In this document: positions 1-42,315 of the stretch, one piece after another
Layout: the number at the start of each line of letters is the position of its first letter
Position numbering within the stretch: position 1 is the stretch's first letter
Assembly (NCBI GenBank): GCA_006226465.1
Contig: SBHJ01000198.1
Span: forward strand, 1 to 42,315
DNA length: 42,315 nt
Reading direction: 5' to 3'
Source: Alphaproteobacteria bacterium
GTDB taxonomy: Bacteria > Pseudomonadota > Alphaproteobacteria > Sphingomonadales > Sphingomonadaceae
Made by a program: the position numbers and the translations under genes
Notes under the pieces: model-generated
What the model was told of the DNA's origin: nothing
Databases searched by the model: none
The model's input: the letters and a program-made list of their open reading frames with translations, nothing else

Positions 1-215
1 TACTCCGGAAACGATTCTTGCGCGCGCTTTAGAGGAATGCGCGATGGGGGTAAATCGATGCGAGCGTTTCCTACCTCGAAGCTTTGCGGCATAGCCGGGT
101 CATGGCCACCAACGCGTACCATCTCTACGGGAACTCCCGATGTAACCGTCCAAAGAGGACTGCGAATTGGTGGCTCGGACAGTGTTCCGTGTGTTCCATC
201 CTGTAGGATTTCCCG
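1..215. other. Left-edge non-coding stretch
   Basis: No reading frame here looks like a protein family, and neither strand shows an RNA gene. A short frame stays open to about 219 on the plus strand but has no recognisable motif and runs into the dehydratase start in another frame. The last 15 bases hold a modest ribosome binding site (TAGGA) for the next gene. The stretch may carry that gene's promoter, but I cannot point to a convincing -35/-10 pair. Confidence 0.4.
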
Positions 216-1175
216 ATGAGCCAGACCAACCGCATGCCGACCCGCCAGGGTGTACTCGATGCCGCCGAAAAGGTGGCGGCCTTGCTGCCCCCCACCCCGC
301 TCTTGCCGATCAGAATCAATGGAACGCCTTGCTGGATCAAATGCGAAAACCTGCAACCGATAGGCGCGTTCAAGATCAGGGGCGCCTGGCACCGCTTGAC
401 CGCGTTGACCCAGGAAGAACGCAAGAACGGTGTCGTCGCCGTATCTTCGGGCAACCACGCGCAGGGCGTGGCATGGGCTGCGCGCGAACTGGGCGTGGAT
501 GCCAGGGTCGTGATGCCGCATGATGCACCACAAGTAAAACTTGATGCGACGCGCGCGTTCGGTGCCGAAGTGGTCATATATCGTCGCCCCGAAGAGGATC
601 GCGATGGAGTCGCAGCCCAGATCATCGAACAAACCGGTGGCGTCTTGGTCCACGCCTTTGGCGACCCGTGGGTAATCGAGGGCCAGGGCAGCATGGGGAT
701 CGAAATAACTGCGCAATTGGGCTGCGAGCCGAGCCGCATTGCTGCGCCTTGCGGCGGTGGGGGTTTGGTAGCTGGCCTTTCGCTTGCCTGCCCTTCCAGC
801 GCGATTGTACCGGTTGAGCCGGCAGGTTGGGACATGGTGGGGCAATCGCTTGCTGCCGGCGAGATCGTAACAGCCGGCCCCAATCCGCCAAAGACGATAT
901 GCGATGCCTTGCAGCCGCTCGCCACCAAGCAGATCAACCTCGACGTCCTTCAGAGCCGCAGCGATCCGGGTGTGGCGGTAACCGATGACGAGGTGCGCGC
1001 AGCGGTACGCTTTGCCTTTTCGCAGCTGCATCTGGTGGTCGAGCCCGGCGGCGCAGCGGCGCTGGCTGCGGCATTGGCGGGCAAGGTTGCCCTGGATGAG
1101 AGCACCGTGATTGTTCTGTCCGGCGGAAATGTCGACATGCAAGGCTATGCCGGGATCATCTCCGGCAAAAGTTAA
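216..1175 (+). CDS. Threonine/serine dehydratase (PLP-dependent, fold type II)
   Basis: This 319-residue protein belongs to the tryptophan-synthase-beta-like family of PLP enzymes. Such enzymes deaminate L-threonine or L-serine to 2-oxobutyrate or pyruvate plus ammonia in the cytosol. The PLP lysine is K53 in GAFKIRGA. The substrate loop SSGNHAQG is at 77-84, and the glycine-rich phosphate-binding loop PCGGGGLVAG is at 178-187. The length fits catabolic dehydratases without the C-terminal ACT regulatory domain of biosynthetic IlvA, so feedback control by isoleucine is not expected. The ATG at 216 follows a TAGGA element. Serine racemase and hydroxyaspartate dehydratase share these motifs, so the exact substrate is open. 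The neighbours (MAPEG proteins) do not indicate a pathway. Confidence 0.85.
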   Translation: MSQTNRMPTRQGVLDAAEKVAALLPPTPLLPIRINGTPCWIKCENLQPIGAFKIRGAWHRLTALTQEERKNGVVAVSSGNHAQGVAWAARELGVDARVVMPHDAPQVKLDATRAFGAEVVIYRRPEEDRDGVAAQIIEQTGGVLVHAFGDPWVIEGQGSMGIEITAQLGCEPSRIAAPCGGGGLVAGLSLACPSSAIVPVEPAGWDMVGQSLAAGEIVTAGPNPPKTICDALQPLATKQINLDVLQSRSDPGVAVTDDEVRAAVRFAFSQLHLVVEPGGAAALAAALAGKVALDESTVIVLSGGNVDMQGYAGIISGKS

Positions 1176-1238
1176 GTTGCAATTGACAATCGATTGCGCT
1201 GACCGCAGTCTCGCCGCGCATTAAGGAGGGACAATCTT

Positions 1239-1685
1239 ATGCAAGCTCAAATGCTCGCGCCCGCAGCGGCGCTTATTGCATGGTCGCTGATCATGCTTCT
1301 GTGGACTGCAGGTACACGTTTCCCGGCGATGGCCAAGGCTGGCGTCGATCTGGGCGGAAGGCCCGGCGCACGCGGCCAGGATCTGGAAGGTCGGATACCG
1401 GACAGCGTCAATTGGAAATCGCACAATTACACGCATTTGATGGAGCAGCCGACCATCTTCTATCCATCGGTCATCATCATTGCGATGATGGGCGCCGCCG
1501 CTGGCGACGTTACCGCTGCGTGGATCTATGTTGGGTTGAGGATTGTTCACTCGGTTTGGCAAGCCACCGTGAACAAGGTCCCGGTGCGCTTCATGCTTTT
1601 CATCCTTTCCACCCTCGCAATGGTCTACCTCGCCTATCGGGCTGTCATGTTGACGGCATTTGCAAACCCGGGAGTGGTCGCATGA
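1239..1685 (+). CDS. MAPEG family membrane protein, first of a tandem pair
   Basis: This 148-residue, very hydrophobic protein has four predicted membrane helices (about 5-25, 70-92, 95-115 and 120-142). It carries the MAPEG-like segment HNYTHLMEQPTIFYP at about 67-81. MAPEG proteins (microsomal glutathione S-transferase and relatives) are trimeric membrane enzymes; many bacterial members have no assigned substrate. A strong AAGGAGG ribosome binding site lies just before the ATG. The stop overlaps the next start as ATGA, so the two paralogous genes are translationally coupled and may form hetero-oligomers. Function beyond family membership is not supported. Confidence 0.75.
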   Translation: MQAQMLAPAAALIAWSLIMLLWTAGTRFPAMAKAGVDLGGRPGARGQDLEGRIPDSVNWKSHNYTHLMEQPTIFYPSVIIIAMMGAAAGDVTAAWIYVGLRIVHSVWQATVNKVPVRFMLFILSTLAMVYLAYRAVMLTAFANPGVVA

Positions 1686-2113
1686 ACGGTACTGAAATAC
1701 TTCAATCGGTCGTCGCCCTGGCGGCATGGACAATGGTGATGTGGTTGTGGATGTACGCCACGCGCCTGCCCGCGATGGGCAAGGTGCCCGACCTTGACAC
1801 GAAGAACCTGGTCGGCGGGACAGGCAAGGATCTGGACAACATCCTGCCGGCGAAAGTCCAGTGGATCGCCCACAATTACAACCATTTGCATGAAGCGCCG
1901 ACAGTGTTTTATGCGGTAGCGCTGGTCCTTGCTGTCACTGGACAGGGAGGCGGCCTGAACGCGACCTTGGGGTGGGCCTATGTCGGCCTGCGCGTGCTGC
2001 ATTCATTGGTGCAGGTGACGTCCAACCGGATCATGGTGCGCTTCAGCGTCTTTGTGCTGTCGAGCCTGGTTCTCATCGCGCTGGTCGTTCACGCCGCTAT
2101 CGCAGTATTCTAA
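1682..2113 (+). CDS. MAPEG family membrane protein, second of a tandem pair
   Basis: This 143-residue paralogue of the preceding gene has the same four-helix layout and the matching segment HNYNHLHEAPTVFYAV. I chose the ATG at 1682, which overlaps the upstream stop by four bases, rather than a longer frame reaching back into the first gene. The pair probably arose by tandem duplication and then diverged. It ends 47 bases before the convergent trxB stop, with a GC-rich hairpin between them. A glutathione-transferase-like or detoxifying role is only inferred from the family. Confidence 0.75.
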   Translation: MNGTEILQSVVALAAWTMVMWLWMYATRLPAMGKVPDLDTKNLVGGTGKDLDNILPAKVQWIAHNYNHLHEAPTVFYAVALVLAVTGQGGGLNATLGWAYVGLRVLHSLVQVTSNRIMVRFSVFVLSSLVLIALVVHAAIAVF

Positions 2114-2131
2114 CGTCAGTCTTGACGGGGT

Positions 2132-2153
2132 GGCTCCGGCCCGCGCCGGAGCC
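2132..2153. terminator. Hairpin between convergent MAPEG and trxB genes
   Basis: A perfect 9-bp stem (GGCTCCGGC / GCCGGAGCC) with a CCGC loop sits between two convergent stop codons. It has no clear T-tract on either strand, so it may act as a weak bidirectional terminator or as an mRNA 3'-end stabiliser. Confidence 0.5.
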
Positions 2154-2159
2154 GACCTC

Positions 2160-3104
2160 TCAATCTTCGCGGGATGCCAAAAACCGCTCGGCATCGAGCG
2201 CGGCCATGCAGCCCATGCCGGCAGCGGTCACTGCTTGGCGATAGGTGTGATCGGTGACATCACCCGCGGCAAAGACGCCGGGTATTTCGGTCTTGGGTGA
2301 CCCAGGCTCGGTCAGCAGATATCCACCGCCGTCCAATGGGAGCTTGCCTTTGAACAGCTCGGTCGCCGGAGCATGGCCGATCGCGACGAATGCGCCATCG
2401 ACTTCGAGCATCGAAGCCTCGCCCGACACGGTATCCCTGAGCACGATGTGACCGAGCGTACCATCCTCACCAGCGACGAAGCTCTCGACCGTCTTATTCC
2501 ACAGCGTCGAGATCTTCGGGTTCTTGAACAGGCGATCCTGCAGGATCTTCTCGGACCTCAGTTCGTCACGACGATGGATCAGAGTCACATCGTCGGAATG
2601 GTTGGTGAGATAGAGCGCCTCCTCCACCGCGGTATTGCCACCGCCGATCACCGCCACCTTCTTGCCCCTGTAAAAGAAGCCGTCGCAGGTCGCGCAGGCT
2701 GATACGCCCTTTCCGCCCAGCTCCTGCTCTCCTGGCACCCCGAGCCATTTGGCCTGCGCACCGGTCGCGATCACCAACGTGTCGCCGATATACTCGTCGC
2801 CGCTGTCGCCGATCGCACGAAATGGCGGGCCGCTTTCGAGATCAACCTTGACGATCGTGTCCCACATCATTCGCGTGCCGACATGCTCGGCCTGGGCCTG
2901 CATCTGTTCCATCAGCCACGGCCCCTGAATCACATCGGCAAAGCCCGGATAATTCTCGACATCGGTGGTGATGGTCAGCTGGCCACCTGGCTGAATGCCC
3001 TGCACCACGATTGGCTCAAGCATCGCGCGCGCGCCATAGATCGCGGCGCTGTATCCGGCCGGGCCGGAACCGATGATGAGCATTTTGGTGCGATGGGTGG
3101 CCAT
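2160..3104 (-). CDS. trxB: Thioredoxin-disulfide reductase TrxB
   Basis: This 314-residue flavoprotein transfers electrons from NADPH through FAD and a redox disulfide to thioredoxin in the cytosol. The FAD-binding GSGPAG is at 12-17, the redox-active CATC at 137-140, the NADPH-binding GGGNTA at 154-159, and the C-terminal FAD motif GVFAAGDV near 273-280. Length and motif order match low-molecular-weight bacterial TrxB. The gene follows the phosphatase gene on the same strand after 65 bases, so it may be co-transcribed with it or use its own promoter there. Confidence 0.96.
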   Translation of the reverse strand: MATHRTKMLIIGSGPAGYSAAIYGARAMLEPIVVQGIQPGGQLTITTDVENYPGFADVIQGPWLMEQMQAQAEHVGTRMMWDTIVKVDLESGPPFRAIGDSGDEYIGDTLVIATGAQAKWLGVPGEQELGGKGVSACATCDGFFYRGKKVAVIGGGNTAVEEALYLTNHSDDVTLIHRRDELRSEKILQDRLFKNPKISTLWNKTVESFVAGEDGTLGHIVLRDTVSGEASMLEVDGAFVAIGHAPATELFKGKLPLDGGGYLLTEPGSPKTEIPGVFAAGDVTDHTYRQAVTAAGMGCMAALDAERFLASRED

Positions 3105-3169
3105 TGAATTCGAACCTTATGGAGGTAGTGCTTGATGGTGGGCCTATATGGGAAGGCGCGCCGCGATTG

Positions 3170-3946
3170 TCACGCCACCAGCTTGCTGTGCAGCCTTTTC
3201 CGCATCGCTTCATCCACACCTAATGTCCGGGAGATAAAGTGATCGACCGAGCCGTGCTGCTGGTTGATCGCGGCACGATAGGTGTCGAGATATTCGGGCC
3301 GAACATCCATCAGATTACTTATCGCGTCCGGGTCCATCGGTCCGTAGATTGCCTCCATGCGCGGCACAGACTGCCGGATCAATATTTCGCGCCCCGGGGC
3401 GCGATTGGTGAGCAGATATTCGCCCATGATGTCGTCCTCATGGGCGCCAAGGACATGTAGCAGCAGTGCGGCCGCAATGCCGGTGCGATCCTTGCCCGCG
3501 AAACAATGAACCAAGCTGGCCCCTTCTCGCTCGTCGAGAGCCCGGAAATAGCGCCCGAACATGTCGATCATCGCCGGATTGTTAGGCATGCGGGTGTAGA
3601 CCGCCTTCATCCGGTCGAATGCCATCTGCGGGGTCATCCCGCTGGCACCCGCCGCTTCGTGCGGAGGTGAACTTGTCGTTTCACCTTCGTAGAAGATGAC
3701 ATGAGCCGAGAAATCGGGCGCCCGACGGCAGGGGAAATTGCTGCGCTCACTCTCGCCGCGCAAATCGATCACCGTGCGAATATCGAGTTCGTCCAACCTG
3801 GCAAGGTCCGCGTCGCTCGCTTCCATGTGTTGGCCGGAGCGATAGAGCAGGCCGTGCCTGACTCTCCCGCCGTCAGCGACTGAGTAACCGCCATAGTCCC
3901 GGAAATTGTGGATGCCCGACATCGGCTGGAAGCGTTCGCGAATCAT
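3170..3946 (-). CDS. Tyrosine/serine protein phosphatase (DSP-like, CX5R family)
   Basis: This 258-residue protein has the cysteine phosphatase signature HCFAGKDRTG at 147-156, with nucleophile C148 and phosphate-binding R154. It also has the NFRDYGG (14-20) and DLRGESER (61-68) motifs typical of bacterial Tyr_phosphatase_3 proteins such as Mycobacterium PtpB relatives. The AGKDRTG loop is shared with lipid phosphoinositide phosphatases, so a lipid substrate is possible. The start could instead be the ATG at 3922 (MSGIHNF), eight codons in; neither has a strong ribosome binding site. It lies 48 bases after the acyl-CoA dehydrogenase pair and may be the last gene of that operon. Confidence 0.85.
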   Translation of the reverse strand: MIRERFQPMSGIHNFRDYGGYSVADGGRVRHGLLYRSGQHMEASDADLARLDELDIRTVIDLRGESERSNFPCRRAPDFSAHVIFYEGETTSSPPHEAAGASGMTPQMAFDRMKAVYTRMPNNPAMIDMFGRYFRALDEREGASLVHCFAGKDRTGIAAALLLHVLGAHEDDIMGEYLLTNRAPGREILIRQSVPRMEAIYGPMDPDAISNLMDVRPEYLDTYRAAINQQHGSVDHFISRTLGVDEAMRKRLHSKLVA

Positions 3947-3994
3947 CGCATGACCGTGGCAGCGGAATGCCGTGTCCGCAACAATTGGTCGGCG

Positions 3995-4939
3995 CTACGA
4001 TTTCGGGTCGGTTCGGCGTGTGAGTTCATCCCACAAGCTTTCGCTGCCCCAGGCAATCGCTTGGCCACCTATCCGCGCGCTCCAATAGGCATCGTTTCCG
4101 CCCTCGCTGCGCCAACCCATCATTCGTCGGGTTAGTTCGTTGAGCGGATATTCCTGCGTGAATCCTATTGCGCCATGGACCTGGTGCGCCAATGCGCATC
4201 CCGTCTTGATCGCAGTGTTGGTCCGAAGTTTTGCCGCCGCGATTTCAAAATCGGCATCGCCCCGATCGAGCGCTTCGGCAACGCCGGTCGCAGCGCAATT
4301 GACCGCAGCAGCTTCGCTCGCCAGCAGGGCAATGCTGTGCTGCACGGCCTGGAACTGCGAAAGGGTTCGCCCAAACTGCACGCGCTGGCTGCAATAATCG
4401 ACCGCAAGAGCCAGCGCCGCATCCAGCGCGCCGGCAGTCTGGCACACCCGAAGGAAGGCAACCAGGCCGAGAAGATTGGCCTCGATATCCAAGGATTCTG
4501 CGGAGTCCATTTCGAACGTAATCACATCGCGCGGTTCCCCGACCGGGCTTGCACCTTCGGTCACCGTGCCGCGTGCCAGGAATGTCCTTCCCTCTGCCGG
4601 AACCAGAACCCTGTCCGCATGCCTTCCCCACGGCACCGGCGAGTTCAATCCACTGGCCAGGGCGGTGAAGCCCTCGCCGCCAAGGCCACCTTCGTTCAGC
4701 AGCCATTGCGTCAGCACGTGTTCGCCGAGTGGCGCCGCCAAGGCATGGAAGCCGGCGAGCCGCATCACCGCGGCCAGATCCCCAAAATCACCGCCAAACC
4801 CGCCCTCGGTTTCGGGGAGCAAGAGCAAACCGAAACCCGCTTCCTCCAAACGGGGCCAGATCGCATCGAAGCCTTGCCCGCGAAGTTCGGCGAACAACCC
4901 GTCAGCCATCTCCGTCAGTTGTGTGCGGCTTTCGCTCAT
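3995..4939 (-). CDS. Acyl-CoA dehydrogenase, small subunit-like (314 aa)
   Basis: This flavin-dependent acyl-CoA dehydrogenase homologue is shorter (314 residues) than the usual 380-400. The C-terminal helical domain is clear: the FAD-contacting segment CSQRVQFGRTLSQFQAVQH lies near 183-201 and HQVHGAIGFTQEYPL near 252-266. The N-terminal and middle beta domains are reduced. It overlaps the larger dehydrogenase gene by four bases. Short/long pairs like this are known as alpha2beta2 heteromers (for example the actinobacterial ChsE1-ChsE2 and FadE28-FadE29 steroid side-chain enzymes), in which one subunit carries the catalytic base. I infer the same arrangement here; the acyl substrate is unknown. 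Confidence 0.85.
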   Translation of the reverse strand: MSESRTQLTEMADGLFAELRGQGFDAIWPRLEEAGFGLLLLPETEGGFGGDFGDLAAVMRLAGFHALAAPLGEHVLTQWLLNEGGLGGEGFTALASGLNSPVPWGRHADRVLVPAEGRTFLARGTVTEGASPVGEPRDVITFEMDSAESLDIEANLLGLVAFLRVCQTAGALDAALALAVDYCSQRVQFGRTLSQFQAVQHSIALLASEAAAVNCAATGVAEALDRGDADFEIAAAKLRTNTAIKTGCALAHQVHGAIGFTQEYPLNELTRRMMGWRSEGGNDAYWSARIGGQAIAWGSESLWDELTRRTDPKS

Positions 4940-6075
4940 CGCAAGCCCAACCCCCGGGCAATAATCCCGCGCAAAACTTCACGTGTACCGCCACGCAATG
5001 AAAAACTGGGTGCGGCTTGCAGCAGCACTGCCATCATCCGCGCCAAAGTGCTGCTGTCGGCCAGATCGGCATCGACCACGGCCTGCACCGCAACAGGCAA
5101 ATCCTGTTCAAACGAACAACCCAGGTCCTTGACGATGGAGGCCTCGACCATCGGGTCTTGCCCTGCGGCAAGCTTGGCCGCGACCGACATCGACATATGC
5201 CGCAGAGTCCACATATCGGAAACCAGCTTTCCGATTGTCGTAACCAGGAGCGGGTCCGCGTCGGGACCGACGCTGTCGATCAATTCAGCCAGCAAGGCGT
5301 GGCTGGACAAATAGCGCTCTGGCCCCGAACGTTCGAGTGCAAGTTCGGATGTGGCCTGCTTCCACCCTTCCCCTTCGGTGCCGATCAGTGCGCCATGCGG
5401 TACCAGCACATCCTCGAAGAACACCTCGTTGAAATGGTGTCCGCCAAACATATCCACGATAGGGCGGATCGTAATACCTGGTGTATCAAGGTCGATCAGG
5501 AACTGGCTGAGCCCACGCTGTCGGTCGCTGCCCTGTTCGCTACGTACCAGCGCCAGCATGACATGGCTATGATGCGCACCGGAAGTCCAGATCTTCTGCC
5601 CGTTGATCAGCCAGCCGTTATCGGTCTTCCGCGCTGAAGTTCGCACCGATGCGAGGTCCGAACCAGAATTGGGTTCGCTCAAGCCGATGCAGGAATAGAT
5701 TTCTCCCGCCGCCATCCCTGGCAGATATTTGCGGCGCTGTTCCTCGGTTCCATAGCGCAGGATCAGCGGACCCGTCTGGCGATCCGCGATCCAGTGCGCA
5801 CCAACCGGCGCGCTGGCAGCCAAGAGCTCTTCCAGAACAATATAACGCTCAAGCGGGTTGCGCTCATGCCCACCATACTCTTTGGGCCAAAGCATGCCGA
5901 TATAGCCTGCTCTCCCCAGCTCGCGCGAAAATTGCGGATCGAAGTTCATCCAGCAATTGGCTTTCAAAACCGGATCGCCTTGCGGAAGGTGTTCTGCAAG
6001 AAATGCGCGCAATTCCTGCCTGATCTGCTGCGCATTTTGAGGCGCAATGAACGCGTAATGGGCGAAGGATTGCAT
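4936..6075 (-). CDS. Acyl-CoA dehydrogenase, large subunit-like
   Basis: This 379-residue protein has a complete acyl-CoA dehydrogenase layout: N-terminal helices, a central beta domain with CIGLSEPNSGSDLAS and IWTSGAHHSH, and C-terminal helices. It should oxidise an acyl-CoA to the 2-enoyl-CoA using FAD. I chose the ATG at 6075 (MQSFAHYAF); the frame extends to a TTG at 6111, closer to the regulator operator, but nothing conserved is gained. Its last codons overlap the start of the short dehydrogenase gene, so the pair is co-translated. It is divergent from the TetR gene across a palindromic site, which suggests shared regulation. Confidence 0.9.
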   Translation of the reverse strand: MQSFAHYAFIAPQNAQQIRQELRAFLAEHLPQGDPVLKANCWMNFDPQFSRELGRAGYIGMLWPKEYGGHERNPLERYIVLEELLAASAPVGAHWIADRQTGPLILRYGTEEQRRKYLPGMAAGEIYSCIGLSEPNSGSDLASVRTSARKTDNGWLINGQKIWTSGAHHSHVMLALVRSEQGSDRQRGLSQFLIDLDTPGITIRPIVDMFGGHHFNEVFFEDVLVPHGALIGTEGEGWKQATSELALERSGPERYLSSHALLAELIDSVGPDADPLLVTTIGKLVSDMWTLRHMSMSVAAKLAAGQDPMVEASIVKDLGCSFEQDLPVAVQAVVDADLADSSTLARMMAVLLQAAPSFSLRGGTREVLRGIIARGLGLR

Positions 6076-6147
6076 ATTCTGACTGATGCGCAATTCCGAT
6101 CGCACAGGCAAGCTTTGATGGAGGTTTCATAATCCACCTTGCATTCG

Positions 6148-6161
6148 TTCGTTCGAACGAA
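6148..6161. promoter_or_regulatory. 14-bp palindrome, candidate TetR operator
   Basis: TTCGTTCGAACGAA is a perfect palindrome centred in the gap between the divergent dehydrogenase and TetR genes. An extra half-site (ATTCGTTCG) overlaps its left side from 6143. A site of this symmetry beside a TetR gene is the usual position for autoregulation, and it could also repress the dehydrogenases. Assignment to this regulator is inference. Confidence 0.6.
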
Positions 6162-6191
6162 TAATGACTTGAGTGAGACTGAGTTGTCCTG

Positions 6192-6848
6192 ATGACAAAA
6201 CCCGAACCGAACCTCGCAGCTGAGATCGATCCAGTACGAAAGCGCATCCTCGATGCCGCTGTCGTCCAGTTTTCGGATCGCGGATATGAAGGGGCGAGCA
6301 CTCGCGCCATTGCCCAGGTCGCGGGGGCGGCCATGTCGTCGATTACCTATCAGTTCGGCGGCAAGCACGGGCTGTACCTCGCCACTGCCGACCATATCGG
6401 TGACCAGATTGCAGGCTTCATGCACCCGCGTCTCGACGCCGCGCGCACCGCCGTGCGCAACGGTACCTTACCACATGTAGAGGCAGTCCTGATGATCCTG
6501 GGCGGTATGGCCGAAATGATGCTTGATGACCGCTCCCAGAAATGGGCTGGCTTCATCGTGCGCGAACAGCAAGAGCCGGGAGAAGCCTTTGATCGCCTCT
6601 ATGAGCAGGTCATGGAGCCAATGGCTGAGCTGATGATCGAGTTGATCGGCGTGGCACGTCCCGACCTGTCAGGGAAGCGACTGCGGGCAATCGCGATGAG
6701 CCTTGTTGGGCAGGTAATCGCGCTGCGGGCAGCCCGCGCCGCCATGCTGCGAATCCTGGATATCGAGAAATTGGATGCTGCCGAACGAAATTTGTTGCGC
6801 GAGGCGCTGCAAGCCAATGTCCGTGCAGTGCTGGAAATGAAAGGCTGA
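6192..6848 (+). CDS. TetR family regulator, CecR (YbiH)-like
   Basis: This 218-residue protein has an N-terminal TetR helix-turn-helix (about 35-56, with STRAIAQVAG and SSITYQFGGK) and a C-terminal ligand-binding domain resembling E. coli CecR. CecR controls the ybhGFSR exporter in E. coli. Here the regulator gene stands three bases before ybhG, so it is both the local regulator and the first gene of the export operon. A perfect palindrome just upstream is the probable operator. The inducer is unknown. CecR family membership is inferred from the alpha-helical C-domain and from conserved gene order. Confidence 0.88.
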   Translation: MTKPEPNLAAEIDPVRKRILDAAVVQFSDRGYEGASTRAIAQVAGAAMSSITYQFGGKHGLYLATADHIGDQIAGFMHPRLDAARTAVRNGTLPHVEAVLMILGGMAEMMLDDRSQKWAGFIVREQQEPGEAFDRLYEQVMEPMAELMIELIGVARPDLSGKRLRAIAMSLVGQVIALRAARAAMLRILDIEKLDAAERNLLREALQANVRAVLEMKG

Positions 6849-6851
6849 ATT

Positions 6852-7853
6852 ATGGACCGGCGCAAACTGATGCCAATCGCCCTGGTGCTTGTGTTGGCGA
6901 TAGCTGGTGCATGGTATTTCGGCCTGTACGGCGGGCGCGATCAGGGCGAACTCAAGCTTTATGGCAATGTTGATGTCCGCGAAGTCAATCTGGCATTCCG
7001 AACCGGCGGGGAGATTGCGGACATCCCGGTCGAGGAAGGTCAACGGATCAAGAAGGGCCAAGTCCTGGCACGGCTCGACCTCGATCAACTCAACAACAGG
7101 CTGTCCGAAGCCGATGCCCAGATCGACGTGGCGGAGGCCAACCTTTCAAAATTGCGCAACGGCAGCCGCCCACAAGAATTGGCACAAGCACAGGCCCGCA
7201 ACTCTGCCGCGCAGGCCGAATTGGCGCGCGCGCAGGCCGAATATGATCGGCGCAAGGGCCTGGTTGAATCGGGTGCGATCAGCCGTACCTTGTGGGACCA
7301 GACCGCAGCACAGCTGAGCCGCGCCCAGTCTGCCGCCGCCGAAGCCAGCCAGGGCTTGTCGCTGGTCCGCCAGGGCCCGCGTGTAGAGGACATTACGGCT
7401 GCCCGCGCGCAACTCGGATCGGTGCAGGCCATGCGCAACACGATCCGCACCGACATTGGCAATGCCACATTGCTCGCCCCATCGGATGGCGTGATCATGA
7501 CCCGCGCGCAGGAACCCGGCGGCGTGGTCCAGCCGGGACAGACCGTGCTCAGCCTCGCAATCGATCGCCCGATGCGACTGCGCGGATGGATCGGCGAGCC
7601 CGATTTGTGGCGGGTCAGCCCAGGCATGGAAGTTGAGGTTTCCGCTGACGGAAATCCCAGGACTTACAAAGGCACGATCGGGTCGATCAGCCCGCGCGCC
7701 GAATTCACTCCGCGATCGGTCCAGACCGAAAGCCTGCGTGCCGATCTGGTCTATTCGATGCGGATCATCGTGAACGACCCGGACGATGCCTTGCGGCAGG
7801 GGCAGCCAGTAACGATCCGCGTCCCAGGCGCCCGCACCTCTCGCGGGGAGTGA
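6852..7853 (+). CDS. ybhG: HlyD-family membrane fusion protein (YbhG-like)
   Basis: This 333-residue periplasmic adaptor has an N-terminal membrane anchor (about 7-23). A biotinyl-lipoyl half-domain follows (PVEEGQRIKKGQVLARLD near 57-74), then an alpha-helical hairpin rich in Ala, Gln and Arg (about 78-185), the second lipoyl half (SDGVIMTRAQEPGGVVQPGQ) and a beta-barrel domain. It links the inner-membrane ABC transporter to the outer-membrane factor. It ends in a GTGA overlap with the ATPase gene. Position between the CecR-like regulator and ybhF supports the YbhG assignment. Confidence 0.9.
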   Translation: MDRRKLMPIALVLVLAIAGAWYFGLYGGRDQGELKLYGNVDVREVNLAFRTGGEIADIPVEEGQRIKKGQVLARLDLDQLNNRLSEADAQIDVAEANLSKLRNGSRPQELAQAQARNSAAQAELARAQAEYDRRKGLVESGAISRTLWDQTAAQLSRAQSAAAEASQGLSLVRQGPRVEDITAARAQLGSVQAMRNTIRTDIGNATLLAPSDGVIMTRAQEPGGVVQPGQTVLSLAIDRPMRLRGWIGEPDLWRVSPGMEVEVSADGNPRTYKGTIGSISPRAEFTPRSVQTESLRADLVYSMRIIVNDPDDALRQGQPVTIRVPGARTSRGE

Positions 7854-9565
7854 CGACATTGCTCGAGCCGGTTGCGATTGCCAAAGGTGTGGTCAAGCGC
7901 TTCGATGCGCTGATCGCGCTCGACGGCGTGGATATTGCGATCACGCCCGGCGAGATCACCGGTCTGGTCGGTCCCGATGCAGCGGGCAAGACCACACTGA
8001 TCCGCATACTTGCAGGCCTCATGTCCGCCGATGAAGGCGAACTCAGCGTGTTGGACGGCGCGCCAGGAACCAGCCTGGAGCAACTCGGTTACATGCCACA
8101 ACGCTTCGGCCTCTACGAGGATCTTTCGGTCATTCAGAACCTTGAGCTCTACGCAGAACTGCGGGGGCTTTCGACGGAAGAAAAGCCTGAAACCTATGGG
8201 CGATTGCTCGACTTCACCGATCTCGCGCGCTTCCAGGATCGCCCGGCAGGCAAGCTTTCCGGCGGGATGAAGCAAAAGCTCGGGCTCGCCTGCGCGCTGG
8301 TGAAGACACCGCGCCTGTTGCTGCTCGACGAACCCGGCGTGGGCGTCGATCCGATCAGCCGCCGGGAATTGTGGGCCATGGTCAAGGCCCTGACCGCAGA
8401 GGGGATCGGCGTGTTGTGGTCCACTGCCTATCTCGACGAAGCTGAAAAGTGCGATTCGGTGACCATGCTCAACGATGGCCGGCTGATCTATGCCGGCGAC
8501 CCAAGCGGTTTGACCGACCGAATGAAAGGGCGGGTATTCAGCGCCGGTAGCGGCACGCTGGACCGTCGGCAATTGTTGGCCCAATTGCTTGACGAAAGCG
8601 AAGTGCTCGATGGGACAATCCAAGGCAGCTCGATCCGCCTTCTGACCAGAAACGAGCACCCTTCACTGCCGGGAATTCACCTCAATTCATTGGCTCCACG
8701 GCTAGAGGACGGCTTTATGGAGGTGCTGGGCGGCGGCCCAGGCGGTACAAGCGCCCTGGCTGATGCATACACCCGGTTCGATCGTACCGATGCACCGGCC
8801 ATCGAGGCCCGTGCACTGACCAAGAAATATGGCAATTTCACTGCCGCCAACCAGATCAGCTTCACAGCCCGGCCCGGTCAGATCTTCGGCCTGCTCGGCC
8901 CTAACGGCGCGGGCAAAAGCACCGCGTTCAAAATGCTGTGCGGGCTCGCAACCCCAACTTCGGGCACCTGCTCTGTAGCCGGGCATAGCCTCAAACACAC
9001 CGGGCCTGCGGCACGTCAATCGCTCGGCTATATGGCGCAGAAATTCTCGCTTTATGGCGATCTTTCGGTCGAGCAGAACCTCAATTTCTTTGCCGGTGCC
9101 TATGGCCTGAAGAAAGCGGCAGCGCGCAATGCAATCGACAAGGTAGTCGAGATTTTCGAGCTTGACAGCCGTATGCGCACCAACGCCGGTGTATTGCCAC
9201 TGGGATATAAGCAACGCCTCGCCCTCGCCTGCGCGGTGATGCACGAACCGCCGGTTCTGTTTCTCGACGAACCGACTTCGGGCGTTGATCCGGTGATGCG
9301 GCGCGAATTCTGGGTCCACATCAACGGTCTTGTCTCGCGCGGCGTATGCGTGCTCGTCACCACTCACTTCATGGAGGAGGCCGAGTACTGCGATGATATC
9401 TTGCTGATCTATCGCTCCGAACAGATCGCAATGGGCTCACCCGATGAACTGAAGGCTGAAGCAGGCCGCATCGCTGGTCTTGGCGATCCGACGATGGAAG
9501 ACGCATTTATTGCGCTGATCGAGGCATCCAATATCGACACCAAGAACCCGAGGAAAGCGGCATGA
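7850..9565 (+). CDS. ybhF: Tandem-NBD ABC transporter ATPase (YbhF-like)
   Basis: This 571-residue protein holds two nucleotide-binding domains. The first has Walker A GPDAAGKT (41-48), signature LSGGM (136-140) and Walker B LLLLDEP (156-162). The second has Walker A GPNGAGKS (350-357) and Walker B LFLDEPTSG (470-478), but its signature is the degenerate LPLGYKQ (449-455). In the first domain the H-loop region reads STAYLDEAE, while the second keeps the histidine (TTHFMEEAE). This asymmetry is usual for YbhF relatives. It powers the two permeases encoded next. The start is GTG at 7850, overlapping the ybhG stop. Confidence 0.93.
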   Translation: MTTLLEPVAIAKGVVKRFDALIALDGVDIAITPGEITGLVGPDAAGKTTLIRILAGLMSADEGELSVLDGAPGTSLEQLGYMPQRFGLYEDLSVIQNLELYAELRGLSTEEKPETYGRLLDFTDLARFQDRPAGKLSGGMKQKLGLACALVKTPRLLLLDEPGVGVDPISRRELWAMVKALTAEGIGVLWSTAYLDEAEKCDSVTMLNDGRLIYAGDPSGLTDRMKGRVFSAGSGTLDRRQLLAQLLDESEVLDGTIQGSSIRLLTRNEHPSLPGIHLNSLAPRLEDGFMEVLGGGPGGTSALADAYTRFDRTDAPAIEARALTKKYGNFTAANQISFTARPGQIFGLLGPNGAGKSTAFKMLCGLATPTSGTCSVAGHSLKHTGPAARQSLGYMAQKFSLYGDLSVEQNLNFFAGAYGLKKAAARNAIDKVVEIFELDSRMRTNAGVLPLGYKQRLALACAVMHEPPVLFLDEPTSGVDPVMRREFWVHINGLVSRGVCVLVTTHFMEEAEYCDDILLIYRSEQIAMGSPDELKAEAGRIAGLGDPTMEDAFIALIEASNIDTKNPRKAA

Positions 9566-10689
9566 GCAGCAACCTCGCCCGTTTGGATCGACGCCGGCTT
9601 GCCGCCCTGATCCGCAAGGAAGCTGTACAGATCGTCCGCGATCCTTCGACGCTGCTCATCGCCTTTGTATTGCCAATTTTGTTGCTGTTCATTTTCGGGT
9701 TCGGCGTTTCGCTCGATGCCAACTCCATCCGCGTAGGGATGGTGGTACAGGATAGCAGCCCGCAGGCGGATTCACTCGCACAAGCTTTCCGGGCGAGCCC
9801 TTACCTCGAAATTGAAGAAAGTCCTGCGATCCAGCCTTTGCGCGAGCGGCTGGTCGCCAATCGAATTCGGGCGATGATCGTCATCCCGCAGGAATTCGGC
9901 GCTTCGATCGATCGCCGCGCGCCCCTGCCGATCCAGGTGGCGACCGATGGTTCGCAGCCCAATACCGCAAATTTTGCTGCAGCCTATGTCCAGGGAATCT
10001 ATGGCACCTGGATTGAACAGCAAGGCATGGCTCACTTTGCACCCACAGTGGGGGTCAATGCGCGATATTGGTGGAATCCCGAGCTCAAGAGTCGGTTTTT
10101 CCTGATCCCGGGATCGATCACCATCGTTATGACCATGATCGGCACGCTGCTGACCGCGCTGGTGGTAGCGCGCGAATGGGAACGCGGCACGCTGGAAGCG
10201 ATGATGGCAACGCCGATCAGCATGACCGAATTCATTGCCAGCAAGCTGGTCCCCTATTTCGTGCTGGGCTTGGGATCGATGGCCTTGTGCACGGTGCTGG
10301 GAATTGTCGTGTTCGGCGTCCCGCTGCGGGGGTCAATCCTGGCCTTGTTCCTGCTCGCTTCAGCCTTCCTGGTCCCCGCACTGGGTCTCGGCCTGTTCAT
10401 TTCGGCGGCAACCAAGAACCAGTTTGTCGCGAGCCAGGCCGCCCTGTTCTCCGGCTTCCTTCCTAGTTTCCTCCTGTCAGGTTTCATTTTCGAAATATCG
10501 TCCATGCCCAAGGTAATCCAGATGGTAACCTATCTGGTTCCAGCCCGATATCTCATCCCGCCGCTCCAGACCGTGTTCGCAGCTGGCGATGCATGGGGCA
10601 TGTTCGCACGCAATATTGCGGTGATGCTGGCATTCGGGGCGTTTTTCTTCTTCCTTGCCTATCGCACCACGCGCCGGAGCCTCGACTGA
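9562..10689 (+). CDS. ybhS: ABC-2 type permease (YbhS-like)
   Basis: This 375-residue inner-membrane protein has one N-terminal transmembrane helix (about 29-52), a large periplasmic domain (about 55-180) and five C-terminal helices. This is the ABC-2 permease layout of YbhS. It includes the EWERGTLEAMMATPIS segment that contacts the ATPase. Start and stop overlap the neighbouring genes (ATGA and TGATG), showing tight coupling. With the next gene it should form the heterodimeric channel; E. coli YbhFSR has been linked to drug and cation export, so similar substrates are possible. Confidence 0.9.
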   Translation: MSSNLARLDRRRLAALIRKEAVQIVRDPSTLLIAFVLPILLLFIFGFGVSLDANSIRVGMVVQDSSPQADSLAQAFRASPYLEIEESPAIQPLRERLVANRIRAMIVIPQEFGASIDRRAPLPIQVATDGSQPNTANFAAAYVQGIYGTWIEQQGMAHFAPTVGVNARYWWNPELKSRFFLIPGSITIVMTMIGTLLTALVVAREWERGTLEAMMATPISMTEFIASKLVPYFVLGLGSMALCTVLGIVVFGVPLRGSILALFLLASAFLVPALGLGLFISAATKNQFVASQAALFSGFLPSFLLSGFIFEISSMPKVIQMVTYLVPARYLIPPLQTVFAAGDAWGMFARNIAVMLAFGAFFFFLAYRTTRRSLD

Positions 10690-11783
10690 TGGGACGGCTC
10701 AAAGCAATCACGATCAAGGAATTCTGGGCGCTGCTTCGCGATCCCAAGGCACGGATGGGCCTGTTCCTGCCTCCGCTCATCCAGCTTTTCCTGTTCAGCT
10801 ATGCAGCAACGCTGGAAGTGCGCAATATCGATATCGGCCTCTATGATATGAGCCAGGGGCGCCACAGCCATGAATTAGTCCAGCAGCTGAATGGCAGCCC
10901 CAATTTCAGGCGGATTGTGCCGATCAACTCACCCCAAGAGCTGCGGCAAGCAGTCGAAGATCAGAGAGTGATCGCCGCAATCGTGATCGAGCAGGACTTC
11001 GATCGACGCATGGCACGCGGTGATCCCGCTGATATCGGCGTTGTGCTCGACGGCAGGCGGTCGAACGCAGCGCAAATCGTCGCCTCCTACATCACCCGTA
11101 TTGCGGGCGGAATTGGCACGCAGGTCAAGCAATTGGGCGAGCCTGAAAGCGTGCGCGTCACCAATCTTTTCAACCCTAGCCTGGATTTCTTGTGGTTCAA
11201 TTTGCCGTCGCTCATTGTCATGCTTGGCGTGATTACCAGCATCGCCATCACCGGGCTTAGTATATCGCGCGAGCGTGAGCTCGGCAGTTTCGATCAATTG
11301 ATGGTATCGCCGCTCCGCGTGCACGAAATCCTTATCGGCAAGATGATTCCTCCGTTGTGCATTGGCCTGCTGAACGGCGTGATCTTTATCACTGCGGCGC
11401 AGCTGATTTTCGGTGTTCCATTCCGTGGATCCTACACGTTGTTTATTTCGGCGTTGCTGATCTTCAATTTCGCGCTGATCGGCGTCGGAATGTTTGTTTC
11501 TTCATTGTCACAGACCCAGCAACAGGCGTTTTTGGGGTCGTTCCTGTTGACGGTTCCGCTCATTATGCTTTCGGGCTTTTCGTCTCCAGTCGAGAACATG
11601 CCCGACTGGCTGCAGGTGCTGAACCACGCCAATCCGGCGATGTACTTCCTGCCCGTGGCGCAGGGAATCTTTCTCAAGGCCATGCCGCTTTCCGCTGTCG
11701 TCAGTTGGATGTGGCCGGTTGTGCTGATTGCAATTGTCACACTCAGCGCATCGGCATGGCTGTTCAGAGCAAGAATGGAGTAG
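10689..11783 (+). CDS. ybhR: ABC-2 type permease (YbhR-like)
   Basis: This 364-residue paralogue of the preceding permease has the same one-plus-five helix layout and the coupling segment ERELGSFDQLMVSPL. The frame extends upstream inside ybhS. I chose the ATG at 10689 because it overlaps the ybhS stop (TGATG) and begins with MGRLKAITIKEFWALLRDP, the typical cytoplasmic start of this family. It should pair with YbhS as the second half of the channel. It lies four bases before the outer-membrane lipoprotein gene. Confidence 0.9.
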   Translation: MGRLKAITIKEFWALLRDPKARMGLFLPPLIQLFLFSYAATLEVRNIDIGLYDMSQGRHSHELVQQLNGSPNFRRIVPINSPQELRQAVEDQRVIAAIVIEQDFDRRMARGDPADIGVVLDGRRSNAAQIVASYITRIAGGIGTQVKQLGEPESVRVTNLFNPSLDFLWFNLPSLIVMLGVITSIAITGLSISRERELGSFDQLMVSPLRVHEILIGKMIPPLCIGLLNGVIFITAAQLIFGVPFRGSYTLFISALLIFNFALIGVGMFVSSLSQTQQQAFLGSFLLTVPLIMLSGFSSPVENMPDWLQVLNHANPAMYFLPVAQGIFLKAMPLSAVVSWMWPVVLIAIVTLSASAWLFRARME

Positions 11784-11787
11784 CGCG

Positions 11788-13185
11788 ATGCGCACCTGTC
11801 TCTTTGTCCCAATTATCGCACTGGCCGGATGTACGGTTGGGCCTGACTACGCACCGCCCGCCAGTACGGCAGCGCCCGAATGGGTCGAACCTGTTGTTAA
11901 AGCGCCCGTCGATCTGGCGTGGTGGAACAGCTTCAACGACCCACTGCTTTCCAGCCTGGTCGAGCGTGCAATCGCCAATGCTCCTGAGGCGCGTATCGCC
12001 AGCGCCCGACTGGCTGAAGCGCGAGCCAATCGCGATGCCGCCTATGGTGGGCGCTTCCCGCAGGTGAACGCGATCGGCTCGATCACCGAGAACGTACTCT
12101 CCGAAAATGGCCAGTTGCCTGTTGCCAATATTCCAGGGTTCGAACGCGACTTCTCGCTGTTCGACCTGGGCTTCGACGCCAGCTGGGAAATCGACCTGTG
12201 GGGCAGGCAACGCCGCGAGCACGAGGGTGCGCAGGCTCGCGCCGATGCCGCGCTGGAGGCGCGCCGTGAGACCCAGCTGCGGCTCGCTGCCGAAGTTGCA
12301 CGCTCTTACGTGGATTTGCGCGCCGCGCAGCAGGAAGCTGGCTTGCAGGAAAGGATTTCCCAAAGCGCTTCCGCCCAGGCAGGGCTGGTTGCACAATTGC
12401 ATCAGGCTGGAGATGCCTCGCGCATCGACGCCGAACATGCGCGAGCTGCAGCAGCCAATGCGGCAAGACAGCCTCCGTTGGCGCGCGCCAAGGCCAAGAC
12501 TGCAATGTACCGCATCGCTGCCTTGCTTGGTCTCGCGCCAGAGGAGCTTGCACCCGAACTTGAACCGCCCGCTCCCCTCCCCGCCCCGCCCTTTGCTATC
12601 GGCGCAGGGCTGCGATCCGAACTGCTCGAACGTCGTCCAGATGTGCGCCGCGCCGAGCGCGAGCTGGCCGCAGCAACAGCCGGAATCGGCATAGCCAAGG
12701 CCGACCTGTTCCCGCGCTTCTCCTTGCTTGGGTCGCTGGGGACGCAGGCACGCAATACAGGCGATCTGACTTCATCCGACAGCCTGCGCCTCAATGTCGG
12801 GCCGCATTTCTCGTGGCCGATTTTCTCTGCTGGTCGCATTCGGGCACAGGTCCGTGCGGCCGATGCCCGGGTCCTAGGCGCGGCGGCGGCATGGGAAGGC
12901 GCGGTCGCAGGAGCGCTTGCCGATAGCGAGGCAGCGATCAACCGCCACGCCAATGCACAGATCGCGTACAATCACGCGCTGGATTCCCTGGACAGCCAGC
13001 GCCGCGTCAATGCATTGGCCCGCAAGCGATACGATGCGGGCGAGGACAGTCGCAGTCAGTGGCTCGCCGCAGAAATCGAGCTGGCGCAAGCCGAACTGGG
13101 AATGCTCCAGGCGCAATCCATGTCGCTCGACGCGGCGATTGCGCTCAACAAGGCATTGGGCGGGGGCTGGTCGGATGCGGATTGA
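11788..13185 (+). CDS. NodT/TolC-type outer-membrane efflux lipoprotein
   Basis: This 465-residue protein begins with a lipoprotein signal ending in the lipobox LAGC (lipidated C15). Two outer-membrane efflux repeats follow, with the family motifs WEIDLWGRQRRE near 132-143 and ELLERRPDVRRAERELAAA near 275-293. It is the outer-membrane channel of the exporter encoded upstream, and its start is five bases after the ybhR stop. E. coli ybh operons lack such a gene and rely on TolC, so here the tripartite machine is complete in one operon. Confidence 0.92.
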   Translation: MRTCLFVPIIALAGCTVGPDYAPPASTAAPEWVEPVVKAPVDLAWWNSFNDPLLSSLVERAIANAPEARIASARLAEARANRDAAYGGRFPQVNAIGSITENVLSENGQLPVANIPGFERDFSLFDLGFDASWEIDLWGRQRREHEGAQARADAALEARRETQLRLAAEVARSYVDLRAAQQEAGLQERISQSASAQAGLVAQLHQAGDASRIDAEHARAAAANAARQPPLARAKAKTAMYRIAALLGLAPEELAPELEPPAPLPAPPFAIGAGLRSELLERRPDVRRAERELAAATAGIGIAKADLFPRFSLLGSLGTQARNTGDLTSSDSLRLNVGPHFSWPIFSAGRIRAQVRAADARVLGAAAAWEGAVAGALADSEAAINRHANAQIAYNHALDSLDSQRRVNALARKRYDAGEDSRSQWLAAEIELAQAELGMLQAQSMSLDAAIALNKALGGGWSDAD

Positions 13186-13217
13186 ACCGAGCCTCTGGCT
13201 CCGATATCAATCGAGGC

Positions 13218-14243
13218 ATGACCCAGACCGATACCCGTACCGAATTCATCGCCCGCCTGCCCAAGGCTGAGCTTCACCTCCATATCGAAGGTTCCCTCGA
13301 GCCCGAACTGATGTTCGAGCTGGCGCAACGCAATGGGGTGAATATCCCCTTCGCATCGGTCGAAGAGGTGCGCGCGGCCTATGACTTCTCGAACCTGCAG
13401 GACTTCCTGGACATCTACTACCAGGGCATGGGCGTGCTGCTGAAGGAGGAGGACTTCTTCGACCTGACCATGGCCTATCTCGAACGCGCCAATATGGACA
13501 ATGTGCGCCATGTCGAGATCTTCTTCGATCCGCAGGGACATACCGAGCGCGGCGTGTCGTTTGACACCGCGATTGGCGGGATCCTGCGTGCGCTCGATGC
13601 AGGCGAAGAGCGGTTCGGCATCACCTATCGCCTTATCATGTGCTTCCTGCGGCACCTGAGCGAGGAAGCGGCGTTCGAAACCCTGGCAGAAGCTGAGAAG
13701 TGGCTGGACCGTATCGAAGGGGTTGGGCTCGATTCATCCGAAGTTGGCCATCCACCCAGCAAGTTTGCGCGGGTTTATGCCGCTGCCCGCGAAAAGGGCC
13801 TCAAGCTGGTCGCACATGCAGGTGAGGAAGGCCCGCCAGAATATGTCTGGGAGGCGCTCGACCTGCTCAAGATCGACCGGATCGACCATGGCAATCGCGC
13901 GCTGGAAGACGGCGCGTTGGTCGAAAGGATCGCTGCCGATGGCCAGACGCTGACCGTCTGCCCGCTCTCGAACCTCAAGCTTTGCGTGATCGATCGGATC
14001 GAGCACAGCCCGGTCAAGCGCATGCTCGAACTTGGCATTCGCGCCACGGTCAATTCCGATGATCCGGCCTATTTCGGCGGCTATGTGAACGCCAATTTCA
14101 ATGCGATCGCCAGTGCGCTCGATCTTTCGGTTGCCGAGCTAACACAGCTTGCCGCCAACTCCTTCAGCGGATCATTCCTGAGCGACGCGGACAAGGCCGC
14201 ACATATCGCCAAGGTGAGCGCCTTCGCCCGCGACTATCAGTAA
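13218..14243 (+). CDS. Adenine/adenosine deaminase (amidohydrolase)
   Basis: This 341-residue zinc amidohydrolase has HLHIEGSLE (metal ligands H20 and H22), the catalytic segment HAGEEGPPEY (H200, E203), RIDHG (221-225) and NSDDPAYFGGY (279-289). The strings VGLDSSEVGHPPSKF and NSDDPAYFGGY match the Pseudomonas-type adenine deaminase branch better than true adenosine deaminase, so adenine to hypoxanthine is my preferred reaction. The ATG at 13218 has a GAGG too close for an ideal ribosome binding site. It is 32 bases after the efflux operon and its stop overlaps the convergent ALDH16 stop by 7 bases. With the phosphorylase, aldolase and dehydrogenase it forms a purine salvage cluster. Confidence 0.88.
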   Translation: MTQTDTRTEFIARLPKAELHLHIEGSLEPELMFELAQRNGVNIPFASVEEVRAAYDFSNLQDFLDIYYQGMGVLLKEEDFFDLTMAYLERANMDNVRHVEIFFDPQGHTERGVSFDTAIGGILRALDAGEERFGITYRLIMCFLRHLSEEAAFETLAEAEKWLDRIEGVGLDSSEVGHPPSKFARVYAAAREKGLKLVAHAGEEGPPEYVWEALDLLKIDRIDHGNRALEDGALVERIAADGQTLTVCPLSNLKLCVIDRIEHSPVKRMLELGIRATVNSDDPAYFGGYVNANFNAIASALDLSVAELTQLAANSFSGSFLSDADKAAHIAKVSAFARDYQ

Positions 14244-16636
14244 CCTTTCCCGCCGCCGAGCTGGTCGCCATAGGGGATCCAGATATTCTTCACTTCGGTG
14301 GCACGGCGCAGAACGTGCTCGCCCTCACCCAGCGCTGGATCGGCGAAGTCGTAGTGGCGGCCATTGCTGAGCCAGCTGCGCTTCATGTTGTCGGTCGCCA
14401 GCGTTTCGATAGCGCGGCAACTATCCGCGTCGCCGAAGTGCCAGATGCCATCGACATTGTCGTGCGCGGCAAGCACTTCTGCCAGCTCCTGCCGCTTGCC
14501 GGTGACGATGTTGATCACCCCGGCAGGTACATCCGAAGTCTCGATCACCTGATAAAGGTCGGTCGCCACCAGCGAAAGATGCTCTGACGGCAGCGCGACA
14601 ACGCGGTTGCCCATGGCGATGGCCGGAGCGACCAGTGAAACCAACGACAGCAATGGCTGCCAATCGGGGCAGGATATTCCGAGAATGCCCACCGGTTCGT
14701 TCATCGCCAGCGCAACCCCGCGCATTGGCGGTTGGTGAACACGGCCATCGTATTTGTCCGCCCAGGCAGCAGCGGAGAACAATCGGGAGATCGAAAGGTC
14801 GAATTCCTTGGCCGTAGTCGCCTTGGCTGCGCCTGTCAGTTCAACCAATCGTGCGACGAATTCGCCGCGCCGTTCCTCAAGGTTCTCGGCAAGGTAATAA
14901 ATGATCTGGGCGCGCAAATGCGCGGTCGATGCGCCCCATCCGGATGCTGCGTCGGCAGCTTCCACCGCATTGCGAATGTCCTTGCGATTTCCCAGCGCAG
15001 CATGGCCGGCCAGCCCGCCCTTGGCCGAATAGACCGGATAGCTCGATCCACCATCGGCGCGCGCCTGCTTGCCTCCAACATACATCTTTGCCGTGCGATC
15101 GATCGCATCGCTGAGCACATCGTGCTTCGGTTTGGGCAAAGGAACCGGTTTTTGCGGAGGAAGCTTCGCCTCAAATGCGGGCTTCAGATAGGCCTGCAGG
15201 CCCTCGATCCCGCCTTCGCGGCCGAAACCGGATTCACGATAGCCGCCGAAGCCGACTGCCGCGTCGAAGAAATTGGTTCCGTTGATCCAGACCACCCCGG
15301 CCTTGAGTTTGGGTGCGATCTCCAGCGCGCGGTTGATATTCTCGGTCCAGACCGATGCCGCGAGGCCATAGCGCGTGTTGTTTGCCAGCTGCGCGCCTTC
15401 CGCCTGAGTTCGGAAGCTGATCACGGTCAGCACCGGACCGAATATTTCCTCACGCATGCACACATTGGCGCTGCCCGCGTCGGTGATCAGGGTCGGCGGG
15501 TAAAAAATACCCTTCTCAGGCATGGCAATTTCGGGTTGCCAGATCGTGGCACCCTCTGCCTTGCCCTGCGCAACCAGGCGTTCGATCGTATCGCGCTGGC
15601 TGGCATCGACCAGTGCGCTCATGTCGATACACTTGTCGAGCGAAGGGCCTATACGCAGCTTGCTCATCCGTGCCTTGATCTTCTCGATCATCGCCTGCTC
15701 GATGCTCTCCTGCACCAGCAGGCGCGAGCCTGCGCAGCACACCTGCCCCTGGTTGAACCAGATTGCATCGACCAGCCCTTCAACCGCGCTGTCGAGATCG
15801 GCATCCTCGAACACGATATAGGGCGACTTCCCGCCCAGCTCGAGCGTGAGAGCCTTGCTCGATCCGGCGACACTGCGCCGGATGATCTTGCCCACTTCGG
15901 TCGAACCGGTGAAGGCGAGCTTATCGACATCGCGATGCTCAACCAGGGCCGCGCCGGTCCGCCCATCCCCCGTCACGATGTTCACGACGCCGGGCGGCAA
16001 ACCGATCTGTTCGAGCATGTCCGCGAACCAGAGCGCACTAAGCGAGGTGAATTCGGCTGGCTTCAGCACCACGGTATTTCCCGCTGCCAGTGCTGGGGCG
16101 ATCTTCCACGACAGCATCAGGAAGGGGAAGTTCCACGGGATAATCTGGCCGACGACGCCATGCGGGACATATCCCGCAAGCTCGCTATCGGCCAGCTGCG
16201 CCCAACCCGCATGGTGGTAGAAATGCCGTGCAGCGAGCTGTGTATCGAGATCGCGGGTTTCGCGGATCGACTTGCCGTTATCGAGCGATTCCAGCACCGC
16301 CACCACACGCGAATGTTTCTGGATCTGTCGCGCGATGGCGTAGAGATACCTGGCCCGGCCATGCCCGCCCAGCTTTTGCCAGGCAGGCTGCGCCTTGCGT
16401 GCTGCCTTCACTGCGGCGTCGACATCCTTGGCGCTGCCCTGCGCGATCCGGGCCAATTCCTGCTCATCGCTGGGCGAATAGGTCGCAAACAAGCTGGATT
16501 TGCCAACCGCGTGCCATTCCCCACCAATGAAATGCCCGAACTTGCGGCCGTGCGCATCGAGCCAAGCAATGGCCTGCGCGCTGTCCTCCGGCGCGGGGCC
16601 GTATTCCATGCTTTCGAACTTGTCTTTCAGGCTCAT
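14237..16636 (-). CDS. ALDH16-type double-domain aldehyde dehydrogenase
   Basis: This 799-residue fusion holds two aldehyde dehydrogenase domains. The first (about 30-500) is complete, with IIPWNFPF (165-172), catalytic-base E266 in LELGGKSP and nucleophile C300 in FNQGQVCCAGSR. The second (about 515-799) lacks both catalytic residues and the NAD site is decayed. This is the ALDH16 architecture, known from a crystal structure of a bacterial member. I chose the ATG at 16636 because it follows TTAGGTGAG and starts MSLKDKFESMEYG; the frame runs further up into deoC. In this operon it probably oxidises the acetaldehyde released by DeoC to acetate. That substrate is inferred from context. Confidence 0.92.
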   Translation of the reverse strand: MSLKDKFESMEYGPAPEDSAQAIAWLDAHGRKFGHFIGGEWHAVGKSSLFATYSPSDEQELARIAQGSAKDVDAAVKAARKAQPAWQKLGGHGRARYLYAIARQIQKHSRVVAVLESLDNGKSIRETRDLDTQLAARHFYHHAGWAQLADSELAGYVPHGVVGQIIPWNFPFLMLSWKIAPALAAGNTVVLKPAEFTSLSALWFADMLEQIGLPPGVVNIVTGDGRTGAALVEHRDVDKLAFTGSTEVGKIIRRSVAGSSKALTLELGGKSPYIVFEDADLDSAVEGLVDAIWFNQGQVCCAGSRLLVQESIEQAMIEKIKARMSKLRIGPSLDKCIDMSALVDASQRDTIERLVAQGKAEGATIWQPEIAMPEKGIFYPPTLITDAGSANVCMREEIFGPVLTVISFRTQAEGAQLANNTRYGLAASVWTENINRALEIAPKLKAGVVWINGTNFFDAAVGFGGYRESGFGREGGIEGLQAYLKPAFEAKLPPQKPVPLPKPKHDVLSDAIDRTAKMYVGGKQARADGGSSYPVYSAKGGLAGHAALGNRKDIRNAVEAADAASGWGASTAHLRAQIIYYLAENLEERRGEFVARLVELTGAAKATTAKEFDLSISRLFSAAAWADKYDGRVHQPPMRGVALAMNEPVGILGISCPDWQPLLSLVSLVAPAIAMGNRVVALPSEHLSLVATDLYQVIETSDVPAGVINIVTGKRQELAEVLAAHDNVDGIWHFGDADSCRAIETLATDNMKRSWLSNGRHYDFADPALGEGEHVLRRATEVKNIWIPYGDQLGGGKGY

Positions 16637-16644
16637 ATACTCAC

Positions 16645-17613
16645 CTAAGCCATGGCATGCCGGTAGCTGGCAGAATAGCGCCCGGTAGCGTGAAACTCGA
16701 TTTGCCGCTCCAGATCGTTGAGAAGGCCGGAGGCACCGAACCGGAACATGTCGGAATTGAGCCACTCATCGCCCAGTTCCTCTTTCACCATGATCAGATA
16801 GGCGACTGCATCCTTGGCCGTGCGAATGCCTCCGGCGGGCTTGAACGCCACTTTCTGTCCGGTAAGGCGCTGGAACTCGCGGATCTGTCGCATCATTACC
16901 AGGCTGACCGGAAGTGTAGCGTTGCTGCTTTCCATGCCGGTCGAAGTCTTGATGAAGTCCGCGCCCGCCATCATCGCGACCATGGACGCGCGTGCGACAT
17001 TTGTCAGCGAACCTAGCTCCCCCACGGCGATAATCGCCTTGAGGCGCGCGGAACCCGCCGCCTCGCAAAATGCCTGCACCTCCTCGTAAAGCTCGCCCCA
17101 GCGTTGATTGAGCACGAGGTTGCGGGTGACGACGATGTCGATTTCGCGCGCGCCCGCCGCCACCGAGGCGCGGATTTCCTGCAGCCTGGTCTCCATCGGA
17201 GCAAGGCCAGCGGGGAAGCCGGTCGAAACCGCCGCTACCGGAACCTGTGAACCGCGCAGTGCCTCAACCGCCGCCTCGACCATGGAGTGATAGACGCACA
17301 CAGCACCCACGGTGAGCGGCATGTCGGCAATGCCGAGCGCCGCCTTGATCGCCGGATCGAGCGGATTGAGCGCCTTGGCGCAAAGCCTGCGGACCCGGCC
17401 CGGGGTATCGTCGCCTTGCAGCGTGGTCAGGTCGATCATCGAAATGGCGCGCAGCATCCAGGCGACCTGCCATTCCTTCTTGACCGTGCGCCGCCCGCCC
17501 AGGCTCGTGGCCCGACGTTCGACCGCACTCATGTTGATGCGCTGGGCATCGACCAACGCCGGGTCGAACTGGATCCCGCTGTTGCGCAATCTGTGCGGAG
17601 TGACATCGTTCAT
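16645..17613 (-). CDS. deoC: Deoxyribose-phosphate aldolase
   Basis: This 322-residue class I aldolase cleaves 2-deoxyribose 5-phosphate to glyceraldehyde 3-phosphate and acetaldehyde. The Schiff-base lysine is K222 in FIKTSTG and the second catalytic lysine K258 in FKPAGG; they match E. coli DeoC K167 and K201. It is of the longer, human DERA-like type with an N-terminal extension of about 50 residues (KKEWQVAWMLRAISMIDLTTL). Its start overlaps the phosphorylase stop (ATGA) and its stop is eight bases before ALDH16, so the three genes form an operon. No phosphopentomutase gene lies beside it; that step must be encoded elsewhere. Confidence 0.95.
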   Translation of the reverse strand: MNDVTPHRLRNSGIQFDPALVDAQRINMSAVERRATSLGGRRTVKKEWQVAWMLRAISMIDLTTLQGDDTPGRVRRLCAKALNPLDPAIKAALGIADMPLTVGAVCVYHSMVEAAVEALRGSQVPVAAVSTGFPAGLAPMETRLQEIRASVAAGAREIDIVVTRNLVLNQRWGELYEEVQAFCEAAGSARLKAIIAVGELGSLTNVARASMVAMMAGADFIKTSTGMESSNATLPVSLVMMRQIREFQRLTGQKVAFKPAGGIRTAKDAVAYLIMVKEELGDEWLNSDMFRFGASGLLNDLERQIEFHATGRYSASYRHAMA

Positions 17614-18446
17614 CTTGCTGCGCCCAATTTGGGGATCAACCTTTCGAGCAGTGCCCGCAGTGGAATCGCAGCCCGCGCGCCTTCGCTCATCGTCTCTTCA
17701 TGGGTCAGCGCACCGCCCTGCATCCCCGCGCCGAGGTTGGTAATGCTGGAGATGCCAAGCACGCGCAGGCCGGCATGGCGGGCTACGATACATTCGGGCA
17801 CAGTCGACATGCCCACCGCATGCGCGCCCATACCGATCATCATGCGGATTTCCGCGGGCGTTTCGAAGTTCGGCCCCTTGACCATCAGATAGACCCCGCT
17901 GGTCAGGTCATCGACGTGTGCATCTGCGGCAGCTTTTTGCGCCAACTCGCGCAGATCGGCACTCCACGCGTCGGTCATGTCGGGAAAGCGCGGGCCAAGC
18001 CGGTCGTCATTCTCGCCAACCAGCGGATTGACGCCGGAAAAATTGATGTGATCCTCGATCAGCATAAGCCGTCCCGGGCCGACATCGGAGCGCAAGCTGC
18101 CCGCCGCATTGGTCAGGATCAAGATCTCGACACCTATCCCCGCCAGCGTTCGCACACCATAGCCCAGCTTCTCCGCTGGCTGGCCCTCATAGGCGTGAAC
18201 GCGCCCCTGCAGGCAGGCGACCTCGACCCCACCCATGGAGCCGACGATCAGTTTGCCGTGATGACCTGACACGGTTGTCGTGGGGAAGCGCGGGATGGCA
18301 GAGTATTCGATTTCCATCGCGTCGCTCAGCGACGCCGCCAGATCGTTGAGCCCGCTGCCCAGCACCAGGCCGATCCGGGGTCGCCGCTCACCCAGACGGT
18401 CCTTGAGAAAGGCTGCGCTGGCTTGGATATCGTCAAACAGGGTCAT
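17610..18446 (-). CDS. Purine nucleoside phosphorylase (trimeric type)
   Basis: This 278-residue enzyme splits (deoxy)inosine or (deoxy)guanosine with phosphate into base and pentose 1-phosphate. Phosphate-binding GSGLN is at 30-34, GHHG at 61-64, GRVHAYEG at 81-88, GPNFETPAE (purine-binding glutamate) at 191-199 and the base-binding asparagine in SSITNLGAG at 233-241. This is the PunA/human PNP type, not the hexameric DeoD. I chose the ATG at 18446 (MTLFDD); the upstream extension is unconserved. It is first in the phosphorylase-deoC-ALDH16 operon. The island boundary repeat begins only 95 bases upstream of its start, so its promoter must lie in or near that junction. Confidence 0.92.
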   Translation of the reverse strand: MTLFDDIQASAAFLKDRLGERRPRIGLVLGSGLNDLAASLSDAMEIEYSAIPRFPTTTVSGHHGKLIVGSMGGVEVACLQGRVHAYEGQPAEKLGYGVRTLAGIGVEILILTNAAGSLRSDVGPGRLMLIEDHINFSGVNPLVGENDDRLGPRFPDMTDAWSADLRELAQKAAADAHVDDLTSGVYLMVKGPNFETPAEIRMMIGMGAHAVGMSTVPECIVARHAGLRVLGISSITNLGAGMQGGALTHEETMSEGARAAIPLRALLERLIPKLGAAR

Positions 18447-18540
18447 TGCGCTCCCTTGCCGCAGACTGCGGCATAGACGCAAGGCTGCTCGAATGCATCG
18501 GCGCAATTTCGCGAAGCTGACGGTGCTGTCGAATGTTGTT
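18447..18540 (-). other. Leader region of the phosphorylase operon
   Basis: These 94 bases between the island boundary and the phosphorylase start must hold the operon promoter if it survived insertion. I see a ribosome-binding-like GGGAG close to the start but no clear -35/-10 pair and no operator palindrome. Confidence 0.3.
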
Positions 18541-18682
18541 TGGTAGCGGAGGAGGAACATCTGATGAACATCTACCTCTTTGATTTAGGTCTCTAATTTT
18601 GGTGTCAGTCCGAAAAATACCCCCACTGATACCCCCTGAAGCAAGGCTTTGCGCCAAGTCGTTGCCGTAGCGCGATTGACCG
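18541..18682 (-). repeat. Left copy of the tRNA-end-like boundary repeat
   Basis: On the minus strand this ends with CCTCCTCCGCTACCA, which has the form of a tRNA 3' end (acceptor strand, discriminator A, CCA). The rest of a tRNA is absent. It matches 38363-38504 without gaps: the first 15 bases are identical, TAATTTTG falls at the same offset, and a motif (AATACCCCC, three variable bases, GATACCCCCTG) begins 75 bases in on both copies. The weaker match continues to about base 142. It has the form of an attachment-site remnant bounding an island. Confidence 0.65.
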
Positions 18683-19050
18683 ATCCCGAGCGTGATGAAC
18701 TACTACGCAATTCGTGATTTCGAGCGGCAGAACTTGGGCCGGAATCAGACAGTCCGCAAATGGGTCGCGGTGTGCACCAAAAAGTCATTCCACTCGTTAT
18801 CTGCCCGCGTTTGACAGTCCGCGGCAAAACTAGATTGGTGCGGCGCACCCTGGATTCTCGTGGCAGCTGTGGTCAATCCCGCAACCGAGCTTTGTGAGGG
18901 AGGTCACGGTTATTGTCCTCGATTCTTCACATAGAAGTTGCTTGGCCGAACGGTGGTCGATGCGATGACACCAGGTAGAGAATTCACCGATTCGCTTCGG
19001 GCCTGCAGCCCAGATTGAATATCGTACTTCATAAAGAGAGTTCGGATGTG
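18683..19050. other. Non-coding stretch inside the island's left end
   Basis: No protein-like reading frame was found. A minus-strand frame continues from the boundary repeat to about 18848 but has no family resemblance. A TTGACA hexamer at 18811 lacks a convincing -10 partner. The stretch may be a decayed mobile-element end. Its last part forms the upstream flank of the ECF-type promoter for the sugar dehydrogenase. Confidence 0.35.
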
Positions 19051-19067
19051 GGAATATTACCCACATC
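19045..19067. repeat. Inverted repeat over the sugar dehydrogenase promoter
   Basis: GATGTGGG and CCCACATC are perfect 8-bp arms separated by 7 bases. The repeat covers the -35 element of the ECF-type promoter at 19051. It could be an operator for a second regulator, or a cruciform or hairpin with no role. Confidence 0.45.
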
Positions 19068-19075
19068 AATCCGTT
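19051..19075 (+). promoter_or_regulatory. ECF-type promoter 1 (sugar dehydrogenase)
   Basis: GGAATA, 15 bases, CGTT. The CGTT ends 36 bases before the dehydrogenase ATG. It has the same sequence and spacing as four other sites in the island (33130, 34771, 36088, 36162). The probable regulator is the ECF sigma factor encoded at 35553-36074. Confidence 0.75.
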
Positions 19076-19110
19076 GTGTTTCCGACGGTTGCCGTTGGAG
19101 ATGCAATGAA

Positions 19111-20472
19111 ATGATTGAATCTGCAGACTTTCCAAGGAGTATTTCGGGAGCGCAAGCTGCGAGGCTGGGTGCCTTGATTGACGCGCATGCGGCGCGGGTC
19201 GGCGTTATCGGCCTCGGCTATGTCGGCCTGCCGCTCGCGATGGCTACCGCACGAGCAGGATTTCCTACCTCCGGCTTCGATATCGATCATGAAAAGGTCG
19301 CAGCGCTTGGCCAGGGCCAATCCTATATCGATGCCGTTCCTGCGACGTCGCTGGGCGAGGAAATTGCTGCGGGGAGATTTGGTGCGAGCGCGGACATGCG
19401 CCTGCTCGAGCGGTGCGATGTAATCGTCATTTGTGTCCCGACGCCACTGTCGCGCAATCGCGAGCCCAATCTTGCCTATGTCGAGGCAACCACGCGGCAG
19501 ATCGCTGAGACGCTGCGGCGCGGCCAGCTTGTCGTGCTTGAATCCACCACCTGGCCCGGCACCACGGAGGAGGTGGTTATTCCGATCCTCGAGGAAACTG
19601 GCCTGATCTGCGGGAAAGACTTCTTTGTCGGCTTCTCACCCGAACGCGAGGATCCGGGGAATGCAAGTTTCCACACCCGCAACATTCCAAAGGTCGTGGC
19701 GGGGCATGGCGATGATGCGCGCCAGATGGTCGAGGCCTTCTACAGCGCGGTTGTCGCCAACACTGTCGCGGTGTCGACAACCGCGACTGCCGAAGCGGTC
19801 AAGATTACCGAAAACGTTTTCCGCGCGGTCAATGTCGCCTTGGTGAATGAACTCAAGGTCATCTACGAGGCGATGGGGATCGACATCTGGGAGGTGATCG
19901 ATGCCGCCGCGACCAAGCCGTTTGGCTATATGCCCTTCTATCCGGGGCCGGGCCTCGGCGGGCACTGCATCCCGATCGATCCGTTCTACCTGACCTGGCG
20001 GGCACGCGAATTCGGAATTGCCACCCGCTTCATTGAGCTGGCTGGCGAGATCAACCATGCCATGCCCGGCTTTGTCGTGGCCCGGTTGGAAGAGGCGCTC
20101 GATCGGCATTGCGGCAAAGCGCTTAGCCGCGCACGCGTGCTCCTTGTCGGCATGGCCTACAAGAAGAACGTGTCCGACATGCGCGAAAGTCCCTCGCTCG
20201 AACTGATGGAACGGGTGACGCGACGCGGCTGCTCGGTGGACTACCACGATCCGCACGTCCCAGAAGTTCCGCCGACACGCGAATACACAGTGCTGGCCGG
20301 GCGCAGGTCGGTAAGCCTTGATCGCCTTGACGACTATGATGCGGTCCTGATCGCGACCGATCACGACACGATCGACTATGGTGCAATCGCAGACAGCGCG
20401 CGGCTGGTGGTGGATACGCGGAACGCAATGGAGCGGCGCGGGCTGGTCGTCCGCCAACTGGTCAAAGCCTGA
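19111..20472 (+). CDS. UDP-sugar 6-dehydrogenase (WbpA/WbpO-like)
   Basis: This 453-residue enzyme oxidises a UDP-hexose or UDP-N-acetylhexosamine to the uronic acid form with two NAD+. The NAD-binding GVIGLGYVGLP is at 31-41. The catalytic cysteine is C286 in GPGLGGHCIPIDP. Other family segments are VGFSPEREDPGN (173-184), ENVFRAVNVALVNELK (234-249) and MAYKKNVSDMRESPSLELME. These fit the UDP-GlcNAc/GalNAc 6-dehydrogenases better than UDP-glucose dehydrogenase. I chose the ATG at 19111 with GGAG ten bases upstream. It faces the glycan operon tail-to-tail with 15 bases between stops, and should supply its uronic acid donor. Confidence 0.9.
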   Translation: MIESADFPRSISGAQAARLGALIDAHAARVGVIGLGYVGLPLAMATARAGFPTSGFDIDHEKVAALGQGQSYIDAVPATSLGEEIAAGRFGASADMRLLERCDVIVICVPTPLSRNREPNLAYVEATTRQIAETLRRGQLVVLESTTWPGTTEEVVIPILEETGLICGKDFFVGFSPEREDPGNASFHTRNIPKVVAGHGDDARQMVEAFYSAVVANTVAVSTTATAEAVKITENVFRAVNVALVNELKVIYEAMGIDIWEVIDAAATKPFGYMPFYPGPGLGGHCIPIDPFYLTWRAREFGIATRFIELAGEINHAMPGFVVARLEEALDRHCGKALSRARVLLVGMAYKKNVSDMRESPSLELMERVTRRGCSVDYHDPHVPEVPPTREYTVLAGRRSVSLDRLDDYDAVLIATDHDTIDYGAIADSARLVVDTRNAMERRGLVVRQLVKA

Positions 20473-20487
20473 CGCAGACCATTCCGT

Positions 20488-21924
20488 TCAGAAGTTCTTG
20501 GCAATCTTGAGCTCGGCGAGCCAGGCGCGTTCGCCGTCGAGCGTGCCGAATGCGGGCCCCGCCTCGAACACGCCGCCTGTCAATTCAAAGTCCCACCCGC
20601 TCGTCGGGCGGAAGCTTGCGATCAAATTCACCTCCTGTCCAAGTCGCGGCGAAATGCCGTCTGGCTCGATATCGAGCCGCGAACCCGAGATTTCGGGCAA
20701 TGCGGTGACCTGGTGATAACGGTGCCAAACCGCCTCCAACCAGCCGTCCTCAACCGGCTCCACACCCAATGCCGCAGTCAGCACCTTTAGGTTGCTGAGA
20801 TCGGGCCGAAGCACTTCGCCATAATAACGAAAGCGGCTGTTGCCGCGGAATTTGCCATTGTTCCCATGTAGTTCGGTCTGACGGAACGGCGTATCGCCGC
20901 CCGATCCGCGTGCGTGGCTGACAGTGAGATAGGGCTCGGCAGGGACGGGAAGTTCAAAGCTTGCGCCGATGTCGTAGGCCCAGCCGCTAACGCGCTGGCG
21001 CGGGGCACCGACAATCTGTTCGGTGCCGCTAGTTAGCTCGACAGTCTGATAGGCAATTTCATGTCCACGTACCCGTGCAATGTCGCCCCAATAGTAGATT
21101 TTGCCGGGGAATTTCGCTTTGACTCGTCCTCGAACCCGCAATCCCAGCCAGGTTGCGTCCAGCTCACTTTTATCCAGCAAATCCGGCTCGACAATCGCAC
21201 CAGGCACGTATTCCGATGACCTGTCACTCTGATCGAGCGCAAACAGCTGGATTTGCTGTCGCTCAGCCCAATCCCATTTCACGCTGCCAAGCTTGCGCAC
21301 AATGCCGCGATCTTCTGGATCGCGCCCGCCCAGCGTCGAATAATTGCCCAACTCGCGACCGATCCCGGCAAATGCGGTCACGCGGTCGCCAAAATAGTGC
21401 AGGCGAACCATGTCCAGGTCTTCATCCCACCACCATTCACGGCGGTCCTGCAATTGCTGGCGACCGACCTGCAGAGCAAAGGGCGTTCCGCCAATCCGTG
21501 TTTTCAGCAGCCAGGCTTCACCCAGTTCTACCCCGACGTCGCTGTCGTCTACCCCGCGCTGGAAATCGTCAACCTCACCCACCACCTTACCCTTGGCGAA
21601 GGCGACCAGGTCGCTGCCAAGCTCCCAAATCAGCTCGAGCTTGCCCTCTGGATTCAGAGACGTGTCGGTATCGCCGGCCTCGGTGCCAAGTGCGTAGTTG
21701 CTCTTGTATTTGACCCCAACTTCGACTTCGCCGCCGATCACCAGATCGCTTCCCAACAGCTTGACGCGGAGCTGCTCTTCGGGCCGCCGGTCGTCGTCCG
21801 ACACCCCCAGTTCGCGCGCAATTTGAGCCGCATTCATTTGGCTGGGTCTTGGTTCATCGTCTTGAGCCAGTGCCGCGGTCGAGCAAAGCAGGGAGACTGC
21901 GATGGGTATGGCTGTGCGTATCAT
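20488..21924 (-). CDS. Alginate-export-like outer-membrane beta-barrel (AlgE family)
   Basis: This 478-residue protein starts with a signal peptide (MIRTAIPIAVSLLCSTAALA) and continues as alternating amphipathic strands typical of outer-membrane barrels. The segment FALQVGRQQLQDRREWWWDEDLDMVRL near 150-176 resembles the Alginate_exp family, as does the dense Asp/Glu/Arg content of the pore strands. AlgE proteins export anionic polysaccharides through the outer membrane. I chose the ATG at 21924, which overlaps the deacetylase stop. It is the last gene of the glycan operon. AlgK- and Alg44-type partners are absent, so export must differ from the alginate machine. Confidence 0.78.
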   Translation of the reverse strand: MIRTAIPIAVSLLCSTAALAQDDEPRPSQMNAAQIARELGVSDDDRRPEEQLRVKLLGSDLVIGGEVEVGVKYKSNYALGTEAGDTDTSLNPEGKLELIWELGSDLVAFAKGKVVGEVDDFQRGVDDSDVGVELGEAWLLKTRIGGTPFALQVGRQQLQDRREWWWDEDLDMVRLHYFGDRVTAFAGIGRELGNYSTLGGRDPEDRGIVRKLGSVKWDWAERQQIQLFALDQSDRSSEYVPGAIVEPDLLDKSELDATWLGLRVRGRVKAKFPGKIYYWGDIARVRGHEIAYQTVELTSGTEQIVGAPRQRVSGWAYDIGASFELPVPAEPYLTVSHARGSGGDTPFRQTELHGNNGKFRGNSRFRYYGEVLRPDLSNLKVLTAALGVEPVEDGWLEAVWHRYHQVTALPEISGSRLDIEPDGISPRLGQEVNLIASFRPTSGWDFELTGGVFEAGPAFGTLDGERAWLAELKIAKNF

Positions 21925-22637
21925 GGGCGTCCTTTCGCGATCCAATGGCGCATGGGACGGACCGAGATTGCCGAACTGGCAGCAATCACATCGAGCGCCC
22001 CACCGAGCTCGGCTCGGGCTGCGTCATCCATCGCTTCGTGGTGGAGCATGATCCCAATTGGCCCATCTGCTTTGGCAAATTGTTCGACCAGGCCCGCTTC
22101 AAGCCGCTCCTCGCGACGGTGTCGTTCCCAATCGAATGTCACCGGAAGTTGAGCGGTTGGCGTTTCTCTCGAACGGCGCGACCGGTCGGCAGAGAACAGG
22201 GCAAATCCGTGTTCGCCCAGGGCATCGACGAGTTCGTCAGAGCAGCGGTTCCAAGGCGGCGTGAAGATTGGATCGATTACTTCGAGCAAACTTGCCAGCC
22301 GCTCGCGCCCGGCAATAACGTCGGCAATCTGGGAAGTAGCGGGCCGCGACGGCCCAAATTCGCATTTGCGCCTCTCCTCCGGTTCATAATTGAGGTGGGC
22401 ATAACCGTGCTGGTGCAGACCGATTCCGCCATGGCATTCCCGCCGAGATGCCAGATTTCGAGCCGATACCTTGCCCAAGGCGGCAGGTATCACCGCCAGG
22501 TCGATCGGCAGACCGCGATCTTCGAACAGATCAAGCAGCGCGTGCAGTTCGGGATCGGCCCAACCGGCATCGTCGTCGCGGAAGAACACTTCTACCGGCG
22601 ATTCAAGCGCCTCGATTGTCGCCGCCAGGCCCTTCAT
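21921..22637 (-). CDS. Polysaccharide deacetylase-like protein (CE4/NodB fold)
   Basis: This 238-residue protein has the metal-site acidic cluster FFRDDDAGW near 18-26 and GIGLHQHGYAH near 71-81, matching the Asp and His-x3-His metal ligands of CE4 deacetylases. FTPPWNR near 125-131 matches the substrate-groove arginine motif. No signal peptide is present, so it should act in the cytoplasm on a precursor or lipid-linked sugar. That differs from secreted deacetylases such as PgaB. The ATG at 22637 overlaps the upstream glycosyltransferase stop by four bases. Removal of N-acetyl groups from a GlcNAc/GalNAc-type sugar would fit the UDP-HexNAc dehydrogenase. Confidence 0.8.
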   Translation of the reverse strand: MKGLAATIEALESPVEVFFRDDDAGWADPELHALLDLFEDRGLPIDLAVIPAALGKVSARNLASRRECHGGIGLHQHGYAHLNYEPEERRKCEFGPSRPATSQIADVIAGRERLASLLEVIDPIFTPPWNRCSDELVDALGEHGFALFSADRSRRSRETPTAQLPVTFDWERHRREERLEAGLVEQFAKADGPIGIMLHHEAMDDAARAELGGALDVIAASSAISVRPMRHWIAKGRP

Positions 22638-23758
22638 GCCGCAAGCTCCGCGATAAAGGCTGCGCTGCATTGCGCACCGCGCATATCAAGAGCGCGTTTG
22701 CCGCTCGGCTCCTTCAATTCGAGTAACAATTCGGCCAGCCGCTCGCCCGACAAGCCTTGCTCGGGTGCCCAGTTTGCCAAATCCATGTTTGTGAGCTGCC
22801 GCGCCCGCGCAGTCTGTTCGCTTTCCTGCCCGCGGGAAAAAGGCACAAACAACACTGGTTTGCGCGCCTGCAATATCTCCAGCGCGCTGTTGTAGCCGCA
22901 TTGGCTCACAACCCTCCCAGCCTGCTGGAGCAAGGGCTGGAGCGATGGGACGGCACGCACCAGGGTAAGCCAAGGAGCGTCCCGCGCCTTGTCACAAATT
23001 GCCTGCCAATCCTCATCTGGAAGCAGTGGCCCGGCGACCATGACCATTGGCCAGCCGCGCTCTTCCCAGAGGATCGACTGCGCGGCGATGGCAGCTTCGT
23101 AAAGCCCGCGGCCAACCACGCCACCGCCCGCAGTAACGAGGGTCACGCCCTGCGGCACGGAGCTCTCCAACGAAATGGTGCGGGTGACGAAACCGGTGTG
23201 CTGGACTGGAATACGCAATGGGTCATTGGGCCGAAAACTTTCGGCCAGGCAGAAAATGCGCTCATCCGAATGGACCAACACCGCATCAAATGTGGCGTTG
23301 AGCTTGTCCGCCGCACGTTGGTCGTGCCGCTCCTGATCGACCCGCCCAGTCACCAGCAGGTCCCGCACGCTGCAAACGATCTTGCCGCCCTGTTCGCGGA
23401 CCCTGGCGATCAAAGGATCGATTTCCGCGGCAAACTTCTTGCGCCCGAACGGATAGAGTTCGATCAGCAAGGCTGCGACCGGGCCTTCCCCTGCAGCTGC
23501 CAACATCCGGTCACGTCGTTCGGCGATCAATTGCTCGACCGCGCCCTTGCCCGAAAGCGAACCGTCCTCCTCCATCCGTAGGGGCGGGAGATGGACGAAA
23601 CGGATCGCCCGCGGCAGGGCCACCGCCATCGGCACCGGTCCACCGTTGAAGAAAATCACCTCGAAGCGTTCGACCAGCGCTTCGGCCAGTGCCAGCGAGC
23701 GCATGAAATGGCCAAGGCCAAGCGAATGCTGGCAATAGAGGAGCAGGCGCGGCTTCAT
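22634..23758 (-). CDS. MurG-like GT-B glycosyltransferase
   Basis: This 374-residue protein begins LLLYCQHSLGLGHFMRSLALAEAL, the GT-B nucleotide-sugar transferase start with the GLGH loop. It ends with the MurG-like donor-binding segment VVSQCGYNSALEILQARKPVLFVPF near 288-312. It has no signal peptide and should act at the cytoplasmic membrane face. It is a distant paralogue of the first gene in the operon (31885-33084), which has the same layout. Donor and acceptor cannot be read from sequence. Four-base overlaps on both sides place it firmly in the operon. Confidence 0.82.
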   Translation of the reverse strand: MKPRLLLYCQHSLGLGHFMRSLALAEALVERFEVIFFNGGPVPMAVALPRAIRFVHLPPLRMEEDGSLSGKGAVEQLIAERRDRMLAAAGEGPVAALLIELYPFGRKKFAAEIDPLIARVREQGGKIVCSVRDLLVTGRVDQERHDQRAADKLNATFDAVLVHSDERIFCLAESFRPNDPLRIPVQHTGFVTRTISLESSVPQGVTLVTAGGGVVGRGLYEAAIAAQSILWEERGWPMVMVAGPLLPDEDWQAICDKARDAPWLTLVRAVPSLQPLLQQAGRVVSQCGYNSALEILQARKPVLFVPFSRGQESEQTARARQLTNMDLANWAPEQGLSGERLAELLLELKEPSGKRALDMRGAQCSAAFIAELAA

Positions 23759-24846
23759 ACCAGCTCCCTCGACTGCACCGCCGCCGCCTGAAGAACCTCA
23801 AGGCAGCGCTCAGCTGCATCGAGCCGGATCGAGCAGAGCAGGCGGAGCGCCTTGGCTAAATGCTTGTGCAGCTGATAGGCCTGGAACAGCCGCGGATTGA
23901 CGGGCCAATCTGCGGCAAAGCCCTCAAGATAGGCGTCCGCAATCTCTCTAGCCCGTCGATCGCCCTCGAACTCCATCTCGGCGTAGAAGGTCGCCGCATC
24001 CAGCTCGGGATCGCCCCACCCAAAGCGGTCGAAGTCGACCAGATGCAGGCCTGAATCGTTGATCAGCCATTGATGAAGGTGCGGTGCCCCGTGAATTGGA
24101 CGGTCGGCAGATCCCGGCGTTATGCTTTCCAGATTGCTTGTCAGCTCCGGCAAGTATTTGGCTGATTCCGGCAGCCGCTTGGCTATCCTCCGCGCATATT
24201 TGTGACTGCGCGCCATCTGCCAGCCATAGTCATAGCGCGCTGCAGGCCGGAGGCTGGAAGCAGCGAGCGAAGCATTGGCCACCCCCATACGCTTCGCCAG
24301 ATCGACGCCCTCCGCCCCGAAGATCACGTCCGCGATTGACCGAGCCTTGATCGCGTGCATCGCAATGATACGCTGCCCGGGAAGCCAGCCTGCGGGCCGC
24401 GCCACCCCGAAATCCAGCTCACCGCGCTTCGACGCTGCCCACAGTTGGCGGGCATCGCGGACAATTGCTTCACCACGATCATCGGCCAGAGCCTTGCAAT
24501 AGAGTTCGCGCGGCATGCCCAGCCGGAAAGTCAGCCGCTTGCCCGGGCGATAACGTACCGGGATCAAGCCCGGGCGCTTGCTGGCGATATTGCGCATTTG
24601 CGGCAGCGTTGGATCATTGCGCCAGCCATCCACCGCGCTTTCGACAAGGCGCGCCAGTTGCTGGGCCTGATCGTCACCGATTGTGAGCGCAGCAATCTCA
24701 TTCGCGCCCGAAATTCGTTCGTAAAGCAGTGTTGCATTGCCTCTGTGATCGGTCCTCCCATAGCTCCGCTGCCAGCCGATCGGATCACCCAGCAGGGTCG
24801 GTATCGGGTCCTCGTGAACCAGCAGTTCGAGCAATGACTGGCTCAT
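23755..24846 (-). CDS. APH-fold phosphotransferase with altered active site
   Basis: This 363-residue protein has the fold of aminoglycoside/choline kinases: a mixed N-lobe and a C-lobe with a Brenner-type motif. That motif reads HGAPHLHQWL at 252-261, where active relatives have H-G-D-x4-N. The catalytic aspartate is replaced by A254 and the metal-binding asparagine by Q259. The DFD (271-273) that binds metal is kept. It may be a pseudokinase or scaffold, or use other residues. It is separated by the ABC transporter from a second, intact member at 26554-27828, which suggests an active/inactive pair. Confidence 0.8.
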   Translation of the reverse strand: MSQSLLELLVHEDPIPTLLGDPIGWQRSYGRTDHRGNATLLYERISGANEIAALTIGDDQAQQLARLVESAVDGWRNDPTLPQMRNIASKRPGLIPVRYRPGKRLTFRLGMPRELYCKALADDRGEAIVRDARQLWAASKRGELDFGVARPAGWLPGQRIIAMHAIKARSIADVIFGAEGVDLAKRMGVANASLAASSLRPAARYDYGWQMARSHKYARRIAKRLPESAKYLPELTSNLESITPGSADRPIHGAPHLHQWLINDSGLHLVDFDRFGWGDPELDAATFYAEMEFEGDRRAREIADAYLEGFAADWPVNPRLFQAYQLHKHLAKALRLLCSIRLDAAERCLEVLQAAAVQSRELV

Positions 24847-26561
24847 GACTCGCCTCCTGCCATTGCTGTTTCGGTGCGGTGCGAGCTTCCGATCACCAGT
24901 TCCTGATCAACCAGCCCTTCGGGCAGCGGCTGATGTGAAATGACCAGGATGGTCCTCTCACCTTTCTCTCGATGCAGCGCGCCAAGGATGATGTCAGCCG
25001 ATCGGTGATCGACATTCGCCAGCGGCTCGTCGAGCAACAGAACCGGACGGTCCGCCAATAACGCACGTGCTAGTGAAAGCCGTGCCTGTTCGCCGCCCGA
25101 AAACCCACCGCCGCCTTCGCCCAGTGCGGCATCGAGCCCTCCGCGCAAGCGTATCAACTTGTCGAGCGCGACCGCTTCCAAAACACGCCAGCATGCGTCC
25201 TCGCGAATTTGTGCGTTACCCAGCATCAGCCAATCGCGCACCGTTCCGGCGAGCAGTGGCGGCGATTGCGGTGCGATAGCAAATTGCCGTCTCAGCGCGT
25301 CAATTTCCCAATCGTGATACGAAGTGTCGTCAAGCGAGATAGTTCCGGAAACAGGGTCAAACAGCCGGGTCAGTAGCGCGAACAGTGTGCTTTTCCCGGC
25401 GCCGCTTGGCCCGGTGACGGAGACGAATGAGCCGCAGGGGATCGCTACCTGTCCGATGGCAATTTCCCGCCCGGATTGATAGGTGAAAGACACATCATCG
25501 AGCCGGATTGATCCCCGCGCCCTGCCTTTCACGAAGTTGCCGCTACGATCGAGCATGTCAGCGCGATCGAGCAATTCCGCCAGACGCCCTGCGCGACTGG
25601 TCGCGCCGGTAACCGCAGAAGCCAGGTCGTTGATCTTCTCCAGCGGCTTCAGCATCTGGTTGAGATAGAGGACGCAGATGGCCAACCCACCTGCGCTGAT
25701 TGCGCCTTGCAAGGCCAGCGCAGCACCCACTCCGACAATCAGCGCCAGTGCCAACCCATTTGCAATCTGCATGATCCGTTCGAGTCTTACGGCAACTGTG
25801 GTCTCTTCGACTCCGGTGGCCAGCGCTGCATCGCTCGTGCTGGCAAATGCGGCCCGAATTTCACCTTCACTACCCGATGCCTGGACAAAGTCGAGCAGGC
25901 GCAAGATCTCTTGGGCGCTGGCAGCAACCTTTCCTTCCTGCCTACGCTTGGCGCGAGCAGCCCGTGACAAAGGTCGTGCAGCAACCCGCATGATCGCGGC
26001 AAGTATGATTGCAATGCCCACCCCCAATAGCCCCAGCAACGGATCGACCCAGGTCATCGCTGCCAGCGCCATCAGAAATGTCAGAAAATGACGCAGGATG
26101 GCGGGGCCGGTCTTGGCGAACAGCCGTGCAACATTCTGGCTGTCATCAACCAAACGCAATGCCAACTCCCCCTGACGATCCTCGCCGCGGCACAGCGGGG
26201 TGAGGAGCATGAACCGTTCAAGACAAGCCATGCGGATCGCGCGTGTCATTCGCTCCCGTGCGCGTGCGCTCAAGACCTTCTCAAGCGCCGAGAATAGCGC
26301 AGCTAGCGTAGCCAAAAGGGCCGCCGCCACTGCCAGAATGGTGGCAGCAGCAGGCGGCGAGGTGCCCGGCGGCAAGAATCCGGGAGTCTTGCCTGCCAGG
26401 AGCTCGTCGATCACCAGCTTCAGCGGGATCGGTGCGAGGACAGCAAAGCCGCTTGTAAGCAGAGCGGCAACAAAGATCGCGGCTGCCAATCGCGCCTGCC
26501 CCTTCGCAAATGGCCAGAATCGGCGGCACGTATCGGCAAGTGTGAAGGCGCGTTCAGTCAT
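24843..26561 (-). CDS. ABC exporter, fused membrane and ATPase domains
   Basis: This 572-residue half-transporter has a six-helix type-1 exporter domain (helices from about 24 to 300) and an ATPase domain. Walker A is GPSGAGKS (384-391), the signature FSGGE (487-491), Walker B VLLLDEP (507-513) and the H-loop ISHQP (541-545). It should act as a homodimer. The layout matches MsbA/CydC-type flippases, so export or flipping of a lipid-linked glycan fits the operon. The ATG at 26561 overlaps the upstream gene by 8 bases; a GTG nine bases further up is possible. Kinase-fold proteins are encoded on both sides of it. Confidence 0.88.
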   Translation of the reverse strand: MTERAFTLADTCRRFWPFAKGQARLAAAIFVAALLTSGFAVLAPIPLKLVIDELLAGKTPGFLPPGTSPPAAATILAVAAALLATLAALFSALEKVLSARARERMTRAIRMACLERFMLLTPLCRGEDRQGELALRLVDDSQNVARLFAKTGPAILRHFLTFLMALAAMTWVDPLLGLLGVGIAIILAAIMRVAARPLSRAARAKRRQEGKVAASAQEILRLLDFVQASGSEGEIRAAFASTSDAALATGVEETTVAVRLERIMQIANGLALALIVGVGAALALQGAISAGGLAICVLYLNQMLKPLEKINDLASAVTGATSRAGRLAELLDRADMLDRSGNFVKGRARGSIRLDDVSFTYQSGREIAIGQVAIPCGSFVSVTGPSGAGKSTLFALLTRLFDPVSGTISLDDTSYHDWEIDALRRQFAIAPQSPPLLAGTVRDWLMLGNAQIREDACWRVLEAVALDKLIRLRGGLDAALGEGGGGFSGGEQARLSLARALLADRPVLLLDEPLANVDHRSADIILGALHREKGERTILVISHQPLPEGLVDQELVIGSSHRTETAMAGGES

Positions 26562-27828
26562 TGGCTCCACCGATTTCTGTCAACGCGCGCATGGCGAGGC
26601 CAAGCAACTGCATCGGCATGGCCTTGCTGTTTGCCTTCAGCCTCGTTCCGCAACGATAAAGTCGCTCGGCGATGAGGCAGGCGGCGAAATTCCACAGGAA
26701 GTCGGAAGCCTCGATTGCATCTCGTGCAGTGGCCGCAAATTGCAGCTCTTCAACGATCCGCCAGATCTCGTCTGCCGACATTCCCGTCGCGAGCATCTTT
26801 TGGGCAAAGGCTGCTGCAAGGCTAGCGTGATCAAGCGCCGCTGGCGCCAATGCGCAGGTGTCGAGATCGATCAGCGCAAAGCTTTCGCCGTCCCATAGGA
26901 GATTGGCCGGATGGAGGTCGCAGTGGCTCAGCACCAGTCGCGAATCTGGTTTGGCGACCGCCAGCAATCGCGACATGACGATCGCCAGATCGGGCGAGAG
27001 GGCTGGAAATGCAGATCTTATCCTGACTGCTCGCCACTCGATTCGACCCAGCGTCGATTGGGGTGTTTGCAGTTCGATTTGGGCGGGAGGCGAGAGCCCG
27101 TGGAATGCGGCAATGGCGCTGGCGAGGCGATCGGCCCAATGCGCTGGACCGGAGCATAGATCAGCGACCGAGAGTGCATCACCTTTGACAGCCGCCTGCC
27201 ACATGATCCGGTTGGTTGCGTCATATTCAATCACCGGGGCGAGTCGAAGTCCGACCAGATCCTGTTTGATGGCCCCTATTGCGACCTTCGCTGCAGCCAA
27301 GCAGCGGTCATCGACGCGCGCCTTGCCGAATATCGCTCCCTTGGGACCATCAACCCTGATCGTGCACCCCTGCTCGGGGACATAGTGGACGACTTCTATA
27401 TCGGTCCCAAACGACTTCGCCTGCTCCAAAAGCCGCGCAATCCCTATGACCTTGCGATCATTGGGAAAGAACCAGGCCGAGCCGGACAGGGCTTCGCTTT
27501 GCAGGAGCGGCGGGCCAAAAGCAGGAGTATCTTCGCTATTCCCGTCAACGACAGACAAGTGACCCCGCTTGCCACCCGGCCAAAGCGTCAGCATCAACCG
27601 TTGATCAATCAGATTGCCGTCAATAGCTTCGCCCAGCAAACGCAGTCCCAGTAACGCCTTGCGGCCCGGCTTGAGTCGGACCCGTTCAAGCTCTGCTACC
27701 AGTCGCTTTGCCGGGAACCCCGCGCCAGCCAATTCATCACGCAAGGCGGACGCCGCGTATTCGCAGTCGAGCGCTTGGTGCAGCGAAGGAAACACCGGAT
27801 CCGTCGTGATTTGGGCGGGCATCAACAT
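26554..27828 (-). CDS. APH-fold phosphotransferase, intact active site
   Basis: This 424-residue protein of the aminoglycoside/choline kinase fold keeps the catalytic segment SHCDLHPANL (301-310), with D304 and N309, and IDLD (320-323) with metal-binding D321. It probably phosphorylates a sugar, a polyol or a lipid-linked intermediate of the glycan pathway; antibiotic resistance is unlikely from the setting. Two bases separate its start from the heparinase-fold gene. It differs from the other phosphotransferase in the operon by having every catalytic residue. Confidence 0.82.
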   Translation of the reverse strand: MLMPAQITTDPVFPSLHQALDCEYAASALRDELAGAGFPAKRLVAELERVRLKPGRKALLGLRLLGEAIDGNLIDQRLMLTLWPGGKRGHLSVVDGNSEDTPAFGPPLLQSEALSGSAWFFPNDRKVIGIARLLEQAKSFGTDIEVVHYVPEQGCTIRVDGPKGAIFGKARVDDRCLAAAKVAIGAIKQDLVGLRLAPVIEYDATNRIMWQAAVKGDALSVADLCSGPAHWADRLASAIAAFHGLSPPAQIELQTPQSTLGRIEWRAVRIRSAFPALSPDLAIVMSRLLAVAKPDSRLVLSHCDLHPANLLWDGESFALIDLDTCALAPAALDHASLAAAFAQKMLATGMSADEIWRIVEELQFAATARDAIEASDFLWNFAACLIAERLYRCGTRLKANSKAMPMQLLGLAMRALTEIGGAND

Positions 27829-27830
27829 GG

Positions 27831-29507
27831 CTACCGCCCCCTCGCACCTGGCAATTCGGCCACATATGGAATGCTGAAATACTCACCATTCACCGTGAAG
27901 CCATTGGCTTCACAATTGAACTTTAATGACCTCGAAGCGAGCCCACCGGGTAAGAGCAGTGTACCGAACCAGGAAGATTGCGCGGTTTGGGCCGCTACAA
28001 TGCGCGGAGCGGCGAGTTTCATGCCGTATGTTGGCGCGACCCAGCCCTGCTCAAGTTCAATTTGCGGATTGTGGCTGCTAGCGACAATCATCGCCAAATC
28101 CGGCATTTCGATCCGGCCAAATCCACTTGTGGATTGGGGAGCCCGGACGTGATCTTGAGCCTCTGGAGCAAGCTGGAACAGCGCCTCATAGAGGTTCTCC
28201 TCCAATCCCTCGAGCCGGTCGTGAACCAGCCACCAGCCGTGGTCATGCGAGATGATCGATCGCTGGTGCACCACCGCATATTCGTGACTTGCGGCGCTTG
28301 CCTGTACGATCCGACAATGCCCTAGGTCGTGATAGGCCAGCAATTCGGCCACCGGGGCAGGCCCGTTAATCTTCATTCGCTTGGGGCCCTGGCGATAGAG
28401 CGTCTGCTCGCATCGATTGACCTGCACCAGGTTATGCGCGCGTGTGCGGCGGAATTCGGCGCGCCAATTGGTCTCGCCGCCCTCGTGATAGGTGTAGCGA
28501 CCGGGATCAACGATCAATGAGCGTCCGCAAGCAGCAAATTCGAACGAAAGGCAATCAAGGTGTCCGTGGTTACCCGCACCGATGTCGCCGCAATCAAACG
28601 CCAGATAGCCGCCATCGCGATGGCCCAATACCGCCCGCCGATCGCGCATCACTGCATAGCCGCCGGCCGGGAACAGTTCGACCAGTTTGGATGCCTTGCC
28701 CAACCCCAGCATGGCTCGATAATCGCCCGTGTCACCATCGCTCAGCGCCGGGATGTGGCCATCAGGCTTGTGCAAGACGCGGGCGAAATGGCTGGCCCGG
28801 GCAACGATCGCGCGTAGCTCCGACGGCACCGGCAGGCCATTGTCATCGGCCAGCTCGATCGCTTCGCAGAAGTTGCGCAAGGCGATGCAGTGGTAGTGCG
28901 ATGACAGTTCGATATGGACACCATCCGACAGGAAATCGCTTCGTGCGTTGGCGAGCAGCTCATCCATCGCGAAATCGGTCAATCCGGCTTCGCCGAGCCA
29001 TACCCCCGCGATGTAGATCGCGAACAGTTCGAGCGTGCGATGGTTGCGCTTGGCATGAAGATTGGCCTGCAGCCACTCTACTTGGTGACGGAGCGACGTG
29101 GCCATAGCGGCGCTCAACTTCGGTCGTGCAGTTCCCAGCAGCGAAAGCGCATAGACCCAGTTGCGTATCCGCCGCCCGGTTACATCGGCGGCAATGAAGC
29201 CGGGCGGGATCTCACCAATCCACTGTGCGATGTGAGTTTCCAGCAGGTCGAGGTGACGCGCTTCACCGGTTTGGAGCCAGCGCTGCACCAGGATTGGCGC
29301 ATGGTGGAATTTGTGGAGCACAATGTGCCATTCGAGATCGTCAGAGGGGTTCGTGACCCAGTCAATCGAATGAGTTTCGCCGCCCGTAGTGAAGTGCCCG
29401 CAGTACCACTCCTCGACTGCCTCGGCATTGTCGAATTCCGGTTCGAAACGAACGCGGATTGCCGGAATGCCTTGCGACTCAAACTGGGTTGGGCAGGCGG
29501 GCTTCAT
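27831..29507 (-). CDS. Heparinase II/III-fold polysaccharide lyase-like protein
   Basis: This 558-residue protein has an alpha/alpha-toroid domain (about 60-270) with NHRTLE (155-160) and SSHYHC (202-207), then the beta-sandwich domain with NHGHLDCLSFEF (313-324) and DPGRYTYHEGG (334-344). These Asn, His and Tyr segments carry the catalytic residues of heparinase II/III and alginate lyases, which cleave uronic-acid polysaccharides by beta-elimination. No signal peptide is visible, so its place of action is unclear. In polymer operons such lyases trim or edit the product. It overlaps the tandem glycosyltransferase gene by four bases. Confidence 0.88.
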   Translation of the reverse strand: MKPACPTQFESQGIPAIRVRFEPEFDNAEAVEEWYCGHFTTGGETHSIDWVTNPSDDLEWHIVLHKFHHAPILVQRWLQTGEARHLDLLETHIAQWIGEIPPGFIAADVTGRRIRNWVYALSLLGTARPKLSAAMATSLRHQVEWLQANLHAKRNHRTLELFAIYIAGVWLGEAGLTDFAMDELLANARSDFLSDGVHIELSSHYHCIALRNFCEAIELADDNGLPVPSELRAIVARASHFARVLHKPDGHIPALSDGDTGDYRAMLGLGKASKLVELFPAGGYAVMRDRRAVLGHRDGGYLAFDCGDIGAGNHGHLDCLSFEFAACGRSLIVDPGRYTYHEGGETNWRAEFRRTRAHNLVQVNRCEQTLYRQGPKRMKINGPAPVAELLAYHDLGHCRIVQASAASHEYAVVHQRSIISHDHGWWLVHDRLEGLEENLYEALFQLAPEAQDHVRAPQSTSGFGRIEMPDLAMIVASSHNPQIELEQGWVAPTYGMKLAAPRIVAAQTAQSSWFGTLLLPGGLASRSLKFNCEANGFTVNGEYFSIPYVAELPGARGR

Positions 29508-31888
29508 TCCGCCGCCTCTCGCCAGATGGTGCCCTCGAACAGATCATTCAGGTCATGGATCGTTTTCGAAGCATCGAATACCTCCGCGATCCGTGCGGTG
29601 GCCGCCTGGCCAAGCCGCCGCCTAAGTAGATCGTCATCGGCGAGGCGCGCCAAGGCATCGGCTAGCTCCGAGCTGTCCTCGGGGGTGACCAACAATCCGT
29701 TCACATCGTGGTCGACGATTTCCGGAATGCCTGAAACATCGGTTGAGACGACGGCAAGGCCAGTCGCCATCGCCTCGGCCAGCACATTGGGGATGCCATC
29801 GCGATCACCACTGTCGTCGATCCGGCACGGCAGTACGAAGACATCGCTGGCGTGATAGGCGCTGCGTAGCGCATCGCGCGAAAGCGGTGGCTCGATCGCG
29901 AAATGGTCGCCCAATTCAAGCGCTGCGGCCAAGGCTTCCAGGGCTTGGGTCGCAGGGCCATTTTCCCCGATCAACCGGCAGGTGAAGGCGATCTTGCGAC
30001 GCTTGAGCTCGGCCAGCGACCGCAGCAGCAGATCAAAGCCCTTCTTCTCAACGTGCCGCCCCACAGCGAGGATACGCAGCGCTTCGTGCCGCTCACGCTT
30101 GGCCGGATGGAAGAAGCTGGTGTCGAGGCCGTGGTACACCGTGTGGAGTTTGGCAGGTTCCTCGACCCGCTCAGCCATGTGCTCGTGATTGGCCGCAGTG
30201 CAGGTTGTGACGAAGCGCGCCGCATCGACCTTGCGCGAGAGTAAGTCGGCCGGATTGTGCCTTGCCTGATAGATATCCTTGGCATGCGCCGTGAAGCTGA
30301 ACGGCACACCGGCCATATCCGCTGCGAGCCAGGTAATCGTGGTCGCACTGTGGCAGAAATGGCCGTGGAGATGCGTTACTCCGGCGCGGCCAACGGCCTC
30401 GGCCACAGCACCGGCTTGCGCGAATTGCTTCAGATAGCTGCGCTTGAACCTGCGTCCATCCTGGTGGCGATATTGCCTCGCAAATCGCAGGGCGCAAAGA
30501 AGCGCCTTGCTCCATCCACGCGGATTGCGGCGCATCAACCGCCAATGCACGGGCGCGTAAGCAGGGAGCGCAACGCGCAGCCAACCAACAAGGCTGCTCT
30601 TGCTGACCGATCCCGGTGCAGGGAGGTAGGCAAGCGGCGAATTGAGGCGCGCGAGGACAGGGGCAGCGAGGTCGTCCCCGCGCGCACCAGCAAACAGCGT
30701 CAGCTGCTTGCCGAGCTGTTCGAGGCCAAGGACCTCATTGCTGATGAAGCTTTCAGAAAGTCGCGGAAAGCCTTTGACGAAGTAGCCGATATTATCGCCA
30801 CCCTCACCGGTCGCGCTGAGCAGCAGTCGGTCCAGTGCCGCAATATCCTTACCCGAGCCGAACGCATCGCGGACGAACCCTTGAGCATTCCCTGCGAGCG
30901 AAGCGCGATATTCTGGAGCCTCCAGAAGCTTGGCAATTGCGCTGGCAAGCTCAATCGGATTCTCGGGCTCGACCACCAATCCGTTGCCGCCATGGTGGAG
31001 CACCTCAGGCACCCCTGAGACATTGGTCGAGACGACCGGCACGCCGGCTGCCATCGCCTCAAGGATCGCGTTGGGAATTCCGTCGCGGTCACCATCGGGA
31101 TCAATCCGGCACGGGAGTGCGAACACGGTCGCCGCCGCCAGCCGCGCGCGGACATATTCGTGGGACTGCTTGCCTGATAAAATTACGTGATCGGCAATCC
31201 CGAGATTGGCTGCGAGCGCGCGCAATCTTGGCTCTTCGGGGCCGTAGCCGATGATTTCACACACAAACCTTCGACCGTCGTTCGCAAGCTCGGCGCAAGC
31301 ACGCAAAAGCAGGTCAAAACCCTTCTTGGTGCGGAGCCGCCCCACCGAAAGGATCAGCGGCAGATCGCACTCCTTGCGCTCGTGTTCAAGAAAGCGGTCG
31401 CAATCGATCCCGTGATAAAGCTTTGCGACCGGTACGCCGGGTGCAACGTCACGCAGATACTCCGCATTGTGGCTGGTGCAGGTGGCGATGAAACGCGCGT
31501 CGCGCATGACCCTGGCCAGTCTGCGTCGATCCGACGTGTAAATGTCCTTGGCATGGGCAGAGATGCTGAAACCGATCCCGCATTTGTGCGCCGCCTGCTG
31601 GGCGATCTCCGATGGACGGCCGGCGAAGTGCGAATGGATATGGGCAATCCCCATAGCCGCGCAGAACCGTGCAAGATCGGCTTCCGGCCTCTTCCAATTG
31701 AGCTGGATGACGGGCGCCTTGACTTTGGCCACGTCCGGATGGCGAATGGTATCGGTCGGCGGCTCAAGCGTAAAGATTGTGATTGGCCAACCCAGCTCTT
31801 CCAGGGCGAGGATTTCGCCCAGGATGAAGGTCTCCGACAGCTTGGGGAACCGCTTGACCAGGACTGCTATCTGCTTCCGCTTAGTCAC
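29504..31888 (-). CDS. Tandem two-domain GT4 glycosyltransferase fusion
   Basis: This 794-residue protein is a head-to-tail duplication. Unit one (about 1-360) starts VKRFPKLSETFI; unit two starts at about 369 with YFVKGFPRLSESFI. Each has the AHAKDIY acceptor-side motif, a GRxxxKKGFDLLL donor-site start, and the GT4 E-x7-E segment (IPNAILEAMAAGVPVV near 271-286 in unit one and IPNVLAEAMATGLAVV in unit two). Both active sites look intact, so it could add two sugars in succession to one acceptor. It overlaps both neighbours by four bases. Donor sugars are not known. Confidence 0.88.
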   Translation of the reverse strand: MTKRKQIAVLVKRFPKLSETFILGEILALEELGWPITIFTLEPPTDTIRHPDVAKVKAPVIQLNWKRPEADLARFCAAMGIAHIHSHFAGRPSEIAQQAAHKCGIGFSISAHAKDIYTSDRRRLARVMRDARFIATCTSHNAEYLRDVAPGVPVAKLYHGIDCDRFLEHERKECDLPLILSVGRLRTKKGFDLLLRACAELANDGRRFVCEIIGYGPEEPRLRALAANLGIADHVILSGKQSHEYVRARLAAATVFALPCRIDPDGDRDGIPNAILEAMAAGVPVVSTNVSGVPEVLHHGGNGLVVEPENPIELASAIAKLLEAPEYRASLAGNAQGFVRDAFGSGKDIAALDRLLLSATGEGGDNIGYFVKGFPRLSESFISNEVLGLEQLGKQLTLFAGARGDDLAAPVLARLNSPLAYLPAPGSVSKSSLVGWLRVALPAYAPVHWRLMRRNPRGWSKALLCALRFARQYRHQDGRRFKRSYLKQFAQAGAVAEAVGRAGVTHLHGHFCHSATTITWLAADMAGVPFSFTAHAKDIYQARHNPADLLSRKVDAARFVTTCTAANHEHMAERVEEPAKLHTVYHGLDTSFFHPAKRERHEALRILAVGRHVEKKGFDLLLRSLAELKRRKIAFTCRLIGENGPATQALEALAAALELGDHFAIEPPLSRDALRSAYHASDVFVLPCRIDDSGDRDGIPNVLAEAMATGLAVVSTDVSGIPEIVDHDVNGLLVTPEDSSELADALARLADDDLLRRRLGQAATARIAEVFDASKTIHDLNDLFEGTIWREAAE

Positions 31889-33084
31889 AGCACCTGCTCC
31901 AGCCGCTGGGCGACTTCCTGAGCGCGCTTGCCGAGAGCCAGCTCACAGATCCGTTCGAGCCCATTGAACTTGAGGCGTGCGGCGTGGCTCGAATGGATGT
32001 TCGAACGATCGAGCTCGATCTGGATCGATTGCCGCAGGACTGCAGGCGACAGGTCCTCCATCGGAATCATCGAGAGTAGGCCCAGGCGCGACATGCCTTC
32101 GGCTCGGATGCGTTGTTCGCGCACTGGTTCGGACCGCGGCACCACTATGGCTCGCTTGCGATAGCTCAGAATCTCGCAAACAGTATTGTAACCGCCCATC
32201 GAGACAACAACGTCTGCGGCAGTCAGTTCCGCGCCCATATTGTCAGAGAAATCGAGCCACTCGGTATCAGCGATCTGGGCTGCAGCGACCGATAGGCGAC
32301 GCCGCTCGACTTCGGCCATCTCCGGCCCGCCAATAACTCTGCACTCATAGTCACGCTCTGCACCGGCCTGAACCAGCGCACCCAGGGCAGCCTCGATCAG
32401 CGCAACGCCGTCCTGTCCCCCGCCCGCATGGACCAGCACCCGCATCTTGCCATCCACATTGGCTGGGCGCTTGGTATGCCCTGCCTCGGCGCGATTGATA
32501 TATCCGCAATAGTGCAGCTTGCAGCGTGTGCTGTCAGGGAAACGATAGGCTTCGGCGAGGTCGAATATCTGTGGCTCGCCCACTACCAGGATGGAATCAT
32601 AGCAGCGATCAATTACGCCGTGATAGTCGTTGGCTTCCCATACACTGCGGGTTGCCTGTGGCGTGTCGAGGATGTCGCGCAGCAGCAGGTGCATCCGAGG
32701 CCGGTCGGCGCGGCGTGTCATCAATTCCAACATGGGCGCAAGTTCGCCGGCCACACCCAGCGGCTTCTTGTCCACCAGCACAATGTCCGGATTGAATTCG
32801 CTGGCAGCAGCCATGATCACGCTCGCGCGCATACGCACCGCGTCGCCGAAATCCATGTCGAGGTGCTTGACCCCATACTCACCCTTGGTGTCGCGGGCGA
32901 GGCACGGCAGCTTCACATAGTCAATCCGTTCAGCCAGCCGGAATGCATGCAGCATGGGTGATCCGGTGACCAAAAGCACCGAGCTCGCCGGGTCATGCGC
33001 CACGAGCGCTTCAGAAATTCGCAGCATCCGGCGGATATTTCCGAGCCCGAATGTGTCATGCGAATAGACGAGGATGCGTGCCAT
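31885..33084 (-). CDS. MurG-like GT-B glycosyltransferase, first gene of glycan operon
   Basis: This 399-residue protein starts ILVYSHDTFGLGNIRRMLRISEAL and has the donor-binding segment VVSMGGYNTVCEILSYRKRAIVVPR near 290-314. It is similar in layout to the 22634-23758 protein. It heads the nine-gene operon 33084-20488, whose members overlap or lie within two bases of each other. A GGGAG ribosome binding site precedes the ATG, and an ECF-type promoter ends 46 bases upstream. As the first enzyme it may start the repeat unit, but no undecaprenyl-phosphate glycosyltransferase is present, so the acceptor is unknown. Confidence 0.82.
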   Translation of the reverse strand: MARILVYSHDTFGLGNIRRMLRISEALVAHDPASSVLLVTGSPMLHAFRLAERIDYVKLPCLARDTKGEYGVKHLDMDFGDAVRMRASVIMAAASEFNPDIVLVDKKPLGVAGELAPMLELMTRRADRPRMHLLLRDILDTPQATRSVWEANDYHGVIDRCYDSILVVGEPQIFDLAEAYRFPDSTRCKLHYCGYINRAEAGHTKRPANVDGKMRVLVHAGGGQDGVALIEAALGALVQAGAERDYECRVIGGPEMAEVERRRLSVAAAQIADTEWLDFSDNMGAELTAADVVVSMGGYNTVCEILSYRKRAIVVPRSEPVREQRIRAEGMSRLGLLSMIPMEDLSPAVLRQSIQIELDRSNIHSSHAARLKFNGLERICELALGKRAQEVAQRLEQVL

Positions 33085-33129
33085 GCTGCTCTCCCGGATG
33101 GGCTCCGCTTTTGCGGGTTCCAGGAAGCT

Positions 33130-33154
33130 AACGGGCCATTTGCCTGCTTATTCC
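33130..33154 (-). promoter_or_regulatory. ECF-type promoter 2 (glycan operon)
   Basis: GGAATA, 15 bases, CGTT on the minus strand. The CGTT ends 46 bases before the ATG of the first glycosyltransferase, leaving a leader of about 39 bases. It matches the other four island sites exactly in all ten fixed bases and in spacing. Confidence 0.75.
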
Positions 33155-33206
33155 GCCAGTCATGGGAAATTTTTTCGCTTGAAGAAATGGCGCATCCAAC
33201 AGCAAC

Positions 33207-33230
33207 GCCCCGCCTGGTACCAGACGGGGC
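33207..33230 (-). terminator. Hairpin after the outer-membrane barrel gene
   Basis: Two 11-base arms match at 10 of 11 positions around a two-base loop, 26 bases after the stop codon at 33256. It lacks a T-tract, so it is either a weak terminator or an mRNA-stabilising hairpin. It separates the barrel gene from the promoter of the glycan operon. Confidence 0.5.
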
Positions 33231-33255
33231 GCTTAGCCAGCTTGAATGCCTGCTA

Positions 33256-34236
33256 TCAGAAGCGCGCGGTAATCGTCGCACCGCCGAACAGATCGGCGCT
33301 GTTGTCGTTGAGTCCGGTCCCCAGATAGGTCGTAAGGCTCAGCGTGCGGCTGATCCGGAAGTTGGCCCATCCGGTCACCTCGCTGCTCGCCCGACGGCCG
33401 TCAAAGGCGGACTGCTGCCAATCGTAATCAGCTCCGATATACACGCCCGTGCCCATCCGGCCGCTGATCCCGCCACTTGCACCCCAGGTCGAACGGATCG
33501 TCGAGCCTTCAGGCTTGCCGGCGAACTTGCGCCTGCCGCTGACGTAAAGCGACGCATTGCCAATGTCTTGGATCAGAGCGGCGGAGGCTGTCACATCGAC
33601 TTCGCCCGTGCCCAAGCGTTTGCTACGCGAAGCGGTCGGCAGCTTCACTTTCACGCCCGGTTCGAAGTATGTCGATCCGCCCAGCGCAAATGAATAACTC
33701 ATCGAGACATTGACGTCGCCGAAACCGTTGCGCCGATTGTCTGGTAGGCCAACACCGCTATCGTCCACCACATCGCCCAGTACCGGATCTTCAACTTCCA
33801 CCTCGCTACCGCCACTGGAGCCTGAGCTACCTGAGCCGGAATTGGAGCCGGAACTACCCGATCCGGAGTTTGACCCTGAACTGCCGGAACCGGAATTCGA
33901 GGAATCTTCACCCGAACCACTTCCACCGCCCGAAAAATCGCGCCCTTCGGGTGTTGAGAGCAGCGAGCCTGGGCCGTCGATCCAGACGTAGGGCACTGAA
34001 ACGCGGATCTTCAGGCCATCCTTCTTGTAGGTAAGGCTCATCGGGATAGCGACGACCTTTGTGTCTTCCAATTCACCGTATTCGCCACTTGAGAACGTCA
34101 CCCCTGTGCTCAGGCGAAAATTACTTGGCATGACCTGTTGTCGGTCTTTTTCGGAATCCTGCGCCCATGCGGGCACCGATATGCAGGCCATACCCCCTGC
34201 AGTGATTGCGAGCAGGACTTTCCCATTGATTTTCAT
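33256..34236 (-). CDS. Outer-membrane beta-barrel protein with Ser/Gly repeat loop
   Basis: This 326-residue protein has a signal peptide cleaved near AWA-Q (about 25). Alternating amphipathic strands follow and the last residue is phenylalanine, as in outer-membrane barrels. It resembles MetA-pathway/transporter-type barrels. Residues 102-143 form a Ser/Gly/Asn loop containing three copies of the nine-residue unit GSNSGSGSS (first copy SSNSGSGSS). Such a loop would be surface exposed and is a possible glycan acceptor. It is 115 bases after the Asp-Arg repeat gene and probably co-transcribed with it, as no ECF-type promoter lies directly in front. Function unknown. Confidence 0.78.
   Translation of the reverse strand: MKINGKVLLAITAGGMACISVPAWAQDSEKDRQQVMPSNFRLSTGVTFSSGEYGELEDTKVVAIPMSLTYKKDGLKIRVSVPYVWIDGPGSLLSTPEGRDFSGGGSGSGEDSSNSGSGSSGSNSGSGSSGSNSGSGSSGSSGGSEVEVEDPVLGDVVDDSGVGLPDNRRNGFGDVNVSMSYSFALGGSTYFEPGVKVKLPTASRSKRLGTGEVDVTASAALIQDIGNASLYVSGRRKFAGKPEGSTIRSTWGASGGISGRMGTGVYIGADYDWQQSAFDGRRASSEVTGWANFRISRTLSLTTYLGTGLNDNSADLFGGATITARF
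33823..33903 (-). repeat. Three 27-bp tandem repeats encoding the Ser/Gly loop
   Basis: Residues 112-138 of the barrel protein are three nine-residue units, so 81 bases form three in-frame 27-bp repeats. The copies differ at synonymous positions, so they are not recent slippage products, but copy number may still vary between strains. Confidence 0.7.
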
Positions 34237-34303
34237 GATCTCGTCTCCCGGATTTGAATTTTGACTATTGTTTTATTTGCGCGTCAAGGCGCTTGCACAG
34301 GAA

Positions 34304-34331
34304 CCCCGGCCGGAACCAGGTCCGGCCGGGG
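34304..34331 (-). terminator. Strong GC hairpin after the Asp-Arg repeat gene
   Basis: A perfect 11-bp stem (CCCCGGCCGGA and its complement) with a six-base loop lies 20 bases after the stop at 34352. There is no T-tract. It may end most transcripts while letting some continue into the barrel gene, or protect the 3' end of an abundant repeat-protein message. Confidence 0.5.
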
Positions 34332-34351
34332 CGCCCTGCGACCGTCAGGGC

Positions 34352-34729
34352 TTAGTCGTGGCCCACCGGATCATCATTCTCGTGTCCATGGCGATGTTCG
34401 CCATCGTGGCCTTCGGTTCGATCATCATCTCGATGCCCGCTACGACCTTCGCGATCCTCTCGATCCTGCCTGTCTTCACGGTCTTCTCGATCCTGGCGGT
34501 CCTCACGATCGTGTCGGTCTTCGCGACCTCTTTCGCCGTGGCGGTCGGCTCGATCTTCCCGGTTCGCGCGGTCCTCGCGATCTTGCCGATCGGCACGATC
34601 TGCCCGGTCAGCACGATCGCTTCGATCTTCGCGATCTCTGCCGCCGTGCCAAGCAATGGCCGGACTGGTAAGCGAGATCGTTGCGAGGCCAGAGAGGAAG
34701 GCCAGCGCAAGTTTCTTACTGGATTGCAT
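34352..34729 (-). CDS. Secreted Asp-Arg-x repeat protein
   Basis: This 125-residue protein has a signal peptide cleaved near residue 26 (ending SPAIA). From about 31 to 96 it consists almost wholly of three-residue units of the form D-R-x (DRADRADRQDRED and similar). A His/Asp-rich tail follows (GHDGEHRHGHENDDPVGHD). I chose the ATG at 34729 because AAGGA lies seven bases upstream; another ATG is five codons earlier. The repeat would form a highly charged, probably single-alpha-helix or disordered rod in the periplasm or outside. The subtilase N-terminus at 36224 carries similar DR units. I know of no family; metal or anionic-glycan binding is speculation. Confidence 0.78.
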   Translation of the reverse strand: MQSSKKLALAFLSGLATISLTSPAIAWHGGRDREDRSDRADRADRADRQDREDRANREDRADRHGERGREDRHDREDRQDREDREDRQDREDREGRSGHRDDDRTEGHDGEHRHGHENDDPVGHD

Positions 34730-34770
34730 TGAATTTTCCTTCATTGAAATCTGTCGATTGACAGGCTGAC

Positions 34771-34795
34771 AACGAAGTTGATCGGCGCTTATTCC
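34771..34795 (-). promoter_or_regulatory. ECF-type promoter 3 (Asp-Arg repeat protein)
   Basis: GGAATA, 15 bases, CGTT on the minus strand. It overlaps the last codons of the anti-sigma gene. CGTT ends 42 bases before the ATG at 34729. It fits the other island sites exactly and lets the repeat protein be transcribed above the level of sigma/anti-sigma read-through. Confidence 0.75.
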
Positions 34796-35556
34796 ACTGC
34801 GCTAAGATTATTTTTGCTTGGACTCCAGTCCTGCTGAATCAGCCGGGCTTCCCGCTTTGCGTCGAATGGGTCGCTAGCGCCGAGCCGATCGTAAACCGCA
34901 TCAAGGGTGGCGTCCTCGACGCCGGATGCCAAGGCAATCTCATTTGGATCGGCGAGTTCGGTTGCTCCACGTTCCAATGCCTCGACCTGCCATGATCCGC
35001 TGCGCCGGCATGCGATGCCTGCTCCACCGGCAGCTGCTTCACGCGCAATCGAGAATTCGCGACAGTAGCTGCCGTCGCTCGCAACAAAGGTGAGTAGCGG
35101 CGTTAGCCGCGACCCATTGTCCATAGCTGCAAACTGCCCTGATGGCGTATTTTCCAACGCACGGTCGAACGAATTCCCGCCCGGCCCAATGAACAATATG
35201 GCCAATGTGAGCGAGGCTGCGATCGCCCCGCCGACAGGCAGCGCCCAACGCGTACGGAACGGCGGATTGTCGTTGGCCACCCGGGCCGATCGTCGGTGCG
35301 CATCAAGATCGACCGGCTTCTCGACCTTGTCCGGCAGCAGGCCCATCCGAGCCAACAGCGCGTCATCGGCCACTACCTGCATTGGCGCGCCGAATGCCTC
35401 GCGTAGCAGCGTATCATTCGCCATCAGGCGTTCGAGCTCTCCTGCCAGCTCACTATCGGTTTCGAGTTCAGCTTCGAATGCGGCCAGCTCCGATCCTTCG
35501 AGCGCACCGTCGATGAATGCCGCAATACGTTCGTCCCTAGTCAGGTTTCCGGTCAT
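34789..35556 (-). CDS. Membrane-bound anti-sigma factor
   Basis: This 255-residue protein has a cytoplasmic N-domain (MTGNLTRDERIAAFIDGALEGSELAAFEAEL) like other anti-sigma domains, a single membrane helix near 105-123 (WALPVGGAIAASLTLAILF) and a periplasmic C-domain with two cysteines. There is no HxxxCxxC zinc motif. It overlaps the sigma gene by four bases, the standard arrangement for ECF pairs. It should hold the sigma factor at the membrane until an envelope signal triggers release, possibly by proteolysis. The divergent subtilase is a candidate protease for its periplasmic part, but that is speculation. Confidence 0.85.
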   Translation of the reverse strand: MTGNLTRDERIAAFIDGALEGSELAAFEAELETDSELAGELERLMANDTLLREAFGAPMQVVADDALLARMGLLPDKVEKPVDLDAHRRSARVANDNPPFRTRWALPVGGAIAASLTLAILFIGPGGNSFDRALENTPSGQFAAMDNGSRLTPLLTFVASDGSYCREFSIAREAAAGGAGIACRRSGSWQVEALERGATELADPNEIALASGVEDATLDAVYDRLGASDPFDAKREARLIQQDWSPSKNNLSAVE

Positions 35557-36074
35557 TGCACCGTCTCCCCATTTACAGCCTTATCAATGGCGCGACGCGC
35601 GCGGGCTATGCGGCTCATGACCGTTCCAATCGGAATATCGAGTGTGGTCGCTGCATCCCTGTAGCTCATGCCATCCAGCACCACGAGCGCCATCAGCACG
35701 CGTTGCTCTTCGGGCAAAGCCGCCATAGCGGTCTGTGCCCGTTCAAGGTCGGAGCGTCCTTCGACCAATTGCAGCCCGTCTTCGCCGCGCAGGCCATAGG
35801 CCTCGTCCACGTCAATCTCGACCCCGCGCGTCTGCAGGCGCCTGGCCTGGTCGATGTGTATATTCTGGGCGATACGATACATCCAACTGTCCAATCTCGT
35901 TCCTGTTTGGAACTGCTCGGAACGTGATAGTGCACGTTCGATCGCTGCCTGGCACAGATCGTCACCCTTGTCCGCATCCCGCGCCAACGCCATGCAGAAA
36001 CGGCGCAATCGGGGAAGGAGGGCAACGATCTGCTCGCGCAAGTCGGTCGTATCCGGCCGGCTATCTCGTTCCAT
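35553..36074 (-). CDS. ECF-type RNA polymerase sigma factor
   Basis: This 173-residue sigma factor has region 2 (RRFCMALARDADKGDDLCQAAIERAL and LDSWMYRIAQNIHIDQARR, about 26-80) and region 4 (LPEEQRVLMALVVLDGMSYRDAATTLDIPIGTVMSRIARARRAI, about 120-163), with nothing else. I chose the ATG at 36074 after GGGGAG; the frame extends 33 codons further up without conservation. A GGAATA-N15-CGTT promoter ends only 14 bases before this ATG, so the transcript would be nearly leaderless. A TTG at 36041 (residue 12) is therefore an alternative start. It probably directs transcription from all five island promoters, including its own. It is not the PhyR-controlled EcfG by its neighbours. Confidence 0.92.
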   Translation of the reverse strand: MERDSRPDTTDLREQIVALLPRLRRFCMALARDADKGDDLCQAAIERALSRSEQFQTGTRLDSWMYRIAQNIHIDQARRLQTRGVEIDVDEAYGLRGEDGLQLVEGRSDLERAQTAMAALPEEQRVLMALVVLDGMSYRDAATTLDIPIGTVMSRIARARRAIDKAVNGETVQ

Positions 36075-36087
36075 TCCACTCCCCACA

Positions 36088-36112
36088 AACGGATCGAAGA
36101 GCCGGTTATTCC
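36088..36112 (-). promoter_or_regulatory. ECF-type promoter 4 (sigma/anti-sigma operon)
   Basis: GGAATA, 15 bases, CGTT on the minus strand just upstream of the sigma gene. It implies positive autoregulation. The CGTT ends 14 bases before the ATG, so the predicted leader is only about 7 bases and overlaps the ribosome binding site. Confidence 0.7.
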
Positions 36113-36161
36113 CGCCGGGGCGCAATAATTCAATGGGTCTGCCGAATTCCTCGGCGGAAAT

Positions 36162-36186
36162 GGAATATTGCAATTGTTTGTGCGTT
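36162..36186 (+). promoter_or_regulatory. ECF-type promoter 5 (subtilase)
   Basis: GGAATA, 15 bases, CGTT on the plus strand. CGTT ends 38 bases before the subtilase ATG. It sits back-to-back with promoter 4 in the 149-bp divergent gap. Confidence 0.75.
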
Positions 36187-36194
36187 CATATTCC
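36162..36194. repeat. Inverted repeat spanning promoter 5
   Basis: GGAATAT and ATATTCC form 7-bp arms separated by 19 bases, so the -35 string of promoter 5 is repeated in reverse just past its -10 element. The minus-strand copy has no CGTT at the right distance, so it is not a second promoter of the same kind; it might be an extra regulator site. Confidence 0.4.
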
Positions 36195-36223
36195 ATGTTC
36201 TAGTTTGAATGCGGGTTTGAAAT

Positions 36224-37711
36224 ATGGGTGACCTACGATCTTCTCCTCGCCGGATGGTAACGGCCGCCGCATGCATGGCCCTGCTGCTCGGTTGGCCGGG
36301 CACAGCTACGGCGTGGCTGGCATCCGGTAGTGGCAAGGATGCTGCTGAGGATACGGCAGACCGCCTCGACCGGGTTGATCGGGACACCCAACGCGCGTTG
36401 GAACAAGCGGATCGCGACACATCGCGCCTGGCCGAACGCGCAGCTCGCGATGAAGCCCGTTATGTCGAGGACCGTGCCGAGATTCTGGCCAAGACCGCCG
36501 ATGATCCCGTGCGGCAACAACAGGAACTTGCCAAGCTTGAGGCTGACCGCATTGAGGACCAGGCCAAAATCCAGGAAGAGGCCGCAAAGATTGCAGAAGA
36601 GCTCTCCGAAGAACTTCATGAGATCAACGAAGATGCGGGCGAGCACGCGGTCGAATTCGGCGATAGCACCGAGATGCGCAATCTGGCAGAGCGTGAGAAT
36701 CCAGAATTCGACGAAAGCGGGTTCCCCGTTCGCCAGGGCGAGATCGTGGGGCTCAACCTCGGAGAAGGTGGGGTCGGCACACTCCAATCAAAAGGCTTCA
36801 CAGTTATTGCGACGCATGACCTGCCCGCCTTGCAGAGCCGTGTAACACGGCTTTCTGCGCCGGTGGGCCTGGATGCAGGGATGGCATTGGCGAAAGCCCG
36901 GAACGCCCTGCCCAACGCAACTCTGGACTACACTCACTACTACGCGATGCAGTTCTCTTCTGCCGGTGCGGCAGAGAAGGATCGAAACGCGAGTCTGCCG
37001 CGAAAAAAAGGTAAGCTCACCATCGGCATGATCGACACCGGTGTTGTGAGCCATTCCGCCTTGCGCGGCGCGTCGATCGAATCCCGGAATTTCGGCAGCG
37101 TCGAAGGAGCAGCAACAAAGACGCATGGCACCGCCGTTGCCTCGATCCTGGTCAGCGAGGGTTCGAACAAGCTGTACGTCGCCAATATTTTCCGTGGCAG
37201 TTCCAGCCAGCCCTTCACTTCTGCAGATGCGATTGTCGATGCGCTCGACTGGATGGTCGCGAACAAGGTTCCGGTAGTGAACATGAGTCTTTCCGGCCCT
37301 CGTAATGCCATCCTGGACCGGCTCGTGGAGCAATCGGTAGGTCGCGGAACAATGATTGTTGCAGCCGCGGGCAATGGCGGCCCGACCGCACCGCCGGCCT
37401 ATCCCGCTGCCTTGAGATCGGTAGTGGCTGTGACGGCAGTCGATCACGAAAACCGGGTCTACCGCTACGCCAATCAGGGCCGCTACATCACCGTTGCGGC
37501 GCGAGGGGTTGGCGAGGCGGCGGCGGACAGTCGCGGCGGGATTGGACAATTCTCCGGCACCAGCTTTGCCACTCCGCATGTCAGCGCGTGGATGGCGCGG
37601 TGCCTGACCCGTAGCAGCCCACTAACTTGCGGGCGCAAGCTGAGAACATCGGCGCGCGATCTTGGTGCGCCGGGTTATGACCCGGTGTATGGTTACGGGC
37701 TGGTGGACTAG
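36224..37711 (+). CDS. Secreted subtilisin-like (S8) serine protease with charged N-domain
   Basis: This 495-residue protease has a signal peptide (hydrophobic 11-30, ending GTATA). A strongly charged helical region follows at about 38-145, rich in DR pairs (DRLDRVDRDTQ), which looks like a coiled coil. A linker leads to the catalytic domain at 263-495. The triad is D271 (IDTG), H301 (HGT) and S447 (GTSFATP), with oxyanion N384 (AAGNGG), so it should be active. The domain is compact (about 230 residues) and has no C-terminal sorting signal. It is divergent from the sigma operon. Targets could be envelope proteins, the Asp-Arg repeat protein or the anti-sigma factor. Confidence 0.9.
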   Translation: MGDLRSSPRRMVTAAACMALLLGWPGTATAWLASGSGKDAAEDTADRLDRVDRDTQRALEQADRDTSRLAERAARDEARYVEDRAEILAKTADDPVRQQQELAKLEADRIEDQAKIQEEAAKIAEELSEELHEINEDAGEHAVEFGDSTEMRNLAERENPEFDESGFPVRQGEIVGLNLGEGGVGTLQSKGFTVIATHDLPALQSRVTRLSAPVGLDAGMALAKARNALPNATLDYTHYYAMQFSSAGAAEKDRNASLPRKKGKLTIGMIDTGVVSHSALRGASIESRNFGSVEGAATKTHGTAVASILVSEGSNKLYVANIFRGSSSQPFTSADAIVDALDWMVANKVPVVNMSLSGPRNAILDRLVEQSVGRGTMIVAAAGNGGPTAPPAYPAALRSVVAVTAVDHENRVYRYANQGRYITVAARGVGEAAADSRGGIGQFSGTSFATPHVSAWMARCLTRSSPLTCGRKLRTSARDLGAPGYDPVYGYGLVD

Positions 37712-38362
37712 TTCGATGCACTAGTCTCTGTGGTGATGCACTGAACAGGCGCTTTCAATTGAAGCGCAAGTTCGCTTCGAGGTGCCAGGCCTTGGTCGAG
37801 TGAGCGCTTGATTACCAAAGCAGAACCAACGTTCATGTTAGGTTGCTTACGCCGCGACCCATATGCCAACGATCGATCTAACGCTCAATGAGTTCGGTTG
37901 TGTGCCGCACCAAAGCGGTCTTTCCGCTTTACGCATATGAGGAGCCAGTTGAACATGTCCGGAGCGGGGGCGCAAAGCGGTCATTTTATACCAGGAACCC
38001 ATGCCCACTTTCACCCCCACGCGGTTGCCCGTGTTCGGATCCCACGCAGGGACTCGAACGCAACGGTAAAATTGGGGCCTCTTGATTGATCCGTTTTCCA
38101 AGTCGCTTATATAAGCCGTTGCAGCTGAATGAAAATCCGCTTCTACCGCAAGTTCACGGGTGGGGGTATGACCCGATTCCACACAAGCCGAAAACACCCC
38201 CATCGATACCCCCACAAAGGCCCCGGCTTCAGGCGAACTCATGCGGACGCATACGGCCCCAAGCGGACTGGCGTGATAGAACGTCTATAATTAAAATCAG
38301 TTATTTAGGTCGAAAATCCGGACCCATACGAACACAAGCGAACCTATGCGGACGCTGTTTCC
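37712..38362. other. Gene-poor integration scar, left part
   Basis: No convincing gene. A 131-codon minus-strand frame (38242-37847) begins where an integrase might start, but its sequence (for example RVPAWDPNTGNRVGVKVG) matches no family I know. It contains at 38193-38213 a third copy of the C5-rich motif seen in the boundary repeats (AACACCCCC, three bases, GATACCCCC). The stretch also holds the 25-bp direct repeats listed separately. I read it as the decayed end of a mobile element. Confidence 0.4.
38244..38343 (+). repeat. Two 25-bp direct repeats, 75 bp apart (possible integrase arm sites)
   Basis: Copies at 38244-38268 and 38319-38343 follow the pattern CGGACnCATACG, two bases, CnCAAGCGnAC, with 20 of 25 positions identical. 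A further partial copy (ATGCGGACGC) occurs at 38241 and again at 38346, just before the boundary repeat. Repeats of this size beside an attachment site are typical of recombinase arm-type sites. Confidence 0.5.
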
Positions 38363-38504
38363 TGGTAGCGGAGGAGGGACTTACAAGTAACGAATAAATA
38401 TCTGAAACATATTCGTAATTTTGCGTTAGTCTGCGGGAATACCCCCGTCGATACCCCCTGCGACCGAATTTTGCGTTAGGTCGTTACAGATGTGCGGTTA
38501 ACCG
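38363..38504 (-). repeat. Right copy of the tRNA-end-like boundary repeat
   Basis: Gap-free counterpart of 18541-18682. On the minus strand it ends AAGTCCCTCCTCCGCTACCA, which fits a tRNA exactly as part of the T-loop, the T-stem strand CCCTC, the acceptor strand CTCCGCT, discriminator A and CCA. The 5' part of the tRNA is missing. It retains slightly more of the tRNA end than the left copy. The motif AATACCCCC, three bases, GATACCCCCTG starts 75 bases in, as on the left. Confidence 0.65.
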
Positions 38505-39056
38505 CCTTCGGGCACGGGGAGCAGTCGATCGAATGCCGTCCATTCGTTCGAAACTGGACCGATTGAAGAATGTCCGGTTGTAGCGGTTCCTGGATAATGA
38601 GCCGTTGGTCGTCTCACGACCCAATATCGGACCTGATGCGCAATGGAGAAACGCTTCGCCTCGGTTGAGCCTTCGGCGTAAGCCCCCAAGAGCTGCGAAC
38701 AGACGCTCCCGCGCATATCCTTGCGCGTCAGGACTGGTTCGCTGCCGGCTTTCTGGATCGTAGACTTGCGATCATATTAGCCAAACTCTGGCGCGCACGG
38801 CGAATGTCAGACGCTGCTGAATACGCAGCCGGGATTACCAACAAGGTGAGGAGCGTGGATGTCGTCAGGCCACTTTGTCCAAACGGCGCCAATCAAATCA
38901 GAGACTCACATTCTATTCCACACCAATTCTGGTTCGATAACAACACGCTTTCCAGCAAATTGTAGCTGACAACAAGGTATGACGCTTTACATTAATGGGT
39001 AAAACGATATTGTAGCAAATGGGATAGGGGCCTCTCCACAAACCCACCCACTGACT
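38505..39056. other. Gene-poor integration scar, right part
   Basis: No confident gene. A minus-strand frame (38716-38498, extending upstream without an ATG) and an overlapping plus-strand frame (about 38665-38965, with QDWFAAGFLDRRLAIILAKLW) look partly protein-like, but neither matches a family; they may be decayed fragments. The last 80 bases hold the probable promoter of the TonB-dependent receptor. Confidence 0.35.
38985..39013 (+). promoter_or_regulatory. Possible sigma-70 promoter of the receptor gene
   Basis: TTTACA and TATTGT are separated by 17 bases (five and four matches to consensus), giving a start near 39020. The transcript would run directly into the hairpin at 39057, which lies before the receptor gene. 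Confidence 0.4.
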
Positions 39057-39088
39057 AGAGAGGTGGCCTCTCGGCCACCTCTCTTTTT
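39057..39088 (+). terminator. Strong Rho-independent terminator before the receptor gene
   Basis: A perfect 12-bp stem (AGAGAGGTGGCC and complement) with a TCTC loop is followed by five Ts on the plus strand. It ends 56 bases before the receptor ATG. It either stops transcription entering from the scar or acts as a leader attenuator for the receptor. Confidence 0.85.
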
Positions 39089-39144
39089 AGCAGTGATGCG
39101 TGGAGTGCGCTCGCCCAAAAGGAATGATGGGGAGAGGGAAGCTC

Positions 39145-41817
39145 ATGGCTAAAAAGATTTTCTGGCTTACGGGGGTTGCGCTTGTTGCCGTCTCGCATCA
39201 AGCGCGCGCGCAAGATGATCAAACGGGCAACGATAATGCGGCCAACAACGATAACGTAATTATCGTAACTGCGACGCGCCGAGCGTCGGACGTGCAGGAT
39301 ATTCCGATCGCTGTGACCGCGGTGACGCCGGCACAGCTTGATCAACAAGGTATCACCAATATCCAAACACTCGGCGCAGTTGCTCCGAGCTTCAACATAC
39401 AGTCTTCGCAAACTGAATCACAAGGCACATCCATCCGCATTCGTGGTGTGGGGACGACGGGTAACAATATCGGCCTCGAAAGTGCGGTCGGCGTATTCAT
39501 CGATGGTGTCTATCAGTCTCGGCCTGGCGTTGCGCTCGGTGAACTTGTCGATGTGGAGCAGGTCGAAGTCTTACGCGGTCCGCAAGGAACGCTCTTTGGG
39601 AGGAATACGACGGCAGGCGCACTCGTGGTGAGGAACAAGGCTCCGGAATTCGGCGGATTCGGCGCCTTTCTTAATGCCACTTATGGAAACTTTGACCTGT
39701 TTAATGTGCAGGGAGCGATCAACGCCCCGCTGGGCGAAACGGTAGCTGCACGCATTACTGGTTCTTATCGTGAGCGCGACGGCTTCCTGGATTCCGCAGT
39801 TCCCAACGTGCCCGACCAGAATGATCGGGACCGTTACTTGATCCGTGGCCAGCTCCTGTTTGAACCAACTGCCGATATTAGTTTCAGGCTGATTGGGGAT
39901 TACCAAAAAACCGATGAGCGGTGCTGCGATGCAGTTGTTCTGACTCCTTCGGCCGTTCCCGTCGCGCCGGAGTTGACAGCAGCGCTTTTCCCGGGAGGTG
40001 TTCCAACCCCTCCAGGCACCAATCTTCGAGAATTCCCTTTCGAGATTGATCGCGTGTCGAATTCCCAGGGATTTCTCAACTCCGTCGAACAATGGGGTCT
40101 ATCTGGAGAGCTGAACTGGGATCTTGGCGGAGCTGAGTTGACCGTAATAGGTTCCTATCGCGATTTTCGTGGCGAATCCACGCAAGATGACTTTCATGCC
40201 CTGAACACCTACTCTGTCGGCGGTGGTCCTGCTGCCCCCACCGGCACAACGCCAACGTTTGACGACATCAAAACTTGGACTGCCGAGGCCCGACTGCAAG
40301 GTTCAGCATTCGAAGGCGTCGTCGATTGGCTAGTGGGGGGGTTCTACTCCGATGAACAGATCGTCGAAGTGTTTCGCGCTGATTTCGGCCCGGACTACAC
40401 GACAGCGTATGGCGAAACCATTTTTGGCAGCGGTCCGCTCCTCGCTGCGACTACCGCAGCCGGAAACTTCTTTCTAGGCGGGGGCAACAATCCGCTTGAT
40501 TTTGTTCCCAGCAGTTCTGACGGCGCATTCGCGGAAAACCGCTTCGATCAGGACGGGACGTCGTTCTCTGTGTTCACGCACAACATCATCAACCTTACCG
40601 ATGAGTTCAATATCACGCTCGGTGCGCGCTACGTCGATGACAAGAAGGACGGAAGCTTCAATCAGATCGATGCTTTCAATCCGGCGTGTGCTGCTAGCAA
40701 CGCATATTCCATTCAGTATGCGTCTGATCCTGCTGGAACAATCGCCGCGCTCTCATCCATCCCGGGACTGCCTCCGGCACTCATAGCCGGATTGAGCAGC
40801 CCTGTCGTCGCGATAAGCGGCACAACGATCAACTGCTTCTTCATTGCGACGCCCGTTGCGACAACGGCTCCCGGCGTGCTGCCCACACTCGTTGATGTGC
40901 TGCCGAGGGAGTTCGATCAAACTTTCGAAGACGACGAGTTTATCTATACGATCCAAGCCGGATGGGAACCGAATCCTGATTTATTGATCTACGCCGGGTT
41001 TACCCACGGTTACAAAGCTGGCGGTTTCAACCTCGACCCACAAGCTAATGCCGTAAGGACAGGTAGCGACCCGCAATTTGCTTCGGAAGAAATCGATGCT
41101 TACGAATTGGGGATCAAGTCGACGTTGCTGAATGGCAGGGTACGCGCCAACCTTGCGCTCTTTTATTCTGATCTCGCGGATTTTCAGGTGCTTGAGTTTA
41201 CCGGCACGCAGTTTGAGACATTCAACGTCGACGATGTTACTTCAAAAGGCTTTGAATTGGAGGTATTCGCGCAGTGGAGCGATTATATCAGCAATTCATT
41301 CGCAGTTACCTACACCGATGCCGGCTATGGCGATGAATGTGATCGCGGTGGAACGATCAGCCAGGCCATCACGCTATGTGGCGCAAGCTTGACCAATGCT
41401 CCGGAATGGGTCGGCATCTTCGGTATGACCTATGACGGTCCCATCAATAGGTCAGACTGGTCCATGTTGGCTAACGTCAATATCCGCTACGAAAGCGACC
41501 GCCGGACGAGGACCAATCCATTCAACGGTGGGTTGTTGGACATATTTGGCAATCAGGTGGTTCCAGCTGTACCTGCACCGTTTGATGTTCAGGATGCGCA
41601 TTTCAAGGTCAACGCTCGGCTGGGCTTCACCACACCGGACGAGAGACTGACCTTCGAAGTATGGGGTGTGAACCTGACCGACGAGATTACCCGTTCGATC
41701 ACTTTCAACACACCGCTCATCGGTTCCGGGCCGAGTGGCACTGCCTCAGCGAGCGCCTTCATTGAAGAACCGCGAACGTATGGCGTAACCGTAAGAGCGA
41801 GGTTCGGCGCACAATAA
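39145..41817 (+). CDS. TonB-dependent outer-membrane receptor
   Basis: This 890-residue receptor has a signal peptide (hydrophobic 5-20, ending ARA) and a TonB-box-like stretch (NVIIVTATRR near 35-44). A plug domain follows with VEVLRGPQGTLFGRNTTAGAL near 150-170, then a large beta-barrel ending ...VTVRARFGAQ. I chose the ATG at 39145, which follows GGGGAGAGGGAA. It is of the sphingomonad type often used for iron chelates, sugars or aromatics; nothing nearby fixes the ligand and no FecR-like partner is present. It lies outside the right boundary repeat, so it may belong to a different insertion than the glycan island. Confidence 0.93.
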   Translation: MAKKIFWLTGVALVAVSHQARAQDDQTGNDNAANNDNVIIVTATRRASDVQDIPIAVTAVTPAQLDQQGITNIQTLGAVAPSFNIQSSQTESQGTSIRIRGVGTTGNNIGLESAVGVFIDGVYQSRPGVALGELVDVEQVEVLRGPQGTLFGRNTTAGALVVRNKAPEFGGFGAFLNATYGNFDLFNVQGAINAPLGETVAARITGSYRERDGFLDSAVPNVPDQNDRDRYLIRGQLLFEPTADISFRLIGDYQKTDERCCDAVVLTPSAVPVAPELTAALFPGGVPTPPGTNLREFPFEIDRVSNSQGFLNSVEQWGLSGELNWDLGGAELTVIGSYRDFRGESTQDDFHALNTYSVGGGPAAPTGTTPTFDDIKTWTAEARLQGSAFEGVVDWLVGGFYSDEQIVEVFRADFGPDYTTAYGETIFGSGPLLAATTAAGNFFLGGGNNPLDFVPSSSDGAFAENRFDQDGTSFSVFTHNIINLTDEFNITLGARYVDDKKDGSFNQIDAFNPACAASNAYSIQYASDPAGTIAALSSIPGLPPALIAGLSSPVVAISGTTINCFFIATPVATTAPGVLPTLVDVLPREFDQTFEDDEFIYTIQAGWEPNPDLLIYAGFTHGYKAGGFNLDPQANAVRTGSDPQFASEEIDAYELGIKSTLLNGRVRANLALFYSDLADFQVLEFTGTQFETFNVDDVTSKGFELEVFAQWSDYISNSFAVTYTDAGYGDECDRGGTISQAITLCGASLTNAPEWVGIFGMTYDGPINRSDWSMLANVNIRYESDRRTRTNPFNGGLLDIFGNQVVPAVPAPFDVQDAHFKVNARLGFTTPDERLTFEVWGVNLTDEITRSITFNTPLIGSGPSGTASASAFIEEPRTYGVTVRARFGAQ

Positions 41818-41838
41818 CGGGTAACGCAAGCAATATCA

Positions 41839-41875
41839 GGGGACGCCGGCGTACTGCGCTGGCGTCCCCTTTTTT
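41839..41875 (+). terminator. Rho-independent terminator after the receptor gene
   Basis: A 9-bp stem (GGGGACGCC / GGCGTCCCC) with further pairing inside the loop is followed by six Ts, 21 bases after the receptor stop. Confidence 0.92.
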
Positions 41876-42232
41876 GGCGACCCAAATTTCAAAATACATC
41901 TCGCCTTTGCGCATGAAAAATTGACGAGAATTAGCGCCCGCCAGTCTTGCGAAATCTCCACCTTGAGTGGAATGAACATTCCAAGAGGGAACTCGCGAAA
42001 AAGTTTATATTGGCAAGAACGAAAAGAGCGGAGCCGAACGCGTCAGTTGATTTTCGCAATGAGTTAGCGCCGAAGAACGCAGCAAGCTCGGCATAAGGGG
42101 AGGCAAGACAAATCAAACGAAACCGGACTTGCTTAGTGAAAATATGGCGGCGTCGGCGACTAGGGGCGATTTTTCCGGGACTGGCCTAAAAGCAACGCTT
42201 GTAGGTACTGATCGTCTCGTTCAGACAAGGCA
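41876..42232. other. Non-coding stretch between receptor and hydrolase
   Basis: AT-richer than its surroundings. A 61-codon minus-strand frame (42116-41931) has no ribosome binding site and no family resemblance, so I do not call it. A short inverted GGAATG/CATTCC pair occurs at 41968-41983. Confidence 0.4.
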
Positions 42233-42315
42233 TCAGATGCTCCAGAATGCCAGCACCGCCCGAAGCGCAGCAACGAACGCGAGCGGCTGGTCCAGCATGA
42301 GATGATGGCGCGCAT
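42233..42315 (-). CDS. Alpha/beta hydrolase, C-terminal fragment (cut by window edge)
   Basis: Only the last 26 codons and the stop are in the window. They read ARHHLMLDQPLAFVAALRAV and a few further residues. HHLMLDQP is a characteristic ending of alpha/beta hydrolase-fold proteins: it carries the catalytic histidine and the helix that follows. The rest of the gene lies to the right, on the minus strand. The substrate cannot be told. Confidence 0.75.
   Translation of the reverse strand, partial: ARHHLMLDQPLAFVAALRAVLAFWSI

Follow-up and report, generated by a model that had tools for sequence, protein, structure and literature searches.

What could join a charged, probably secreted repeat protein to a protease when a sigma factor and an anti-sigma factor are encoded between them? 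The question arises in the window analyzed here, a 42,315-nucleotide stretch of contig SBHJ01000198.1 from an alphaproteobacterium of the family Sphingomonadaceae. The first-pass annotation correctly located an Asp-Arg (DR) repeat protein, an anti-sigma factor, a sigma factor, and a divergent subtilase, and proposed that the two outer proteins interact. A literature search limited to open-licence papers found no description of this locus.

A linked sigma factor and its promoter motif

The sigma factor (35553..36074, minus strand; 173 amino acids) belongs to the ECF group and carries regions 2 and 4 only (Pfam Sigma70_r2 and Sigma70_r4_2, both above cut-off). Its relatives are 173 to 178 amino acids long, and its start is likely the ATG at 36074, which has a GGGGAG leader, rather than the TTG at 36173. 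The linked anti-sigma factor (34789..35556, minus strand; 255 amino acids) matches NCBIfam NF052375 below cut-off (E = 1.4e-6). Hydropathy predicts a single transmembrane helix at residues ∼104 to 125, with a cytoplasmic N-terminal domain from which the zinc motif is absent and a periplasmic C-terminal domain containing two cysteines.

A candidate ECF-type promoter, GGAATA-N15-CGTT, lies upstream of the DR gene (34771..34795, starting at 34795 on the minus strand), the sigma gene (36088..36112, starting at 36112 on the minus strand), and the subtilase gene (36162..36186, starting at 36162 on the plus strand); in most relatives the subtilase site lies about 60 nt ahead of the ATG. Matching promoters for the DR and subtilase genes had been reported by the first-pass annotation, and the same motif at the sigma gene, which also serves the anti-sigma gene, predicts autoregulation. 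Two copies had been overlooked, one at the head of a polysaccharide operon (33130..33154, minus strand; site start 70 nt ahead of the ATG) and one ahead of a UDP-sugar dehydrogenase gene (19051..19075, plus strand). The window thus holds five sites, compared with a mean of 0.05 expected from 60 Markov simulations. Across 16 related loci, 43 sites have a spacer of 15, while every other spacer from 10 to 21 gives 0 to 2 sites. These counts strongly support the earlier proposal that the locus is under one sigma factor. By motif match, the sigma, anti-sigma, subtilase, and repeat/barrel genes, the polysaccharide operon, and the dehydrogenase are all preceded by a predicted site, and a single stress-type sigma factor appears to switch on the repeat protein, a neighboring outer-membrane barrel, the subtilase, and, here, also the polysaccharide operon. 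The gene set sharing this promoter looks like a programme for cell-surface remodelling.

The nine genes of the polysaccharide operon (20488..33084, minus strand) overlap or abut. They encode glycosyltransferases, a heparinase II/III-like protein, an ABC transporter, APH-type kinases, an Alginate_exp barrel (PF13372, E = 4.2e-26), and an unassigned 249-amino-acid product that is deacetylase-like by eye. The dehydrogenase (19111..20472, plus strand) is of the UDP-glucose/GDP-mannose type (PF03721, PF00984, and PF03720). In G506 and G507 (another genus), a related operon with glycosyltransferases, an ABC transporter, and an Alginate_exp-like barrel lies ∼12 kb from the module, and the motif precedes the homologous operon-head glycosyltransferase. 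A comparable operon was not found in most genomes carrying the same subtilase type (type A), so it is best seen as an optional regulon member. A genome-wide promoter search gave no case for a large regulon: outside the module, matches were mostly intragenic and, in most genomes, no commoner than those of a reversed control, and only the polysaccharide sites looked convincing.

Two known sigma systems invite comparison. In Pseudomonas, alginate is controlled by AlgU (RpoE) and MucA, an ECF sigma factor and a membrane anti-sigma factor whose polysaccharide regulon includes an Alginate_exp barrel. The module shares all of these elements but differs in its GGAATA-N15-CGTT promoter, in its linked subtilase, repeat, and barrel genes, and in having the polysaccharide operon in a subset of genomes; no gene resembling MucB was noted. 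EcfG, which governs the alphaproteobacterial general stress response, is likewise an ECF sigma factor with a GGAA-type −35 and a CGTT-type −10 element, and PhyR_sigma2 is among the Pfam matches here. Unlike EcfG, the module has a linked transmembrane anti-sigma factor rather than a NepR/PhyR gene pair, and its motif sites are very few per genome, chiefly at the module itself.

The repeat protein and the subtilase

Both the DR protein (34352..34744, minus strand; 130 amino acids, with an alternative ATG at 34729) and the S8 subtilase (36224..37711, plus strand; PF00082, E = 8.9e-27, with PDB subtilisins among its matches) had been credited with signal peptides; by inspection, each has a signal-peptide-like N-terminal stretch. 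The mature DR protein (99 amino acids) contains 19 DR dipeptides, against a mean of 6.6 and a maximum of 14 in 20,000 shuffles, and its Asp residues show strong periodicity at lags 3 and 6. It matches no Pfam or NCBIfam family. In the subtilase, the signal peptide is followed by a helical hairpin (residues 37 to 139), a propeptide-like domain (168 to 238; beta-alpha-beta-beta-alpha-beta), and a catalytic domain in which D271, H301, and S447 are invariant across 27 aligned sequences. The AF2 model, built on a three-sequence alignment, is good only for residues 45 to 139 and part of 165 to 238 and poor for the catalytic domain; it folds the N-terminal domain as two long helices (37 to 89 and 95 to 139).

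The two proteins had been said to share runs of DR-x units. DR dipeptides are indeed enriched in the subtilase N-terminal domain (residues 31 to 145; 6 versus 1.6 in shuffles, p about 0.001), but they form a single short run, DRLDRVDRD, within otherwise Ala/Glu-rich helices, so "runs" overstates the case for the protease. Among the 15 loci having a repeat gene, 14 fill the same slot with other repeats (RGADDPxGHVRQ), whose units are Gly/Pro-rich, and DR runs are nearly unique to the repeat protein of the present genome. The DR protein is the positional counterpart of these RGADDPxGH proteins and retains a C-terminal NDDPVGHD. A profile of the RGADD repeat found no match in the present genome, the DR protein included, and the family link therefore rests on position, promoter, and this short C-terminal motif. 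Judged from these sequences, the shared DR composition appears to be specific to this lineage rather than a conserved feature or the basis of an interaction. The idea that the proteins interact through matched DR units was accordingly dropped as a general explanation, since relatives keep the protease yet use RGADD repeats. A resemblance between a loop in the protease N-terminal domain of one locus (GADDPERQ in L035) and the repeat unit RGADDPAGHVRQ is not conserved and was treated as chance.

The subtilase could still have the DR protein as its substrate, inhibitor, or scaffold, as the first-pass annotation suggested, with contact made through the charged N-terminal domain. A repeat gene accompanies the helical N-terminal domain in 15 of 15 protease loci, and a sister locus (L128) lacks both; this pattern covers one clade and could reflect one evolutionary event. 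A weak correlation links the DR densities of the repeat protein and the subtilase across the loci (Spearman 0.57, p 0.03, with no correction for descent), and the Arg-rich repeat spacers could serve as protease sites. However, the repeat sequence is not conserved between the present genome and its relatives, whereas the protease is 44 to 63% identical; more than 100 genomes carry other subtilase relatives without the repeat family, and in L133 a repeat protein lies beside a barrel with no protease. Co-occurrence, which the first-pass annotation had proposed as a check, gives a mixed result, and we regard a direct partnership as quite unlikely.

The protease is tied to the sigma and anti-sigma factors. 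Of 75 subtilase loci sampled, 68 carry all three genes, 65 of them in a divergent arrangement, and the accessory secreted gene differs between locus types. Loci of the broad type carry a related motif, GGATGA-N16-CGTT, in 27 of 49 divergent cases; 10 have a perfectly palindromic site, which could drive transcription in both directions. Such linkage would suit a site-1-like protease that cuts the anti-sigma periplasmic domain, a feedback option also raised by the first-pass annotation; sigma output would then be amplified or reset, with the repeat and barrel genes as downstream surface targets. A protease that is simply the main output would predict a conserved neighborhood just as well, and DegS and other established site-1 proteases are not known to be induced chiefly through their own sigma loop. 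We consider feedback of this kind unlikely.

The outer-membrane barrel

The steadiest partner of the repeat protein is the neighboring predicted outer-membrane beta-barrel (33256..34236, minus strand; 326 amino acids), whose gene is probably in the same transcript as the DR gene; in L037 and L039, where the two genes point away from each other, each has a separate motif site. Of 401 genomes, 7 carry the type A subtilase, and the same 7 carry a close barrel homolog; six of them also contain the repeat profile, and the seventh is the present genome, where the DR protein takes that place. The four conserved genes give concordant trees (patristic r = 0.79 to 0.90; 0 of 999 permutations as high).

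The window barrel matches no Pfam or NCBIfam family; PF13557 is matched by 4 of 20 aligned family members, the window barrel not among them. Its AF2 model (mean pLDDT 57.5) has 12 strands and a long Gly/Ser/Asp-rich loop (residues ∼94 to 166) between strands 3 and 4. With this low-confidence model, Foldseek ranks 1 to 15 were FapF (E = 1e-6 to 3e-5, TM about 0.35 to 0.39), followed by a COG4313 channel; a profile search of PDB sequences did not find FapF. An invariant P200-T201-A202 lies just past modelled strand 5, where FapF has a PTG motif. Among more distant barrel loci, we read the gene directly upstream as encoding a secreted low-complexity protein, unrelated in sequence, in 14 of 20, and L133, L139, and L140 also pair the barrel with a low-complexity protein. 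The candidate passenger repeat types of the barrel family are DR-x, RGADDPxGH, RPEK, NVKG, and Asp-rich.

Import of small molecules is the role of COG4313 channels (PMC5557850) and is possible for this barrel too, and COG4313/Phenol_MetA_deg relatives include importers (PMC5557850). The barrel would then pass small molecules and the repeat protein would act in the periplasm as a polyelectrolyte or metal buffer, the two forming an envelope-stress module that has no matrix role. The nine His residues of the DR protein and a CRGC motif in most of its relatives fit such a buffer, but neither His nor Cys is kept throughout the repeat proteins. The barrel's recurrence beside low-complexity proteins of unrelated sequence and the regulatory link to the polysaccharide operon in two genera also speak against it, and we hold it to be improbable. 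The modelled fold and the gene neighbors instead make the barrel a probable exporter or anchor of the repeat protein.

A candidate surface module and its Fap parallel

We give about an even chance to a surface or matrix module under ECF sigma control, with the barrel exporting or displaying the repeat protein and the subtilase processing or clearing matrix or barrel parts. An envelope signal would release the sigma factor from its membrane anti-sigma factor, and the freed sigma would boost its own operon together with the surface proteins. The 12-strand barrel would take the low-complexity repeat protein through the outer membrane or display it on the surface, in principle as FapF does for FapC, and the charged repeats would join a polysaccharide matrix there. 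The co-induced subtilase, with its own charged helical hairpin, would process or clear matrix or barrel components, and may act also on the anti-sigma periplasmic domain.

The likeness to the Fap system of Pseudomonas (FapF exporter, FapC fibre protein, FapD protease) lies in a barrel gene beside a secreted low-complexity repeat protein, a co-encoded protease, FapF as the best PDB fold match (low-confidence model, TM below 0.4), and a Pro-Thr motif at the base of the loop joining strands 5 and 6. However, FapF has an N-terminal periplasmic coiled coil and a helical plug (PMC5557850), whereas the window barrel has only a signal peptide and ∼13 residues ahead of strand 1. The module protease is an S8 subtilase, while FapD belongs to C39, and neither a C39 FapD nor FapA to FapE was found among the five module genes (Pfam and NCBIfam) or in the module neighborhoods. 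The module repeats are highly charged rather than amyloid-like, and control is by a linked ECF sigma factor. More tentatively, sphingomonads might possess a two-gene export or display system that has so far gone undescribed, made up of FapF-like barrels each encoded with its own low-complexity secreted passenger; an ECF-sigma/subtilase regulon, which also drives polysaccharide synthesis, would have taken over one of its branches.

These results provide a testable regulon for a module of scattered sphingomonads (Sphingobium subterraneum DSM 102255, locus L003, among them), whose protease, sigma, and anti-sigma core extends across much of the family, and a promoter motif usable for sequence-based searches for regulon members. 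If the barrel exports the repeat protein, these bacteria would possess a dedicated exporter for fast-evolving low-complexity proteins, and the locus would be an alphaproteobacterial parallel to Fap secretion.

Promoter motif and extent of the probable regulon

The locus comprises a barrel-type outer-membrane protein (33256-34236, minus strand), a DR-repeat protein (34352-34744, minus), an anti-sigma factor (34789-35556, minus), an ECF sigma factor (35553-36074, minus), and a subtilase (36224-37711, plus), and the coordinates and gene roles of the first-pass annotation were borne out. The host assembly is partial (2.1 Mb, with a completeness of 68%); our search placed Sphingobium as its nearest named relatives, and it is accordingly treated as a sphingomonad. 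GGAATA-N15-CGTT lies upstream of three genes, those for the DR protein, sigma factor, and subtilase. The matching promoters previously noted for the DR and subtilase genes were borne out. Across 16 related loci the motif occurs 43 times with a spacer of 15, versus 0 to 2 times for each other spacer from 10 to 21. The subtilase site lies ~60 nt 5' of the start codon in most loci, and in two loci with divergent repeat and barrel genes (L037 and L039) each gene has its own site. The window holds 5 sites in 42 kb, versus 0.05 expected. The genes very probably constitute one regulon, the strongest result of the analysis and, as judged from sequence, close to established.

Outside the module, genome-wide motif counts did not exceed the reversed control in most genomes, and most such sites fall within genes. 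An intergenic copy in L178 (genome G402; 2314-2338) lies 20 nt before a 128-amino-acid gene with a signal-peptide-like start, a possible additional regulon member.

Two window sites lie beyond the module. One (33154, minus) starts 70 nt upstream of the leading gene in a run of nine overlapping or abutting polysaccharide genes (33084 to 20488, minus), which encode glycosyltransferases, a heparinase II/III-like protein, an ABC transporter, APH-type kinases, an Alginate_exp barrel, and an unassigned 249-amino-acid product; the other (19051, plus) lies upstream of a gene for a UDP-glucose/GDP-mannose-type dehydrogenase. The heparinase II/III-like enzyme (27831-29507) suggests a uronic-acid-containing polymer. 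Among 28 genomes searched, the operon-head glycosyltransferase was matched besides the host only in G506 and G507, members of another genus; in both it sits ~12 kb away from the module, among related genes of one operon, and the motif precedes it there too. It is absent from most other module-bearing genomes searched, and the operon is therefore an optional part of the regulon.

Protease types and their descent

Sigma and anti-sigma genes neighbor the subtilase in 68 of 75 loci, a sample drawn mainly from the best protease matches, and 65 of these are divergent; the trio is widespread. Three kinds are separable by protease N-domain and accessory genes: type A, as in the window, with a helical hairpin N-domain, repeat protein, and barrel; a second kind with an Asp/Gly-rich N-domain; and a broad type, often with a Gly/Ser-rich secreted protein encoded downstream. 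The broad-type promoter differs, with GGATGA-N16-CGTT in 27 of 49 divergent non-type-A loci. Ten of the 49 carry a perfect palindrome, GGATGAAACG-N12-CGTTTCATCC, facing both genes, in which the complement of one direction's -10 is contained in the other direction's -35; it is apparently a bidirectional ECF promoter. This palindrome lies between the sigma and subtilase genes in L047, L049, L052, L053, L054, and others.

Subtilases with Asp/Gly-rich N-domains (L041, L043, L134, and L136-L138) are possibly calcium binding, and most of these loci have a different downstream gene of ~220 amino acids. Distant subtilases in L087-L091 lie 3' of a ~1,520-amino-acid gene and a 220- to 300-amino-acid gene, without a sigma gene; some of these genes match the anti-sigma profile.

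Trees of the sigma factor, anti-sigma factor, barrel, and protease all set type A and its sister locus L128 apart from the rest, and these trees are concordant (r, 0.79 to 0.90); this concordance reflects shared descent, not physical contact. L128 (genome G452; protease, 4546-6126) has barrel, sigma, anti-sigma, and protease genes and no repeat gene, and its protease N-domain carries EVEEPE-type repeats in place of the hairpin.

DR composition and the repeat-protein family

The DR protein contains 19 DR dipeptides in 99 residues, far beyond chance, as no shuffle exceeded 14, and its Asp residues recur at lags of 3 and 6. The unusual composition first ascribed to both proteins thus holds for this one; in the protease N-domain, better called a charged helical hairpin, DR-richness is mild (6 versus 1.6 in shuffles). 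In 14 of 15 loci with a repeat gene, the product is built of repeats like RRGADDPAGHVRQ or RGRGADDxPGDxR, and a CRGC motif is often present; the DR version occurs only in the window genome. DR-rich segments occur together with RGADD segments in the close relatives L035 and L126; the window protein retains NDDPVGHD at its C-terminus. The repeat-family profile misses the window protein, whose kinship therefore rests on position and promoter. Among 401 genomes drawn from the larger family, the profile matches only six, all type A. In G271, a second repeat copy adjoins a barrel paralogue with no sigma, anti-sigma, or protease gene nearby.

The proposed DR-based partnership of the two proteins fared less well. 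Helical N-domain and repeat gene are present or absent together within one clade (type A plus L128), in keeping with it; relatives lack the DR feature, which makes it the weakest option.

The barrel and proposed roles of the module

A weak three-sequence AlphaFold2 model of the barrel (mean pLDDT, 57.5) shows 12 strands plus a single long loop, disordered and rich in Gly, Ser, and Asp, and Foldseek ranked FapF chains first, followed by a COG4313 channel. FapF is the exporter of the amyloid protein FapC; among solved structures, the COG4313 importer is its closest relative (PMC5557850). After strand 5, the window family has an invariant PTA at the position of FapF's PTG motif. The window barrel has no Pfam match; 4 of 20 family members weakly match Phenol_MetA_deg.

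In 14 of 20 more distant barrel loci, by our reading of gene lists, the codirectional gene immediately preceding the barrel gene codes for a low-complexity secreted protein, whose repeats differ between groups; this suggests recurrent pairing. In L226-L245 (e.g., L237, L238, and L244), L139, and L140, the barrel homologue is usually 3' of such a gene, with mutually unrelated repeats (NVKG, Asp-rich, and RPEK).

Recurrent pairing, the shared promoter, and fold resemblance argue with moderate strength that the barrel exports or anchors the repeat protein. For the protease, processing of matrix or barrel components and action on the anti-sigma factor are both possible roles.
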